A DNA stretch of 64,000 nt from Ilex aquifolium. Lineage: Eukaryota; Streptophyta; Magnoliopsida; Aquifoliales; Aquifoliaceae. The stretch spans positions 17,261,501 to 17,325,500 of the forward strand of contig OX637401.1 of NCBI GenBank assembly GCA_951799425.1. Reading direction: 5' to 3'. A model generated the notes under the pieces. It was not told where the DNA came from. It was given only the letters and a program-made list of their open reading frames with translations, and made no database searches. The position numbers and the translations under genes are program-made. Shown here piece by piece: positions 1 through 64,000 of the stretch (position 1 is its first letter; every line of letters starts with the position of its first letter).

Positions 1-1110
1 CTCTGGATCTCTAGCCCAGTCAGCATCTGCAAAGGCTGTAAGTGATAGAGAACTCTTATGATAAGTAAGACCATAGGACAATGTGCCTTGAAGATATTTG
101 AGGATTCTCTTGACTGCTGCATAATGAACATCTGTGGGACAGTGCATGAATTAGCAAACATGGTTCACAACAAAGGTAATATCAGGTCTTGTCAAAGTTA
201 AGTATTGAAGTGCACCCACCACACTTCTATAGACAGTAGGATCAGGAAGCAAAGTACCATCAGTCTTGCCCATTCTAGTACCTAAAACACAAGGAGTTTT
301 GCAACTTTTGCAAGTGGCCATGTTAGTCTTCTGAAAAAGATATTTTGTATATTTTTCTTGAATGATAAACAGACCGGTGGAGGTGTGTTTAATTTTCAGA
401 TCTAGAAAGAAATGAATAGGACCTAAGTCTTTCATTTCAAACTCAGTATGTAGATGGGATACAAGGTTTTGTATATAAGATGAATCATTGTCTGTAAGAA
501 TGATGTCATCTACATACAGAACTAGCACTGTGAGAGAATAGCCACATTTTCTTATGAACAGTGAAGGATCTGCAGCTGAGGCATGAAAATCACAAGTGTA
601 AAGATGAGTAGTGAACCTTTCAAACCAAGCTCGTGGAGCTTGTTTGAGACCATAAATTGATTTATGTAGTTTGTAGACATGATGAGGTGCTGTCTAATCA
701 ATAAAACCAGGTGGTTGAGCCATGTAGACATCCTCCTTCAATGTACCATGTAAAAAAGCATTTTTAACATCCAATTGTTGAAGTTTCCAACCATTTGTGG
801 CAACTAGAGACAGAATAACCCTTACTGTTGCATGCTTGACCACAGAACTAAAGGTCTCACTGTAATCTATGCCTGGTTCTTGGTGATAGCCTTTGGCCAC
901 TAATCTTGATTTATATCTAGCAATAGTGCCATTTGCATTATATTTTATCCTATAAACCCATTTAGATCCTATGAGATTCTGCTGAGAAGATGGGTGAACC
1001 AAAGACCAAGTGCCCTATTGTTGCAAAGCTGAGAATTCTTCAGCCATGGCTGCTTGCCATTCTGGGGATTTTGATGCAATGGTATAAGATGTAGTCTTAG
1101 ACACGGGCAG
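1..1110 (-). mobile_element. Ty1/copia retrotransposon pol remnant (reverse transcriptase, start of RNase H)
   Basis: Reading right to left, the minus strand encodes the copia reverse transcriptase. A segment ending in SKSPEWQAAMAEEF is followed by KWVYRIKYNANGTIARYKSR, then LDVKNAFLHG, then the catalytic YVDD box (about 510-530), and finally the ADADWARDP stretch at the left edge that opens the RNase H region. The frame is broken by TAG stops near 1012 and 691, so the element is dead. Gag, protease and integrase are absent on the right, where recognisable homology ends near 1110, and no LTR is visible. The element continues past the left edge. It could be the 5'-truncated remains of a full copy or a fragment moved by another element. 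Confidence 0.93.
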
Positions 1111-2359
1111 TAGTGAGAAACACTTTCTTTTTACTAATGTCATGCTTGAATATGATACCATGACAAAGTCTGTACAGAGACTCAAGAACTCACAAAGAAG
1201 AAATGAAAACAAGAGGAACAGAAGAATCATGATCAGAAAATGTTTTTGGAATTCATTTCACTTACTTTCATTTGTACAAAATACAAGTATAATTATAGGA
1301 CAACTTTACCTCATCATGCACATGTGTAGTTGAGTACTAGCTCAACATTTCTTACCTGTAACTAACTGAACTTAACTAACTTCCTAACAAACTATCTAAC
1401 TGCTCATTTAACTAGTAAAACTACTACATGTGTTATGATGGTCCAAGGTACTTTACATGCTCAAATTATGTAGTGTTCAACTTGTGTCATTTAGGATCTA
1501 ACCGATATCAAAGATTGACAATGTAGATTCTTGGTTGGACTTTTTTTTGGGAACCTATACTTGACTATAGATGGTTGGCTAATTCGATAAATATTGTTAA
1601 GTTCTTGATCTCCACATGGAAGGATCACTTTGTGGATTATTATGGTGAATGCCTTCAATGTGGGCATCAACATACTAGCTTCACGTTGTTATTACAACTC
1701 CGCCAATGATGGAATTGAATGAAATACTTCATAGACATTTATCTATCCAACTCGCCCTTTTGTAATCCGGTTATAAGTAATGGATTCACTGCCTATTGGT
1801 TTCTCTATGTTTGCTTCAATTTGCTATATGATTCTGCCATGTTCAATAGAATCTAACATGAGCTTGTTTTTTCTTGAATTTTTGTTTGCTTTGTCAAACC
1901 TTCCTATAGGTTGTGGGACCTCATTTGGTTGCTCATCACCTAATTAAACCATGACTACTACAATAATGTAGGCATTTAAGGTACCATTTTTTCAAATGGC
2001 AATTTATGTTATTTACTTTTACATGCCTTCCATGTTATTTAGTTTATTTTTATCAACTTAATTCTTCCCAAGTTGTTAGTATTTTGGTGAGCTCAACTTG
2101 ACCAAGCCTTGTTGACAAAAGGGTAGATGACGAATGGGCCAAGTATTCCACTGATACATACATCTTCAGTTGGATGAAACAGCCATTAATTTACCTTAAA
2201 TAACACTCAAATCACATTTCAAGTGTTAATAGGTAACACTAGCATGTCTACTATTTGATTTAGTTTAATGTTTACCATGATATTGTAGTCTTCCATCATG
2301 AATCAATTTTCAAAAAACCAGTTGATTAAGTTTTTCAGTTGATCAGGTTGAATTATTTA
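1111..2359. other. Intergenic, no recognisable feature
   Basis: AT-rich sequence with scattered short ORFs of no recognisable family. I see no RNA gene, repeat terminus or conserved motif here. Confidence 0.6.
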
Positions 2360-3058
2360 TCTATATCTATACTACTAAAAAGTCAAAACTATTAATTTTC
2401 AAATTTACTCTTCAACAATTTTAAAAAGTCAAATTTGTAATGTAGTAAATTCATAGTTATGAATTTGTATAAACTAAAGGTCACATGACATTTAACAAAC
2501 ATTGTAATTAGGTATGTTTCATTTTCGGTTTAATGTAAAAGTTACCGTGTCAATTGAAGTCAGTCTTAACCTTTTCCTTTTCGTCTTTCAAACTAATGGA
2601 GAGTCCATTTAAGGTGTCGTTTGGTAACATGATGTTTTTGTTTTTTTTTTTCATTTTATGGAAAAAACAAAAAAAAAAAAACATTTGGCGAATGTTTTGT
2701 TTTTTTTTTACTGCTCCGTTTTGAAAACAAGGTCAAAATATGGAAACATCTAAAAGGATGTTTGAGAAAACATCCAAAACACGTGCCTCTCTCAGCCCAC
2801 CCTTTAACGAGGTCTACCTTCGAATCTTGTTAACACCAAAATTTTGGACTTTTTGTTGAAAGTATAAAAGGGTCATTTCTCTATTCTCCTAACTACTGCT
2901 CACCCAACTTTTTTCTCTCTCTCTCATATGTGTCTCTATGCGAAGACTCCAGAGTTGCTGAAGGTTGAAGGTGCTCATCCTCTCAAGGTCAGACTTGCTT
3001 AAATCGATGTCCCTCTGTAGCCCTAACCCTCTCTAAAAGGTAATTTTTTGAATTTTTT

Positions 3059-3269
3059 GGGTGGCTGGTTGTGGTGGGTGATGTTTTGGTGGGGTGTTGA
3101 TGGTGGCTGGTGGTGATGGGTTTTGCGTGGTTAGGTGTTAGGTGGTGGTGGATTTTGGTGGTGGGTGATGTATTGGTGGGGTTTTGGTGGTGGTTAGGTG
3201 GCTGGTGGTAATGGGTTTTGTTTGGTTTGGTGTTGGGTGACTGGGTGGTAGTGAGTTTTGGTGGCGGGT
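3059..3269. repeat. GGT/GGTT-rich minisatellite, left part
   Basis: Irregular tandem repeats of GGTGGTTGGGTGGTGG-like units, including several GGGTGATGTAT-GGTGGGG units. They continue at 4218 after the hAT insertion and were one block before it. ORFs through it are low-complexity and not credible genes. Confidence 0.8.
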
Positions 3270-3277
3270 GATGTATC

Positions 3278-4217
3278 CAAGGGCGGAGGGAAGCTAGGGC
3301 CAGGGTGGGCACGTGCCCCCCCTCAAAATTTTTTTTTTTTTTTAGTTAAGTATATATATTATAAATTTGTATAATATATTATTTGTGCCTACCCAAAATC
3401 CAAGATAAAAATATTAGGCCTACATTATTTACCCAAAAAAATTAAAAAATTAAGTCCATTTAAAACAAAAAAATTTGAGCCCACTATTATCTACCCAAAC
3501 TTATTAAAAAATTAAATATTTGACCTATCACAATCCACTTAAACCTATTAAAGAAACAAACTTTTAGCCCAACATTAAAAACAAAATTTTTGGCCCAACA
3601 TTAAAAACAAAACTTTTGGCCTACCCACCATTAAAAAACAAAACTTTTGGCCCACTTGACTAAGGGGAGAAAAGGGTATAAAATCCCTAGTTGCAACTAA
3701 ATAAAGAATAATTTTACTACGGACTTGTGACTGTGCGCATTGATAGAAAATTAGTGATAAATTAATTTACATTTAATTTATATACAAAATTTTAGTGATT
3801 TTTAAAAAATTTATATTTTATTGAAATATATAATCAGGTTAAAAATGTACTAAATTTTTTTTTTGTGTCTTTTTGTTAGGATTTTGCTTCGACTAAATAA
3901 AAATTGAATTTACTATTTCAGAATAATTTTGTTTTGATTCTTACTTTTTTGTTATTCTTGAACTGAATTTTTTTGTATCAGTTTCGGCTAAATATTTTTT
4001 TATACCAATTATATTTTGTCCCCTCATAGACGTTCATGGCTTCACTCCTGACAATATATATATATATATAGGCATTTTTTATGTTAAATGGACTTCATGT
4101 ATCAAATATAATATAATAAATATAAATATATTATATAGTGTGATTGATTAGAAGGAAAAAAATTAGAGTGCTTAATTAAAGTGTCCACCCTGACCAGAAT
4201 TCCTGGCTCCGCCCCTA
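3278..4217. mobile_element. Non-autonomous hAT element with 8-bp target duplication
   Basis: The left end CAAGGGCGGAG and the reverse complement of the right end, TAGGGGCGGAG, form short terminal inverted repeats extending imperfectly into a CAGGGTGG motif. GATGTATC lies on both sides (3270-3277 and 4218-4225), a perfect 8-bp duplication as hAT elements make. Removing the element restores a GATGTATCGGTGGGG unit of the surrounding minisatellite. The 940-bp interior is AT-rich and noncoding. Confidence 0.85.
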
Positions 4218-4410
4218 GATGTATCGGTGGGGTTTTGGTGGTGGTTGGGTGGTTGGTGGGTGACTGTTGGTGGTTGGTTTTGCTTGGTTTGGTGTTGGGT
4301 GGTTGGGTGGTAATGGGTTTTGGTGGCGGGTAATATATAGGTGGGGTTTTGGTGGTGGCTGGGTGGCTGGTGGTGGTTGTTGGGCAGCTGATGGTGGTGG
4401 GTTTGGTGGT
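4218..4410. repeat. GGT-rich minisatellite, right part
   Basis: Continuation of the 3059-3269 array with the same GGTGGGGTTTTGGTGGTGG units, separated from it only by the inserted hAT element. Confidence 0.8.
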
Positions 4411-4987
4411 GTTGGGGAATAGACTTTCAGTATAATATCAAACATGTTTTTTTATTTTTGTTTTCATAATTTTTTAATGTAAATGACTATCAAACATGTT
4501 TTATATTTTTTATTTTTTATCACAGAAAAACAAAAATTAGTTTTATTTTTTTTATAAAAAAAACATAAAAACGAAAACGTTACCAAACGCACCCTATAAT
4601 GAATTAATGTTCTACTCAAAGTTCATTTTCTTTTGCTTTTGTTTGTTGATCCTACTCTCTGGGTAAAAAAATTCGTGTGGTCTTTGGTTCATTTTGCCTC
4701 TGTTTTATACTCTAAGCCAAGCCCTTCTAATTTCTTCTTTCATCTCATTTTGTGTTAACACTTAGACCTATTTTATCCCTCTCTGTACGATGTGTGAATG
4801 TTGCATCAGTTCTAATGGTGTCATTCTTTGGACTTATTATTGTTTGTTATATTTCAGCTTTTTCTTCCTATTTGCAGTGTCTTTATGATATTGTTTGTGG
4901 ATGGTGTAGATTTATAAGCAGATTGGTGAGAAGCATGTTTGACTACAAGCAGATGCAAAAGGGCTCGATAGCAGCCTTGGGAAAAAC

Positions 4988-5168
4988 AGTAATGCTACAT
5001 TGACCAAATTTTGGAACCAAATTAAGAGTCCAAATAACAAGACAGCATATTATTTGGAGTCTTTATTGGGGCCCAAATAACATGGCACCAATTAAAGAAG
5101 TCCAAGTCAACTGTCACGTCATTTGAGCTCTTAATTTAGTCCCAAAATTTGGTCAATGTAGCATTACT
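4988..5168. mobile_element. MITE with near-perfect 27-bp inverted ends
   Basis: AGTAATGCTACATTGACCAA and the following TTTTGG at the left are matched exactly in reverse complement at the right end (about 5143-5168). The element is 181 bp and noncoding. The target duplication is not clear, so the superfamily is not assigned. Confidence 0.8.
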
Positions 5169-6600
5169 ATCCCCCGGAGTTAGGCCGGGTGACTTTTCTT
5201 TTTTCCATTTTCATCATGAATATGCAATCTTGTTCTTTCTTAATAACATTTGGGGCTCTACAATAGAGATATGAGTTGAAATAATGATTAAATTTATATT
5301 TTTTTTATGACTACGCCAATTAACTTTTCTTATCATTGGCAAGGAGAAAAGCAGTCTATCAACTAATGTCTATGAGATGATTATTTTCTTTTTACGGATA
5401 TGTTATATCAAGTCATTTAGTCCATCCTTAAAATCTTCTATTTACCTGGCATGCAATATCTTTAGGAATCTATTATTCTTTATTTAGTTTTCGAAATAGA
5501 GAGTGCTCTAATAAAAACATAATAACGAACATGAGAATTGAATATTTGAAAATGATGTGGGGTAGAAAATTTGAACTTCGATAAGACAGTTTTACGAAAA
5601 TGACATAACCATGTTGGAAGCATGTCGATCATCGATATTTTTCAAAACTCTCGGATACGTATCTAATACTTTTTTAGTCGTGCCCGTAATTGAAAGAAAA
5701 AATCTCAATTTCAAACACATGCTCAACACTAGTTTAGTGACCTATCCAATTCTTCTTTTAGTCGTATCTACAACTAAAAATTAATGTATGTAAAAATATA
5801 TAATTGTTGAGACTAATAAGATTATTGTTTTACTTAAATTTACTTAAAACCCAGAAATGCATAAAAGCTCTACATAAAAATTGGACTTAGTATTTAGCCA
5901 AAGAAATAAGAGGACTTGGTAAGGTGAGAGAAACCAATAATTATAGAATTCTATCATGCATGAGTAAGATTTCTCTTTTTACCACAAACAAAAGAATTTT
6001 GAAAAATTCTTATTCAAATATCGACAATAGTACTACACTTATATATTGCTCCACAATTTCAAGAAGATCTTCAGAAGAGGATGCTTGCAATTGATGACAT
6101 AAGTGATGAATATGGTGATGACAATGCATCCACCTAAAGGACAAGATCTATTTATGGGTTGAGCTTGATGACTCCTTTTTTTTTTAACGATGAAAAGCCA
6201 AGAAACAAATTAGGGTGGATTGATGAGATTTTAAAAAATATTTACATCAACGATCCACTACATTATACACTGTGCATGCATTAGCTATTGCAGCTTTTAA
6301 TTTTTATATAATAATATGTGTGGCATGTCAAGTTCATCACGTACAATATAAGTTCAGTATTATATATATATATATATACACGTATCTTAAAATTCCTGAT
6401 TCTTGTTTTCTTTTGAAGCCTAATAAGATTTTCTTGTGTCATAAGACCAAAATTTCACCAATGAAAGTGGTGATCCGGGTAAAATTAAACAAAAGGTGGG
6501 TCTTGATAAATGAACATTATAACCAAAGTCTCAAGGAAAAGAATAATTTTTTAGATGTACTATAAAATGGTACATATTTGATAAAAAAAAAAATGGTACA
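5169..6600. other. No gene seen; AT-rich repeat-derived sequence
   Basis: AT-rich sequence with TA microsatellite near 6360-6380 and short spurious ORFs. If the 2366-6666 Helitron is real, this is its 3' half. No protein family is recognised. Confidence 0.5.
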
Positions 6601-6666
6601 TAATTTGAATATACACTATTTCATAATCAAAATGGATCACGTGTAACGCACGTGTGCAACTACTAG

Positions 6667-6773
6667 TATAAATAAATATAAATATATTATTTTATGTTTA
6701 TTAATCAATAAATTTTAATTAAAACTTGCAGTTAAGGTGTCCAGCCTAATTTAAATTCTTGATTCTGCCCCTG
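6667..6773. mobile_element. hAT 3'-end remnant
   Basis: The last ~100 bases resemble the right end of the 3278-4217 hAT: a TATAAATATAAATATATTAT stretch, then AAGGTGTCCAGCCT, then GATTCTGCCCCTG. The matching left end was not found, so only a terminus remains. Confidence 0.4.
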
Positions 6774-7258
6774 CATGTATTTACACTAAAGTCTTGTGTC
6801 GTAAACACACGACTTTGATGTAAAGTGTGTTTATCCAACATGAGTTCAAAAAAACAATGATATTTTGGTGATAAGAATAATTGATTCCTCATGGGACTGC
6901 TTGATCCTTCTGACATCAAGACTAATCTTATGTGTTAAATTAGTTGTCCGGTTAGCCTCAAAATTCAGTTACCATAAGAAAATATATGGTAGTTTGGGAA
7001 GCTATTCCTTCCTAGTAATCAAAATCAATTGTTCTTGGCCTTGCTCAAATTCAATTCATTTCCACTTGTTTGAATCAGTCCAATAATACACCTATTAGGG
7101 TCATATAGTCTAAAGTCCCATTAATCACAATATCGAATATGTGAACAAGATACATTCTTAATATTTGATATTTTTTGTACAAAGTGTCTCCGCCCTCATT
7201 TGAACTCACAAGATGTAAAAGTCTAAATTCCACTTCTTCTTTTTTTTGGGTTTCTGGG
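6774..7258. other. Intergenic, no recognisable feature
   Basis: Nothing beyond short ORFs. The longest overlapping minus-strand ORF is a product of the repeats in the adjacent MITE. Confidence 0.5.
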
Positions 7259-7677
7259 TAGGGCTGATAATCAAATCGAGTTTTGTAAGCTCGAATTGAA
7301 CCTGTCGAGTTCATTTTTTTAAACGAGTCTAAAAAATTGTTCAAGTTCAACTCGTTTAGAAAATTAGTTAAGCCTAAAAAATTGTTCAAGTTTAACTCGT
7401 TTAGAAAATTAGTTGAGCCTAAAAAATTATTCAAATTCGACTCGTTTAGAAAATTAGTCGAGCCCAAAACGAACCGAACCCTGTCCGAGTCCAAATAGTT
7501 TGATTATTTTACATATAAACAAACTGAACTTTACGAGCTTAAGTCAAACATTTTAAGCTCGTTTTCTAAAAGAGTTTAAAAAATTGTTTAAATTCACCTC
7601 GTTTAGAACACAAATCAAACTTGAGTCAAGTTTTATCCGAATCGAACCTGAATAAATCCGCTCAATTACCAGTCCTA
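7259..7677. mobile_element. hAT-type MITE with 8-bp target duplication
   Basis: The left end TAGGGCTGATAATCAA and the reverse complement of the right end, TAGGACTGGTAATTGA, are imperfect terminal inverted repeats. Flanks TTTCTGGG (7251-7258) and TTTCTAGG (7678-7685) fit an 8-bp hAT duplication with one mismatch. The interior carries three 45-bp tandem units, which create a spurious ORF with a repeating NFLNELNLN peptide. Confidence 0.75.
7327..7461. repeat. 3 x 45-bp tandem repeat inside the MITE
   Basis: Units start at 7327, 7372 and 7417, each running from GYCTAAAAAATT through ACTCGTTTAGAAAATTAGT. The 45-bp period is a multiple of three, which keeps a false reading frame open. Confidence 0.9.
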
Positions 7678-7682
7678 TTTCT

Positions 7683-7786
7683 AGGTGGAGAAAGCAATCA
7701 TCTAGAGAAAGTGGGCTTGTCCCTTCTCCGAAACAGGTGGAGTAAGCAATCGTCTAGAGGAAGTGGACTTGTCCCTTCTCTTCTCT
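7683..7786. repeat. 52-bp tandem duplication
   Basis: AGGTGGAG-AAGCAATC-TCTAGAG-AAGTGG-CTTGTCCCTTCTC occurs at 7683 and again at 7735 with a few substitutions. It abuts the right target duplication of the MITE. Confidence 0.85.
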
Positions 7787-7789
7787 GCA

Positions 7790-8521
7790 CTTGGCAGAAA
7801 AGCACCTGAACTCAATTGACTATCAAGCTAGATGAAACTCATGTCCATGACCGAAATTAGAAGCCAATATAGAGTATCAATTGTCCATGTCCTGCACCTT
7901 GTTGGACACATGGAACAAACAAATTATGTTTGGATCTCATTCTACAACCTCACTAAACCATATTAATTTCATGGATAGCACTCCTATTTGCAGGCATTGA
8001 CTGTAAAAATAATAAGATACAATAAAATACAAAAACTTTACACAAAACTTTACACATGGTTTGCTATGATTGGTAGAAATAAGAGTATTACTGAGAATTA
8101 ACTTTCGATACCATAGGTAGACCCTTGTTTTACCCATTGTAGAAGTTTTTCAACTTCACAAAACTGAAGGAATGGAAGCGGGGCAGCTAGCTAAAGCAAG
8201 TTAGATTCACAGCAGGAACACAGGAACTGAAACGGCATTTTTTTTTTTTTTTTGGTTTTTTTCATCAACAAAATCAAATTCAAATGCAGTAAAACTCTTA
8301 ATTGAAGCAGCCACAATGACTAATCTCACACAGCCCCAGACCAAACCTTATTCAACCCAATTTGGTCTTGTACCAGATAGACAGATCATTCTCTTCCCTC
8401 CCAACTTTCCAACCCCCAAGAAAACCTCAAAAAACATAACTAAACTAACACAAATCGAACTATAACAAAAAAACCATCATGCCGCTCAAACTTCTCGTTT
8501 CCTCGAATTTTCTATCTTCTC
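7790..8521 (-). other. Intergenic and SAHH 3' untranslated region
   Basis: No gene is recognised. The part next to 8522 should be the 3' UTR of the SAHH gene, with T- and A-rich tracts near 8240-8265. No polyadenylation signal stands out clearly enough to place the transcript end. Confidence 0.5.
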
Positions 8522-10981
8522 TCAGTACCTGTAGTGAGGAGGCTTGTAAGGACCCTCAATTGGTATACTGATGTAGTCAGCCTGGTCCTTGGTGAGCTTA
8601 GTGAGCCGGGCACCAAGCTTTCCTAGGTGGAGAGAAGCAACCTTCTCATCAAGGTGCTTAGGCAATACATAAACCTTCTTCTCATACTTCCCACTTGCCC
8701 TCTCGTTCCACAGCTCGAGCTGAGCAATCACTTGGTTAGTGAAAGAGCAGGACATCACGAAGCTAGGATGCCCTGTGGCACAACCCAAGTTCATGAGACG
8801 CCCCTCGGCCAATACAATGATGCCCGATTTAGTATCTGGGAACACCCACCTATCCGTTTGGGGCTTAATGGTGATTCGCTTCACGCCAGGGTATGTCTCA
8901 AGACCATGCATGTCGATTTCATTATCAAAGTGACCGATGTTGCAAACAATGGCGTTGTTCTTCATCTTTCTCATATGGTCTACCATGATGATGTCCTTGT
9001 TACCAGTGGTGGTCACAAAGATATCAGCTTCAGAGACCACATCTTCAAGAGTAAGAACTTGGAGGCCTTCCATAAGAGCTTGAAGAGCACAGATGGGATC
9101 AATCTCAGTCACAATCACACGGGCACCAGCTTGCTTCAAGGCAGCTGCGCAGCCCTTGCCCACATCTCCATAACCAGCTACAACTGCAACCTTTCCAGCA
9201 ATCATCACATCAGTGGCTCTCATCAGGCCATCAGGAAGCGAGTGGCGGCATCCATACAAATTGTCAAACTGGTCGAACCAAAGTCATAGTAAATTGTTAG
9301 AACAGGGAAGATGTACTTTATTAAACCAAAGATCTATAACAAGCCAAACAAGATCTATCAATATTGTCTTTAAATCATTGATCAAAGAAAAAGAAACTGC
9401 ATTTAATGATGGAACCATAGCACGAATCCTTAATAGAGGCCAGTGAACAGGTACTTTACTAAACTAAAATCTATACCAAGCCAACCAAGATCTATGAATT
9501 ATTGTCCTTTAAATCATTGTTACAAATCTAATTCTACAACTACAGACAGATCAAAGAAAAAGAAATTGCATTTACTGATGGAATTAGAACACGATTTGTT
9601 GACAGATAGCCAAAATAAGAAATCCTTAATAGAAGCCATGCCAACATCAACAAACTCATGCTACATCTGAGATGTAGAACAGAAACAAGAAGATTTATAC
9701 AACTCAGAAATATCAGCTAATTTGGCACCAAATATCCAATGCGACAGCCAATTTTTTTACAAAGTAATTGGATGGAAAATTAAGTTACATGAAAGAATTA
9801 AATAAGGTGCCCACTTCAGCACAACCAATCACATATGGATGGCTCCATCTGAACAAAATAACTGAAAAAAATACTATCTGCATTCAATCCTATAAGATCG
9901 AGGAGATAAAGTCACTCAATTATAGCTACTATATAACTAGAAATAAAGGTAAAGGTAACATGCTTGAATTAACAACCAGATTATGGGTTTGAACAGAGGA
10001 GAGCCACTTTGTACATATTATGGAAATTAGATCTATACCCAATTCATCCCAATCAATTAACATGACTAAAGGTTCAATTACGTATAATGAGAAGTTAGAT
10101 CTACACCCAATCCACACCAAGAAATATCAATCAACAGGATTCAATTACGTATAATAAAAGTTAGATCTTTACCCTTTTTAAACATGTCAAATTATATGAA
10201 GCAAAAACAAAATTGTGTGAAAACCCAGATCTAATCCAAGATGGACATATATAAACAACTAGATATATACCTTGCTCTTGGTGACAGAGTCATTGACATT
10301 AATGGCAGGGAACAACAAGGTGCCATTAGCCTGCATCTGGTACAGCCTCTTAACCCCAGTCGTGGTCTCCTCCGAAACTCCAACCAATCTCTCCTTCATC
10401 TTGTGATACCTCTTGGGATCCGTCTTCAAGCCATCCCTAATAATCGTCAAAACAATCTGAAATTCTGCATTATCAGTAGAATTCGGGTCCGGCACCTTTC
10501 CGGTTTTTGCGAATTCTTCCTCGGCTTTCACCCCTTCGTGAATCAACAAAGTGGCATCGCCACCGTCATCCACGATGAGGTCTGGCCCACCACCGGGACC
10601 CCAGTCAAGGGCCCGCTCGGTGCACCACCAGTACTCCTGGAGGGTCTCACCTTTCCAGGCAAAAACCGCCGCGCTGTCACGGGCAATGGCCGCAGCAGCG
10701 TGATCTTGGGTGGAGAAGATGTTGCACGAGCACCACCTGACCTCCGCCCCAAGGGCAGTGAGTGCCTCGATGAGCACCGCCGTCTGGATGGTCATGTGGA
10801 GGGAGCCAGTGATTCTGGCTCCCTTGAATGGCTGTGATGGGCCAAACTCGGTCCGACACGCCATTAGCCCTGGCATTTCGACTTCGGCCAGCTCGATCTC
10901 CAGCCGCCCGAAGTCCGCCTGGGACATGTCTTTCACCTTGTACTCGCGGCCCGAAGTGGTTTTCTCAACTAGCAAAGCCAT
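8522..10981 (-). CDS. SAHH: S-adenosyl-L-homocysteine hydrolase (adenosylhomocysteinase), two exons, complete
   Basis: Exon 1 is 10271-10981 (237 codons), the intron 9269-10270 is 1002 bp with GT-AG ends, and exon 2 is 8522-9268 (248 codons plus TGA). The total is 485 residues, the usual plant length. The enzyme splits S-adenosylhomocysteine into adenosine and homocysteine, relieving product inhibition of methyltransferases in cytosol and nucleus. Visible motifs: SAHH signature 1 ([16 protein letters not shown], residues 85-100); the [15 protein letters not shown] block spanning the splice junction (231-245), with the conserved active-site lysines; the NAD-binding GYGDVG loop (269-274); and the C-terminal KPPHYRY that closes over NAD of the neighbouring subunit. 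The plant-type insert (about 150-190) is present. The start is the only ATG in frame, followed by [18 protein letters not shown] as in plant homologues. No damage is seen. Confidence 0.98.
9302..9640. repeat. Direct duplication in the SAHH intron
   Basis: A segment with AGATCTAT, TTTAAATCATTG, GATCAAAGAAAAAGAAA, GCATTTA and CCTTAATAGA-GCC occurs at about 9302-9437 and again, expanded, at about 9450-9640. Further short repeats of TTAGATCTA-ACCCA and CAATTACGTATAAT lie at 10020-10175. All are intronic. Confidence 0.75.
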
Positions 10982-11110
10982 TTTTCTTAGCTTTTTCTCT
11001 TTCTAGATCTGAACTCTCTCTCTCTCTCTCTCTCTCTCCTGGTGTGTAGAAGAGAGTGGGTTGTAGGCGCAGAGGAGTAGAGGAAGAGGAGAGATATAAA
11101 TAGGTTTTAA
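10982..11110 (-). promoter_or_regulatory. SAHH 5' UTR and core promoter
   Basis: On the minus strand a TATTTATATC element (complement of about 11093-11102) lies some 110 bases before the ATG and is a plausible TATA box. Between them, the 11012-11038 CT run on the plus strand is a GA run in the transcript leader, common in highly expressed plant housekeeping genes. The transcription start is inferred, not seen. Confidence 0.5.
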
Positions 11111-12690
11111 AGGTGCTATATGAACGGCCAGGATTGATTTGGGTGGGTTAAGTCAAATGGAGATTAGGGTTTGGTGGATCTGGGATTTGGTAAAGGTCTT
11201 GTTCGTCGGAGTAGGAATCGGAGAGAGACCCTATTACGGCGGAGAGGGGTAAAACAGTAAAAATACATTTTATTATGGGACGCCTAGGTAAAAATTAAAG
11301 TAGAATTAAAAATAAGGTAATTATTATAGGCGTGCAAACATCGTCGGTGGGTTAAGGCCCGTCAAAGGAATCTGCCAAGAGCATTTTGTCTGCCATTTAT
11401 TGTTTGTTCTTGTGGGAAAGGATTAATGACAGGAAATTTAGGTAATTCTATTGGACCTAAAAAATAAAAATATTTGGTGGTGGCGTGTGGCTTACAACAA
11501 GCCACATCCTTCTTCGAGACAGAGATGTTCTCGATCGAAATAGGGACATCCAATCGTGTTAGAATTTTTTTCATTCAGAAAAGGAACATCCTTGGTTGGC
11601 AATTGGATCATCGTGATGGTCATGTGAGAGGCTCCTGTTGTCAATTTGAATGGAGGTTTAATAGAAGGGTCAAATTGAAACGAAATTGTTAATTTTAGCA
11701 TGTAATGTAATCAAACTTGCAAGTATTGGTGGCCCATGTGAGATTTAAAAAAATTTAGGGGTAAAAGTATCATTCTCACAAAAAAAAAATCTCAAGCTGC
11801 CACTGAATTTATTTAAAGTCTTTATGAATTAGAGAAGAAAAACAAAAGAAGCTATCCCTACAGCATAACATGTAGGTCTACCAATGGAGCAGATTTTAAT
11901 CCAAATTTAAATCCATTTTAACTGGAAATAAATTAATATTTTAATATATTTATTCAAATTCGATTAAGTTTCTTTAAAATGATTTGAATTTGGATACATA
12001 TAAATTCGATCTGATAAAACTTAATGCTTAATTGAGAGAAATTATTGTATATAAATATATACTTAGTTAGATTATTAATGTGATTGACATTAAATTAAAC
12101 AAAAATTATTGAATAGAATGATTAGTTGAATAAATTAGGTTAAAAGTTAACTTAAATTTAGTAAATTTATTAATTTTTTATAAAATTTTGTTGAAATTTA
12201 AATTTTTAGATCAGATCGAATAATCGGATTTGATATCAAATTATTAATGAATAAGAATATGGATTAAGATTTCAAAATCCGTCAAATAAACATATTAATT
12301 TCAAAACCCAAATTTTTTATCATATTTAAATTTGGACAGATCAAGATCCAACTTCATATTATTTTTTTTTGGGGAGGGGGGGGATGTATAAATATCTTAA
12401 TGAACCATGTTTGCATCCAATGAATGGTAGTAGGTGCGATCTCCCGTGTTTGGCGACGGTTCCAGATCGCCGGACATTCATTTTAATTTGGTGGTCCAGG
12501 GACAAATATTAAACAATGTGCATTGACACCCACTTGTACTTTGCAATAATTATTTGGACATCCTCACAGTTTTCAAAACTATTCTTGTATGGGTTGTCGT
12601 TGGGTGGGTTTTGGGTCCCATGGGCATGGGATATCCATCCGTTGATATTTTTTTTTTTAAGTAACACTATTAGGACATAAGTTAAGGACG
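11111..12690. other. Intergenic, no recognisable feature
   Basis: AT-rich sequence with a G run near 12370-12384. The overlapping ORFs at 11474-11701 on both strands match no family I know. Distal SAHH promoter elements could lie at the left. Confidence 0.5.
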
Positions 12691-12691
12691 T

Positions 12692-13286
12692 ATGCTCCGT
12701 TTGATACAATGAAAAAATATAAAGATGAAAAGTTGGAAGGATGGATAATGTGAAGGATAGATAAAACATCATGTTTGGTAAGGAAAAAAAATAGGAAAGA
12801 TGGAAAAGTTGATGGATTAACTTTCCTTCCAACTCATCAAAATCAATCCCTCCAAAATCGGAAGGAAAGTGGATGAAAAGTTAATTATTTGTGTTGAGAT
12901 GTATCTTATTTGTTTATATATTTTTTAATATATACATTAATTTCATATAAAAATACAATAATAAAATATGTGTATATATATATATATATTTTAAAATAAA
13001 AATAAACATGTCAACTTGACACGATACAATTAGTTAAATGAGTTGAGTTAAGTTTGACTAATGTTCGATACAAACCCGTAATGACTCAACACGAATCTGA
13101 CACGACACGACTCGATTATCACCCCTAATTTTAGCAAACACAAAAAAAAAAAAATATTAGTCATTTTTATTTTCCATCCATCAAACCAAATATAAAAGAA
13201 AGAAAATGTATCATTCTTATTTTTCTTTTTTAAAGGATAAAAAATATATCTCTCCTACTTTCCATCCCTCCTACCAAACAGAGCAT
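12692..13286. mobile_element. TIR element / MITE (ATGCTCYGTTTGRTA ends)
   Basis: The left end ATGCTCCGTTTGATA and the reverse complement of the right end, ATGCTCTGTTTGGTA, match at 13 of 15 positions. Both are followed by purine-rich GGA/GAAA stretches. A CACGACACGACTCGAT-containing piece near 13075-13130 looks like a remnant of a different element nested inside. No coding and no clear target duplication. Confidence 0.6.
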
Positions 13287-14273
13287 TAATGATTGAATGA
13301 TTGTGAGGACTGAATTATCAATAAGACTCAATAATAAATGAAGTTTACCATCAACCCAATAATATAATGCATTATATTCTCCAACTATGTCCCAATAATA
13401 TCAATGATTTTATTTTCTCCCAAACACCCATTTCACATCTATGAAACACATTCCCCGACCTTTAGTAAGGCTCATCATATTGTAATGTCTTTTTAAATGG
13501 TCAAGATATATCTAAATCTATATATTCAGTTGGTTAAGAATTCTCCGATTTTTATAAAATTGGAAAAGGGCTTAATTATCCGATTATACGCATTCCACGT
13601 TTCTCTTTCCTTCTTTTCACCATCTCTCTCCCATTCTGAAACTCTATACAATTACCACCGCCACTATCATCACTACCATCATCACCATGAGTTCCGTCAA
13701 TTTTCTCTAACAGGATTTCTTTCTCTTTTCCTGCTCAAACCAACCTCCTCTCTCTCTCTCTCACATACCCACAGGCATGTGCTTAAGCCAGAAGGAATAA
13801 TATAGTTTCAAAAAATGTGATCGCATCTCTTACAACTATCAGATAAAAGTGGGGTGTCAATGTAATTCTCCATTAATATCTTATCGTGGGGCATAGTCTT
13901 GAGTAATGCCAAGGTGTCGGTGGTCGCAAGATATCATACATACAGAGGTGGGTAGAGCGTAGTGGTGGAAACGTGATTATGCCAGGTATGGGGGTCCCAC
14001 ACAAACATCGGTGATGTGAGTCAACAAATTCGGTTCATAGGAATTTGAAAATGATAACTGATGGTGTGTTCACCACAGCTGAACACAGACGAATTGTTTG
14101 GGGATAACTGGAATGTCCGGTTAAAACTTTCAGGTTCTTGGAGATTAGATTATGGATTCAATCAAAAAGAAGAATGAACAAATAGGGATTCACCGGCTCA
14201 AACTGATTATTGTTCAATTACAATACGAGAGATTTGATTCTTATTTATAGTGTATAGTTGTCTTGTGTGATTG
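13287..14273. other. Intergenic, no recognisable gene
   Basis: Contains a CCACYATCA-type simple repeat near 13658-13690 and a CT run near 13749-13764. From about 13800 to 14273 the sequence is less AT-rich and may be older repeat DNA, but no family is recognised. Confidence 0.45.
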
Positions 14274-15011
14274 AAGGGGCGGCTCAAGCCAATTTGAGGT
14301 CTGAAACAGAAACATTAAATAAATTTTTTTTTTATTTTTAGTATTATTTTTTAAAAATAATTAATTTATTTTTAATTTTCTATGTGAGAGGGAGACAAAA
14401 GAAGGGTGTGTTAATATTGTCAAAAAATAGATTTCAACTTTTCTTTTTATTTTTTATCACAGAGAGAGGGAGAGAGAGTGTTTTATTTTATTTTTTATTT
14501 TATTTTTACCTGAGAGAGAAAAACTGGGTGGGAGTAAATATGAGTTGACTTTTGAGTATTTTTTTTTAATTTCTAAGTTTTTAATATTATGAATTGGATT
14601 ATAGGCCCAAATTATTGCAATACAAATTTTGATTGGATTTAATTTTTTTGGGCTTTTTTGTATGACTTAAAATTTAATGGATTTAATTTTTTTGTAGGCT
14701 AGTGATATACCTAAAATTATGAAACCGTCTAAAAATTTAGGCCTAAAGCTCATCTTTTTTTTTTTTTTGGGAAAATTTGGAGGTCGATCCCCCTATATGG
14801 ACTTGTTTGGACTTAAGTCTGTTAAGGAAACTTATTTGTTATAAAGTCCGTTTTTTGTCAATTTTATCGTACTATCCCTTCCTTTTAGAAGTGAAATAAA
14901 ACTAAAAATTAAAAACTCCTAAATCTTAGGAGTTTGACTAACATTAAAAACCTTTTTTCTCTTATATCTATCTATATCCATATATAAGTTAAGAGTATAT
15001 ATATATATATA

Positions 15012-15606
15012 TCTATATAATAAAGTAGCTTACAATTCAAATCTCAAAAGATAAACAAAATGACTTTTGCTATTCGCGGTTGAGATCACTTTAAATTTTA
15101 TTTTAAAGTTAATCTAACGGCTAATATTAACACCCTAAATTTAATAAGAAAAATAGGCCCTTAAGGGTGTATTTGAAGTGACCTTTTAAAATTACTTCTA
15201 GAAATTATTTCTCATAAATACTTTAATAAAAAAAAAATTGTGTTTGAAACCGCCCCACCACTACCTCTACCACCACCACTGCCACTGTCACCGCCGCCAC
15301 CACCACCGTTGCCGCTGCCGCCACCACCACCACTGCAGCCGTCGTCGCCATCGCCGTCGCCGTCGCCACCACCACTACCACCATCGCCACCACCACCACC
15401 ACCAAAACCATCGTCGCAGTCATTGTCACCCACCACAACCATCACCGTCTCCTACCACTACCACCTCTCACCCTCACTACAACCGATGATTAAATTCATT
15501 TTATCTCTCCTGTATGTTTGTGATTTAATTTTGGATATGAATACAAATATGTTTATTGTTTACCATTTTTTATTACTCTGTGCTTTCAGGCACAGGCAAT
15601 AACTAG
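15012..15606 (+). mobile_element. Non-autonomous Helitron H1
   Basis: The 5' end is TCTATATAATAAAGTAG preceded by A. The 3' hairpin CTGTGC-TTTCAG-GCACAG (15578-15595) is followed by GCAATAA and CTAG (15603-15606), then T. The interior holds a family block (TTGAGATC..TTTAAAGTTAATCTAACGGC) and a (CCN)-rich trinucleotide tract at 15248-15480. The Pro/His- or Gly-rich ORFs in that tract are low-complexity. No Rep/helicase. Confidence 0.88.
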
Positions 15607-15610
15607 TATA

Positions 15611-16383
15611 TCTATATAATAAAGTAGCTTACAATTCAAATTTCAAAAGATAAACAAAATGACTTTTGTTATTCGTGGTTGAGATCGCTTTAAATTTTAC
15701 TTTAAAGTTAATCTAACGGCTAATATTAGCACCTTATATTTAATAAGAAAAATAGGCCCATAAGGGTGCGTTTGGAATAACTTTTTAAAAGTACTTCTAA
15801 AAATTATTTCTCATAAGTACTTTTTTTTAAAAAAATAGTGTTTGAAACCACCCCACCACTACCTCTACCACCACTATCCCCACCACCACCACAACCCCTA
15901 CCACCGCCGTCGCCCCTACCAACACCACTGTTGCCACCACCACCACCACCACCGCCACCGCCACCCCCACTGTCACCACCATCACCACCATTACCACCAC
16001 CACCGATGTCATAGCCACCACCACCACTGCCGCTGCCGCCGCCACCGTTACCACCACCACCGCCTCCACCGTTGCCGTCGCCGCCGCCGCCATCGTCACT
16101 ACCATCATCGTCACTCAAAACCCACCACCACCATCACTATTCCCACCCACGACTACTACCACCACCACGGTCATTGTCTTATCCACCACAACCATCACCG
16201 TCTCCCATAATCACCATTGTCTCTCACCATCACCATTGTCGCCCACCACCGCTCACCCCCACTACAATCGATGTTTAAATTTCTTTATCTCTCATCTATG
16301 TTTGCGATTTGATTTTGGGTGTGAATACAAATATGTTGACTTTTTTTTATTATTCCGTGCCTTCAGGCACGGGAAATAATTAG
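15611..16383 (+). mobile_element. Non-autonomous Helitron H2, head-to-tail with H1
   Basis: The 5' end TCTATATAATAAAGTAG starts four bases (TATA) after H1 ends. The 3' hairpin CCGTGCC-TTCA-GGCACGG (16355-16372) is followed by GAAATAA and TTAG, then T. The first ~170 bp are nearly identical to H1. A CCA/CCG/CAC-rich tract fills 15850-16260. Same family as H1, H5 and H6. Confidence 0.87.
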
Positions 16384-16394
16384 TATATATATAT

Positions 16395-16880
16395 ATAGTA
16401 ACATTAAAAATAAAAAATAGTAACATTCAAATACAAAAAAAAGTTATCATTTAAACACAAAAAAATAGTAACATTTAAACATAAAAAAAAAATAATAACA
16501 TTTAAATATAAAAAAATTTGAAACATTCAATATTAATATTTTTAAAAGATAACAACAGTAACATGTTCAACAAAAATATTAACATGTTCAACAAAAATAG
16601 TAACATGCTTAACAAAAACTGTAACATACTTAACAATAATTATTTCTCTCAAATTCAAACGCAAAAAATAGTACCATTCAAACACAAAAAAATAGTAATA
16701 TTCAAAAATAAAACAAATAGTAACATTGAATATTAATATTTAGTAAATTAATAGTACTAACATGCTCAACAAAAACAGTAACATACTCAAAATAATAGTA
16801 ACATGAACAGTAACATACTCAACAAAAGTAGTAACATGAACAGTAACATAATAAAAAAATTAGTAACATGAATTTGAATA
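16395..16880. repeat. Short tandem array of AGTAACAT-type units
   Basis: More than fifteen degenerate units of about 20 bp combine TAGTAACAT with TTCAAACACAAAAAAA or GCTCAACAAAAA. The array lies between H2 and the right part of the MULE. Confidence 0.85.
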
Positions 16881-17100
16881 TATATATATATTCGGCTACC
16901 ACTTTCCTCACCATAGCATTGCCACCATCGCAACATCGTCACCTACCGAGCAATGTCAACCATCACGTTGTCATCACCTCCACAACAACGCTCACCACCA
17001 TCACCACCACATAAAAGCCCATTTAAGTTCCACTTCGATAGCTCTTTTTTACTCCACACCACCGCCACCACTATACTTGCATCATCTCCATAACAACCCA

Positions 17101-17106
<6 letters not shown>

Positions 17107-17148
<42 letters not shown>

Positions 17149-17160
17149 AGAGAGAGAGAG
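17107..17160. repeat. (TA)n followed by (GA)n microsatellite
   Basis: About 20 TA units run directly into AAAGAGAGAGAGAGAG, inside the MULE. Confidence 0.95.
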
Positions 17161-17453
17161 TTTTGAATTTGAATTTTAAATTTATGATGGATATTTTATT
17201 GGCATATTTTAATTGACCTTGAATTACGGGATAACAATTTCCAAAATAGGAAATTAATTTAACTTCCTTTCAAGGAAGGGTATTTTTGAGATAAAAAAAA
17301 AGTGGACTTAAGTCATTACATATAATTTTAAACATGGACTTAGCCTCTTATAAGTTTCCTTGCAGGACTTATCTCCAAACAAGTACATCTAGGGGAACTC
17401 ACTTCCAATTTTCACTTTTTTTTTCATACTGTTGGGCCAGCCCTGCGTGATTG

Positions 17454-18119
17454 TCTTGCATGATTTTTGCGATCCCTCTGTAACCGATGTCATCCCAGAG
17501 TGATCAACGTGATTCCCCTTGCAATTCATGTGCCAGAATATTTGGTCGTTATGGATTACACTCCTTAGGTATGACGTGGCCTTCTGGAGAGTGTCAGCTG
17601 TCGCTATCCTCGCGTGCACAAGGGTCTCGTTGTTGAAGATTACTGACTTGCGCACCTCGAGCTAGGGGTCCTAAGCTGCGGATCCTAGCTTAGATGCCCA
17701 AGCTGGGTGGTCCAAACTTTAACCTTTGCTAATTTTTGATATCATCAATAACCATTTAGAAGAAAAAGAATTTGAAAATAATCCGGTCTATTAATATAAA
17801 AGTATCGAATTAGTATAGAAAACTTTTACAAAATTAGTCTTAAATTTTTGGATTCACATATTATTTGTGTCAAAATGACCATAACTTATACTTGAGTTGA
17901 CAAAAAATTACACGACTCCAAAATAATACAAATTCAAATTAGCACAATTAGTTATGCAACAATTTCAAATTAATAACTAAAAAAAGCATACGATAACGTT
18001 TAGTTATCAAGCCATTAACCTAAATGAAAATTTAAATCTTTATTTTAGAATTTCAAAAACTCTCTCAAGTTCAATTCTTTTCTCCAAAGAAAAGATCGGA
18101 AAAATTTACCATCTAACTT
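17454..18119. other. Intergenic; short GC-richer block of unknown origin
   Basis: 17454-17720 is less AT-rich than its surroundings and carries a minus-strand ORF of 88 codons (17389-17655), which begins inside the hAT right end. The peptide matches nothing I recognise and, since it runs into transposon sequence, is probably not a gene. The rest is AT-rich and featureless. Confidence 0.4.
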
Positions 18120-18136
18120 AGTATCGGTTAATCAGG

Positions 18137-18263
18137 ACCTCAGTCCTATCCAAATGGTTTAATCCCTTTATAATGGAGTGGTATGTTAAAGGTTCGATTC
18201 CCCTCCCTTGCTCCCCTCTCCCTCTCTTGTAATATAAAAAATCGTTGCTATAAAAAAAAATTA
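18137..18263 (+). mobile_element. tRNA-derived SINE
   Basis: A 127-bp unit has a perfect pol III B box, GGTTCGATTCC, at 18191-18201, an A-box-like CTCAGTCC..ATGGTTTAATCC near its start, a pyrimidine-rich tail and a terminal A run. Flanks at 18120-18136 and 18264-18280 are a 17-bp duplication (AGTATC-GTTAATCA-G) with two mismatches, as LINE-mediated insertion leaves. Confidence 0.8.
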
Positions 18264-18280
18264 AGTATCTGTTAATCAAG

Positions 18281-19395
18281 TTTTCTTGAAAGAGTGATTA
18301 TCATTTGCAATTAAAAAAATTAAATAAAGATTTTGAGCCAAACATGTCATTACTAATTGATGTGAAAACCTTGAGAAAAAAAACTCTTAGAGTGAGACGT
18401 GAAATAGAGATTGAATTTTGGTTTTTTTCAAGTGAGAACGGATAGACAAATTAACAAATTACTCTTATAATCACAGTAATTCTCACTTACAAGAAAACCC
18501 TTCTATAAAGACCTTAACGGGAAGAACCTACAACTACAAGTGTTCCTATAAGATCTAGCTCTTTCAAATTACCAAAAACAATTCAACAGTCTAATTCTCG
18601 TGAATTAAATTTAAAGCAAATTTATTGCAGAGCTCAAGTAACACCCTTATTAGGGACTTATAATCCCCTAGACCACACAACTGGATGATCTTAAAGATTA
18701 GAGATAGAAGACTTAGGAGAGAGAAATAAAATATTGAAGACGGATATTTGGGTGGGTGGACTTAAACTTAGATGATATTATAAAAATAAATAATTCTCAA
18801 TAATAGTCTTTTTATTTTATTCAACTTTGTTGTTATAATACACAACACTAATGGAAATTCCTTTTTTTTTTTTTCTAGGAAATTATAAAAGGTATTTCGA
18901 GCAGTTACTTGAGACATCGAGACACCAAGAGTAATATGTTGCTTCATATGTAACTAACAAAATATATGATAAATTTTGATTTGCTTAGGTTAATTTTGAG
19001 CTAATTATAGCATCACAATTAAATGAAATTCTATAATTTTTATTGTTCTAGAGGGGTTAGAGTAGTAAACAATCAAGTTGCGAGCAGGTAAAAGAGCATG
19101 GGTATAAAGCTCTATTAATCTATTAGGGTACTTCATATACGGGTAGGAAATATAGTCTTTTGTCTTCCTACCCGATACTTTGCAGAAGAATTTTTTCTTG
19201 TCCTACCTTACCCAATCAGGTGTGGTATTCCTACCCGACTTCCTACCTGATTAATCGAGTAGGAAGTCGGGTAAACACTTTTGTAGCTATTAATTTTTGA
19301 ATCATTTTAACAATTCAATTAAATAACATGCACCAATTTAACAACACAATAAATCAATTACACTAAAACTTAAAACAACTATATATATATATATA
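18281..19395. other. Intergenic, no recognisable gene
   Basis: AT-rich. At 19128-19280 there are repeated CTACCCGA/TCGGGTAGG motifs that recur at 27595-27740, beyond the two Helitrons, so the Helitrons may have entered an older element. A TA run just before 19396 borders H3. Confidence 0.5.
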
Positions 19396-20667
19396 TCTAT
19401 ATAATAAAGTAGAGCGAAGTTTGAATCCAAAAGACAAAGAGGGGTCCAGATCGTTTTGACACAAAACATAAACACATCTAACGGACAACGTAACCCCAAC
19501 ATAAAAGACGGTTCAGATCGTCTCAAAAATTTTGATCCAATGGTCTATGATTAGTCCTAAATTTTTTTTTCCCGCCCAACAAGATTTCCCGACTCACGCC
19601 TCTCTCTCTCTCCAATTTTTAATCTCTATCCTCACCCGACACCTCTCTCTCTCTTCCTCATCTCTCATCTAAGTCTTCCTCCTTATCTCACCCAACAACC
19701 CAGTAACTCTCTCTCTCCCTTATCTCTCATTTAAGTCTCCATCCTTATCTCACCCAGCAACTCTCTCTTTTTCTCTCTTCCTTAACTTCCTCACCCAGCA
19801 CCTCTCTTTCCCTCTTCCTTAACTCTCTATCTGTCTCTCTCAATGCAATATGTCTTCTACCTTTAGCCCCTCGCTTCTCTGCCATGGCTCAACCCACCAC
19901 CGATCAGCAAGCATCCCAGGTACTTCCCCCTCATTCGCTGTCTCTCTCTGTCTTCATCTCTCTCTAATTGCACTTTCTCTGTCTCACCTCTCTTTCACAC
20001 ACACACACACACAAAGGCAGTCGAACACACACACCCATCGCACATCACATACACACACACAAAAAACAAACAAACCAACAGATCACACACACACACACAA
20101 ACAAACAAACTAGCAGATCACACTCACACATACACACACGTTGACATTCACACAGCGAACACACATTTTTCTAATGTTTTCTATTTTTTTTTAAATTAGG
20201 TATTAATTTGGGTGTTTTGTAGGAAATCGAATGCTATATTTTCAAAATTGGGCTGTTACGTTTTGTAAGAAATCGAACGCTAGGTTTTAGTTATTTCAAG
20301 TTTTTATTTCACACACTGAATTTTTTCTCTGGTTATTTTACTTTATCTGTGTTGTTTGGTATTTTACTGAATTTTATCTTGAATTTTATCTTGCATTACT
20401 CAATCCTCGGTGCTACATTCACAACCAAAATCAACTGTTGGAGCGCCTGCATATATCTTGCATTACTCAGTCCTCGATGCAAAGTAAGTTTTTTTTGTGT
20501 ATTATCGGATTGTTTACCATAATGGATCCCATAAGTTTCTGAACTGTACAATTCTTTTGTATTTATTTTCCTTCTTTTTTTCGGTTTTGCACCTCCAATG
20601 AGGTTTCCGGTGAGGCATTGGACTTGGTCCTTCAATTGGGTGGTGGTAAGCATTTGAGGCTGAAATC

Positions 20668-21219
20668 TCTGTATAACTTAGCTTCCTCTTCTTCTTTTTT
20701 TTCTGTAGTATTTTACACTACAGATGTTCATCACTGATTTTTTTTTTTTTTTAATTTGTTTCAGATCTGAAGCAAACTTGATGATCTGTGAAGCTTTTTG
20801 CGATCTGGGTCTTCTTCATTTCTTGCTCTAATTCGAATCTCAGTAAGTTGGAGTTTAATTCCGTGTTATTTAGCTCTATTTGTGGAGGAACCTAATGAAA
20901 TATTTGAGTCTTCATTGTTGTATACTGTGAAATGTTGATTTTGTTGGTTGGTTTTTGTTGGGATCTAGGTAAGATGTGGACAATTTATTTGAATTTGGTA
21001 TTTTGGGTGTAGTAGTGAACTGAGTGTGTGATTTTATCTTTTCTCTGTATAACTTAACTTCCTCTTCTTCTTTTTCTGTAGTATTTTACACTACAGATGT
21101 TCATCACTGAATTTTTTTTTTAATTTGTTTGAGATCTGAAGCAAACTTGATGATCTGTGAAGCTTTTTGCGATCTGGGTCTTCTTCATTTCTTGCTCTGA
21201 TTCGAATCTCAGTAAGTTG
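20668..21219 (+). repeat. Direct duplication inside Helitron H3 (copies at 20668 and 21043)
   Basis: 20668-20850 and 21043-21219 are nearly identical: CTGTATAACTTA, TAGTATTTTACACTACAGATG, AGATCTGAAGCAAACTTGATG, CTTCTTCATTTCTTGCTC, AGTAAGTTG. The period is about 375 bp. Each copy ends in an AGTAAG donor-like site, so these may be duplicated leader exons of a captured gene. Confidence 0.85.
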
Positions 21220-21680
21220 AAGGAATTTTATATTTGACTTTGAAGCTGAAAAGGGTTAGTTGTTTGAGGTGAGAGGGTGGGTTGTGGTCTGGTTTCTGTT
21301 GGTTTTGATGGGTGGGTATGATCTGGGGTTTGGTTGGTCTGCATGTTGATTGGTTTTGATGGGTTTCAAGAAGTTTTGATTCATGTGAGTTGAGATAAAA
21401 CTTTGATAAGCATGGCCTGAAATTGAAGCTTTTGCCATAAACTGGAAGCTAGCATTTTGTATTCTAAGTACTTTTCTTTTGAACATGTCCATTTATGTAT
21501 CTATTTAGTATGTTTACGAATTGGTGATGGTTTTTAAGGTGATGGTTTTTGACTTCTTTCTCTGTCTTTGTAGAACAAGTATACAAATTACCTCTTGAAG
21601 CTAAACACAAAATAAGAATCCAAAAATATGACAAGAATGTTCATTTTTTCTTACTGAATTTGATTTCGAACTCTGTTTAG

Positions 21681-22507
21681 GCATTGACTTACTCACACTT
21701 GCTGCAAATATGCTTGCTCCGAGGAAGTACCAGAACTCCACGATATGGGAGGCCTAGCTGAAAGTTTGCATTTTGCAATAATTGTGATTGGGTATTTACA
21801 TCTTTAAGATAGATATCTGAAAGATGCTCATGAACCTTTTTGATTATTGAATGTGCATAGGAGGATTCAGTGTTTCCTTTCGTTGATACAAATTTTACTG
21901 TGGGCACCATCTTTGGGGTGTGGCCGGGAGATGCTAACTGGAATAACATTAAGAGACCAAGCCGCGGCAGCAATGGGAATTTATGGACTGTGAGCAACAT
22001 ATGTTCTTGCTCTCAAGGATATCCCTGGTACCCATGAGTTTCTCCTTCTAGATGAAGGTACTCACACAATATTGCTAGATTTAACAGCCACAAAATGGGC
22101 TATTCTTTTTGCTCTATTTTCAGTCTCGAAGCAGGGCAGGATTCTGTCATATTCGGGGAAGGATTCTATCATATTCAGAAGTGAATATTGATGTTTCTCT
22201 TTCTTATTAAATGTTCCTTTTGTTATTAGGTGGCTCCTTTGGGGTTCCTGATGAAACTCATAAGAGATTTCCGTTCTTGAAAATCTGCACTTTTCAAAAT
22301 CTAGAAAACAAATGGGATTCTAGGATTCGAGAGAAAGCCAGAGGCTACAGTAGTGATGGGAAACAGTCTGTGCTAGACAAGATGATCAATAATCTGGATG
22401 ATAGGACTCAAGTTGCTTATGGATCCAAGAACAAGAATATTTGATTTGAAGCAACACTATATGGCTTCAGGCTCAAGGTCTCTGTGCCAGTTGAAGCTGC
22501 TGCTTAA
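21681..22507 (+). pseudogene. Captured fragment of chloroplast sedoheptulose-1,7-bisphosphatase
   Basis: The intact enzyme removes the 1-phosphate from sedoheptulose bisphosphate in the Calvin cycle. Three exon-like blocks remain. 21681-21763 reads as ALTYSH then, after a one-base shift, KYACSEEVPELHDMGG. 21861-22057 gives GGFSVSF, VDTNFTVGTIFGVWPGD, then after further shifts DQAAAAMGIYG and YVLALKDIPGTHEFLLLDEG, ending at a GT donor. 22230-22507 gives VAPLGFL, then after an insertion [13 protein letters not shown] and [15 protein letters not shown], then LYGFRLK and a stop. Introns with AG/GT borders persist, so it was captured as genomic DNA, not cDNA. The metal-binding DPLDGSS segment between GGFSVSF and VDTNF and a whole exon before 22230 are missing. 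With frameshifts and an in-frame TGA at 22442, it cannot make enzyme. Confidence 0.88.
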
Positions 22508-23460
22508 GATCTGTAGCTTTGTATTCATGTATTTTCCCTCTTTCTAGAACGAAATCAATGTGCTTTGTACACATGGTTGTATGATATTATTCATTTAGAT
22601 TACGGGGACAGTTAGGCTACATTTACAAGGTTGCATTCAACTTAGTGTCGGTCCAAGTTTAATATTTGATTATTTCGTTTTCACGATTAATATTCAGTGT
22701 TTGTTTATTTCTAGCGTGTCTATGTTAAGTGTTTGATTGTTTCGTTTTCAAGAACAATATAAATTTTTTTTTTTTGAATTGCAACATTGCAGGCACGGAT
22801 TATGGGGACTTTCAGTTTAGTACATGTCCGAGTTCATTGCTTGATTATTTCGTGCCCAAATTTAGTACTCAATTTTTTTGAATTGTACCGTGCCTTCAGG
22901 CACGGGTTATCCCTAGTATATATTAAAGTAGAGCTGAGTTTGAATTTTGGAGACAAAAAGAGGTCCAGATCGTTTTGAGACAAAACATAAACACATCCAA
23001 CGGACAATGTAATCCCAACATAAAAGATGTTTCAGATCATCTCATAAATATTGATCAAACGGTCTGCAGTGAGTAATGAATTTTGTTTTCCGGCCCAACA
23101 ACGTTTCCTTTTTTAATTAGAGTTTTATTCTTTGTACAACTCTAAAACTCTCATCTCTCATATAACTCTCTCTCTTTATCTCATATTCACTCTCTCTCTC
23201 TCTCATACTCCTATCTCTAAGATGTTTTAAAATTTAAATATAAGAATATACTATTTTATCTTTTATATAACTCTCATTCTTTCTCTATATCATACGTCTA
23301 TGTCTCTTTTATGGAGACTCTCTCTCTTCATCCCCATTCAAGCCCTAATTAAATACACTCAATTTGAATCTTTTTTCACTTTAAAATTTAATTCAATTTT
23401 AATTTATTTGAGAAAGTACAAGGGGGGCTCAGATTAAATCCACTTTTAATTCAAAGGCCC

Positions 23461-24150
23461 ACATTTCATCTCACTTCTTCCATTTCAATCCAATGGCTTG
23501 CAATGCATCTCAACCAAAAAAAAAAATTCCCGCCCATTAAAGCTACACCCACACGGCACCCCCAAGCAACCCAATTCAAACACTCTCCTTTTCTCTCTCT
23601 CAATCTCTCACCTCTCGCTCCTCTGCGGAAGAAAACCCGTCTCAAGCTTCTCTTTCTCTCTCTCAGAGAGAACCATACTGCCCTTCTCAGAAATTCAGAT
23701 CGCAAGCGGCACGACACCGCCACAGCACAACCAGAGCCCTCTTCCAAGGTAATACTCCTTGCCTCTCTCTCTCTCTCTCTCTCTCTCTAGTAGCATAGAC
23801 ACCGGAACCACAATCCCTCCTCTCCCCATCCACCCTGTTTCCCCCTATATTTCGTCAGTTATCCCCCTAACACATAGAACACATACAATTTCGCCCTAAC
23901 CCCCTAATCTATCTCTCTCACGTGGTCTCCTCCTACCCCTCTCTGATGCCTATACTCTCTGACTATGTCTCCCTTTTTCATGCCCTAATTCTCACACAAA
24001 CCCACCATCTCTCCCTCATCTCTCTTTGATTTGTTGCCCGCCCCTCTCACTATCACCGCTTCAGTTGCATTATAGCCACCCTTTCTCTTCCTTCCTCCCT
24101 CTCTCTCTCACACTCCACAGCCCACCGACTACCACACTTCAACCCCTTTG
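23461..24150 (+). other. CT-rich leader-like cargo in H4, gene not identified
   Basis: Pyrimidine-rich sequence with TCTCTCTC runs (23764-23789, 24103-24112) and a CCAAG|GTAATA donor-like junction near 23748. It resembles a captured plant 5' UTR, but the ORFs through it (83-95 codons) match no family I recognise. Confidence 0.35.
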
Positions 24151-25029
24151 CTGTCACACTTTCGGTATTATCAATTCTGAAACTTCTGCATAGGATTGTT
24201 TAGTGAGATATCAATAATTATCAATTTTTTTGAACAATTGTAAAGTGAGATATTATTGATGGTCCTGGTAATAATATTTTTTGAATTTTATATTTTTGTT
24301 GTGTGTTTTGAAGCTGGGATTATGTAAAAAAAATTTGGTACTAATCAATGCTCAATTATTGCTTTGATTCAAAGCATAATACTAATGTGATTCTAGAATG
24401 GAATAGAATGTGTTTGTGTGTGTTTTTTTGCGGCATGGGGGAGGATAGGCTGCCCCCATGGTAAAGTAGTAGAAACGTAGGAAAAAAATTGGTTACTAAC
24501 AAGAAAAGACTAATGGCATGAGATTATAAATTGGGTTAATGTAATTTTAGTTGGGAAAGGAAAGGTTAAGGCCCCAAGTGTTTGCTCTAATGTCCGAGAT
24601 AAATTTGAGCCAGCATTTGACGGAATTATGATTAGGCTTTTCTTTAAGTGGTGTCGCATCGCTAGATTGAACAGTTGTAAAGTGAGATATTATTATCAGA
24701 ATGGTTTTTAGTTTATAATATTTATTTTCTATTGATTGAATGGCTTAGAATTATAGTGGAGAACTAGCTAATTTCTACCGGCATATGCAAGGAAAGGAGA
24801 CACTTTCATTATGACCCTTAAAGCTATGTCATTAATTTTGACGATGGCACTAATAGAGAAGTAGCCAGTTCACCATGACTAGATTTCCAGCTTCACAACA
24901 TATGAACCACATTTTATTTACTATTTTCATTGAAGTGTTTTATATTTGAATTTTCTCTTACTTTCTTTATAAATTCTCTGTTATTATCCCTCTCATATCT
25001 ACTCTCTTACGCATTTTCCCTCTTACCAA

Positions 25030-25261
25030 ACCAAATAAAGCCAAACCAAGCCTTATGTCCTCATCATTTGGGGTCGGCCACATGAGTCCGTTTTCGCCAT
25101 TCATTTCGATCATGCGCTATACGCTCATTTAAGTTAAGTATTTTTATATCTTTTCTTATTATTTCATTCAATGTTAATTTAGATCTACCCCTATTTTTAG
25201 TACCATTAAGAAAAATTCTATCATTTTTTCGTATTTTTCCTCTTAGCTGGCATAAATTCAA
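25030..25261 (-). mobile_element. 3' end of an RTE-type LINE, inserted in H4
   Basis: The minus strand encodes NRGRSKLTLNEIIRKDIKIL, then RIAHDRNEWRKRTHVADPK and a stop. This is the conserved C-terminus of plant RTE-clade LINE polymerases (RGRP..W-VV..D, ..RAEWR-RIHVADP). Past the stop comes the usual AAGGCTTGGTTTGGCTTTAT-like 3' tail. Only about 60 codons remain; the 5' end is lost, as usual for LINE copies. Confidence 0.78.
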
Positions 25262-25363
25262 ATTTTGTCAGCTTGCTCATGAAACCTTAATGCGGCTTGC
25301 AAATTTCCTATAGGTTGCAAGTTTATGTGGTGGAAAAAAGTATTAGACACATTTCTTTTGAAT

Positions 25364-25447
25364 TTGATTGAAATGTTGACGACACAACTAATTAAATTTG
25401 ATGGAATCGTTGCTGATGGAGATGAGAAATTGCATACTAGAATTCAG
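25364..25447 (+). pseudogene. BAG-domain-like exon fragment captured in H4
   Basis: The plus strand reads LIEMLTTQLIKFDGIVADGD then EKLHTRIQ. This resembles the last helices of the BAG domain in plant BAG1-4 Hsp70 co-chaperones, where an LL-LD-IVADGD-KL-R--QV pattern is conserved. A CTATAG-like acceptor lies about 50 bases upstream. The match is about 28 residues long, after which the frame runs into unrelated sequence (FLKFFMMNCF), so this is at most a fragment. The call is from memory of the family pattern. Confidence 0.5.
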
Positions 25448-26301
25448 GCTATAGATTTGTTCTTGAAATTTTTCATGATGAATTGTTTCCTTTTTCCATT
25501 CTTTTCTGTACTTTTCATACGTTAAATGTTGATTCTTAGTCTGTGTCGTGGCTATTTATGATCAAACAATATTTTTTAATGATATCGTTTGGCTTATGAA
25601 AAGACTATTGGCTCAAGTAGAGCTTAAATCCATTTGAATGTTCTCTATCCTACCCATGCATTTGTTACACTTTGATTATATCTTATTCTTTGTTTAGCTC
25701 AATTGTGTGAGATAGATCATGCTTATGTTTGAATTTTGATTAGAGTTGAAAAAATTGCTTGGTAAATTGTAAACTCGGTGATGCTAGCTGATGGTGGTTT
25801 TGAAAAATAGTATGTGATGGTCTTTGGTTTAAATTTAGAAATGTTTATGGATTGACGACTCTGCATAACTCCGTTTGTATGTTAAATATAATGGTTTGGC
25901 AATAATTTACTTCGTAAAATTTTTTAAACTGGTATGGTGATTATGCCAATGATGATTGAATGTGTGAACTGGGATGCTAATGAGTAAATGTTTTTGGACT
26001 TTTAGTGGCAAGTGGATTGGGTATTGTGTAGTGTAGCATTTTTTTTATGAGAACAAGGCTTTTATTCAAATTACATATAAGTCTCCCTTTGGGTAGCACA
26101 AACAAAAGGAACTACCCTTGGGGTAGAATAATTGGCATGGAATTTCAATCAGAACTATCTACATTGTTCATTGTGATTGTTTTTCAATTGTCTTTGTGTA
26201 CTACTAAAGTTTGAGTTCAAAACTCTCGGCTTTTGGCTACTTGATTTTGTATACCTATCTTTTAATGTCTTTTTTTGATTGGGTTCAATTTGGATACAAA
26301 G

Positions 26302-26380
26302 TAACATTCATCAAATCAAGATACTAAAAAATCAAATTGAAATTTCTATAACACAAAATATCTTGATTTGATGAATGTTA
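26302..26380. repeat. Perfect 22-bp inverted repeat (foldback) in H4
   Basis: TAACATTCATCAAATCAAGA plus TA at 26302-26323 is repeated exactly in reverse complement at 26359-26380, with a 35-base loop. It could fold into a strong hairpin or be the remains of a small MITE. Confidence 0.9.
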
Positions 26381-26518
26381 ATTAGTATGAAATAGGTTTT
26401 TATAGGGTTTTGATTAATTATAGAGATTGTATGTCAATTAGTATGAAATAGAGGCTTATTTGTGTGTTAATTGATAATACTTTCATAATTTCAAAGATTT
26501 TATAACACACCGTTGAAC

Positions 26519-26557
26519 CCCCCCCCCCCCCCCCCCAACACACACACACACACACAC
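26519..26557. repeat. C homopolymer followed by (CA)n
   Basis: About 18 C then AACACACACACACACACACA. Its length may be unreliable in the assembly. Confidence 0.9.
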
Positions 26558-26954
26558 GTTGGGATTTTCAAATAGGTTAGGTTTTTTTAATGTTATATTA
26601 TTAAGAATTGGATTTTTAAATTGGGATTGTAAAGTTATTATTCAATGTTATAGTTGTTAGTCGTATTTTGATTAAATGCATGTTAATTGTATGAAATTTT
26701 ATAATGGGCAGGATTTGAAATTGAAAATTGTGTTTACGGTTGAATGTTATAGTTATAAACATGGTTATTGGTAGTTTTTTCATTTTTTTCAAATATTTTC
26801 AGGTATACATAGAAGGATGCTCGGTGTAAGCTATAAAGAAGATGAAGTTGTTTACCTATTTGTGCATGTGTATATTTTTTGTGTTTCGTCTTTTGTACAA
26901 TTAACTAATTATACATGGTTATGATGATTTTGGGTATGGAATGATGGTTGCTTT

Positions 26955-27410
26955 GATTGTTATGTATGATTGTAAGTTTTGTAGACAGATTTAGATTTTT
27001 CTGGGCTTCTATTTTTTTAGGAAACTCTATTGAAATTTTTTGAAATTAGTAGGGACTAGCTTGATATTTTGATGGTTGGATATGTGTTATTGATTGGGTA
27101 TGTATTGATTATTGTTGTGGTATGGTGAATTATGATGATTGTTATGTATGATTGTAAGTTCTGTAGACATATTTAGATTTTTTTTGGCTCCTATTTTAAG
27201 AGAAAATTACGCTGAAATTTTTGGAAAATTGAAGGGACTAGCTTGATGTTTTGTTGGTTGGATATGTATTGATGATTGTGGTGGTATGGTGTATTATGAT
27301 GATTGTTATGTATCATTGTAAGTTCTGTATATATGTTTAGATTTTTCTGGGTTTCTATTTTCAAAAGAAATTTTGCTGAAATTTCTGGATAATAGTATGA
27401 ACTACCTTGA
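26955..27410. repeat. Three-copy tandem repeat near the H4 3' end
   Basis: Units starting at ATTGTTATGTAT (26955, 27138, 27302) share GATTGTAAGTT-TGTA, TTTAGATTTTT-TGG and GAAATTTTTGG blocks. Periods are about 183 and 164 bp. Confidence 0.85.
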
Positions 27411-27523
27411 TTTCAAATTGACAGGTTGTTTTAGGTTGCAAAGAGTCTTTAGGTAATGTAGTATTTTTTGAGTTTTTTTTAATTTTTCGTTACACCGTAC
27501 CTTCAGGCACGGGTAATTACTAG

Positions 27524-30298
27524 TATATATATATAGTAGGGTTTTTTTAGTTTATATATGTTTTTTTAGTTTATATATATATTAATTAATTAATACGGGT
27601 AGGGTAAAATAAGAATGCGAAAATTGATGGGTATTCTGCATTTCTACCCGATTTAATCAGAAGACCAAAAACTCTTCCCTATTTCTACGTGATTTTTGCG
27701 GCTAGCCGGTCAGTAGGGTAGGGTAGGGTCGGGTAGGATAAGAAATTGCGACCAATCAGAAATTTGAACACCTCTATTTATACATGTCATGGTTCAAATA
27801 TTTATTGTGGGTAAAATGTTTATTAGGGTTCAAAAGTAAATATAGATAAAATATTTATTGTGATTAAAAAATTAAATTTAAATAGACGAATTTATTGTAG
27901 TTAAAAGATTTAAAATATAAGGCTGCTGTTATGTTTTATAATAAAAACCATTCTATCTTATTATATAAATTCCTAGCCTATTGTTTCTATCGACATTATA
28001 TAATCCATGAAAGAATTGAATGAATGCATTACCCAAGCCAGTCATATATGGGTAATACATATTGATTAGTTTGTGAAAAATTACATAATCTAAATATGAT
28101 ACAAATATGAAAAGACTCTATTCGATTATATCCTTAATCTTGCATGATTCATCCCATTTGCCAAAGGATTTGTCTACCTACCCTTAATCTTGAATGATTC
28201 ATCCCATTTTGTCAAAGGAGTTGTCTAGGGTACTAAGAAAAAAAAAATGGTATCATATCGACATTTATCATATTTATAAGTATTTTTATCACTGTTATGA
28301 TATCGAAAAGAAGTGAGAAAATAGTTACCATATTAGTGGTAAAAATGTCCATAAAATAACTTACAAAAATTATAAAAACACCCATTAAAATTATAAATTA
28401 TGAAAATATGATACCAATTTTTTTTTGGGTAACTTAGTCAAGTCCTTGGCCAAATGACTTTCTAGCTTTTCAATGGCATTGATGCTGAATATGCAGCATA
28501 TGCTGCTATCTCCTAATCTCCAATAGTAGTTCCACCTTGGTTGGTGAGTGTTTGGTGAAGTGTTACCAAACAAAACCACTAATTTTTAATTTATAAAAAT
28601 AAAAGTTTGATTTGGTGATGCTTAAAAAAATGTGGATTACATAAAAGTCTATATTTAAAATCACATGGTTTCTGTTGATTGAACTGACAACCCTAAAGTT
28701 AAAAGGATCAAATGGGGAGGGAAGGAAGGAAACTGTCAGCATCATGGGTTGGTGAGTCTGAAAAGACCAATTTGCCCCCAACAACCCCCATAAACCAACC
28801 CCCACAAACCAACCCCCACATAATTTTTCTATGCAGGTTAGAACTTAAATCTCCCAATGCTCACCAACTCTACCCAACAAAGACATAGTGAGCACATCTC
28901 TTACCAACTTGGATAATGACATAGTGAGGACATCATTCCAAATCAAGAGGTATGTTATACTGGTGACCAAACAGAGGTGAGAAATAACACTTTTTTGCTT
29001 TAAGGATAGATAATTTACGGTATATTTTCAAGTGATTTACTTATAAATCAGATATTCACTGTGTAAAATTGTGTAAAAGAATGTTAGAGATGATCTTAAT
29101 TTGGCTAAAAAGAGAGTTTTCGTAGATTATTAACGAGAAATACAATACAAGTTTATTCTTAATAGTGTTTGTCTTATTCGAAAGTCCGTTGAGGGAGAGT
29201 TTTCGTAATTTTCGTCAGCATTGGGCTTGGCCAGCCTAGCCCACCATTTATTATATGATGGATTGGGTTGTATAATATGAATCGAATCAACAGGAATATA
29301 AAAGAATAAGATGTTTTTGAAATAGACTTACAACTAAAAGGAATAAGTTGGTGATACGAGAACAGTTTTGATCTGACAAGATTAGTTCGTTGCTTAAAGT
29401 CATTTGTTGAATAGAATAGCTCATTGTTCTTTTCTTTTTGACCATTAAGAGTAAGGATTAATTAGAATATTTTGACCATTTTGTCATTCTCATATTGTAC
29501 ATTAAATTATTAATTTTGTTTCATATCATATCACTCTAATAGATAATGATTGTCAATTTTTTGATTGTAAATGTGCATGCAAGTGGTCTGTACTGTCAAT
29601 AAGTAATTGTCTATTGTACATGTGTATGTTAAAAATCAAGAAAAATACTCATTCATGACTTTGTCTTTCCTAGTAACTCTAAATTTTTTTCTTCTAATCG
29701 GCCTTCTTTTTCTTCTCAGTAACTATTTGCTTGCAAAATAAATAAAATAAAGTGATACTAATCACTTGATGGGAAGTTCTTTGGGGTTTTCCTCGTTCTT
29801 TTGACAAATTTTTAAGTTTGTCATTATCTATTGAAGTAATATAAAATAAAATTTATATTTTAGGATGCAATGTGAAAAATTTTATAGTTAATGGTGTAGA
29901 ATAAAATAAAGATAATAATTTAGAGGGATAAAGTGTAATTCACTCTAAGAGCAACCAAACTCTTTCTTTTTCTTTTTCTTTTTCTTTTTCTTTTTTCTTT
30001 TTTTGTTAATCGTACAAATAATTTCTTCTGGACTGAATTAGTTCAGATCCGGAGAGTTAGCATATTCAAGTTTGTTTCCGACATGCTTGGCTTGACCTTG
30101 ACATAGGACTTTTCCTCAAAACCTAGCTATTATAATAAGAATAATGTACGTTTGTTTGGATTATTTTTAGCTTGAAGTTGTTGGACAAACCTACCACCTT
30201 TCTTTCTTAATTTAATGGTTATGAATGATTCCGCTAGTAAATTATATTAATAAATTAGTTGATCAAAAATTATATTAATAAATTAAGTACAATTATTA
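27524..30298. other. Intergenic, no recognisable gene
   Basis: AT-rich. It includes the right-hand CTACCCGA motif block (27595-27740), a short CCCATTT-GTCAAAGGA tandem pair (28155-28220), and a pyrimidine (CTTTTT)n run at 29961-30004. No ORF resembles a known protein. Confidence 0.5.
29961..30004. repeat. (CTTTTT)n simple repeat
   Basis: Six or more CTTTTT units in a row. Confidence 0.95.
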
Positions 30299-30307
30299 TT
30301 ACTCTAA

Positions 30308-31190
30308 GGATTAATCTCAACTTGCATTCTGAAAAATCACTCGAATATTAATTTGTATATTCAAAGTTTAAAAATATCAATTTATACCTTGAAAGACAAA
30401 TTCATATCAATGTGCACCTGGGGCTAACTCCGTACATTAAGCCATTAAAAATATTTGAGCTAATTTTAAATTGTACCTCTCAAAGTTTAAATATTTCATA
30501 TTTATGATCTAAAAAAAAATTACATCTATTAATGCTCGGTATAACTCTCAATTACATCGTATCATAACATCTTAGTGTGATGTTCGAATCAATACAAAAA
30601 TATTTTTAAAATTAAAAAAAATTATAAATACCTATTTTTTTGCCTATAATACTCATTAAATAGTTATTTTATATCTACAATTGGACACAAATCTTTTGAT
30701 TGTCCGATCAAATTAAAGTTAGATACAAATAACACAACAGTAGATAGAAAATAGTTATTTAACGAGTATTATAAGTAAAAAAATATATATATTTTAATTT
30801 TTAAAAAATATTAAATAGCATTATATGAATTGTCGTAAATGTGAAATATATGACACAACGCAATTGACTCAACACAAAAATAGTGTTAAAAATATTTTTT
30901 TATTGACTCGAACACGACTAGAAAATGTTATGACACAATATAATTGAGAGCTATTTAGCGAGTAATAATGAATGAAATTTTTTTTGGATCATAAATGTGA
31001 AATATTTAAACTTTAATAGGTGCAATTTATAATTAATCTAAACTTTTTTAACGGAAAAATAGACGACAGTTAGTCTCAGGTGTACATTGATATGTATTTA
31101 TATTTTTTAGGTTTTAAATTAATATTTTAAAATTTTGAAGGTATAAATTAAAATTCGAGTGATTTTTAAGAATGCAAGTTGAGATTAACC
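30308..31190. mobile_element. Mutator-like MITE, copy 1, perfect 9-bp target duplication
   Basis: The left end GGATTAATCTCAACTTGCAT continues with TCTGAAAAATCACTCGAAT. The reverse complement of the right end reads GGTTAATCTCAACTTGCATT and continues with CTTAAAAATCACTCGAAT. The inverted repeats stay alignable for about 120 bp, to CATATCAATGT-CACCTG. TTACTCTAA flanks both sides (30299-30307, 31191-31199). Long inverted repeats with a 9-bp duplication point to the Mutator superfamily. The interior is noncoding. Confidence 0.9.
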
Positions 31191-31199
31191 TTACTCTAA

Positions 31200-31764
31200 A
31201 CATAATGTGATGAACGAGAATCTGTGATTTATGGGCCGGATCCAGAACAGCCTGACTAATGGGCCAAATGAAAAGCCTAACCAACCATGTCCAAAGCTGC
31301 AAATGAATCGAACCAAGCTAAAGGCAAAGTTTATAAGTTCACGAAAAGTATTTTAACAACAAGTTTCGAATATCTTTTTCAAACACAAATCGTCAACTTT
31401 TTGCTCAAGATTAAGCTTCATTCGACTCATCTCATCTAAATAAACGAAGTAAATTAAATTTACACTCGTGTTTAAATTTAAACTTGAATTTCAAATCATA
31501 TTTCAGCTCAAATTCACACGCAAAAAATTGATTTAAAATGCACAAAATGTATATATTTGTAGTTATATGTTGTGTTTATGAGCTTCACAAATTCAACAAG
31601 GTGGTAATTGATCACGATTCATTTACGAAACAAGATTAAAGATAAATTCATGTTCAATTCATTTTATTAAGGCGATATAATCATAACATAATTTGATGAT
31701 TTAATTTTGAGACTTAGCATGTTGTAATAATAATTAAATTCTCAAGTTAATATAAGTGGAATTG
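31200..31764. other. Intergenic between the two MULE MITEs
   Basis: AT-rich with no gene, RNA or repeat terminus recognised. Confidence 0.6.
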
Positions 31765-31773
31765 TTATTTCAT

Positions 31774-32501
31774 GGGTTAATCTCAAATTGTACCCTCAAA
31801 AGATCGTTCAAATCTCAATTTACACCCTTAAAGATCAAAAAATTTAATTTTCACCTACAAATATAGAAATTTGTATCAATGCGCACCTCAAACTAAGAGC
31901 CGTCAGTTTGTGATCTAAAACTAAATAGATAACACTCCCTCATGCTTGTCACTTAATCACTTAGATCCCCCACATTTGAAATATTACACCTACATCCCTT
32001 TAGAATCTAAATATGACTAAAAATATTCTCCCAATTGGGCATCTAAATAATTCTGTCTAAGTGATGTATTGCATTGGATATAAAGAATATTATATAAATA
32101 TATGTATTATATTGAACATTCAAATAGTAAGCTAGATTTTAAACTTTAAAGTATAACGTGCCTACAAAATAAAGGATAGTATAAAAATTATAATTTTTTA
32201 TTAGAATGAAATCATATTTTTTAACAGTTATATTAATAGATATCAACAACAATGAGTTATGTGTTATACGTGCACAAACGTCAGGAAGTATAGAAGTAAT
32301 ATTTTAAATGTGAGGGGTCCAAATGATTAAGTGACAAGTATGAGGAGATTTGGGTGTAATTTATCCATTTAATTTTAGTCAGCTTTTAGTTTCAAGTGCG
32401 CATTGATACAAATTTCTATCTTTGAGAATATAAATTGAAATTTTTAAAAGTACAAATTAAAATTCCAAACGATCTTCTAAGGTATAAATTGTAATTAACC
32501 C
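31774..32501. mobile_element. Mutator-like MITE, copy 2, perfect 9-bp target duplication
   Basis: The left end GGGTTAATCTCAAATTGTAC and the reverse complement of the right end, GGGTTAATTACAATTTATAC, open inverted repeats that stay alignable for about 120 bp, through AGATCGTT and ATCAATGCGCAC. TTATTTCAT flanks both sides (31765-31773, 32502-32510). The GGTTAATCTCAA ends and internal CCTTAAAGATAAA and ATCAATG-GCACCT blocks relate it to copy 1. Its right end lies 256 bases before the SHMT start codon. Confidence 0.9.
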
Positions 32502-32510
32502 TTATTTCAT

Positions 32511-32757
32511 TAATGAACAAACTTGTCTCTCTTAATCAATATGAACATGTTAGGTTCATTCCATGTCCTAACCACCCCCACCAACCACGCGAGTATCAGT
32601 CGACCACCCACTGAAAAGGGCATTTTCGTACTTTAAACTGTCGAACTCCTTTAAACCCACACCGCCACCTCCACCACACCTTGCACTTCTTCACTCTCTC
32701 TCTATCTCTCTCTCTCTCTCTCTCATTCCACCACCCACCCAAAAACCAACCACTGCT
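32511..32757 (+). promoter_or_regulatory. SHMT proximal promoter and 5' UTR
   Basis: A CT-rich leader (32694-32723, TCTCTCTCTATCTCTCTC) precedes the ATG at 32758. No canonical TATA box is evident; TACTTTAAAC (32630-32639) is the nearest AT-rich candidate. All of this short promoter lies downstream of a MULE MITE, so more distal control elements would be in or beyond transposon sequence. Confidence 0.5.
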
Positions 32758-35714
32758 ATGGATCCCGTCAACGATTGGGGCAACACCCCTCTCGCCACCG
32801 TCGACCCAGAAATCCACGACCTAATCGAAAAAGAAAAACGCCGCCAATGCAGAGGAATCGAGCTAATCGCCTCTGAAAATTTCACCTCCTTCGCCGTCAT
32901 CGAAGCCCTCGGCAGTGCTTTAACCAACAAGTACTCCGAAGGCATGCCCGGAAATCGATACTACGGAGGCAACGAATTCATCGACCAGATCGAAAATCTC
33001 TGCCAATCTCGAGCTCTCAAGGCCTTCCACCTTGACCCCACCAAATGGGGTGTCAATGTACAGCCTTATTCGGGTAGTCCAGCTAATTTCGCTGCTTATA
33101 CTGCTGTGCTCAACCCACATGATAGGATCATGGGTCTGGATCTGCCTTCTGGTGGACATTTGACACATGGGTATTATACTTCTGGTGGGAAGAAGATCTC
33201 TGCGACTAGTATCTACTTTGAATCTTTGCCTTATAAGGTAAGAATTTATTCGAATAACTGTTAATTCATGATGGATCTAGGAGCGGAACTTCATCCAATG
33301 TAGTTAAATGCCTTCTTAAATCCAAATTATGGATCCATCCATGAATTTAGTAATTTTGGTTAATAGGAAAAAGTATACAATTGAAGATGGGATAGGTTGG
33401 TTTGTTAATTTTTGGGTTGTTCTTATTTTGATATTCAGTGTTTAATGTTCTTGGCTTGTTTTGTTCATATTAGGTGGATTCGAAGACTGGGTATATTGAC
33501 TATGATAAGTTGGAGGAGAAGGCAATGGATTTCAGGCCAAAATTGATTATTTGTGGAGGGAGTGCGTACCCGAGGGATTGGGATTACAAAAGATTCAAAG
33601 CAGTTGCTGACAAATGTGGGGCTCTTTTGCTTTGTGACATGGCTCATATTAGTGGCCTTGTTGCTGCTCAGGTATTATTCCTGTCGATTTTTTTGCTATA
33701 ATTTTCTTATTATTTCTGTTTTTTTTAGCTTTACTCTGGTTTAAATTTGTTCTTGGTTTCTAATAATGGATCTGTGGAGATTTGGGTTCTGATTGGTTAA
33801 ATTAGGTTGAATTTTGGGAGTTGGGATTTGGGGTTTTATTTTGTTTTTGTTTAGTGATGTTGGGCATGGTGGTCGATTATCATACGGTTTGGAGATCTGC
33901 ATTTGGGAATTTGAAATGTTGGTTCAATACTGACGGGGTATCATTTTCTTTTATGTTCTTAGTCTTGGTTATTAGATCTGTGTACAAAGATCCATGAATT
34001 ATGTTTTTAAATTTCATGTACCAGGAAAAATGTTTTTGCTGTAGATTTTTCTGAATTGGGTCCAATACGACGTATGAAATTTGGGTGTTGGTTGTGTAAA
34101 TCTGTGCTTTTTCATTGTTTTAGTGATGTAAGTGTTGTGTGTTTCAATAGGCTACAGATCTTCATTCCTGTCTTAAATTTTCAATTAAGAATTCCATTTA
34201 TGGGATGATTCAAGTCGTTTTGGCATTGGGATTCTGATCCACAAAGAATTTAAATATGCAGCATTTCTATTTTATGATTATGTCGTAGATCTGAAGACTA
34301 TTTAAGTAAATTGGTTGCTTGTCGGTGATGATTTGTTTTTAATGACATGTGGTCACGATGGTATCATGAACTGTCTCTGTTTAATAGATGTATGGAAATT
34401 AATTTGGTTGGAAAAGGCTGCCGACTAAATGGCTGGATCTAGAGATTGGGAAATGTAAGACGTGGGGCAGAGCTTAGGTTTATTCAAATGCCTGGGATTG
34501 GGGTTTTTAGTATAATTTATTTTATTACATTGGAATATCATCACATTTTCTATTAAATATACTCAACTTCAGAAATGTGTGTGAGAACTAAATTATCATT
34601 TTTTGGTGTCTGTGCAAATGACAATTTAAATTAATGATAAGTAGTACCTACTATCTACATATTATCGTTATCGACTTCTTTCTTAAAAACAAATGGGTTG
34701 TACTTTTATGTTCTTGATTATTGACTCTAACTTGTTGCTTAGGTGATTAATTCTAATAATTTCCCTTTTTTTGTGGGTGTAGGAAGCTGCAGATCCTTTT
34801 GAGTACTGTGACTTGGTCACAACCACAACCCACAAGAGCCTGAGGGGACCTAGGGCTGGTATGATCTTCTACAGGAAGGGCCCTAAACCAGTCAAGAAGG
34901 GTCAGCCAGAAGGTGCAGTTTACGACTTCGAGGACAAGGTCAACTTTGCCGTTTTCCCCTCTCTCCAGGGTGGTCCTCACAATCACCAGATTGGTGCTTT
35001 GGCCGTTGCTCTGAAACAGGCCATGTTGCCCGGATTCAAGACCTATGCTAAGCAAGTCAAGGCCAATGCAGTTGCCCTTGGAAACTACCTGATGAGCAAA
35101 GACTACAAGCTCGTCACTGGTGGGACTGAGAACCACCTTGTTCTGTGGGATCTTCGTCCTCTTGGATTGACTGGTAAAAAAGAGTTGTTTAGTTTAATGG
35201 GAATCGATTGTGATATACATTGAAAGTTGAAACATAGCAATATGTCTTAATAATCTTTTGCTACTGTTGCAGGCAATAAGGTTGAGAAGCTTTGTGACCT
35301 ATGCAACATTACTGTGAACAAGAACGCTGTTTTTGGTGATAGCAGTGCCTTGGCTCCTGGAGGGGTTCGGATTGGTAATAACTATTGCATCAAATACCTA
35401 ACCTTTTAGAAATAATTGTAAATAGAAGTTTTGGTGTTAAATCATACCTTTCATTCTTTCTGTTGGCAGGTGCTCCGGCCATGACTTCAAGAGGTTTGGT
35501 TGAGAAGGACTTTGAGCAGATTGCAGAGTTCCTCCACAGGGCGGTGACCGTCACCTTGAAAATTCAGAAAGAGCACGGAAAGCTCTTGAAGGACTTCAAC
35601 AAGGGTCTGGTGAACAACAAGGACATTGAGGAACTGAAGGCTGATGTTGAGAAGTTTTCATCCTCATTCGACATGCCTGGCTTCTTGATGTCCGAAATGA
35701 AGTACAAGGATTAG
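32758..35714 (+). CDS. SHMT: Serine hydroxymethyltransferase, cytosolic type, five exons, complete
   Basis: Exons: 32758-33237, 33474-33671, 34783-35173, 35273-35374, 35470-35714 (TAG). All introns are GT-AG and phases agree, giving 471 residues, the size of plant cytosolic SHMT. The PLP enzyme moves the serine hydroxymethyl carbon to tetrahydrofolate, making glycine and 5,10-methylene-THF. Motifs: the N-terminal [10 protein letters not shown] (about 40-49), [15 protein letters not shown] (about 58-72), [11 protein letters not shown] (about 102-112), and the PLP lysine in [10 protein letters not shown] (K244), encoded in exon 3. The C-terminal GAPAMTSRG is encoded in exon 5. No transit peptide precedes MDPVNDWG, so a cytosolic place is inferred; mitochondrial and plastid paralogues carry N-terminal extensions. 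No lesion is seen. Confidence 0.98.
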
Positions 35715-36060
35715 TTTTAAACGATATCATCAACGCTCTTATTGGTATATCTTTCTGGTGTTTGAATCCATAAAATTTTCACTTCAAGCTTCTTCATTCA
35801 ATATCTGCGGCAATGAACGATAATGTTCGTCTGTTAACTTCTCGTTTTTGGTTTTTTAGGATAGTGATTGGATTTTTTTTTCTTCAAAATTTTAGGTGTT
35901 CTCAGGTTATGAGTGTTTGAGATGAATTTCCATATAACAAAATTAATATATATGTTGTTATCACTTTCAGTCCTTTCATTCCAGGAAATGGTTCAGCACA
36001 AGACTGCATTTCCCTTGTAATAAAAATGTATTGAAATAAAATTTTATCTACTTCTTTGGA
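35715..36060 (+). terminator. SHMT 3' UTR with candidate polyadenylation signals
   Basis: AATAAAA occurs at 36019 and AAATAAAA at 36034, about 310 bases after the stop. Both are plausible poly(A) signals. The true cleavage site cannot be seen. Confidence 0.45.
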
Positions 36061-36336
36061 TAGTGGGTATAGTAGTAAAACCAATGGGTTTACCTTTACT
36101 GTATTGTCATGAGCTGTTTTATGGTATTTGTGAAACAATTTGATGATTGCTTAGGACTTTTTCCTTGTATGATTGGCTGCAAACAGTGCCCATTATTTTC
36201 TAGAGGTGTGTAAGTGATTCAAATATATATCAACAGGTGCCAATAAGTGCCTTGAGCATATTTTGTGATACTCAGCTGACTTTCATAATAAGTTAGGAAC
36301 AAAAAGGTGAATCATACAGGAGTTTCCTGACATTGG
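36061..36336. other. Intergenic, no recognisable feature
   Basis: AT-rich downstream flank of SHMT. Confidence 0.5.
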
Positions 36337-36538
36337 GTGTAACGGTTATATTACATCACGTGATGTAATTATTTAATATTAAATAAATAAGTGAATAATG
36401 TAATTTTACTTTTTTTACATGGTGTGGTTACATGTAGGGGTAGTTATTTCAATGAATGAGGTTTATTTTTCCTATTTGGTAAATTATTATTGAATAATTA
36501 TATTACGTGATAATACTGATATGGTATAACTGTTACAC
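36337..36538. mobile_element. MITE (GTGTAACRGTTAT ends)
   Basis: The left end GTGTAACGGTTATATTACAT and the reverse complement of the right end, GTGTAACAGTTATACCATAT, are inverted repeats. A near-palindromic ATTACATCACGTGATGTAAT sits just inside the left end. About 200 bp, noncoding, no clear target duplication. Confidence 0.7.
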
Positions 36539-36829
36539 TTAATATTTATTCCCGCACATCACAATGTAAGTGGCATAAAGGAAGTTCCTTAAATAGGTTG
36601 GTGCACATGATGCGCTTTTTATTCTTGGGTAAATTTTACTGACATTCTCTCGATATTGGCTTAATTGTAGGGACATCTCTTATAATTTTTGAAATGTCAC
36701 TTTCACTCCCTATCAGGTTATGTCGGTTAACAGACTAAATAGAGATGTAATTTTACTGAATTATCTTTTAAGATTTCAACCCTATTGTTTATATATTTAA
36801 TTTTATTAATTCAAATATTAGTTTCATCA

Positions 36830-37400
36830 ATTTAACATCAAATTAATATTTTAAAATTTAATTTCATCAAATTAAAGTCAAATTAACATTCAATTTATTT
36901 AATTTAGAATTTAGAATTTAGTTTTATCAAATTAACATCAAATTGAACTTTAATTTCATCAAATTGAGATTTAATTTCATTAATTTAAATATTAATTTTT
37001 ATCACACTAACACTAATCTTATCAATTTAACACCAAATTAATATCTACTTTCATCAAATTAATATTTTAAAATTTAATTTCGTCAAACTAAAGTCAAATT
37101 AACATTCAATTTATTTAATTTAGAATTTAGTTTTATCAAATTAACATCAAATTGAACTTTTAATTTCATCAAATTGATATTTAATTTTATTAATTTGTCA
37201 CACTAACACTAATTTTATTAATTTAATACCAAAATAATATTTAATTTTATCAAATCAATATTTTAAAATTTAATTTCGTCAAATCAAAGTCAAATTAACA
37301 CTCAACTTACTTAATTTAGTATTTAGTTTCATCAAATTGACATTTAATTTCATTAATTCAAATATTAATTTCATCGCACTAACACTAATTTCATGTGTTA
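36830..37400. repeat. AT-rich tandem array, about 200-bp period, three copies
   Basis: ATTTTAAAATTTAATTTC-TC marks copies at 36848, 37064 and 37260. Each is followed by AAAGTCAAATTAACA, TTAATTTAG-ATTTAGTTT and CACTAACACTAAT blocks. It is composed almost wholly of TTTCATCAAATTAA-type motifs. Confidence 0.85.
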
Positions 37401-37463
37401 GTCTTAAATGTTGAGTACCTCAACAATAGCCATCCTTCAAATCAAGAAGATTTGGATTCCGCA

Positions 37464-38104
37464 TTAGTTAGAGTAATAAAAAAAATTGTTAATCATAAAC
37501 ATATTTGTATTTATACCCAAAATTAAATCACAAACATAGAGGAGAGAGAACAGAATTTAAGCATTGGTTATAATGGGTGTGAGCGATGGTAGTGGTGGTG
37601 GGCACCGACGATTGTGACGGTGGTGGTTGTGGTGGGCGATGGTGGTGTTGGTTGGTAGTGGTAATGGTGAGGTGACAATGGTGGTGGGTTGTGGTGGTCT
37701 GCGGTGACAATGGTGGTGGTGGGTGAGTAATGGTGGGCGACAATTGTTGTGGGTCATGGTGAATGGCGGTAGTAGTGGTGGTAGGTGTGGTGGGGGTGAG
37801 TGACAATGGGTGGCGACGATGATGGTTGGTGGTGGATTGTGGTTATGGGTGGCAGATAGTGGTGGTGGTGGTGGGAGACGATAGTGGTGGGATGATAGTG
37901 GAAGTAGTAATAAAATATAAGAATGAGATTATGGTGGGTGTTTTTAAGTAAGCTCCTTCATTTACGGAGCCTATTTTCCTTATTAAATTTGGGAAGTTAA
38001 TATTAACTCTCGAATTAACTTTAAAGTAAAATTTAAAACGATCTCAACCACAAAAAATAAAAATTATTTTTTATGTTTTCAATCTTTGTACTTTATTATA
38101 TAGA
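37464..38104 (-). mobile_element. Non-autonomous Helitron H6, 3' hairpin deleted
   Basis: On the minus strand the 5' end TCTATATAATAAAGTAC starts at 38104, directly after the CTAG of H5. The interior matches H1, H2 and H5 (GAGATCGTTTTAAATTTTACTTTAAAG) and has a CCA/CAC-rich tract (GGT on plus, 37580-37900). The 3' end reads ..TTATTACTC then TAACTAA and T, so the usual GTGCCTTCAGGCAC hairpin seems to have been lost by a short internal deletion while the terminal CTAA stayed. Confidence 0.72.
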
Positions 38105-38727
38105 CTAGTTATTGCCCATGTCTGAAGGCACGGAATAATAAAAAAATTATCAATCATAAACATATTTATATTCACACCCAAAAGCTAAAATAAAATCATA
38201 AATATAGAGAGAAAAATAAATTTAAGCATCAGTTGTAGTGGGGGTGACTGGTGGTAATGATAGTGGACGACAGTAGTTGTAGGAGACGGTGGTGGTCGAC
38301 AACGATCGTGGTAGTGATGACAGTCATGAGTGGCAACGGTGATGATTATAATAGATTTTGGGTGACGACAATTGTGATGGTAGGTGTAGGTGACGGTTGT
38401 TGACAACAATGGTGGTGAGACAATAGGTGTTTATAGGCGACAGTGGTAGTGGGTGGTGACGGATGACAGTGGTGGTGGTGGTGGTCGGTGTTGTGGGAGA
38501 GGGTGACAATAGGTTGCGGTGAGCAATAGTGGTGATTGGATGATGATAGTAATGATAATAAATATAAGAATGAAATAATGGTGAATACTTTTAATTAAAC
38601 TCCTTCATTTAAGGAGCTTATTTTTCTTATTAAATTTGGAGAGTTACTACTATTAACTGTTGAATTAAACGATCTCAACTGCAACAAAAATTATTTTGTC
38701 TTCAATATTTATACTTTATTATATAAA
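38105..38727 (-). mobile_element. Non-autonomous Helitron H5
   Basis: On the minus strand the 3' hairpin CCGTGCC-TTCA-GACATGG (38116-38133, two substitutions, one leaving a G-T pair) is followed by GCAATAA and CTAG, ending at 38105. The 5' end reads TTTATATAATAAAGTA at 38727, with the first C changed to T. It carries a GGT-rich trinucleotide tract (plus strand, 38230-38530) and the GAGATCGTTTAATTC block of the family. Confidence 0.8.
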
Positions 38728-39465
38728 TATATAAATGTAAATTCATACATGGTACATATATTTTCATCTCAAGGAAATATTCATTCTTTCAACAAATTCC
38801 ATTGATTTAGTAATTCTCTCCATGAAAAAATAAGATAAAAACAAAAACAATATACTCCAATAGTCCCTAATATGTACCGTAACCATTGGATTAATAGTGA
38901 AATTCATGTAATATTGGAACCCACCGACAAACCAATGACCACCCACAATCATTAAATTCTCAAATTATATCCTAATAACATTGCTCTCGAATAATTGATA
39001 CCCTATAAGCAAAAGAAATTCTGGGAAGTTCCCTCACTTTCATGCATGAAGATAGAATTGATGCCTCTGTATCTATGTATTTGTATTTTAAAAAACAAAA
39101 CACCCATTCACTCAACAAAAAAAAAAAAAAAACACCCATTTTCAAGTGCTCCAAGCATTGTGTTCATCACAGGCCTCAAACACTTCATATAAAAAAAAAA
39201 AGTAACATAAAAATGCACAAATCATAAAATTAGTGCAGGATATGGAATTACAAATCAATAATTTTACATACAAAAGCTCTCACTATCTCCTTGCCAGTGT
39301 TCATAATATCAGACATTGAATGGCGCTTTAAGAGCTGAGATATAGCTATAATCTTTTATAAAAGCCAATGATTTCTTGTTCATGGTTCCGATTTCAGAAA
39401 GCACCTAGTGTGAAGCTCCACCCAAATTAAGACCCGAGGAGAATAAAATTCAGTTGAATGAACTA
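38728..39465. other. Intergenic and RAD50 3' flank
   Basis: AT-rich with A runs at 39117-39132 and 39190. The part next to 39466 should be the RAD50 3' UTR. No poly(A) signal is clear. Confidence 0.45.
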
Positions 39466-42400
39466 TCAATCAAATATCTCCTGGGCTTCAATTATACTAT
39501 GCTGGCTGAAAAAAAAAAGAAATAAGAGAGAGAACTAGAGAAGTTAGGTTTTATCGTACATAGTACGAGTATGTTTAAAATACATTAGTAAGAGAAGACA
39601 AGCGGGAAGGGACAATTTATCAGAACAAGTAGACAAGACGATATAATTAGGCTTACTGGTCATCTTTTGCAACCCGATAGTATTTTTCTGCATGCTGACG
39701 TTGACCAATTAGTTGAGCAAACCGCTCATCATGTGTGATTACTATCAGTTGAAAATTCTCCTGGCCTTTTCTGTCTTCCATAATTCTGGTGAAGTTGGGG
39801 AAGTGAGAAGAGGTAAATGAAAGTCTATAGTTCATCACGGACTCTCAAGTGAATATATGAATGGGCCATACCTCAGAAGAGCCGCAGCAAGACTCTCGGC
39901 ATTTGGGGCATCTAAGTTGGTGGTTGGCTCATCAAGAGCTAGTATTCCACAGTTTAGGCAGAAAGTTTCAGCTAATGCAAGACGTATGATAAGTGAAGCA
40001 AGGACCTGAAACCAGCTAAACAATCTTTAAAAGGGAAGAAGAATAATTGAAAGGGGGGCACAAATGTGAGACTGAACCGAAATCCCAACTTTAAAACATC
40101 AATCTATGCGAGAAAAAAAAGGTTATAAGATACAATATTTGCTTAATATTTGCAATGATCACCAACCTTTTGGCCAGCACTGCATCTTCCCCGCATTTCC
40201 AGCTCCGCATCACCAGTTTGCATTAAAACCTGTAGATTACAAAAGAAACAACACAAATTATTATGTTATGAAAATTGTAAAGAGCAGAAAGGGTTAAAAA
40301 TGAATTTGTTGTCACCTTATAACTGTAAGATCGAGTACCAGCACCTTCAGAATCTGAATGAATGCTTATGTAATCTATATCCTGTCCCCTGTATGTCTGC
40401 TGCCATAATTCTCTTATAATCTTATTTATTTCTTCCATTTTCATTGAGTGGAAGCGCATGAGTGCTCTAAATAAGACAGATCAAAGGGTATCAAGGCTCA
40501 TATTGGAACAAGCACTCAAGCAACTGAAGTAAAATGTTAACACAAAATCCGTGAATAAATACAAAAGAAAGAAGATGAGTGTTTTCCATGAAATATGACA
40601 AGTGGAAGCATCAACAAGATCTCATGGTTTGTGCAACCATAGGCGAATCCAATACTTTAATAGGTCTCAAAAGACTCAAATTCCTTCATGCCAGGTGCTC
40701 ACAGTAAAGCATTTATATTACAACTTTACATATTAAGAAACTACTGAAAATACTAATTGTTTTGTTAGGCACATAAAATACTGTATACAAATATACATAT
40801 ATATTCTTAAATAATTCAAAATTAAGCAAATAAATGAACAATATATGAAGAATGTATCCCCCTAAATGAATTAGGTAAAAAAAATGCAATACTAAAAGAA
40901 ATGAAATGTCAAACTTGTTGAAAAGCTCACTTGTCAAGTGCATTGTAATATCTGTCTAGGTCCTTGTTTGCCATCTCAGTTGTCTGTCACAAAAGTATTA
41001 GGTTAATCATATGATTAGAAACTTCAAACTGAGTAAATAGTTAAGCAGCTACTTCTGTTTCACCTTGAGCTGGATTAGCTGATCAAAATATCGTTTGTCA
41101 ATGTCTTTGTACTGTGCCTGTTTAAGATCAATCTTATTTTTTGTAATATTGCTCTGATATACAGACATTGTCCCATGGTACCTGTTTAACTGCCAAAAAG
41201 AAAAAGAAAATCACCTTTCCATTTCTCATAATAAGATAGATCAATGGACCAGAAATTTGACACCAAAAAAAAAAAAAGGATTAACTAAGTTGAATGTTAT
41301 AAGTACGAAAGCCACCAAAACAGAGAAATATTTAAGTACAACAATTGGACAATTTTAAAAGATACAAATGGAATCATCAATTGGAAACTATTTAAGACAT
41401 AATATTCTAGGAAGAAACAAAATTTTCAGGAAGATGCTAAATATCATTCATTGTGCACCATTTCCTCTAGCTCCTGAAAGAGACATTATATGGACTGGAT
41501 TAAAAGGGTCAGTCATCCTAAAATTAGGATTCATTTCTTGTCGTAAATATTCACTTGTAGCATACCATATCTCAATGGATTGACGTAATTTTTCTACCGC
41601 TTGTACATTCCCATAATGATGGTGTTTTTCCAAAATTAAACTTTGTTGTTCAGCATCTTGAACTAGCCATCCCTTAGAAGGTATTGTTAAAAGATCATCA
41701 ATTCCTAATGAAATGGATGTAGCAGTAACTTGCTGAAAACGGTTTTCAGAGTTTGTACTTGATCCAGGATATGTGATGTATATGCCATTCCGAACTATTA
41801 ATCTACTAATAGTCAATATTTTCACAAACATTACACTAATTCCACAGGTGGAGATGAGCTTTGAAAAGGAAACCATAAGAAGATTAAACATAAACCAAAA
41901 TTCCTAAAAACACAAAAGATGATTTTTTCTCACCTGATGAAGGGGTAACCGGTTAAATAGACAAAAAAAATATTTTCATCAAAAGAATAATTTAAAGGTT
42001 CATAATGGAACTATTTATAGAGCAAGGAACGCAAGCTCTACAGCCAGGAACCATGAATACTTCCCTAATTTGACAGGAACAGTGTTTGACCTGTTGGACG
42101 TTGGACAGGGTCATGCCTTAGACTATCTAATAACCAGTCAAAATATGGAGAAACAAAATTATGTAATGATGTTATAGATCAAAACAAGCAGATAAGGGGA
42201 ATCACTACACTCACGAGAGAAATTTGCAGCCATAAATGCAAACGCGATATAGTGGTGTCTCATATTTACAACACACGGGCATGAACAAGGATAAGGAAGA
42301 AACAGGACGCATACAAGGTGACATGGAAAATTATAAAATATAGGACATGAACACGGTTAGGACACGCTACAAATAAACGTCAAATTTGAAGTGGCCCCAC

Positions 42401-45400
42401 TAAAAATGCATATAATTAAGCAAGTATCATGCCTAGTACTCTAACATAGCCTTATAGTAGACAATTATCACCCATCTCTTGTAGATAAAATGTAGCAAGT
42501 ATACATAATAATAATGACTCCTTCCATCTTCTTAATCACCCCTCTTTAGTAAAATCGTGGTGCACCTATTTCTTTTCTCACTAAATTTAAGTAAAACTAT
42601 AATAAGATTAGTCTTCATTGTTATATACTTATTCATGTTATAGGATAATCATAGAACAAATTTCCATGGTTTGTTAATTGTATGTTAGAAAGTGTCCAAG
42701 AAGTGTTGACCACGTCATGAGCTGAGAAGTGTTGGACATATCGGCAAAGTGTGTCAGACATGTGCCCAAAGTTATAGTTTTTTATTTTTTGGGTTATGGA
42801 CAGGGCATAAAGAGGGTCATAGGCCGCTTTTGTGTTTTTTTTTTTTTTTTTTGGGGGGGGAGGAGCTGAAAAATGTCCTATACAGACACAACATGACAAT
42901 CTGTCTGAATTGACCTTCAATGTGTTTGAATCAAGGTGAAATTCAATTGCTTTAACCTTCTAGATTGATTAAAACACAAATATATGGCATTGTGTGTAAA
43001 TCTAAATCTAGACTTGGAACTCCTTGCCTTTTTTTAGCCACAAGCTTCATCAAAATTAGGGAAGAAAGTAGATACACACTGATGATAGAGTGATCGTGGG
43101 TGAAATAAGAAGAAAAAAATAGACATCATCCAAAATTATTAGTCCAAACAATTCTAGAACCAACAATGGACTGCCAATATGCACAAAAGAAGTACTGTGT
43201 GTATGCCCACAAAAAGGCAGAGACATAGACGGACATGGCATCAAAGCAAAAGGTCCTATGTTCTCGCTGCGAACCTGATAATTATCATACTTGCACGTGC
43301 TTGGCCAAATATCTAGCCGTACATGAGGGGATGTATTAAAGAATATATATGTTTACACCCTCTCTAATAGCTTAGGCTTTTAGACGAGATGATCGCTTAA
43401 CAACATGAATTGCAGCTGCCCCTCACCAATAAAGTTAACACCATGTTGACTAACTGCTTAACTTGTGATTTGAAGGAAGAAAAAAAATCTATCTGGGATG
43501 TCATTGTTAAGATGACAAACTAAAGAATTCTTAACACACTATCAAAACTTCAAGCAACCTAAGAGGTCCATAATTATCGTTCGTACCTCTGAAAGAAGTC
43601 TCTCTCTTTCTTGCGCGATCTTTACGAGATCAGCTTCAAAGGTGGAAACCCCACCAATCTTCAGTATTCTGTCTTCCAGCAATTCGATCTCATGGGTAAG
43701 CTCATCTACTTCAGCCTTTGTTTTCCTGAAATTCAAGTTGTCCTCAATGTTGCGTCTTACTTGATCTTGGTTCCGCATCATATCTTTACTTTTGTTCAGT
43801 TCAGCCAAAATTTCCTGCTTCCTAATATCACAAATTTGAAGCTGAGATTCTGATAGAGTTTGCTTTTCTTGCAGTTCTTTTAACCTCTCTCCTTTTTTCA
43901 AATCATAATACCTGGTAAGAGAGAACTAATTGTCAAGATCAATAAGATATGAACATCTATAACACTCTTAAGGTCCACATAACATACTCTTTAACTTTAG
44001 AAGTTACTTTAAGGAGCGCCTCAACTTCCTGTTGGTAGTTTCTTTTTAGTTCAACCTGCTCCTCGTAATCGCGATTAAGTTTGACTTTCAAATCATCATG
44101 ATCACTTAGCAATTTCTCTTTCTCCTTTGATAAAGGTCCAAGAGCCTCGGCCAAATGCTGAAATTATTCAGAAGCATTCTCCTTTGATAACTTACTTTCA
44201 CCATAACCAGCACAAAAAAGAACAGTACAGATAAGGAGGTTGAACAGGTCCTAAATAGAGGCTGGACAAAAAAAAAGAGCTATACATCAAAACTTTCTTA
44301 ATAACCCAACAGCATTGAGAACACAAAAATATTATTTTCCCTGAGATTTCTAACACAACAATTATAAACATACAAATTTAAGAAGATCAGAGAATATTGT
44401 TTTTACAAAATTAGAAATACAGTGTCTACAAGTCACTCGTATCGTTTATTGTGGAGACACTCAATTCACAAACTGGCAAGAGCAGCCAGCGGGTATATTT
44501 AGCAATGATTCAAATATCATAACATCTATCAGACATATTAAATTATCCATCAATGTCATGCCAATATTCTTAATGTTATTAGTTCATGATATTTACGACA
44601 TGCTTAACAGTGAAAGTATCTATTCAATGTCAGTGGACAATTCACAACACTCTTTTACACAACAAAATATTCATGAAATTGAACATAAAATATCAAATTT
44701 CACAATATATTTTTTTAAATAGGAGTACCGATATATTCAGACTTGTCAAAGTGGAATCTGTATCTTACCAAGACATTCGATGGCCCTGGCCCAATAAATA
44801 TATAGGCATGTCCGTGATACTCGCAAATGAAAGTAACACGTCGTTTTTTAGTTATGAACTATTAGTTGTTTTCTAGCATTAAGAATTTACAGTAGTTGAC
44901 TATATAATAATTAAAACACTATGAAAAGCAACTTGAAACCATTGCCAATAAATTAAAAGCTACACTACGTCACTAATAGGAATTTCTTAATAAATCCATT
45001 TAATATTAGTAATTAGAATAAAGAATGACATATACATATAGAAACACCTAACATAAATAAAATAAAAAAAAACTTGAAAAATTTGTTATTCCTGAACAAA
45101 AATGTCTAGTGGAACATCTAGTTTGCCACATTTTTTTCTTCTTTTTAAGAGGAACAAAATATAAGAGGCCCAATACCAACATCCTTGTAAAACCTTCAAA
45201 CAAGTTTCTTAAAATATATCTGTTTCCAAGAGGGCATCTGCATATCCTTCCAAAGAGCCCAGAAAATATCATGTGGCACTTCATTCCACCAACTGCATTC
45301 CACTTGTTACAGGCATTAGTCCACAAACCAAAAGTGAAGCAGATGTTTATGGCAACACCCACCCAACTCCAAAGATTTAAAGAATGGAACTCAATGTCCT

Positions 45401-48400
45401 CTTCTTGGAAACCAGAAATAACATTGAAAGCAGGAGTTAGACATCAATTATATGTCTCTGAGGAAGTTGAGTTCCATTCTTTAAATCTTTATTTTATCTG
45501 TCTATAAATTCTATTTATAAACAGCTAATATACGAATATTATACTCGCATATCGATAGATGATTAGGAAAAGATATGCTATATTATACATAAGCAAAAGT
45601 TTGGAATTCAGACACACAGACAATGGCATGTATATAAACACATACTTGGTTCAGTGCTCAATTAGATTATGAGACATGGTTATTCGATGACATAATAGAT
45701 TGCTGTTGTTTAAATTCTTGTCAGCCTGTATTTTACACACCACACGTTTGTCATCTGCACACTTTGTGTACGACTTCTGGGTTTTAACTTAAGAGTTATT
45801 CATCTCAATTAATATTTCTGTAAGTTCAATTGAACCTTTGCATTTTTGCTCCTTATCTTTACCCCTCTCCAAAACCCATCAAAATAACAATCCAATAAAG
45901 CTCATGTTTTCATGAACTCATATGGTGTTTGTTATGGACATTCTTCTTTCTGGCATTTTCTTAACAACTCAAGCTCAAATAATAATAAGGGCTCCAGGAT
46001 TGAAGAACCTCAACTTAAAATAAGGCTGACATTGAACACACATCATTTTTAGATAAAAGTTTACATCACCTCCTCGTACTGCTATACAAATACAACGTAA
46101 CAAGAGACACATCCTGTCTCACAAAGTTTTTTTGTTAATTATTAACTACTTCGGTGCTTTTTTTATAGAGACCAAACATCTTTACCTCTTCTAACCTGCC
46201 TCAACTTCTTAGTTCGGTTATGTACTGTTTAAATCTTTTTCATATTGGGCTACCATATAAGACTTGACCATATTTTTCCCGGAATTACTGCCAACTTACT
46301 GCGATTTGCAAAAATCCAGTGGATAATTCAGCAGGTATGGTCATTGCATGAGGATAATCAACAGGTGGAATTAGCTGTTAAAACTGAAAATAATGATAAA
46401 AAAAAAGGTACCAAAATAAGAAACATTAGGTATCAAGAATGAAAGGATGCGAGGAACTAAAAGTTTCCAAATTCGAAAATAAATCCCAACTCCAATTTCT
46501 GCCAAAATATATAACATTCGCAAATCAAAGTTGTTAAAGGCTGCTGCACCATTTTAGTTCTAGTATAGAACACCTGTAGGCTGTAAGGAGCCAACAGAGT
46601 AAGAGTGCACAAATGATAAGAATGAACCTAACCATTACCCTCTGATAACTGAAAGGTCATTATCTAGTTTGGTCCTCATTAATTCAGGGTGGCAAGAAGG
46701 GTGGATTGGGTACATAATTAACCTTTGGCAATATTACCATCTCCAGCCTTCAGTGTCATTTTCACTGGTAGCCTAATCCTGAGTTTACTCGATGTCTTGA
46801 AGGATAAATCAGACCCCCCCCCCCCCTCCCCCTCCCAAAAAAAAGTACAACATAAACTATTGCAACAAGTTCAATCTTCTGTAATTTGAACCTAATGAGG
46901 TTGTTGAACAGCCAGCCAAACATATATACAAGGTTCATCCTTCATGGCAAACTATTGCATAGGTGTACTCTGTTGTCATTTTGTTGTCGGACAATGTGAG
47001 ATGTCCCCTTGCAAAAAACATATTAAAAAAAAAACTGTCCATTACAACTAATCTGATCCTGTAGTTGCAGCAAGAAATCCTTCAGCCCAATGTGACTTTG
47101 ATTGACCAGCACAGCAAAAAGGCCGGTCTTCCATAGAGTCATGAGTCAGATCTGATGCGACAAAAGTATACAGTGGCCTATAGAAATGCTTGTAGAAACA
47201 GCATAGTGTCATGTGCAAATTTGTATATACTTAAGTATTACACTTGATGCTATAGATACAAATATTTTGGCTAGGAACCGTAGGGTGCATAGTAATCAAT
47301 CAGAAGACTGTACACAAGGCGAAATACAGGGAATCCACTACTAGTCATTATATTACTCGTGCAGTTGACTGTAACGTATAAAATTTGCATGGACATTGTC
47401 AGGTCACTACAAACTACAAAGTCTAACAGAAAATTTTCCTCAGAACCAGTTACCTTCTCATCAAGCTCAAGCTGACTTTTTTCCTCTGCCAATCGATCTA
47501 ACTCCTCCTCTGCTTTCTTAACATCACGCAATGTATTAGCTGCTTTCACCTTTTCCTCTCTTAGAGTATGCCACCTTATCTGAATATTTGACAGATCATT
47601 TTCCATGTACCTCTGTTCATCTCTTAATTTTTCTAGATCATTATGCAAACTATCCCTGGTTGCCAGTAGAAAAAATGAGAAAACAAGACAGAAGAACCAT
47701 ACAAGAAAAAAAATTACCAGATGCTGCAGAATAAACTCCGAAAGGTAAACAAGTAATTGCAGATTCATATACTTACAAACTTAAATATTTCAAATCATAA
47801 AGAGTTTGCAAAATGATCGACCACAATCATCTCTAATAATACGAGCAATAGAGAAACAAAAATATACTTCAAAATAACCAGCAGATGGTGAATAAAACAT
47901 ACTTTGTGCTCTGCAAAGCATTTAGCTCCAACTGAATTTCATCCATTGATTTGACACCTTGTCCTCGAAAATCAAGCTTATACTCCAAATCATCAACTTG
48001 CTTTTGCAGAGCTTGTATTTCTTGGAAGAGCCTGTCCACAGTTTCTACAGGTTGTACCAAGGCCTCAACTGAGTCCTTATCAGCCTTTATTTGAGCTAAA
48101 ACACCCAACACCTGCAAGAAACATTATTTTTTTAATAGTTCATATTTAAGAAGAACCACACAAAATAAAAGTTTAAATGGAACACCGTAAGCAAATGTTA
48201 GCAAGTGCATAAAATCCCAACCCAATACATCATGTTCTTTACTAGGCATGAAACATATGAGAAGTAATGAAAAGAAAGAAAGTAAAGAAGATAGGAGAGA
48301 GAAGAAAATTATTTTGCAAATTGCTTGATGAGCTCTGATATTAACTTCATTTTTAAAAGACCAGAAGATCAAAACATAAAAAATAATCCCATATTCAAAT

Positions 48401-51400
48401 GACCATAATTCCTTCATCTGTAAATACACTCTGATACATGACATCAGGTTCATTAAATGATAACCCAATATAAAAAGCAACAAAGGAGTACATGCTTTGC
48501 AAAACAAAGTACTAAGAAGTAGAATTATTGGTTAGAATTGTTTAAAAACACAAATCGGAGTAAGCTACCCTCGATTTCTAAGAAGATGATTGTCAATGTG
48601 AAATTTAATAGCCCCCCATTGCCGAGGCCTCCAAACACATGGATTTCTTTAGAATAGAACCAGGAAGAATCACCACCAAACAACTTGGAAATGCCTGTTA
48701 TCTAACGCAGGTCCAAGGACTAGATATAACGGACTTCACTTTTCATATCACCTTTAGGGAAATGCTGCTCAACAGGATTTTGTACTCCCTTGAATAAGTA
48801 TAATGCAAATTATCGTCAATAAAGCACCACAATCCCATAAAATCTTGGCTCTCTCATACTTAGCATAGCTCCAAATTATAGTAAAAAAAATGGAAAAGAT
48901 ATCATAATATATAAAGAAGTGACCAAAATTCTAATAGTTGCTTTTATAAATGGAGGAACTTTATGGGGCAAGAGTATATGAAGCCTTCAAGCTTGGAAAA
49001 TCATCCTCGACCTGAGGATCAAATTTTTGTTCCATTTCCACCGAATGTTTTGGTTTTGATGGAAACCGAAAAGAATTGGTGATGAAAAATCAAAATTGCC
49101 ATGTTTCAAAATATTTTGGCCAATGTTTCGGAATCAAATTCCAAAATTTCTTCTCTGTTTCCAAAGCACTTTTCAAAAGTTTCCATTTCCGAGCTTAAAA
49201 ATATGCACCAGAATGAAGATTTGATACTTGCCTCGACCCTAGTTTGACCCCATTATGAACCACTGTATAAGCCAGAGCCTTTTACCTTGGAGGAGTCTTT
49301 GCCCCTCAAAATCGATCTCACTTAGCGAAAAATAAAGATGTACTGCCTTCTCTTAAAGTAATGCGCCAGAAACATTTTGATGTGAAGAACCCTAACTATC
49401 CAAATTCAAACATTTTTATTCTGGTTCAAGGAGAAAAAAACTAGATCCTAGTTCCTCAATTTCACCATCACCAAGCTTTCAAAAGATATTACAATTTCAA
49501 GAATAGGAAGTATTACAAAAGCAATAATAGCTGTCCCCTCAACAAAAATTTTGCAACGGTTCACCACAAAAAATGTATGTACATGGAAGGGAAAAGTCAA
49601 AATAACCCTGGTGAAAAGGCTTCCAAGCACGAGTATCAAAACCATTTTCTTTAGGCACACATTGGCGTTTAAAAAACCTAACAGGTGAGGGAATTCCAGC
49701 AAACAGACAGCAACAAAAACTTTCATAACCATAATCGAAGGAATATCGACAGATAAAGCTTCAACAGAGCAATTTTACTGCACTATACCATAACTTCTAA
49801 AAAGTAAAACATACAGCAGTTGATAATTACATCGTCTAGAGCTTGCGTTTTTTTATCCAATTCCTCCTTGAGCTCATTCAGATTTTTCTCCGCAAGTGGA
49901 ATTGCTTCCTTGATAATTTTTGTATGTTCTTCATATACCATACGAAGCTTGTCTAATTGCTGGAAGTGGGAATCAGCCGATGAAGAATCCACAGCCAATA
50001 CTTTCATATGCTCAGCAGAACTAGCAGCTTTCACTCTTTGCTATAATGTATAACAAGAGAATAGAAACATTTAAGTAAAACCTAAAATTCAGTAGATAAT
50101 ACTTCATTAACTAAGACAAAAAATGACAAAACATATCAACCTTTTTAACAAATTCATCTTCCTCCTGAGCAGAGAAGGGCCGCTCACAGCAAGGGCAAAG
50201 ATGATGAGCACGGGCAACTCTTTCAAAAGGATCAAACATCTGCCGCATACCATCGGCAATGTTGTATTTGCTGCATGCAATATTTGAAAACAAAAAGAAA
50301 TGAATACCTTCGCAATAAAAAAAGACATGGTATGAATATCTCAATATACGTACAGAAGATCATATGAGTGCATCTAAGTTGTCTGTTGAACAAGGGGACA
50401 AAGAGAAAAGAAAAAGGAGCAACCTTTTCTGAACATCTCTTTTCTCTTTGGCCGAATCCAAGACATTAAGATATAAGTCAATACTAGCAGACTGGTCCAA
50501 AGACTGGAGTTTTGATTCAATAAATCTCTTTCTTGCTGCATTAGAATCAGAAGAATAATAGATGCCCACAGGGCCATCAATTACAGAATGCAATAGTCTC
50601 AAGAAGGCAAGAGTAGGAGGGAATATTATTCAAATGAAAAATAATATCAACAAATTGTTACCACTCTAAAGTTCGTATCTAAAAATTTTCCTGTACTACT
50701 AGTTTTGAATCATATTCTAGTTAAGGTTTATGGTCTTGCTGAGTTTTCACTATGCTGATTCCAGGATTCCTGGCTTCATGGTTTAGTAGTAACAATGTTT
50801 GCATTAGCAATAATTCCCACGGATAGTGGCATTTGTTTATTCATCAGTTTTTTCACATGTGGGAAAGAAGAGTAGTTAAAGCGTCGAATATATTAGGGTT
50901 TGGCTTAAGGTTTGGCACATAAGGTCATCTCTCAATGGACCTTTAGGTCCTTTACACTATAAACATGATACCAATTTATCCTCATGTTACACATACATAT
51001 TTTTAATGTTGTATTTGGTATTATATTCCTTCAACACAGATTTTCTATCATAACAAAAGTTGAAGAGTACAAGAAGAAAACTGGTAACCAAAATAGAAGA
51101 GAACTACACATCAAATTTACTCAAGTCATGGCATGAGGCTTACAGTCCATATCCTTGTTAAGTTTGGAAAGGTTATAATTGACTTCTTGTATTTTCATCT
51201 GCAACATATTCACCTCCTTCTCAGCCTCACGGGATTTTGAGTCCAGGTCATCAAATTCTGTTCCAAGAGTCCTGCGGTAGGAATGACATTTTCACAGGTA
51301 AATAATCATAAGGCAAACAAAGTGTGTGTAAATGAACCTTACGAACCCAACATAAAGAACAACAACAAACTTTTTAATAAATATCACTCGTGTAATCTGC

Positions 51401-54400
51401 TATGAACCCTAACAACACAAGTACAAGGACAGAATAAAAATCAACAGAAACGCCAAAGCAAACTAGATATCTGTCAAGTTATGATTGGTTCAGAATTATT
51501 TTATTTTATTTATTTTATTTTATATTTTATTTTTTGGAGTGGGAGTGGGAGTGGGAGGAAGGAACTGAGCTTGAACCCTTGACCTCAAGAAGGTAAAGCT
51601 TTCACAACATTAACAGTATTTTGTGTTTAGATTGAATATCTTATCCTCCATTTTGTACATCCTCAACTTCCAATGAAATGAACGTCTTTATTTCTCATCA
51701 AAATAAAACCACACAAATGGTCTTTCAAACCTGAAAATTGCATCCAATCTAGCCATTGAACACATAACTGAAGCCAGCCAAAACTGAGAGATCAGATTGA
51801 AACTAACCACTAGCTTAACTATATCATTTTACGAATATGCTCATGCTCTGTGAGCAAGGATCAAAATATCGTTTCGAAACGGTTGAAACATCCAAAACGT
51901 TTCCGTTTCCGTTTTCAAGGAGACCGAAACGAATCAGTGATGGAATCGAAATTCTAATACTTCGAAGTGTTCCATAATGTTTCGAAATGTTTTGTTATAT
52001 TTCAATGCATTTGCACAATTATTTCAAAATGTTGCAAGATATTTTGGTATATTTTGATCAATATTTTGAAAAAATAATTCTTAAATTTTTTATTTTTTTC
52101 ATTATGTTTTCGAAACGGGTCGAAACATTTCCGAAATATGTCAAGACGTTTTCATTTCTCAGGTGACCGAAACAATGCACCGAAACGAAATTTTAATCCA
52201 TGTCTGTGAGACGTGTATCATCAATATAATAAGGCCGATCATAAAACTGAGAGCATACTCCAATATTCTCCATGTCGAGAAAAGGTCATGATATAATTCA
52301 AGTACTAGATACCCTGATATTACACAAAGGCTTGTGATTTGCAAAATTCCGACATTCAGTATAAAGTCAGAAATGGACAGCTACTCAGTGATGAAGTACT
52401 GGGGGAGTCCAACTGGCCTAGTCATCATCATGTGCTAGCGTATGAGCCAGGTGGAATTAGCTGGACAGGAGGTAGAGCATTTGTTTACCTGGCACCACTT
52501 AAAGGTGATCAAGACATTATTAGCAAACTTTTGTGCACTTTACCCAACAATCATACACAAAAGCAGAATCATTTATCAATTTCCATTATTGGAAACAGGA
52601 TGGCTTTTACAGATCGAGCCATAGCACATGGCTTTTGCATATCCTTACCGTTTTACTAGATCTAAATAAAGCAGCACTATCAACATCATAGTTACCAGAA
52701 TTCACTAAATCCCTGACAACCCACGATCTAGATCACCAAGATCTACGATCCCAAATTAATTACAAATTAATTAATTAGGTGTATATAAAATTTATTATTA
52801 TATATTGTTTTAGATAATAGAAAATCAAACACAAATGTAAGATAAATAGTAACTGACTTACTGTTTATGGATGTTCTATGATATATAATGTTGTATAATG
52901 GTAGAACCGATCTAGATAAGAGTTCTAAAACAAATTGCGACCCAAAATACCATATCTGCTCAGCTTATCTCCATCGTTGCCATGTACCTAAGAAAGTGTT
53001 GTACCGCGTACCCGTATTACGTACCAAAGCGATCCACGATCTAGGTAACATTTCCAAATCATATCCAAGAGACTTGCTAAAGTTTTTTTTTTCCGGGGGG
53101 GGGGGGGGGAGGGGCTTAATTGTGTACCTAATGCTCATAATCATAGTCAATTTACCTCAATACTCTACATGATGCACACTCCAAGAACCCTTTGTGTTCA
53201 TTTTTCCCATTATTGCTAGTAATTAGACAAGAAATCAATCCTAAATATTGCTAGTAATTAAGATTAAATTACACACAACTGCTAGAACTCAACTCGAATC
53301 AACAAAGGCTTAATATCGACTATTACCTCTGCAATAGTACAAGCCACTATACTCTACATGGACGCCGATCCTCAGTAAAGCAGATGGCAATCAAGTCCTT
53401 CACAACATCACTCTCACATTCCTATTGATCCGCCTCATGTCCTGATTGCTCACCCTTGGACATAATCACTTATCATGTCAGCCGGCACTAATTGGTCTAC
53501 GTTACACATGATCAAAGCATCTTAACTCAAATTTTTTTTTTTATCTTCTCTTCTTTACCACCATTTCTAAAATAAAACTGTTGGATTCATTTCTCATTTA
53601 ATCTTTTCTAATTCCACCACTTATCCAATTTAAATCCTTGATTTTGGCTAAAATTCAATCCAAGTGTACCATGCCACAACACACAGTTCACATCATACAT
53701 GTCTAAAAGAAAGTTATATTTAAAACGTTTAGAAGATGTGTTTAAAAATAATGAACTTGCATAAGACTTCTTGGTATATTCTTAAACTCATGTCCAAACA
53801 AACCAAATGCATAAGCCCCTGAACTTGGTAACATAAATACTCTTTTAACTTTACTGAACAAAATCATATAACTAGCAGCTAGAGTATTATCAACTTATTT
53901 CTCAAGGGAAGGATTTCCTTGACCAATAACTTTTCAACCTTCAGATGATAAGCTGGTGAGATATAAGAACATTGTTGACCAATAGAACTTTTAAGTATCT
54001 AAAATTTATAAACCTCAAAATAAACAAGTCCCTAAAACAGATCATCCAAAGAAATGAATCCACTCACAGCAGAAATAAACAAAACATTTGAATCAATATT
54101 AATATCACATGGTAAGCTTACGTACGTAACTTGAAAAAGTATAAAGTAGAGAGCACACAGATGATAAAATGTAACACAACACAATTTCTACAAAGAGGTT
54201 CCCAAAAATCGAAGTTAACGAAGAAAGGAATAAATAGGTGAAAACAACCTTAGGGCTTGAGCAATTTCTTTCTTCAAATCCTTGTCGGGGGGAAGCCTTC
54301 CTTTTAACACTCCTCTAATTCTATCCTTGTATTCATCAATTCTGGGATTAAAAAAAAAATCATCTTCACAAAAAAGAATATTAGACACAATAAAACACAA

Positions 54401-57400
54401 GGAAATCAGACGCTCTAAAAAGGGAAAGAAAGAAAGAAAGCTTCGACTTGCATCTTTTTGTGTTTCTTTTTGTGGTTCTCCAACTCTGATTTCTTTAGAG
54501 AGAGTTTCACTCTGTCCTCAGAATCAGCAGCCATGATGTCTTTCTCGCGATTAAGAGATTTAATTTTTTGCTCTATGGTGTATACTTCACTCTGTTTTTG
54601 ACGTATATTAGATTCGAATTCTCTTTCAGCCAGTTGGTTAGTCTTTCTCTCGACCTCAATACGCTACAAGGATGAAAATCAGCATTAACCTCTACAATAT
54701 TGTCAGCCAAGAGCACTAGAGTAATTTTCGGAAAGACAATTGAGAAGGGCCATCAATACCATGTTCTTTTCTCTCTCGTCAATGTGAGCAAGATTAACAT
54801 TAGAAATTTGAAGCTCAAATGAATCATGCTCAATTTCCTTCTCTTCTATACGTTTCAAAATTCCACTCTGCATCGAATCACCGATTAGAAAATCCTACAT
54901 ATATCATGAAAGAATTTGCACAAGCAAAGATACATAATATATATCCTCGAAGACAAACCTTGATCTCTACTTTAGCCTGTTTTTGAGCCTCAATATCTTT
55001 CCATCGGTCATTTGCACCCATGTAGCAATCCCATGCCACCTTAAGTTCTATCTCATTTGATTTCTAAAATAGAATTTTCCAGTCAATCTTCAACCCCAAA
55101 AGATATTGTGCTTATAAAACCCAATATGCAAATATGCGATAACAGAGTATCAAGTGAACGATGCAATGAAACTTCACAAGGTGAAGAAAAATCAGATTGT
55201 GCTCAGTTTTAGATAAACTCAGTCAGAAGAGACTAGGAGAAAAAAACCATCTTTGTCCAAACAAATAGAGAAAGTTAAACTAACTAGATACAATGTCCTT
55301 TCTTCGCAGATTAAAAACAAGTTATTAATAGCAAATCAATTCAAACAAGAGGGGGTATTTATTTTGAGAACTTAGTCAAGATAAAGATAGAACAAGATGA
55401 CTGCAGCATTTTCTAATGAACCTGTTAGAATAATAATGTGGATACTTTTCCTCGCACTCTCTCTAGTAAACACTAGTGGACTTTCTCTAATAAACACTGG
55501 TGGATAAGTTGGACATAAAACTAAAATCATTCCACAAGGTGCAAGCATCAGTATAATCATGGTTAGAAGGTTGATCAGTGCTCAGTAACACAGGAGAAGA
55601 GCGAAGGCATTTTCAGTGGACTAGACACTAGAAACCCTAAATGCCAACTTTGTTTTACCTGAAATTACCCCACCCAAACACACGATTTCTTTTTGGTAAC
55701 CTATCTTGCTGGAGCAGAGGATCACAACAGAATTTATAGAGGGAATGCACAGCTGAACAAATGGTGCATCTGCTACAAAAGGACACTATCATTACAAAGC
55801 CACATGCTTGAAATATCACACTTTCAGTCTTTGGCTATGAGGTATCTTTGTCAGGAATATTGCTATGAATCCTCTAGTAGCTAGATTAAAGGGATCTATA
55901 TACATACTCACCATAAAGGTTCTGACAATATTTAAAAGAAAAGCAGTCATAGCTACGAGCCCAGATGTGACATATGTGCCTAGGCATCCTCTTAAGCCTT
56001 TGAACCCAATGTTCCTTTTTTTATCATAGGTTTGATGCCTAAAAGCCTAGGTGTGACGCCTAAGACTTTCTTTAGAATAGATTAAGAAGTATTACCATAC
56101 TTTATTCATGGGGCATCATTTCTCCTCTTATCCCTCTTTCACCTAATTGTTTTCTTCACACCCTTAATTAAAGGGGATAGTATTTATTTTGCCGAAGTTT
56201 TGCTACATCCAAGAAGAAGACGAAGAAGGAAATAGAAAGTAAACAAGCTAATCCATTGCCGTCAATCCCTTGAAGCCTTACATTAGCAAACCTTGAGCTG
56301 TCTGCAAACATCCCACTGCAAATTTAACAACTAATAATGCATCACCATCACATTTATGGTGCCCTTAGTATAGCAATGAACCTTTGGATATGCAATACTT
56401 TAACGTCTAAACTTTTTATTTTATTCGTCCAAAAATCACTTCACATTTCCAACTTGAAACCTTAGTGCGAAAAATCGTTCACAACATCTAATTGACTGCA
56501 GTATTTCTGATACTGTCACTGACCATTGTCGGAAACAAATGTTTTCTAAAAGCGCGGAAGTTGTTTTCTGGACTCTCTCTTCCCATCTATCTTCGGAAAA
56601 AGAAGGCAAAAACGGAAGATATTTGTTAACAATTGGAGGAAAATATATTTGCAGACTGTATATACTTTTTTCTTAATTTTTTGCTCAAAACCATATGAAC
56701 TCCATAAACCTTGAAACGTTCGTGTCTTTCTTTCTTGGCTTCCTTTTGGTCATCGACGTCTAAGGAGTTTGCAAATGTTCCTGTTTTTTGTATTACTGCA
56801 AGTTGGACAGCTTCATGTGGAGTGTAGTATGGTCGATTTCCATTCTTATGCATGTATGTCGTTTGTTTTCACCTATTATTGGATCGGATGACTTGTCCAC
56901 CTTTGATAGGGTTTGCAACTTTTCTTAGAGTTTGTTTATTACTAAAATTCACTGTTTCCTATAAAAAAAAATGTCCTTGAAGCCAAAAAAAATATTCTCG
57001 AGGATATCCAAAACGGAGGAGAAGCCCACAGATTGTCAGACACAAAAACCATGCTGACCAGCATGTATAAAAATATTCAGACTGAATATCATTCATTAGG
57101 AGCAAACCTTGAAAAAACAGAAGGTTCAAGGATCCTTAACCAAGTTCTTGGAATCCCAGGAGAGTTCATAAATCGGTCCAAACTTCATTTTGAATCAATC
57201 AGAGGTAAAAGTCAAATAAACTCTTTGAACAAATTTTGTAGGTGTTGTCGTCTTCAGATCTTAAAACATCAATTTTAGTTTGCCAAAGAGCTCAAGCATT
57301 AGAATCAAAATGAGATTAGGTTTGGATTGACTAGGTTTCAATGTATGCCCAGAGAATAGGTTTCAGCAGGAACAATCAAGTTTTTTTGTGATTGTTCCCA

Positions 57401-59028
57401 TTGGGCTTGAGCCAGTAAAAATGGCTTAATCAAGAGAAAGAGAACCCCTTTTCTTTTATAGGGATCAACTATATCCACTTTAAGTCGGTCTTACTCAGGT
57501 GAATTTCTACGCTTATCTCATCTGCTAGCTCGCCTTCTTCTTTAACTAGTCTTTAGCATTCACCTTTCTATGAACGAACTGTGGCATTAACATGGGATTA
57601 ACAAAGCATCAAGGGAGACCTTTCCTAGTGCTAATCTAATCACATTTCTTTCGCTCTTTTGGCTCCCGTGAGCACTTTTCTTTTTCAATTTATTTCGATC
57701 GGACTTATCCAGGTTCTAATTGATAAGTAGATTGCCGGGTGGTGAGCCCGAGCAAAGCGACCAGTAATTCTGTCTATGTTTTGTTTGTTGTTATTCACTT
57801 CGCATTGTATAAATGCTAGATCCCGAACAGCTCTCATGCCATATGGCACCTGCTATCCATATTTGGTTCAACCAAAAATTACCACCAGCTAATTCAGGAT
57901 AACAACTACTCAAATTGTATTTAACTTCAGACATTTCATTAAACAAGGAGCAAAGATCTCGTATAAAAGGCCCTAATGAAATATGAAACATAGTCATGCT
58001 AAGTACATGAACAAGTCTAAGCAGCAAGGGTAATAAAATGCAACAAAGAAAACACAAGATAAGCTCGAGGAAATGAATATTTACAAGTGAAACAGGTACA
58101 TATATCTAGTAAAAGCAACAGAGAGAAGAGGACCTTTTTATCTTGCAAGTCTTTGTCGAGATCCATCAATCTTGACTTCAGGCGATTTGTAAGGTTCAAA
58201 GCAACTTCATTACTGAAGGGACTGTTTGGAAGAGACCCTAAATTGTGCCTCTCGAAAAGCTTTTGAATTGTTAGATCTCTTTCATTCTTCATGGAAATAT
58301 GAGCCTAGGGCATAAAATAGAGAAGTCGATTAGTAACAAATGCCACAGCATTTGGGTGGAATACAAAAATCAACATGTGTATATGTTCATAAATATTACT
58401 TCAGCCTCGGTTTGAAGCTTGCTGATCTCCCAGATACTCTCATTAATGGTCTGCTTTAGGAAAGAACCCTTTGTCTCTGTGTCATTCATTTCCCTCTCCA
58501 ACTTGCTAATTCTAGATTCCAGAAGTGCAATCTTTTCTTCAAATTTGGCTTTCCATTCCTTCAGTTCTTCATCAGTGTCTACCCAATTTCAAAATTGCCA
58601 AACTAAGAATGTCAAAAAAAAAATTAAAAAAATGGTGCACCAAGGATTTCAATGAAAACAGAATGGAGATAGTATATCATAAAAGTAAACTACGCAGAAT
58701 CAATACTAGAAGACCATAACCATATAAAAGAACAAGCAAAGAGATGAAAACATAATAACTCATTTAAGATCTCGTCCTTTTTTTAATTTATTGACTAACC
58801 TTCATTCTCCTCTGAGAGAGCTGCATACTGTTTCTGCTGCTCCTTGAACAAAGTGCTTCTTTCAGCAGTCTTGGTTGCAATCTGGTCCTGTAATTTCCGC
58901 AAATCCTTTAATGTTGCTTCAGTGTGATGGATTTTAGCATCCACATTTTGAATGCTTCTTTCTAGCTCTTCCATTTGACTTTTTAATGTTTCTGTTCTCT
59001 CCTGATCTTGAGCAATGCTTTCTCGAAG
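39466..59028 (-). CDS. RAD50: DNA repair protein RAD50, 22 exons in window, N-terminus beyond right edge
   Basis: Exons, high to low: 58800-59028, 58400-58578, 58134-58304, 54959-55063, 54760-54867, 54452-54663, 54249-54341, 51144-51271, 50424-50535, 50141-50270, 49831-50040, 47903-48111, 47454-47655, 43988-44157, 43587-43911, 41064-41189, 40931-40983, 40316-40466, 40167-40229, 39872-40005, 39657-39785, 39466-39505. They join in frame to 3279 bases: 1092 residues and TGA. RAD50 is the SMC-like ATPase of the MRE11-RAD50-NBS1 complex, acting at DNA breaks and telomeres. Visible: coiled coil beginning [12 protein letters not shown]; the zinc hook CPCC (codons 50186-50197); the return coiled coil; the SAGQK signature split by an intron at 40167/40005; Walker [13 protein letters not shown]; and VITHDERF near the end. 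By comparison with plant RAD50 (about 1316 residues) some 224 N-terminal residues with Walker A are off the window. Introns reach over 3 kb and carry insertions; one has a GC donor. Confidence 0.96.
41190..43586 (-). other. RAD50 intron with plastid insertion
   Basis: This 2.4-kb intron holds the rpoC2 plastid fragment and a T/G homopolymer at 42836-42860. The rest is AT-rich and unremarkable. Confidence 0.7.
41459..41815 (-). pseudogene. rpoC2: Nuclear plastid DNA insertion: 5' part of rpoC2
   Basis: The minus strand encodes [20 protein letters not shown] then [19 protein letters not shown] and [20 protein letters not shown], ending in [12 protein letters not shown]. This is the near-N-terminal region of the plastid RNA polymerase beta'' subunit. 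At nucleotide level, ATTAGTAGATTAATAG..TCGGAATGGCATATAC extends the match upstream, with a small deletion between. About 120 codons survive with in-frame substitutions and a frame change, so this is a NUPT, not a gene. It lies in a RAD50 intron in the same orientation. Confidence 0.93.
44158..47453 (-). other. RAD50 intron, 3.3 kb
   Basis: Contains a 24-bp foldback (45371-45490), a C run at 46815-46836 and otherwise AT-rich DNA. A minus-strand ORF at 45048-45362 matches no family securely. Confidence 0.6.
45371..45490. repeat. 120-bp foldback with perfect 24-bp arms
   Basis: AAAGATTTAAAGAATGGAAC plus TCAA (45371-45394) is matched exactly in reverse complement by 45467-45490, with a 72-base loop. 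A transcript of either strand would form a stable stem of small-RNA precursor size, or this may be a tiny MITE. Confidence 0.9.
48112..49830 (-). other. RAD50 intron, 1.7 kb
   Basis: Contains a 218-bp hAT MITE (49013-49230). The rest is AT-rich with no other feature seen. Confidence 0.6.
49013..49230. mobile_element. hAT MITE in RAD50 intron, perfect 8-bp target duplication
   Basis: The left end TGAGGATCAAATTTTTGTTC and the reverse complement of the right end, CAAGTATCAAATCTTCATTC, are imperfect inverted repeats. CCTCGACC flanks both sides (49005-49012, 49231-49238). The interior has repeated GTTTC/CGAAA motifs shared with the element at 51855. Confidence 0.85.
51272..54248 (-). other. RAD50 intron, 3 kb
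   Basis: Holds a hAT MITE (51855-52202), a TTTTATTT-rich stretch near 51500, and a G run at 53095-53119. 52690-53055 has GTTACC../..GGTAAC at its ends and may be another decayed MITE, too diverged to call. Confidence 0.6.
51855..52202. mobile_element. hAT MITE in RAD50 intron, perfect 8-bp target duplication
   Basis: The left end CAAGGATCAAAATATCGTTT and the reverse complement of the right end, CATGGATTAAAATTTCGTTT, are good inverted repeats. TCTGTGAG flanks both sides (51847-51854, 52203-52210). The interior is dense in GTTTCGAAAC-type motifs. Related to the 49013 element. Confidence 0.9.
54342..54451 (-). other. GC-AG intron of RAD50
   Basis: The upstream exon ends ..CACAAAAAGAT and the intron starts GCAAGT; it ends CCCAG before AATTGATGAATAC. 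This join gives [14 protein letters not shown], the conserved plant RAD50 reading. The nearest GT, four bases further, would put MQ in place of the conserved residue and shift the frame of the next exon. The intron is 110 bases long. Confidence 0.85.
55064..58133 (-). other. RAD50 intron, 3.1 kb
   Basis: Mostly AT-rich. Around 55955-56080 are degenerate GCCTAGG/GCCTAAG repeats. 57480-57790 is a block of different composition (see findings). ORFs at 56626-56853 and 57033-57278 match nothing recognised. Confidence 0.55.
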
Positions 59029-61848
59029 CTGTATCAACACAACCCCATAGGAATGAGAAAATATCCTTGGTATATTTCCTCATCAAAACTTCCATGCTAG
59101 AATAGTTTCCACAAGTCCTTATCCACAATAAAATAAGTGGAACCATACATTAACATCTCGTTATTATCTGCAAATTACAACAAAGAACAGCATAGACAGG
59201 ATTGCAACTGCCTATGATAGGCAAGTACATCACCACTTGTAAAGCCCCTCACCCCCCCCCCCCCCCCCCCACCACCAACAAAGGGAAGAGAGAGAGAGAG
59301 CGCATTATTGACGAAGCAGAAAGATGAGCTCAAGCGCAAAAATGAATGAAGCATAGAAGAGAAGGATAACTGGATGGTTAGTCACAGCCAGTAACAACAG
59401 AAGTGAACGGCATAAATTTGAAGTTATATACACTTATCCAAGAAAAAAACCTTAAAGAGGTATTTTTGCCCAGAGAGGAATGTGATAACTACTGAAACTG
59501 TAGCCATTCTGACTGACACAAGATAAACTGAGTTTGTGAAGCAGGGTTGTATGAGCTGCCTTCATGATCCGCTGGATTTTCTCTAGTTTGTAAACAGACA
59601 TAATTGAACCAATGGGTTTTATTTGTGGCCTTGACTACGTCGATTTAGTTTGACAAGTCAGTTTCAACATATTCCAGCTCAGTGTCCAAGTCTAATAAGA
59701 ATAGGAAGACAACCTGCATACATCTCTACAAACTATTCAGAGTAATGTAAATCCATTAAGGAACCTACCAACAATTACTAGACTCTTGAAGGTTAATGTG
59801 ATGCAACACAACACCTAACCCCAGGTGTGCCACTACAGGAATTTGATTGGCCATGATATTCTTCATCTCCTCCTATACCTTTGGTATAATAATCTTCAAC
59901 TCAAAAGTACCTAATACCATCACCACCAACCCCATATTTACAACCTAATTCCCCACTTCTAGAAGCTGGAACTCTTTCTATCCTTTTAGACATTTACTTG
60001 ATCACCTGGAAGGCACCACTGCGCAAGCTTTTTGGAAGCAATCACAAAAAGCAAGAACAGTTACGTGCTTTCTCGTGATTTTTTAACCGGCCAGTTAATG
60101 ATTTTTTAATTTTGCTGCGAAGAAGTTACTCTTTCGTTGAAATAGACAGCACACATACGCGTGACGTCAGTGCAATCCCAAACATAATAGTCTTGGTGGC
60201 AGACCTGATTGTGGCAAAGGCAGCAGTGACAATGTGGTAGCAAGGAACAGGTCTTTGAAGGAGATGATGGTGGTTGACACTTTATTCAAGAAATGGCAGT
60301 GGCAATATTAGCAACGTTTCCCATCACAGTGGAGGCAGCAATGGTTGTAGGATGATAGAAAAATATATTGTGCAAAAAATCCAGAGTTTTGTCAGAGTGA
60401 TAAAAATTTCGTACCCGTCGTGATAGCACATATGATGTGTCTATATTAGCCACAGCACCAATTCCATTGGCAATGTAGGTGGTGGGGGAGATGTTCATGC
60501 TATAATAGGGGTTTAGTGGATGAGGAGGATCATGATGGTGATGACAGCGATAGGATAAGAAGGCTAAGTTAAATTATGACAATAAAAGCATTTTGCATCA
60601 ACTCAAAGAAATTCTGAGATTGTTTTGTTGCTATCACATTACATTTAAGGTCATTGCCGAATATCACCCTTTGTGAAGTTATCACTTTTTGGGGGATTTT
60701 ATATACTAAAAGGTGAGCATGCATGAATATAGAATAAATATAAACAAAAACAACCCAAATGATAATTTGTGGTGCAAACTGATGGCACCAAACTAAATAA
60801 GGACCTTTGTCACTGTGTAATCAAATAATGATACTCCAATGGACTTTGTTGATCGAAGAGAGAGAGAGAAAGAGAGGGAAATAAATTGAAATGCCAATAA
60901 ATCTAGGGTTTTGTCATAGTGATGACAATTTATTACTCATTGTGATAGCAGCACACATGTTAGTGGCAATGTCAGGCATAGAAGCAGTACCACTGGCATT
61001 GTAGGTGGGGGCTGAGACATAGTAATCATGTGATAGAGGTGGTTTGGTGGATGTCGATGATGGTGATGACTGGGATTGGATATGAAAGAGAAAGTTATAC
61101 TAGGATCATAAAAGCATGTTGCATCTGATATGGTTATATACTAAAAGCTTACTTTTTGTAGTGAAACTCGTTTTATTAATTAATAGAAATTTGGTTTTTC
61201 CATTTTATTGAGAATCTACGTGGACAAAATGTTTGCATTATATTTGATATATGGTATACATGTATGTCTTATATTTTACATTGTAGATAATCTGGTGTGT
61301 AGAGTTTGACTTATGCACAGGAGACTAGATTATCGGATCCTTGTATAATATGAATATAGGTTCACAATCTTAGATGGAATTGGATACACAATCAGTATGA
61401 TTGTAGTGTAATATTCTGGCATAGTCTGACTTGACTGTAAGAGACTGTTTGATGTCTCGAATAATTGCACTAGTACACTTCGTGTATTGAACAGGCCCAT
61501 GTTGAGGTTATTATCTTTTCCTGATCGAATAAGATAAATACCTCCTGATTAGTATGATTGTTTATACTCTTAATCCCGAGATATTTAATTGTCACATGCA
61601 TATAATGATTGTCACTTTAATTCATCAAAGAGTGAAATTCATATTGAGTCAATAAGTTCAGTGAATTGAGAGACGATATTATTTGCATGATGAAAATTAA
61701 TTATTAAAGGAAACCACGTCCTGATATTTAAATGAGTTGATGATGTCCTCTTGAAGAAACTCATAAGTTTTGTCCATGTCAAACCCTGCAAGTAAATTTA
61801 ATTATCCGACATAACAAAAAACAGTAGAATTAGGTGATGGTTATAGAG
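59029..61848 (-). other. RAD50 intron, left part; no exon seen
   Basis: I searched this stretch by eye on the minus strand for the RAD50 residues that precede LRESIAQ and found none, so the intron appears to extend at least to the copia remnant and past the right edge. It contains a C run (59250-59270) and a diverged tandem duplication (60381-61160). Confidence 0.6.
60381..61160. repeat. Diverged tandem duplication, period about 520 bp
   Basis: Copies begin at about 60381 and 60902. They share TTTTGTCA-AGTGAT, GTGATAGCA, CATTG-TAGGT-GGGG, GATGATGGTGATGA, AAAGCAT-TTGCATC and ATATACTAAAAG. Copy 2 is shorter. Confidence 0.7.
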
Positions 61849-64000
61849 CTAGAGCATATGGAACAACCCGTCAGTCCTTGGAATGATGATCAACCAGCTG
61901 GAGAGTAGTAATCGGGAAGGAAGACGAGACATAGTTTGGTATAATAGGCAACAAGAGCTCCCCAGACTGGGAGAGACTAAATCGAGGGAAACTATATCTC
62001 CCGTGTAGGAAAAAAAAAGATGACTAAAAAAAAATAATTTCAGTACTGCTATAGTGTCGACAAGAAACAGGATCATAGTAACGATTACCTTTTTGAGAAT
62101 GAGAGTATCCCAAAAAGACACTTAACCGAGTGAAGTGTAAGTTTATCTCAACCCGAACCAAGAAGATGGACAAATGTACCACAACCAAAGACACGAGGAG
62201 TTGGACCAACTGGCGGCTTATATGTATAAAACAACAAGAAAGGAGATTTGCTGTCCAAAATAGGGGCAGGCATGCAATTAATAAAATAAACTAAAGGAAG
62301 AATAGCATCAGCACAATATGAATTTGTCACATGCATATTAAACATCAAGGTGCGGACAACATCTAACAAAAGATGATGTTTACATTCGGCAACACCATTT
62401 GTTGGAAGGTATGAGAAAATGTGATTTGATGGATAATGTCATATTCAGCACAAAAGATTTTCATAAATAATTGAGTATACTCAAGGGTATTGTCAGACCG
62501 AAGAACTTTAATACGTACATCAAACTAAACCAAAATTTTATTATAAAAGATGGTAAAGACAAAAAGCAATTTAAATCGATATTTCATAAGAAATAACCAA
62601 GTCATACGAGAGAAATTATTAACAAAGATTATAAAATATTGAAAACCTAAGATACTTTTGACTCTTACAGGACCCCAAATATCTGTATGAACAATATGAA
62701 ACGGAATAGACTGACAGTGCGATGAACTCGGAGGAAAAGAACTACGGTAATGCTTGCCTAATTGACAAGCCTCACGTTCTAACACAGAAGAAGAACTCAA
62801 ACCAGGAATAACTTGATGAAACTTTTGCAATGAGAGATGACCCATTTTGGAAAAGGCACCGAAGGGGAGACACAGTAGCACTCAAAGCATGAATAGATCC
62901 ACCAGAATTTAAATAGTATAGATCATTGCTTTCATGCCTCAAACCAATCATCTTTTTCGTCTTGAGGTCCTGAAAAAACACGAGGGCATGGAGAGAAGGT
63001 TAAGGATTTAGTTACCTAATTCACAGATAACAAGTTAAAGGAAAAATTAGGAAAAAACAAACTAGAGGTTAGTGACATAGACTGAGTAGGACGGGAAAAG
63101 AGCCATCAGCTATCACAATACATGAGTTAGATGAACGAATATTAGAAAATAACGAAGATTTACTAAACATGTGAGCACTAGCTCCTGAATCAATGATCCA
63201 AGATGAAGAAGAAGGTTGAGAAAAACCACACATGCAGAATTATCTTTATTAATAAGACCTGCAATAGGAACCATATTTCAAGATCGTGGTATCGACCATT
63301 GACTTAGAGACTTCTGAGACACATAGGTCGCAACGTCACGCCACAGCGCGGTATTAGGTGATACGATCTAACAGAAAACTTTGAACATAACGAGAGATTT
63401 AGGTCACATCGCGGCGTCGCAGAATCGTATTGGCCGATTTAGTGATAATAATTCGGCAACTCGGGATTGACTCGGATATAACTCGAACGACTCAGCTAAA
63501 TTGTGCAAGACTCAAAGTTTATATGTATCATGTAACAGTATCACCCCGGAAGATGTCAAGTCGAATACGATTCGGCCGATTCGTTTCGGTATCGGCCAAT
63601 ACTTTGAACCATGGTAAGAACAGACAAATGTGAAAAAAGTGAAGGTAATAGTTGGATGAATTGACGAAACTGAGAATAAAGATCATCATGGAAATAAGTA
63701 CTAGATGCAACTGGACCATTGGTAGAGTCTAATGTGCTAGAGAAACCGAGTTATCCTAAAAAACTTAATTGACATATGTTAGTCTCTCATACTTATCCCA
63801 ACAATAATCCTCAATATGTTTTGTGTCACCACCATAAGTACACCTCCACGCACAACGATGACCACTACCAGAGCGACCACCATAACCACTACGTCTTGTG
63901 CATATGCCACCACGACTGGCATTATGGAGCGGATCACGACCGCCACGACCACCACAATTTCCACCATTCAAAGTCATCCTAGAGCAACCCATAATCTATT
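61849..64000 (-). mobile_element. Ty1/copia remnant: gag zinc knuckle, gag-pre-integrase, integrase
   Basis: Minus strand, right to left: a Gly/Arg-rich gag tail with a zinc-knuckle-like CTYGGDTKHIEDYCWDKY (about 63800-63860), in which the second Cys of CX2CX4HX4C is Gly; a gag-pre-integrase segment MGHLSLQKFHQVIPGLSSSS; the integrase core HTDIWGP (62669-62689); then ALLPLVYFIN-like and VFLGYSHSQKGNRYYDP integrase C-terminal sequence. Several frameshifts and stops divide it. It ends near 61849 before reverse transcriptase, continues past the right edge and is split by a MITE at 63272-63613. It lies in the same orientation as RAD50, probably in its intron. Confidence 0.9.
63272..63613. mobile_element. 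hAT-like MITE nested in the copia remnant
   Basis: The left end CATATTTCAAGATCGTGG and the reverse complement of the right end, CATGGTTCAAAGTATTGG, are imperfect inverted repeats. Flanks ATAGGAAC (63264-63271) and GTAAGAAC (63614-63621) agree at 6 of 8 positions. The copia coding on either side stops at these borders. The interior is rich in CGATTCGGCC-type motifs. Confidence 0.65.

Follow-up and report, generated by a model that had tools for sequence, protein, structure and literature searches.

Which gene gave rise to the sedoheptulose-1,7-bisphosphatase (SBPase) sequence that lies inside a Helitron of Ilex aquifolium, and was that gene still working when it was picked up? Capture of gene fragments by plant Helitrons is well known. 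The element at issue, H3, occupies 19396..22916 (plus strand, 3,521 bp) of a window of 64,000 nucleotides, the whole stretch of DNA analysed here (17261501-17325500 of contig C11); searches of the plant's own genome covered 800 Mb in 103 contigs. H3 is very probably a non-autonomous Helitron whose roughly 1.8 kb of captured genomic DNA, from intron 3 into the 3' flank, came from a second paralog of SBPase that was by then a pseudogene. An earlier note on this DNA had described a broken copy of a Calvin-cycle gene in a Helitron; the SBPase segment in the element was confirmed, but the working gene was not its source, the second paralog being a pseudogene before capture.

Alignment with an intact SBPase gene on C18 and with a pseudogene on C1 placed the captured block at 21532..22637 (plus strand, as are all its parts). 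The remnant of exon 4 (21681..21763), with a +1 frameshift common to C1, is followed by intron 4 (21764..21860, GT...AG) and by the remnant of exon 5 (21861..22057), which carries a TGA assigned to the time before capture and two later losses, a 23-bp deletion of the DPLDGSS codons and a 2-bp deletion. Intron 5 (22058..22229, GT...AG) comes next and stops on the right at the scar of a 670-bp deletion; AGG stands at either end of this deletion, which took exons 6 and 7 together with the beginning of exon 8. The remaining exon 8 (22230..22507, from PDB match and alignment) includes the stop codon (22505-22507) and a pre-capture 77-bp insert (22253..22329) that also occurs elsewhere in the genome. 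The limits given in the earlier note, 21681..22507, were exact: in alignment with the C18 gene, exon 4 opens at 21681 and the stop codon closes at 22507. The three SBPase residue blocks it quoted are all present in the sequence; the block YVLALKDIPG... was placed via the same alignment. Its statement that the DPLDGSS segment was gone holds, but the loss of a single exon was an underestimate. In this alignment, an intact DPLDGSS metal site and an open frame are absent from the H3 fragment, the site being deleted and the frame broken by frameshifts and stops.

The identity of the fragment was examined with two stop-free pieces. Chloroplast SBPase 5iz3 was the best PDB match of both 21861-21989 (E 4.6e-7) and 22325-22441 (E 1.3e-11), values that rule out a chance match and bear out the proposed SBPase identity; for the latter piece, fructose-bisphosphatases (FBPases) gave only E 1.2-1.4, and the captured piece is thus nearer to SBPase than to FBPase. 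In Pfam, 22325-22441 matched FBPase_C above the cut-off (6.8e-7), and 21861-21989 gave a weak FBPase match below it (0.0037). Introns 4 and 5 persist at the positions they have in the C18 gene, as expected of captured genomic DNA, and a processed, mRNA-derived copy is therefore ruled out. As for the 77-bp insert, six of the seven other loci compared match 79-81 window bases (22250-22330) and the seventh matches 54. Copies at several loci share sequence past the insert edges, which gives it the look of filler taken from some longer repeat; a small transposon is disfavoured by the common longer flanks of several copies.

H3 starts at 19396 with TCTATATAATAAAG (given also as TCTATATAATAAAGTAGAGC), its TC end preceded by A. 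End reading and comparison with relatives delimited its 3' region (22638..22916, plus strand), in which the hairpin CCGTGCC-TTCA-GGCACGG (22888-22905) is followed by GTTATCCCTAG up to the last base, 22916, so that a short hairpin of Helitron type stands about 10 bases before the CTAG end. When the genome was searched with 861 bases of the SBPase block, all 29 candidates were scored and gave 33 matches: four covered the full 861 bases (C11, C10, C3 and C6a, the last at C6:6.7M), four were pieces of two-piece matches at C1 and C6b (C6:42.07M) with about 660 bp extra between the pieces, 12 were more distant SBPase-like pieces (C18, C7, C2, C13, C3, C6), and 13 consisted of the exon-8 insert only. 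Besides the window copy, H3 thus occurs on C10 (L009 2974-6504), on C3 (L010, reverse strand) and at C6a (L011 3353-6506), each copy having both ends and an unrelated site, with flanks differing among all four. Their lengths are 3521 (C11), 3531, 3541 and 3154 bp, and whole-element pairwise identity is 97.2-99.4%. TC and CTAG (CTRR) ends, with A before TC and T after CTAG, were found in 4/4 full copies, as insertion at A^T would leave them. The fragment's sense orientation between a TC start and a hairpin-CTAG end, described in the earlier note for the window, accordingly recurs at three other sites, and the search for relatives also recovered elements without SBPase on C9, C19 and C16. The genome contains at least 150 scored matches to Helitron_like_N (from 204 candidates), 7 of these 150 with a stop-free open frame of more than 1,000 codons, so a source of RepHel exists, and H3 would be moved by RepHel supplied from another place in the genome.

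The intact SBPase gene lies at C18:22065951-22068673 and has a 1179 bp CDS in 8 exons encoding 392 residues. All seven introns are GT-AG and their positions match those in the H3 fragment; on this count the capture reading of the earlier note holds, as it does for the termini, which the other H3 copies possess at both ends. The protein matched PDB 5iz3 at E 6.4e-178, whereas NCBIfam, a prokaryotic library, returned solely fructose-bisphosphatase models, each under its cut-off, so that the name SBPase follows from the PDB match. Over the common block, identity of H3 is about 75% with the C18 gene and 96% with the C1 locus. The latter (C1:55177.1-55179.7k), a pseudogene, represents a second paralog of SBPase, and its homology to C18 starts at exon 2 and runs on into the 3' flank; this homology exceeds the captured block on both sides, by exons 2-3 upstream and by 3' flank downstream, and C1 retains exons 6-7 and, in the form DPIDGSS, the DPLDGSS codons. 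Within 9.9 kb covering the locus no exon 1 was found, and lesions confined to C1 include insertions of one base each in exons 4 and 5 and the loss of one base in exon 8. The donor would be C1 or a locus closely resembling it; given the missing exon 1 and its own lesions, C1 may be the donor's sister rather than the donor. A short Helitron of a different type (L012 2704-3537) lies directly upstream of the C1 pseudogene, approximately at the position of intron 1.

The lesions could be ordered by their distribution among the copies. The exon-5 TGA that replaces an arginine codon and the exon-8 insert of 77 bp are present in C1, C6b, C11, C10, C3 and C6a, and the +1 in exon 4 in C1, C11, C10 and C3, this region being missing in C6b and affected by a deletion of its own in C6a. 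A 147-bp insert in exon 6 is common to C1 and C6b, in a region lost from H3. As they are common to C1 and the Helitron side, the TGA, the 77-bp insert and the +1 predate capture, and since all three are already in C1, the SBPase copy was most likely dead when the Helitron picked it up. The four H3 copies and C6b have both a 3-bp deletion in exon 8 and the loss of DPLDGSS, which measures 23 bp in the former and, as aligned, 24 bp in C6b; the absence of both from C1 indicates that they arose after capture. The 670-bp deletion is limited to the four H3 copies, as are the 2-bp deletion in exon 5 and an exon-8 codon changed from CGA to TGA. The tree, C18 | (C1,(C6b,(C6a,(C3,(C10,C11))))), agrees with this order; ultrafast bootstrap/SH-aLRT support was 95/90 and 100/99 for the two deep forks and 84/86 and 92/92 for the other two. 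One site conflicts with the tree, the base beside the DPLDGSS deletion, which is G in C6a and C1 and T in C11, C10, C3 and C6b.

Divergence at the three codon positions suggested how long the second gene had worked. Between C18 and C1, exons are identical at 86.5% of 758 sites and introns at 68.5% of 623, and identity at codon positions 1, 2 and 3 is 91.3, 95.6 and 72.7%. Had C1 drifted since the duplication, change on its own branch would have sufficed for positions 1 and 2 to diverge by about half the intron value (about 16%); the 9 and 4% observed lie below this, so that selection must have acted on the C1-type gene over the greater part of the period, and the pattern shows long purifying selection. 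Between C1 and the window copy, exons (97.3%) and introns (96.9%) are similarly conserved and codon positions 1, 2 and 3 show 96.9, 98.1 and 96.9% identity, a lack of codon-position bias that indicates drift since the split. Read from these sequences, the second SBPase gene worked for a long time, died and was captured dead, and the H3 block is its multiplied remnant. The CpG observed/expected ratio, 0.48 for the block in C18, falls to 0.33 in C1 and likewise in H3, and the low values would fit methylated, decaying DNA.

Two other histories of the fragment were weighed against capture of a dead paralog. Capture of the working SBPase gene itself, with decay afterwards, would account for the match of the C18 introns, but it is almost inconceivable in view of the lower identity of H3 to C18 than to C1, the grouping of C1 with the Helitron copies in the tree and, barring gene conversion of C1 by a Helitron copy, the exon insert, premature stop and frameshift common to H3 and C1; by these common lesions, we rejected the C18 gene as the captured one. 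The conversion just mentioned, or derivation of C1 from a Helitron copy, would place the common lesions after capture. Helitron copies do outnumber C1, and another Helitron sits directly upstream of it, yet we consider this history very improbable, for homology between C1 and C18 runs past the captured block at both sides, C1 has kept exons 6-7 and the DPIDGSS codons, and it falls outside all Helitron copies in the tree.

Capture of the already dead paralog would then have proceeded as follows. The SBPase gene would have been duplicated, with long selection on both copies; the C1-type copy would have died and been captured dead by a Helitron; and the DPLDGSS deletion would have preceded the splitting off of the C6b copy, the 670-bp deletion and the spread to C6:6.7M, C3, C10 and C11, in that order. 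The SBPase sequence is the piece of H3 that adjoins the 3' end, and it may have been acquired there during rolling-circle replication, either by bypass of the end signal or by template switching. C6b (L013) bears on this question. It has the SBPase block and a Helitron 3' end, and no Helitron 5' end was recognisable in the stretch examined. At its 3' junction, C6b keeps 13 bp more of C1 flank, after which the last 34 bp appear a second time, whereas H3 has them once. Template switching, with one of the repeats lost later, would give such a picture, and the junction, with its 34-bp direct repeat and the additional 13 bp, may alternatively stem from an independent joining event. For Helraiser, bypass of the end signal has been shown (PMC4778049), and capture at the 3' side of H3 would fit that finding.

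The rest of H3 was traced by searching the genome with 19820-21540, for which 40 of 350 candidates were scored and gave 51 matches, so that the counts are lower bounds. Among the scored candidates, only C11, C10 and C3 covered the whole stretch; C6a did so in two pieces and the others in part. The 5' terminal region (19396..19612, plus strand) is shared with H4, the next Helitron in the window, and with Helitrons on C7, C9 and C10 at 80-92% over 165-222 aligned bases, namely 83% over 192 bp with H4, 80% between the first 217 bp of H3 and a 2,906-bp Helitron on C7 (length from L016), and 85% over 165 bp with a second Helitron on C10; these elements otherwise differ from H3. A subterminal Helitron block (19820..20288, plus strand) recurs at many genome sites, with at least 24 matches of 71-94% when the H3 copies are excluded. 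It is followed by an interior block at 20314..20658 (plus strand; 20314-20511 and 20532-20658), which is common to the Helitron on C9 (L053 2657-5823). The latter element, of which both ends were seen, has no SBPase and resembles H3 by 91.7% over 216 bp at the start and 84% over the last 108 bp.

Closer to the SBPase block, 20666..21041 (plus strand) holds a captured putative 5'-UTR exon and the start of an intron, in sense orientation, from a DnaJ/DUF3444 gene. The nearest source is on C4 (41926250, 96.3%), where the H3 piece matches upstream of a 739-residue DnaJ/DUF3444 frame, and a likely splice donor reads CTCA|GTAAGTTG, UTR and donor both being predicted from the sequence. Sequence comparison revealed a second, partial copy of the putative exon at 21031..21222 (plus strand). 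The adjoining block, 21217..21520 (plus strand), is common to elements on C19 (304 bp at 98.4%) and C16 (21217-21468 at 88%), which diverge from H3 directly past GTTTACGAA, end in an H3-type 3' end (84-85% over about 108 bp) and have no SBPase; 3' ends were seen in both, and 5' ends were not found within the stretches examined. With its DnaJ and SBPase pieces and the blocks shared with other elements, H3 is a patchwork of at least two host genes and other Helitrons.

The C7 relative also provided an empty site. Three further SBPase-like loci, C7a, C7b and C7c, lie on C7 (L015, L016 and L017, at 12.87M, 13.02M and 13.15M); pieces of C7a and C7b are about 66-85% identical to the C18 gene, and C7c is nearly identical to C7b. 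The C7 Helitron occupies intron 1 of C7b and C7c, and C7a, with almost the same DNA around the site, is empty there, reading GAAAAAGGTA^TATACTTATA (GGTA^TATA). Insertion without target duplication is thereby seen for this relative, 80% alike over 217 bp, and not for H3 itself.

Could the fragment do anything in the plant? It is most likely a passenger of no benefit. The alternative, a maintained chimeric gene in which the DnaJ 5'-UTR exon is transcribed and spliced to the SBPase exons, or a source of small RNAs that act on SBPase, appears very unlikely. The order of the parts speaks for a chimeric gene, with a putative sense 5'-UTR exon and its likely donor upstream of SBPase exons with acceptors, which makes a chimeric transcript from H3 possible, and genes captured by maize Helitrons are described as transcribed and alternatively spliced (PMC4528327). 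Against it stand the frameshifts, stops and deletions of the SBPase part and the even spread of substitutions over codon positions since the split from C1. It is extremely unlikely that H3 is transcribed from the DnaJ 5'-UTR region and spliced into the SBPase exons, and that chimeric RNA from at least four sites touches expression of the one SBPase gene left after the second was lost. As to small RNAs, captured pieces in maize have been called siRNA reservoirs (PMC13317346), but only 3 of the 1159 coding 21-mers of the working gene have an exact counterpart in the block, exact identity extends over 23 bases at the longest, and with at most 2 mismatches allowed 91 of 1086 block 21-mers match the CDS. 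The scarcity of exact 21-mers argues against small-RNA control of the working gene, which would be possible at few places at most, and weakens the earlier note's suggestion of small RNAs against the parent gene.

Among the reports considered, the closest known case is that of the GIGANTEA Helitrons of Lolium perenne (PMC2702305), with an A^T site, TC/CTAG ends, a hairpin and an intron-bearing fragment of a key gene in several copies. Within L. perenne, the exons of the fragments are 94-98% alike, and against the working gene exons are 83-86% and introns 72-73% identical. H3 shares with them the ends, the target, the hairpin, the multiple copies, the diverged intron-bearing fragment and the pieces of other genes on its 5' side; it differs in the gene, SBPase, and its genome also displays the donor-type pseudogene, pre-capture lesions, post-capture deletions and fragment-free relatives. 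Gene-capturing Helitrons of maize (PMC4528327) are, like H3, non-autonomous and join pieces of several genes with their introns, and transcripts were shown there, whereas H3 is known here from its DNA. Helraiser/Helibat (PMC4778049, PMC5876387) resembles H3 in its TC/CTAG ends, the hairpin near the 3' end, the A^T target and the capture of 3'-adjoining DNA, but it is an animal element, and for H3 the direction and mechanism of capture are deduced. Among titles and abstract openings, the literature search returned no report of a Helitron carrying a captured SBPase, and one exact phrase on a Helitron-captured pseudogene returned no publication. H3 thus belongs to an ordinary, known kind, and its history is unusually complete: it is a clean capture that can be ordered since the working gene, a donor-type pseudogene, an intermediate, four final copies and fragment-free relatives are present in one genome. 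As a Helitron may pick up a dead gene, a captured fragment alone says nothing about the use of that gene; what H3 keeps is the trace of a lost second SBPase gene.

H3 has close neighbours. H4 (22917..27523, plus strand, 4.6 kb) stands head-to-tail behind it with its own TC lost or changed, its first bases being TATATATTAAAG, and may have lost its mobility. Maize and bats both provide known examples of head-to-tail Helitrons, and in maize, as in the window, the CTAG of one is followed by the start of the next (PMC2267711); unlike the maize case, three such junctions lie within one 64-kb window, at 15606/15611, 22916/22917 and 38105/38104 (minus strand). Further junctions occur in L009 on C10 (2726/2731, 6504/6509, 9483/9484). 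Between CTAG and the next element there are 0 or 4 bases (TATA), and the next element begins with TC in three of the six junctions and with TA or TT in the other three. Most of them would follow from one insertion after another into short TA runs; 38105/38104 (minus) is an exact CTAG-TC join, as a rolling-circle concatemer would give. Elsewhere in the window, frames read by eye resemble S-adenosylhomocysteine hydrolase (8522-10981, minus), serine hydroxymethyltransferase (32758-35223, plus) and an SMC-type protein (41448-47768, minus), and pieces of a Copia-type retrotransposon polyprotein were likewise read by eye at 151-528 and 62525-62881 (minus).
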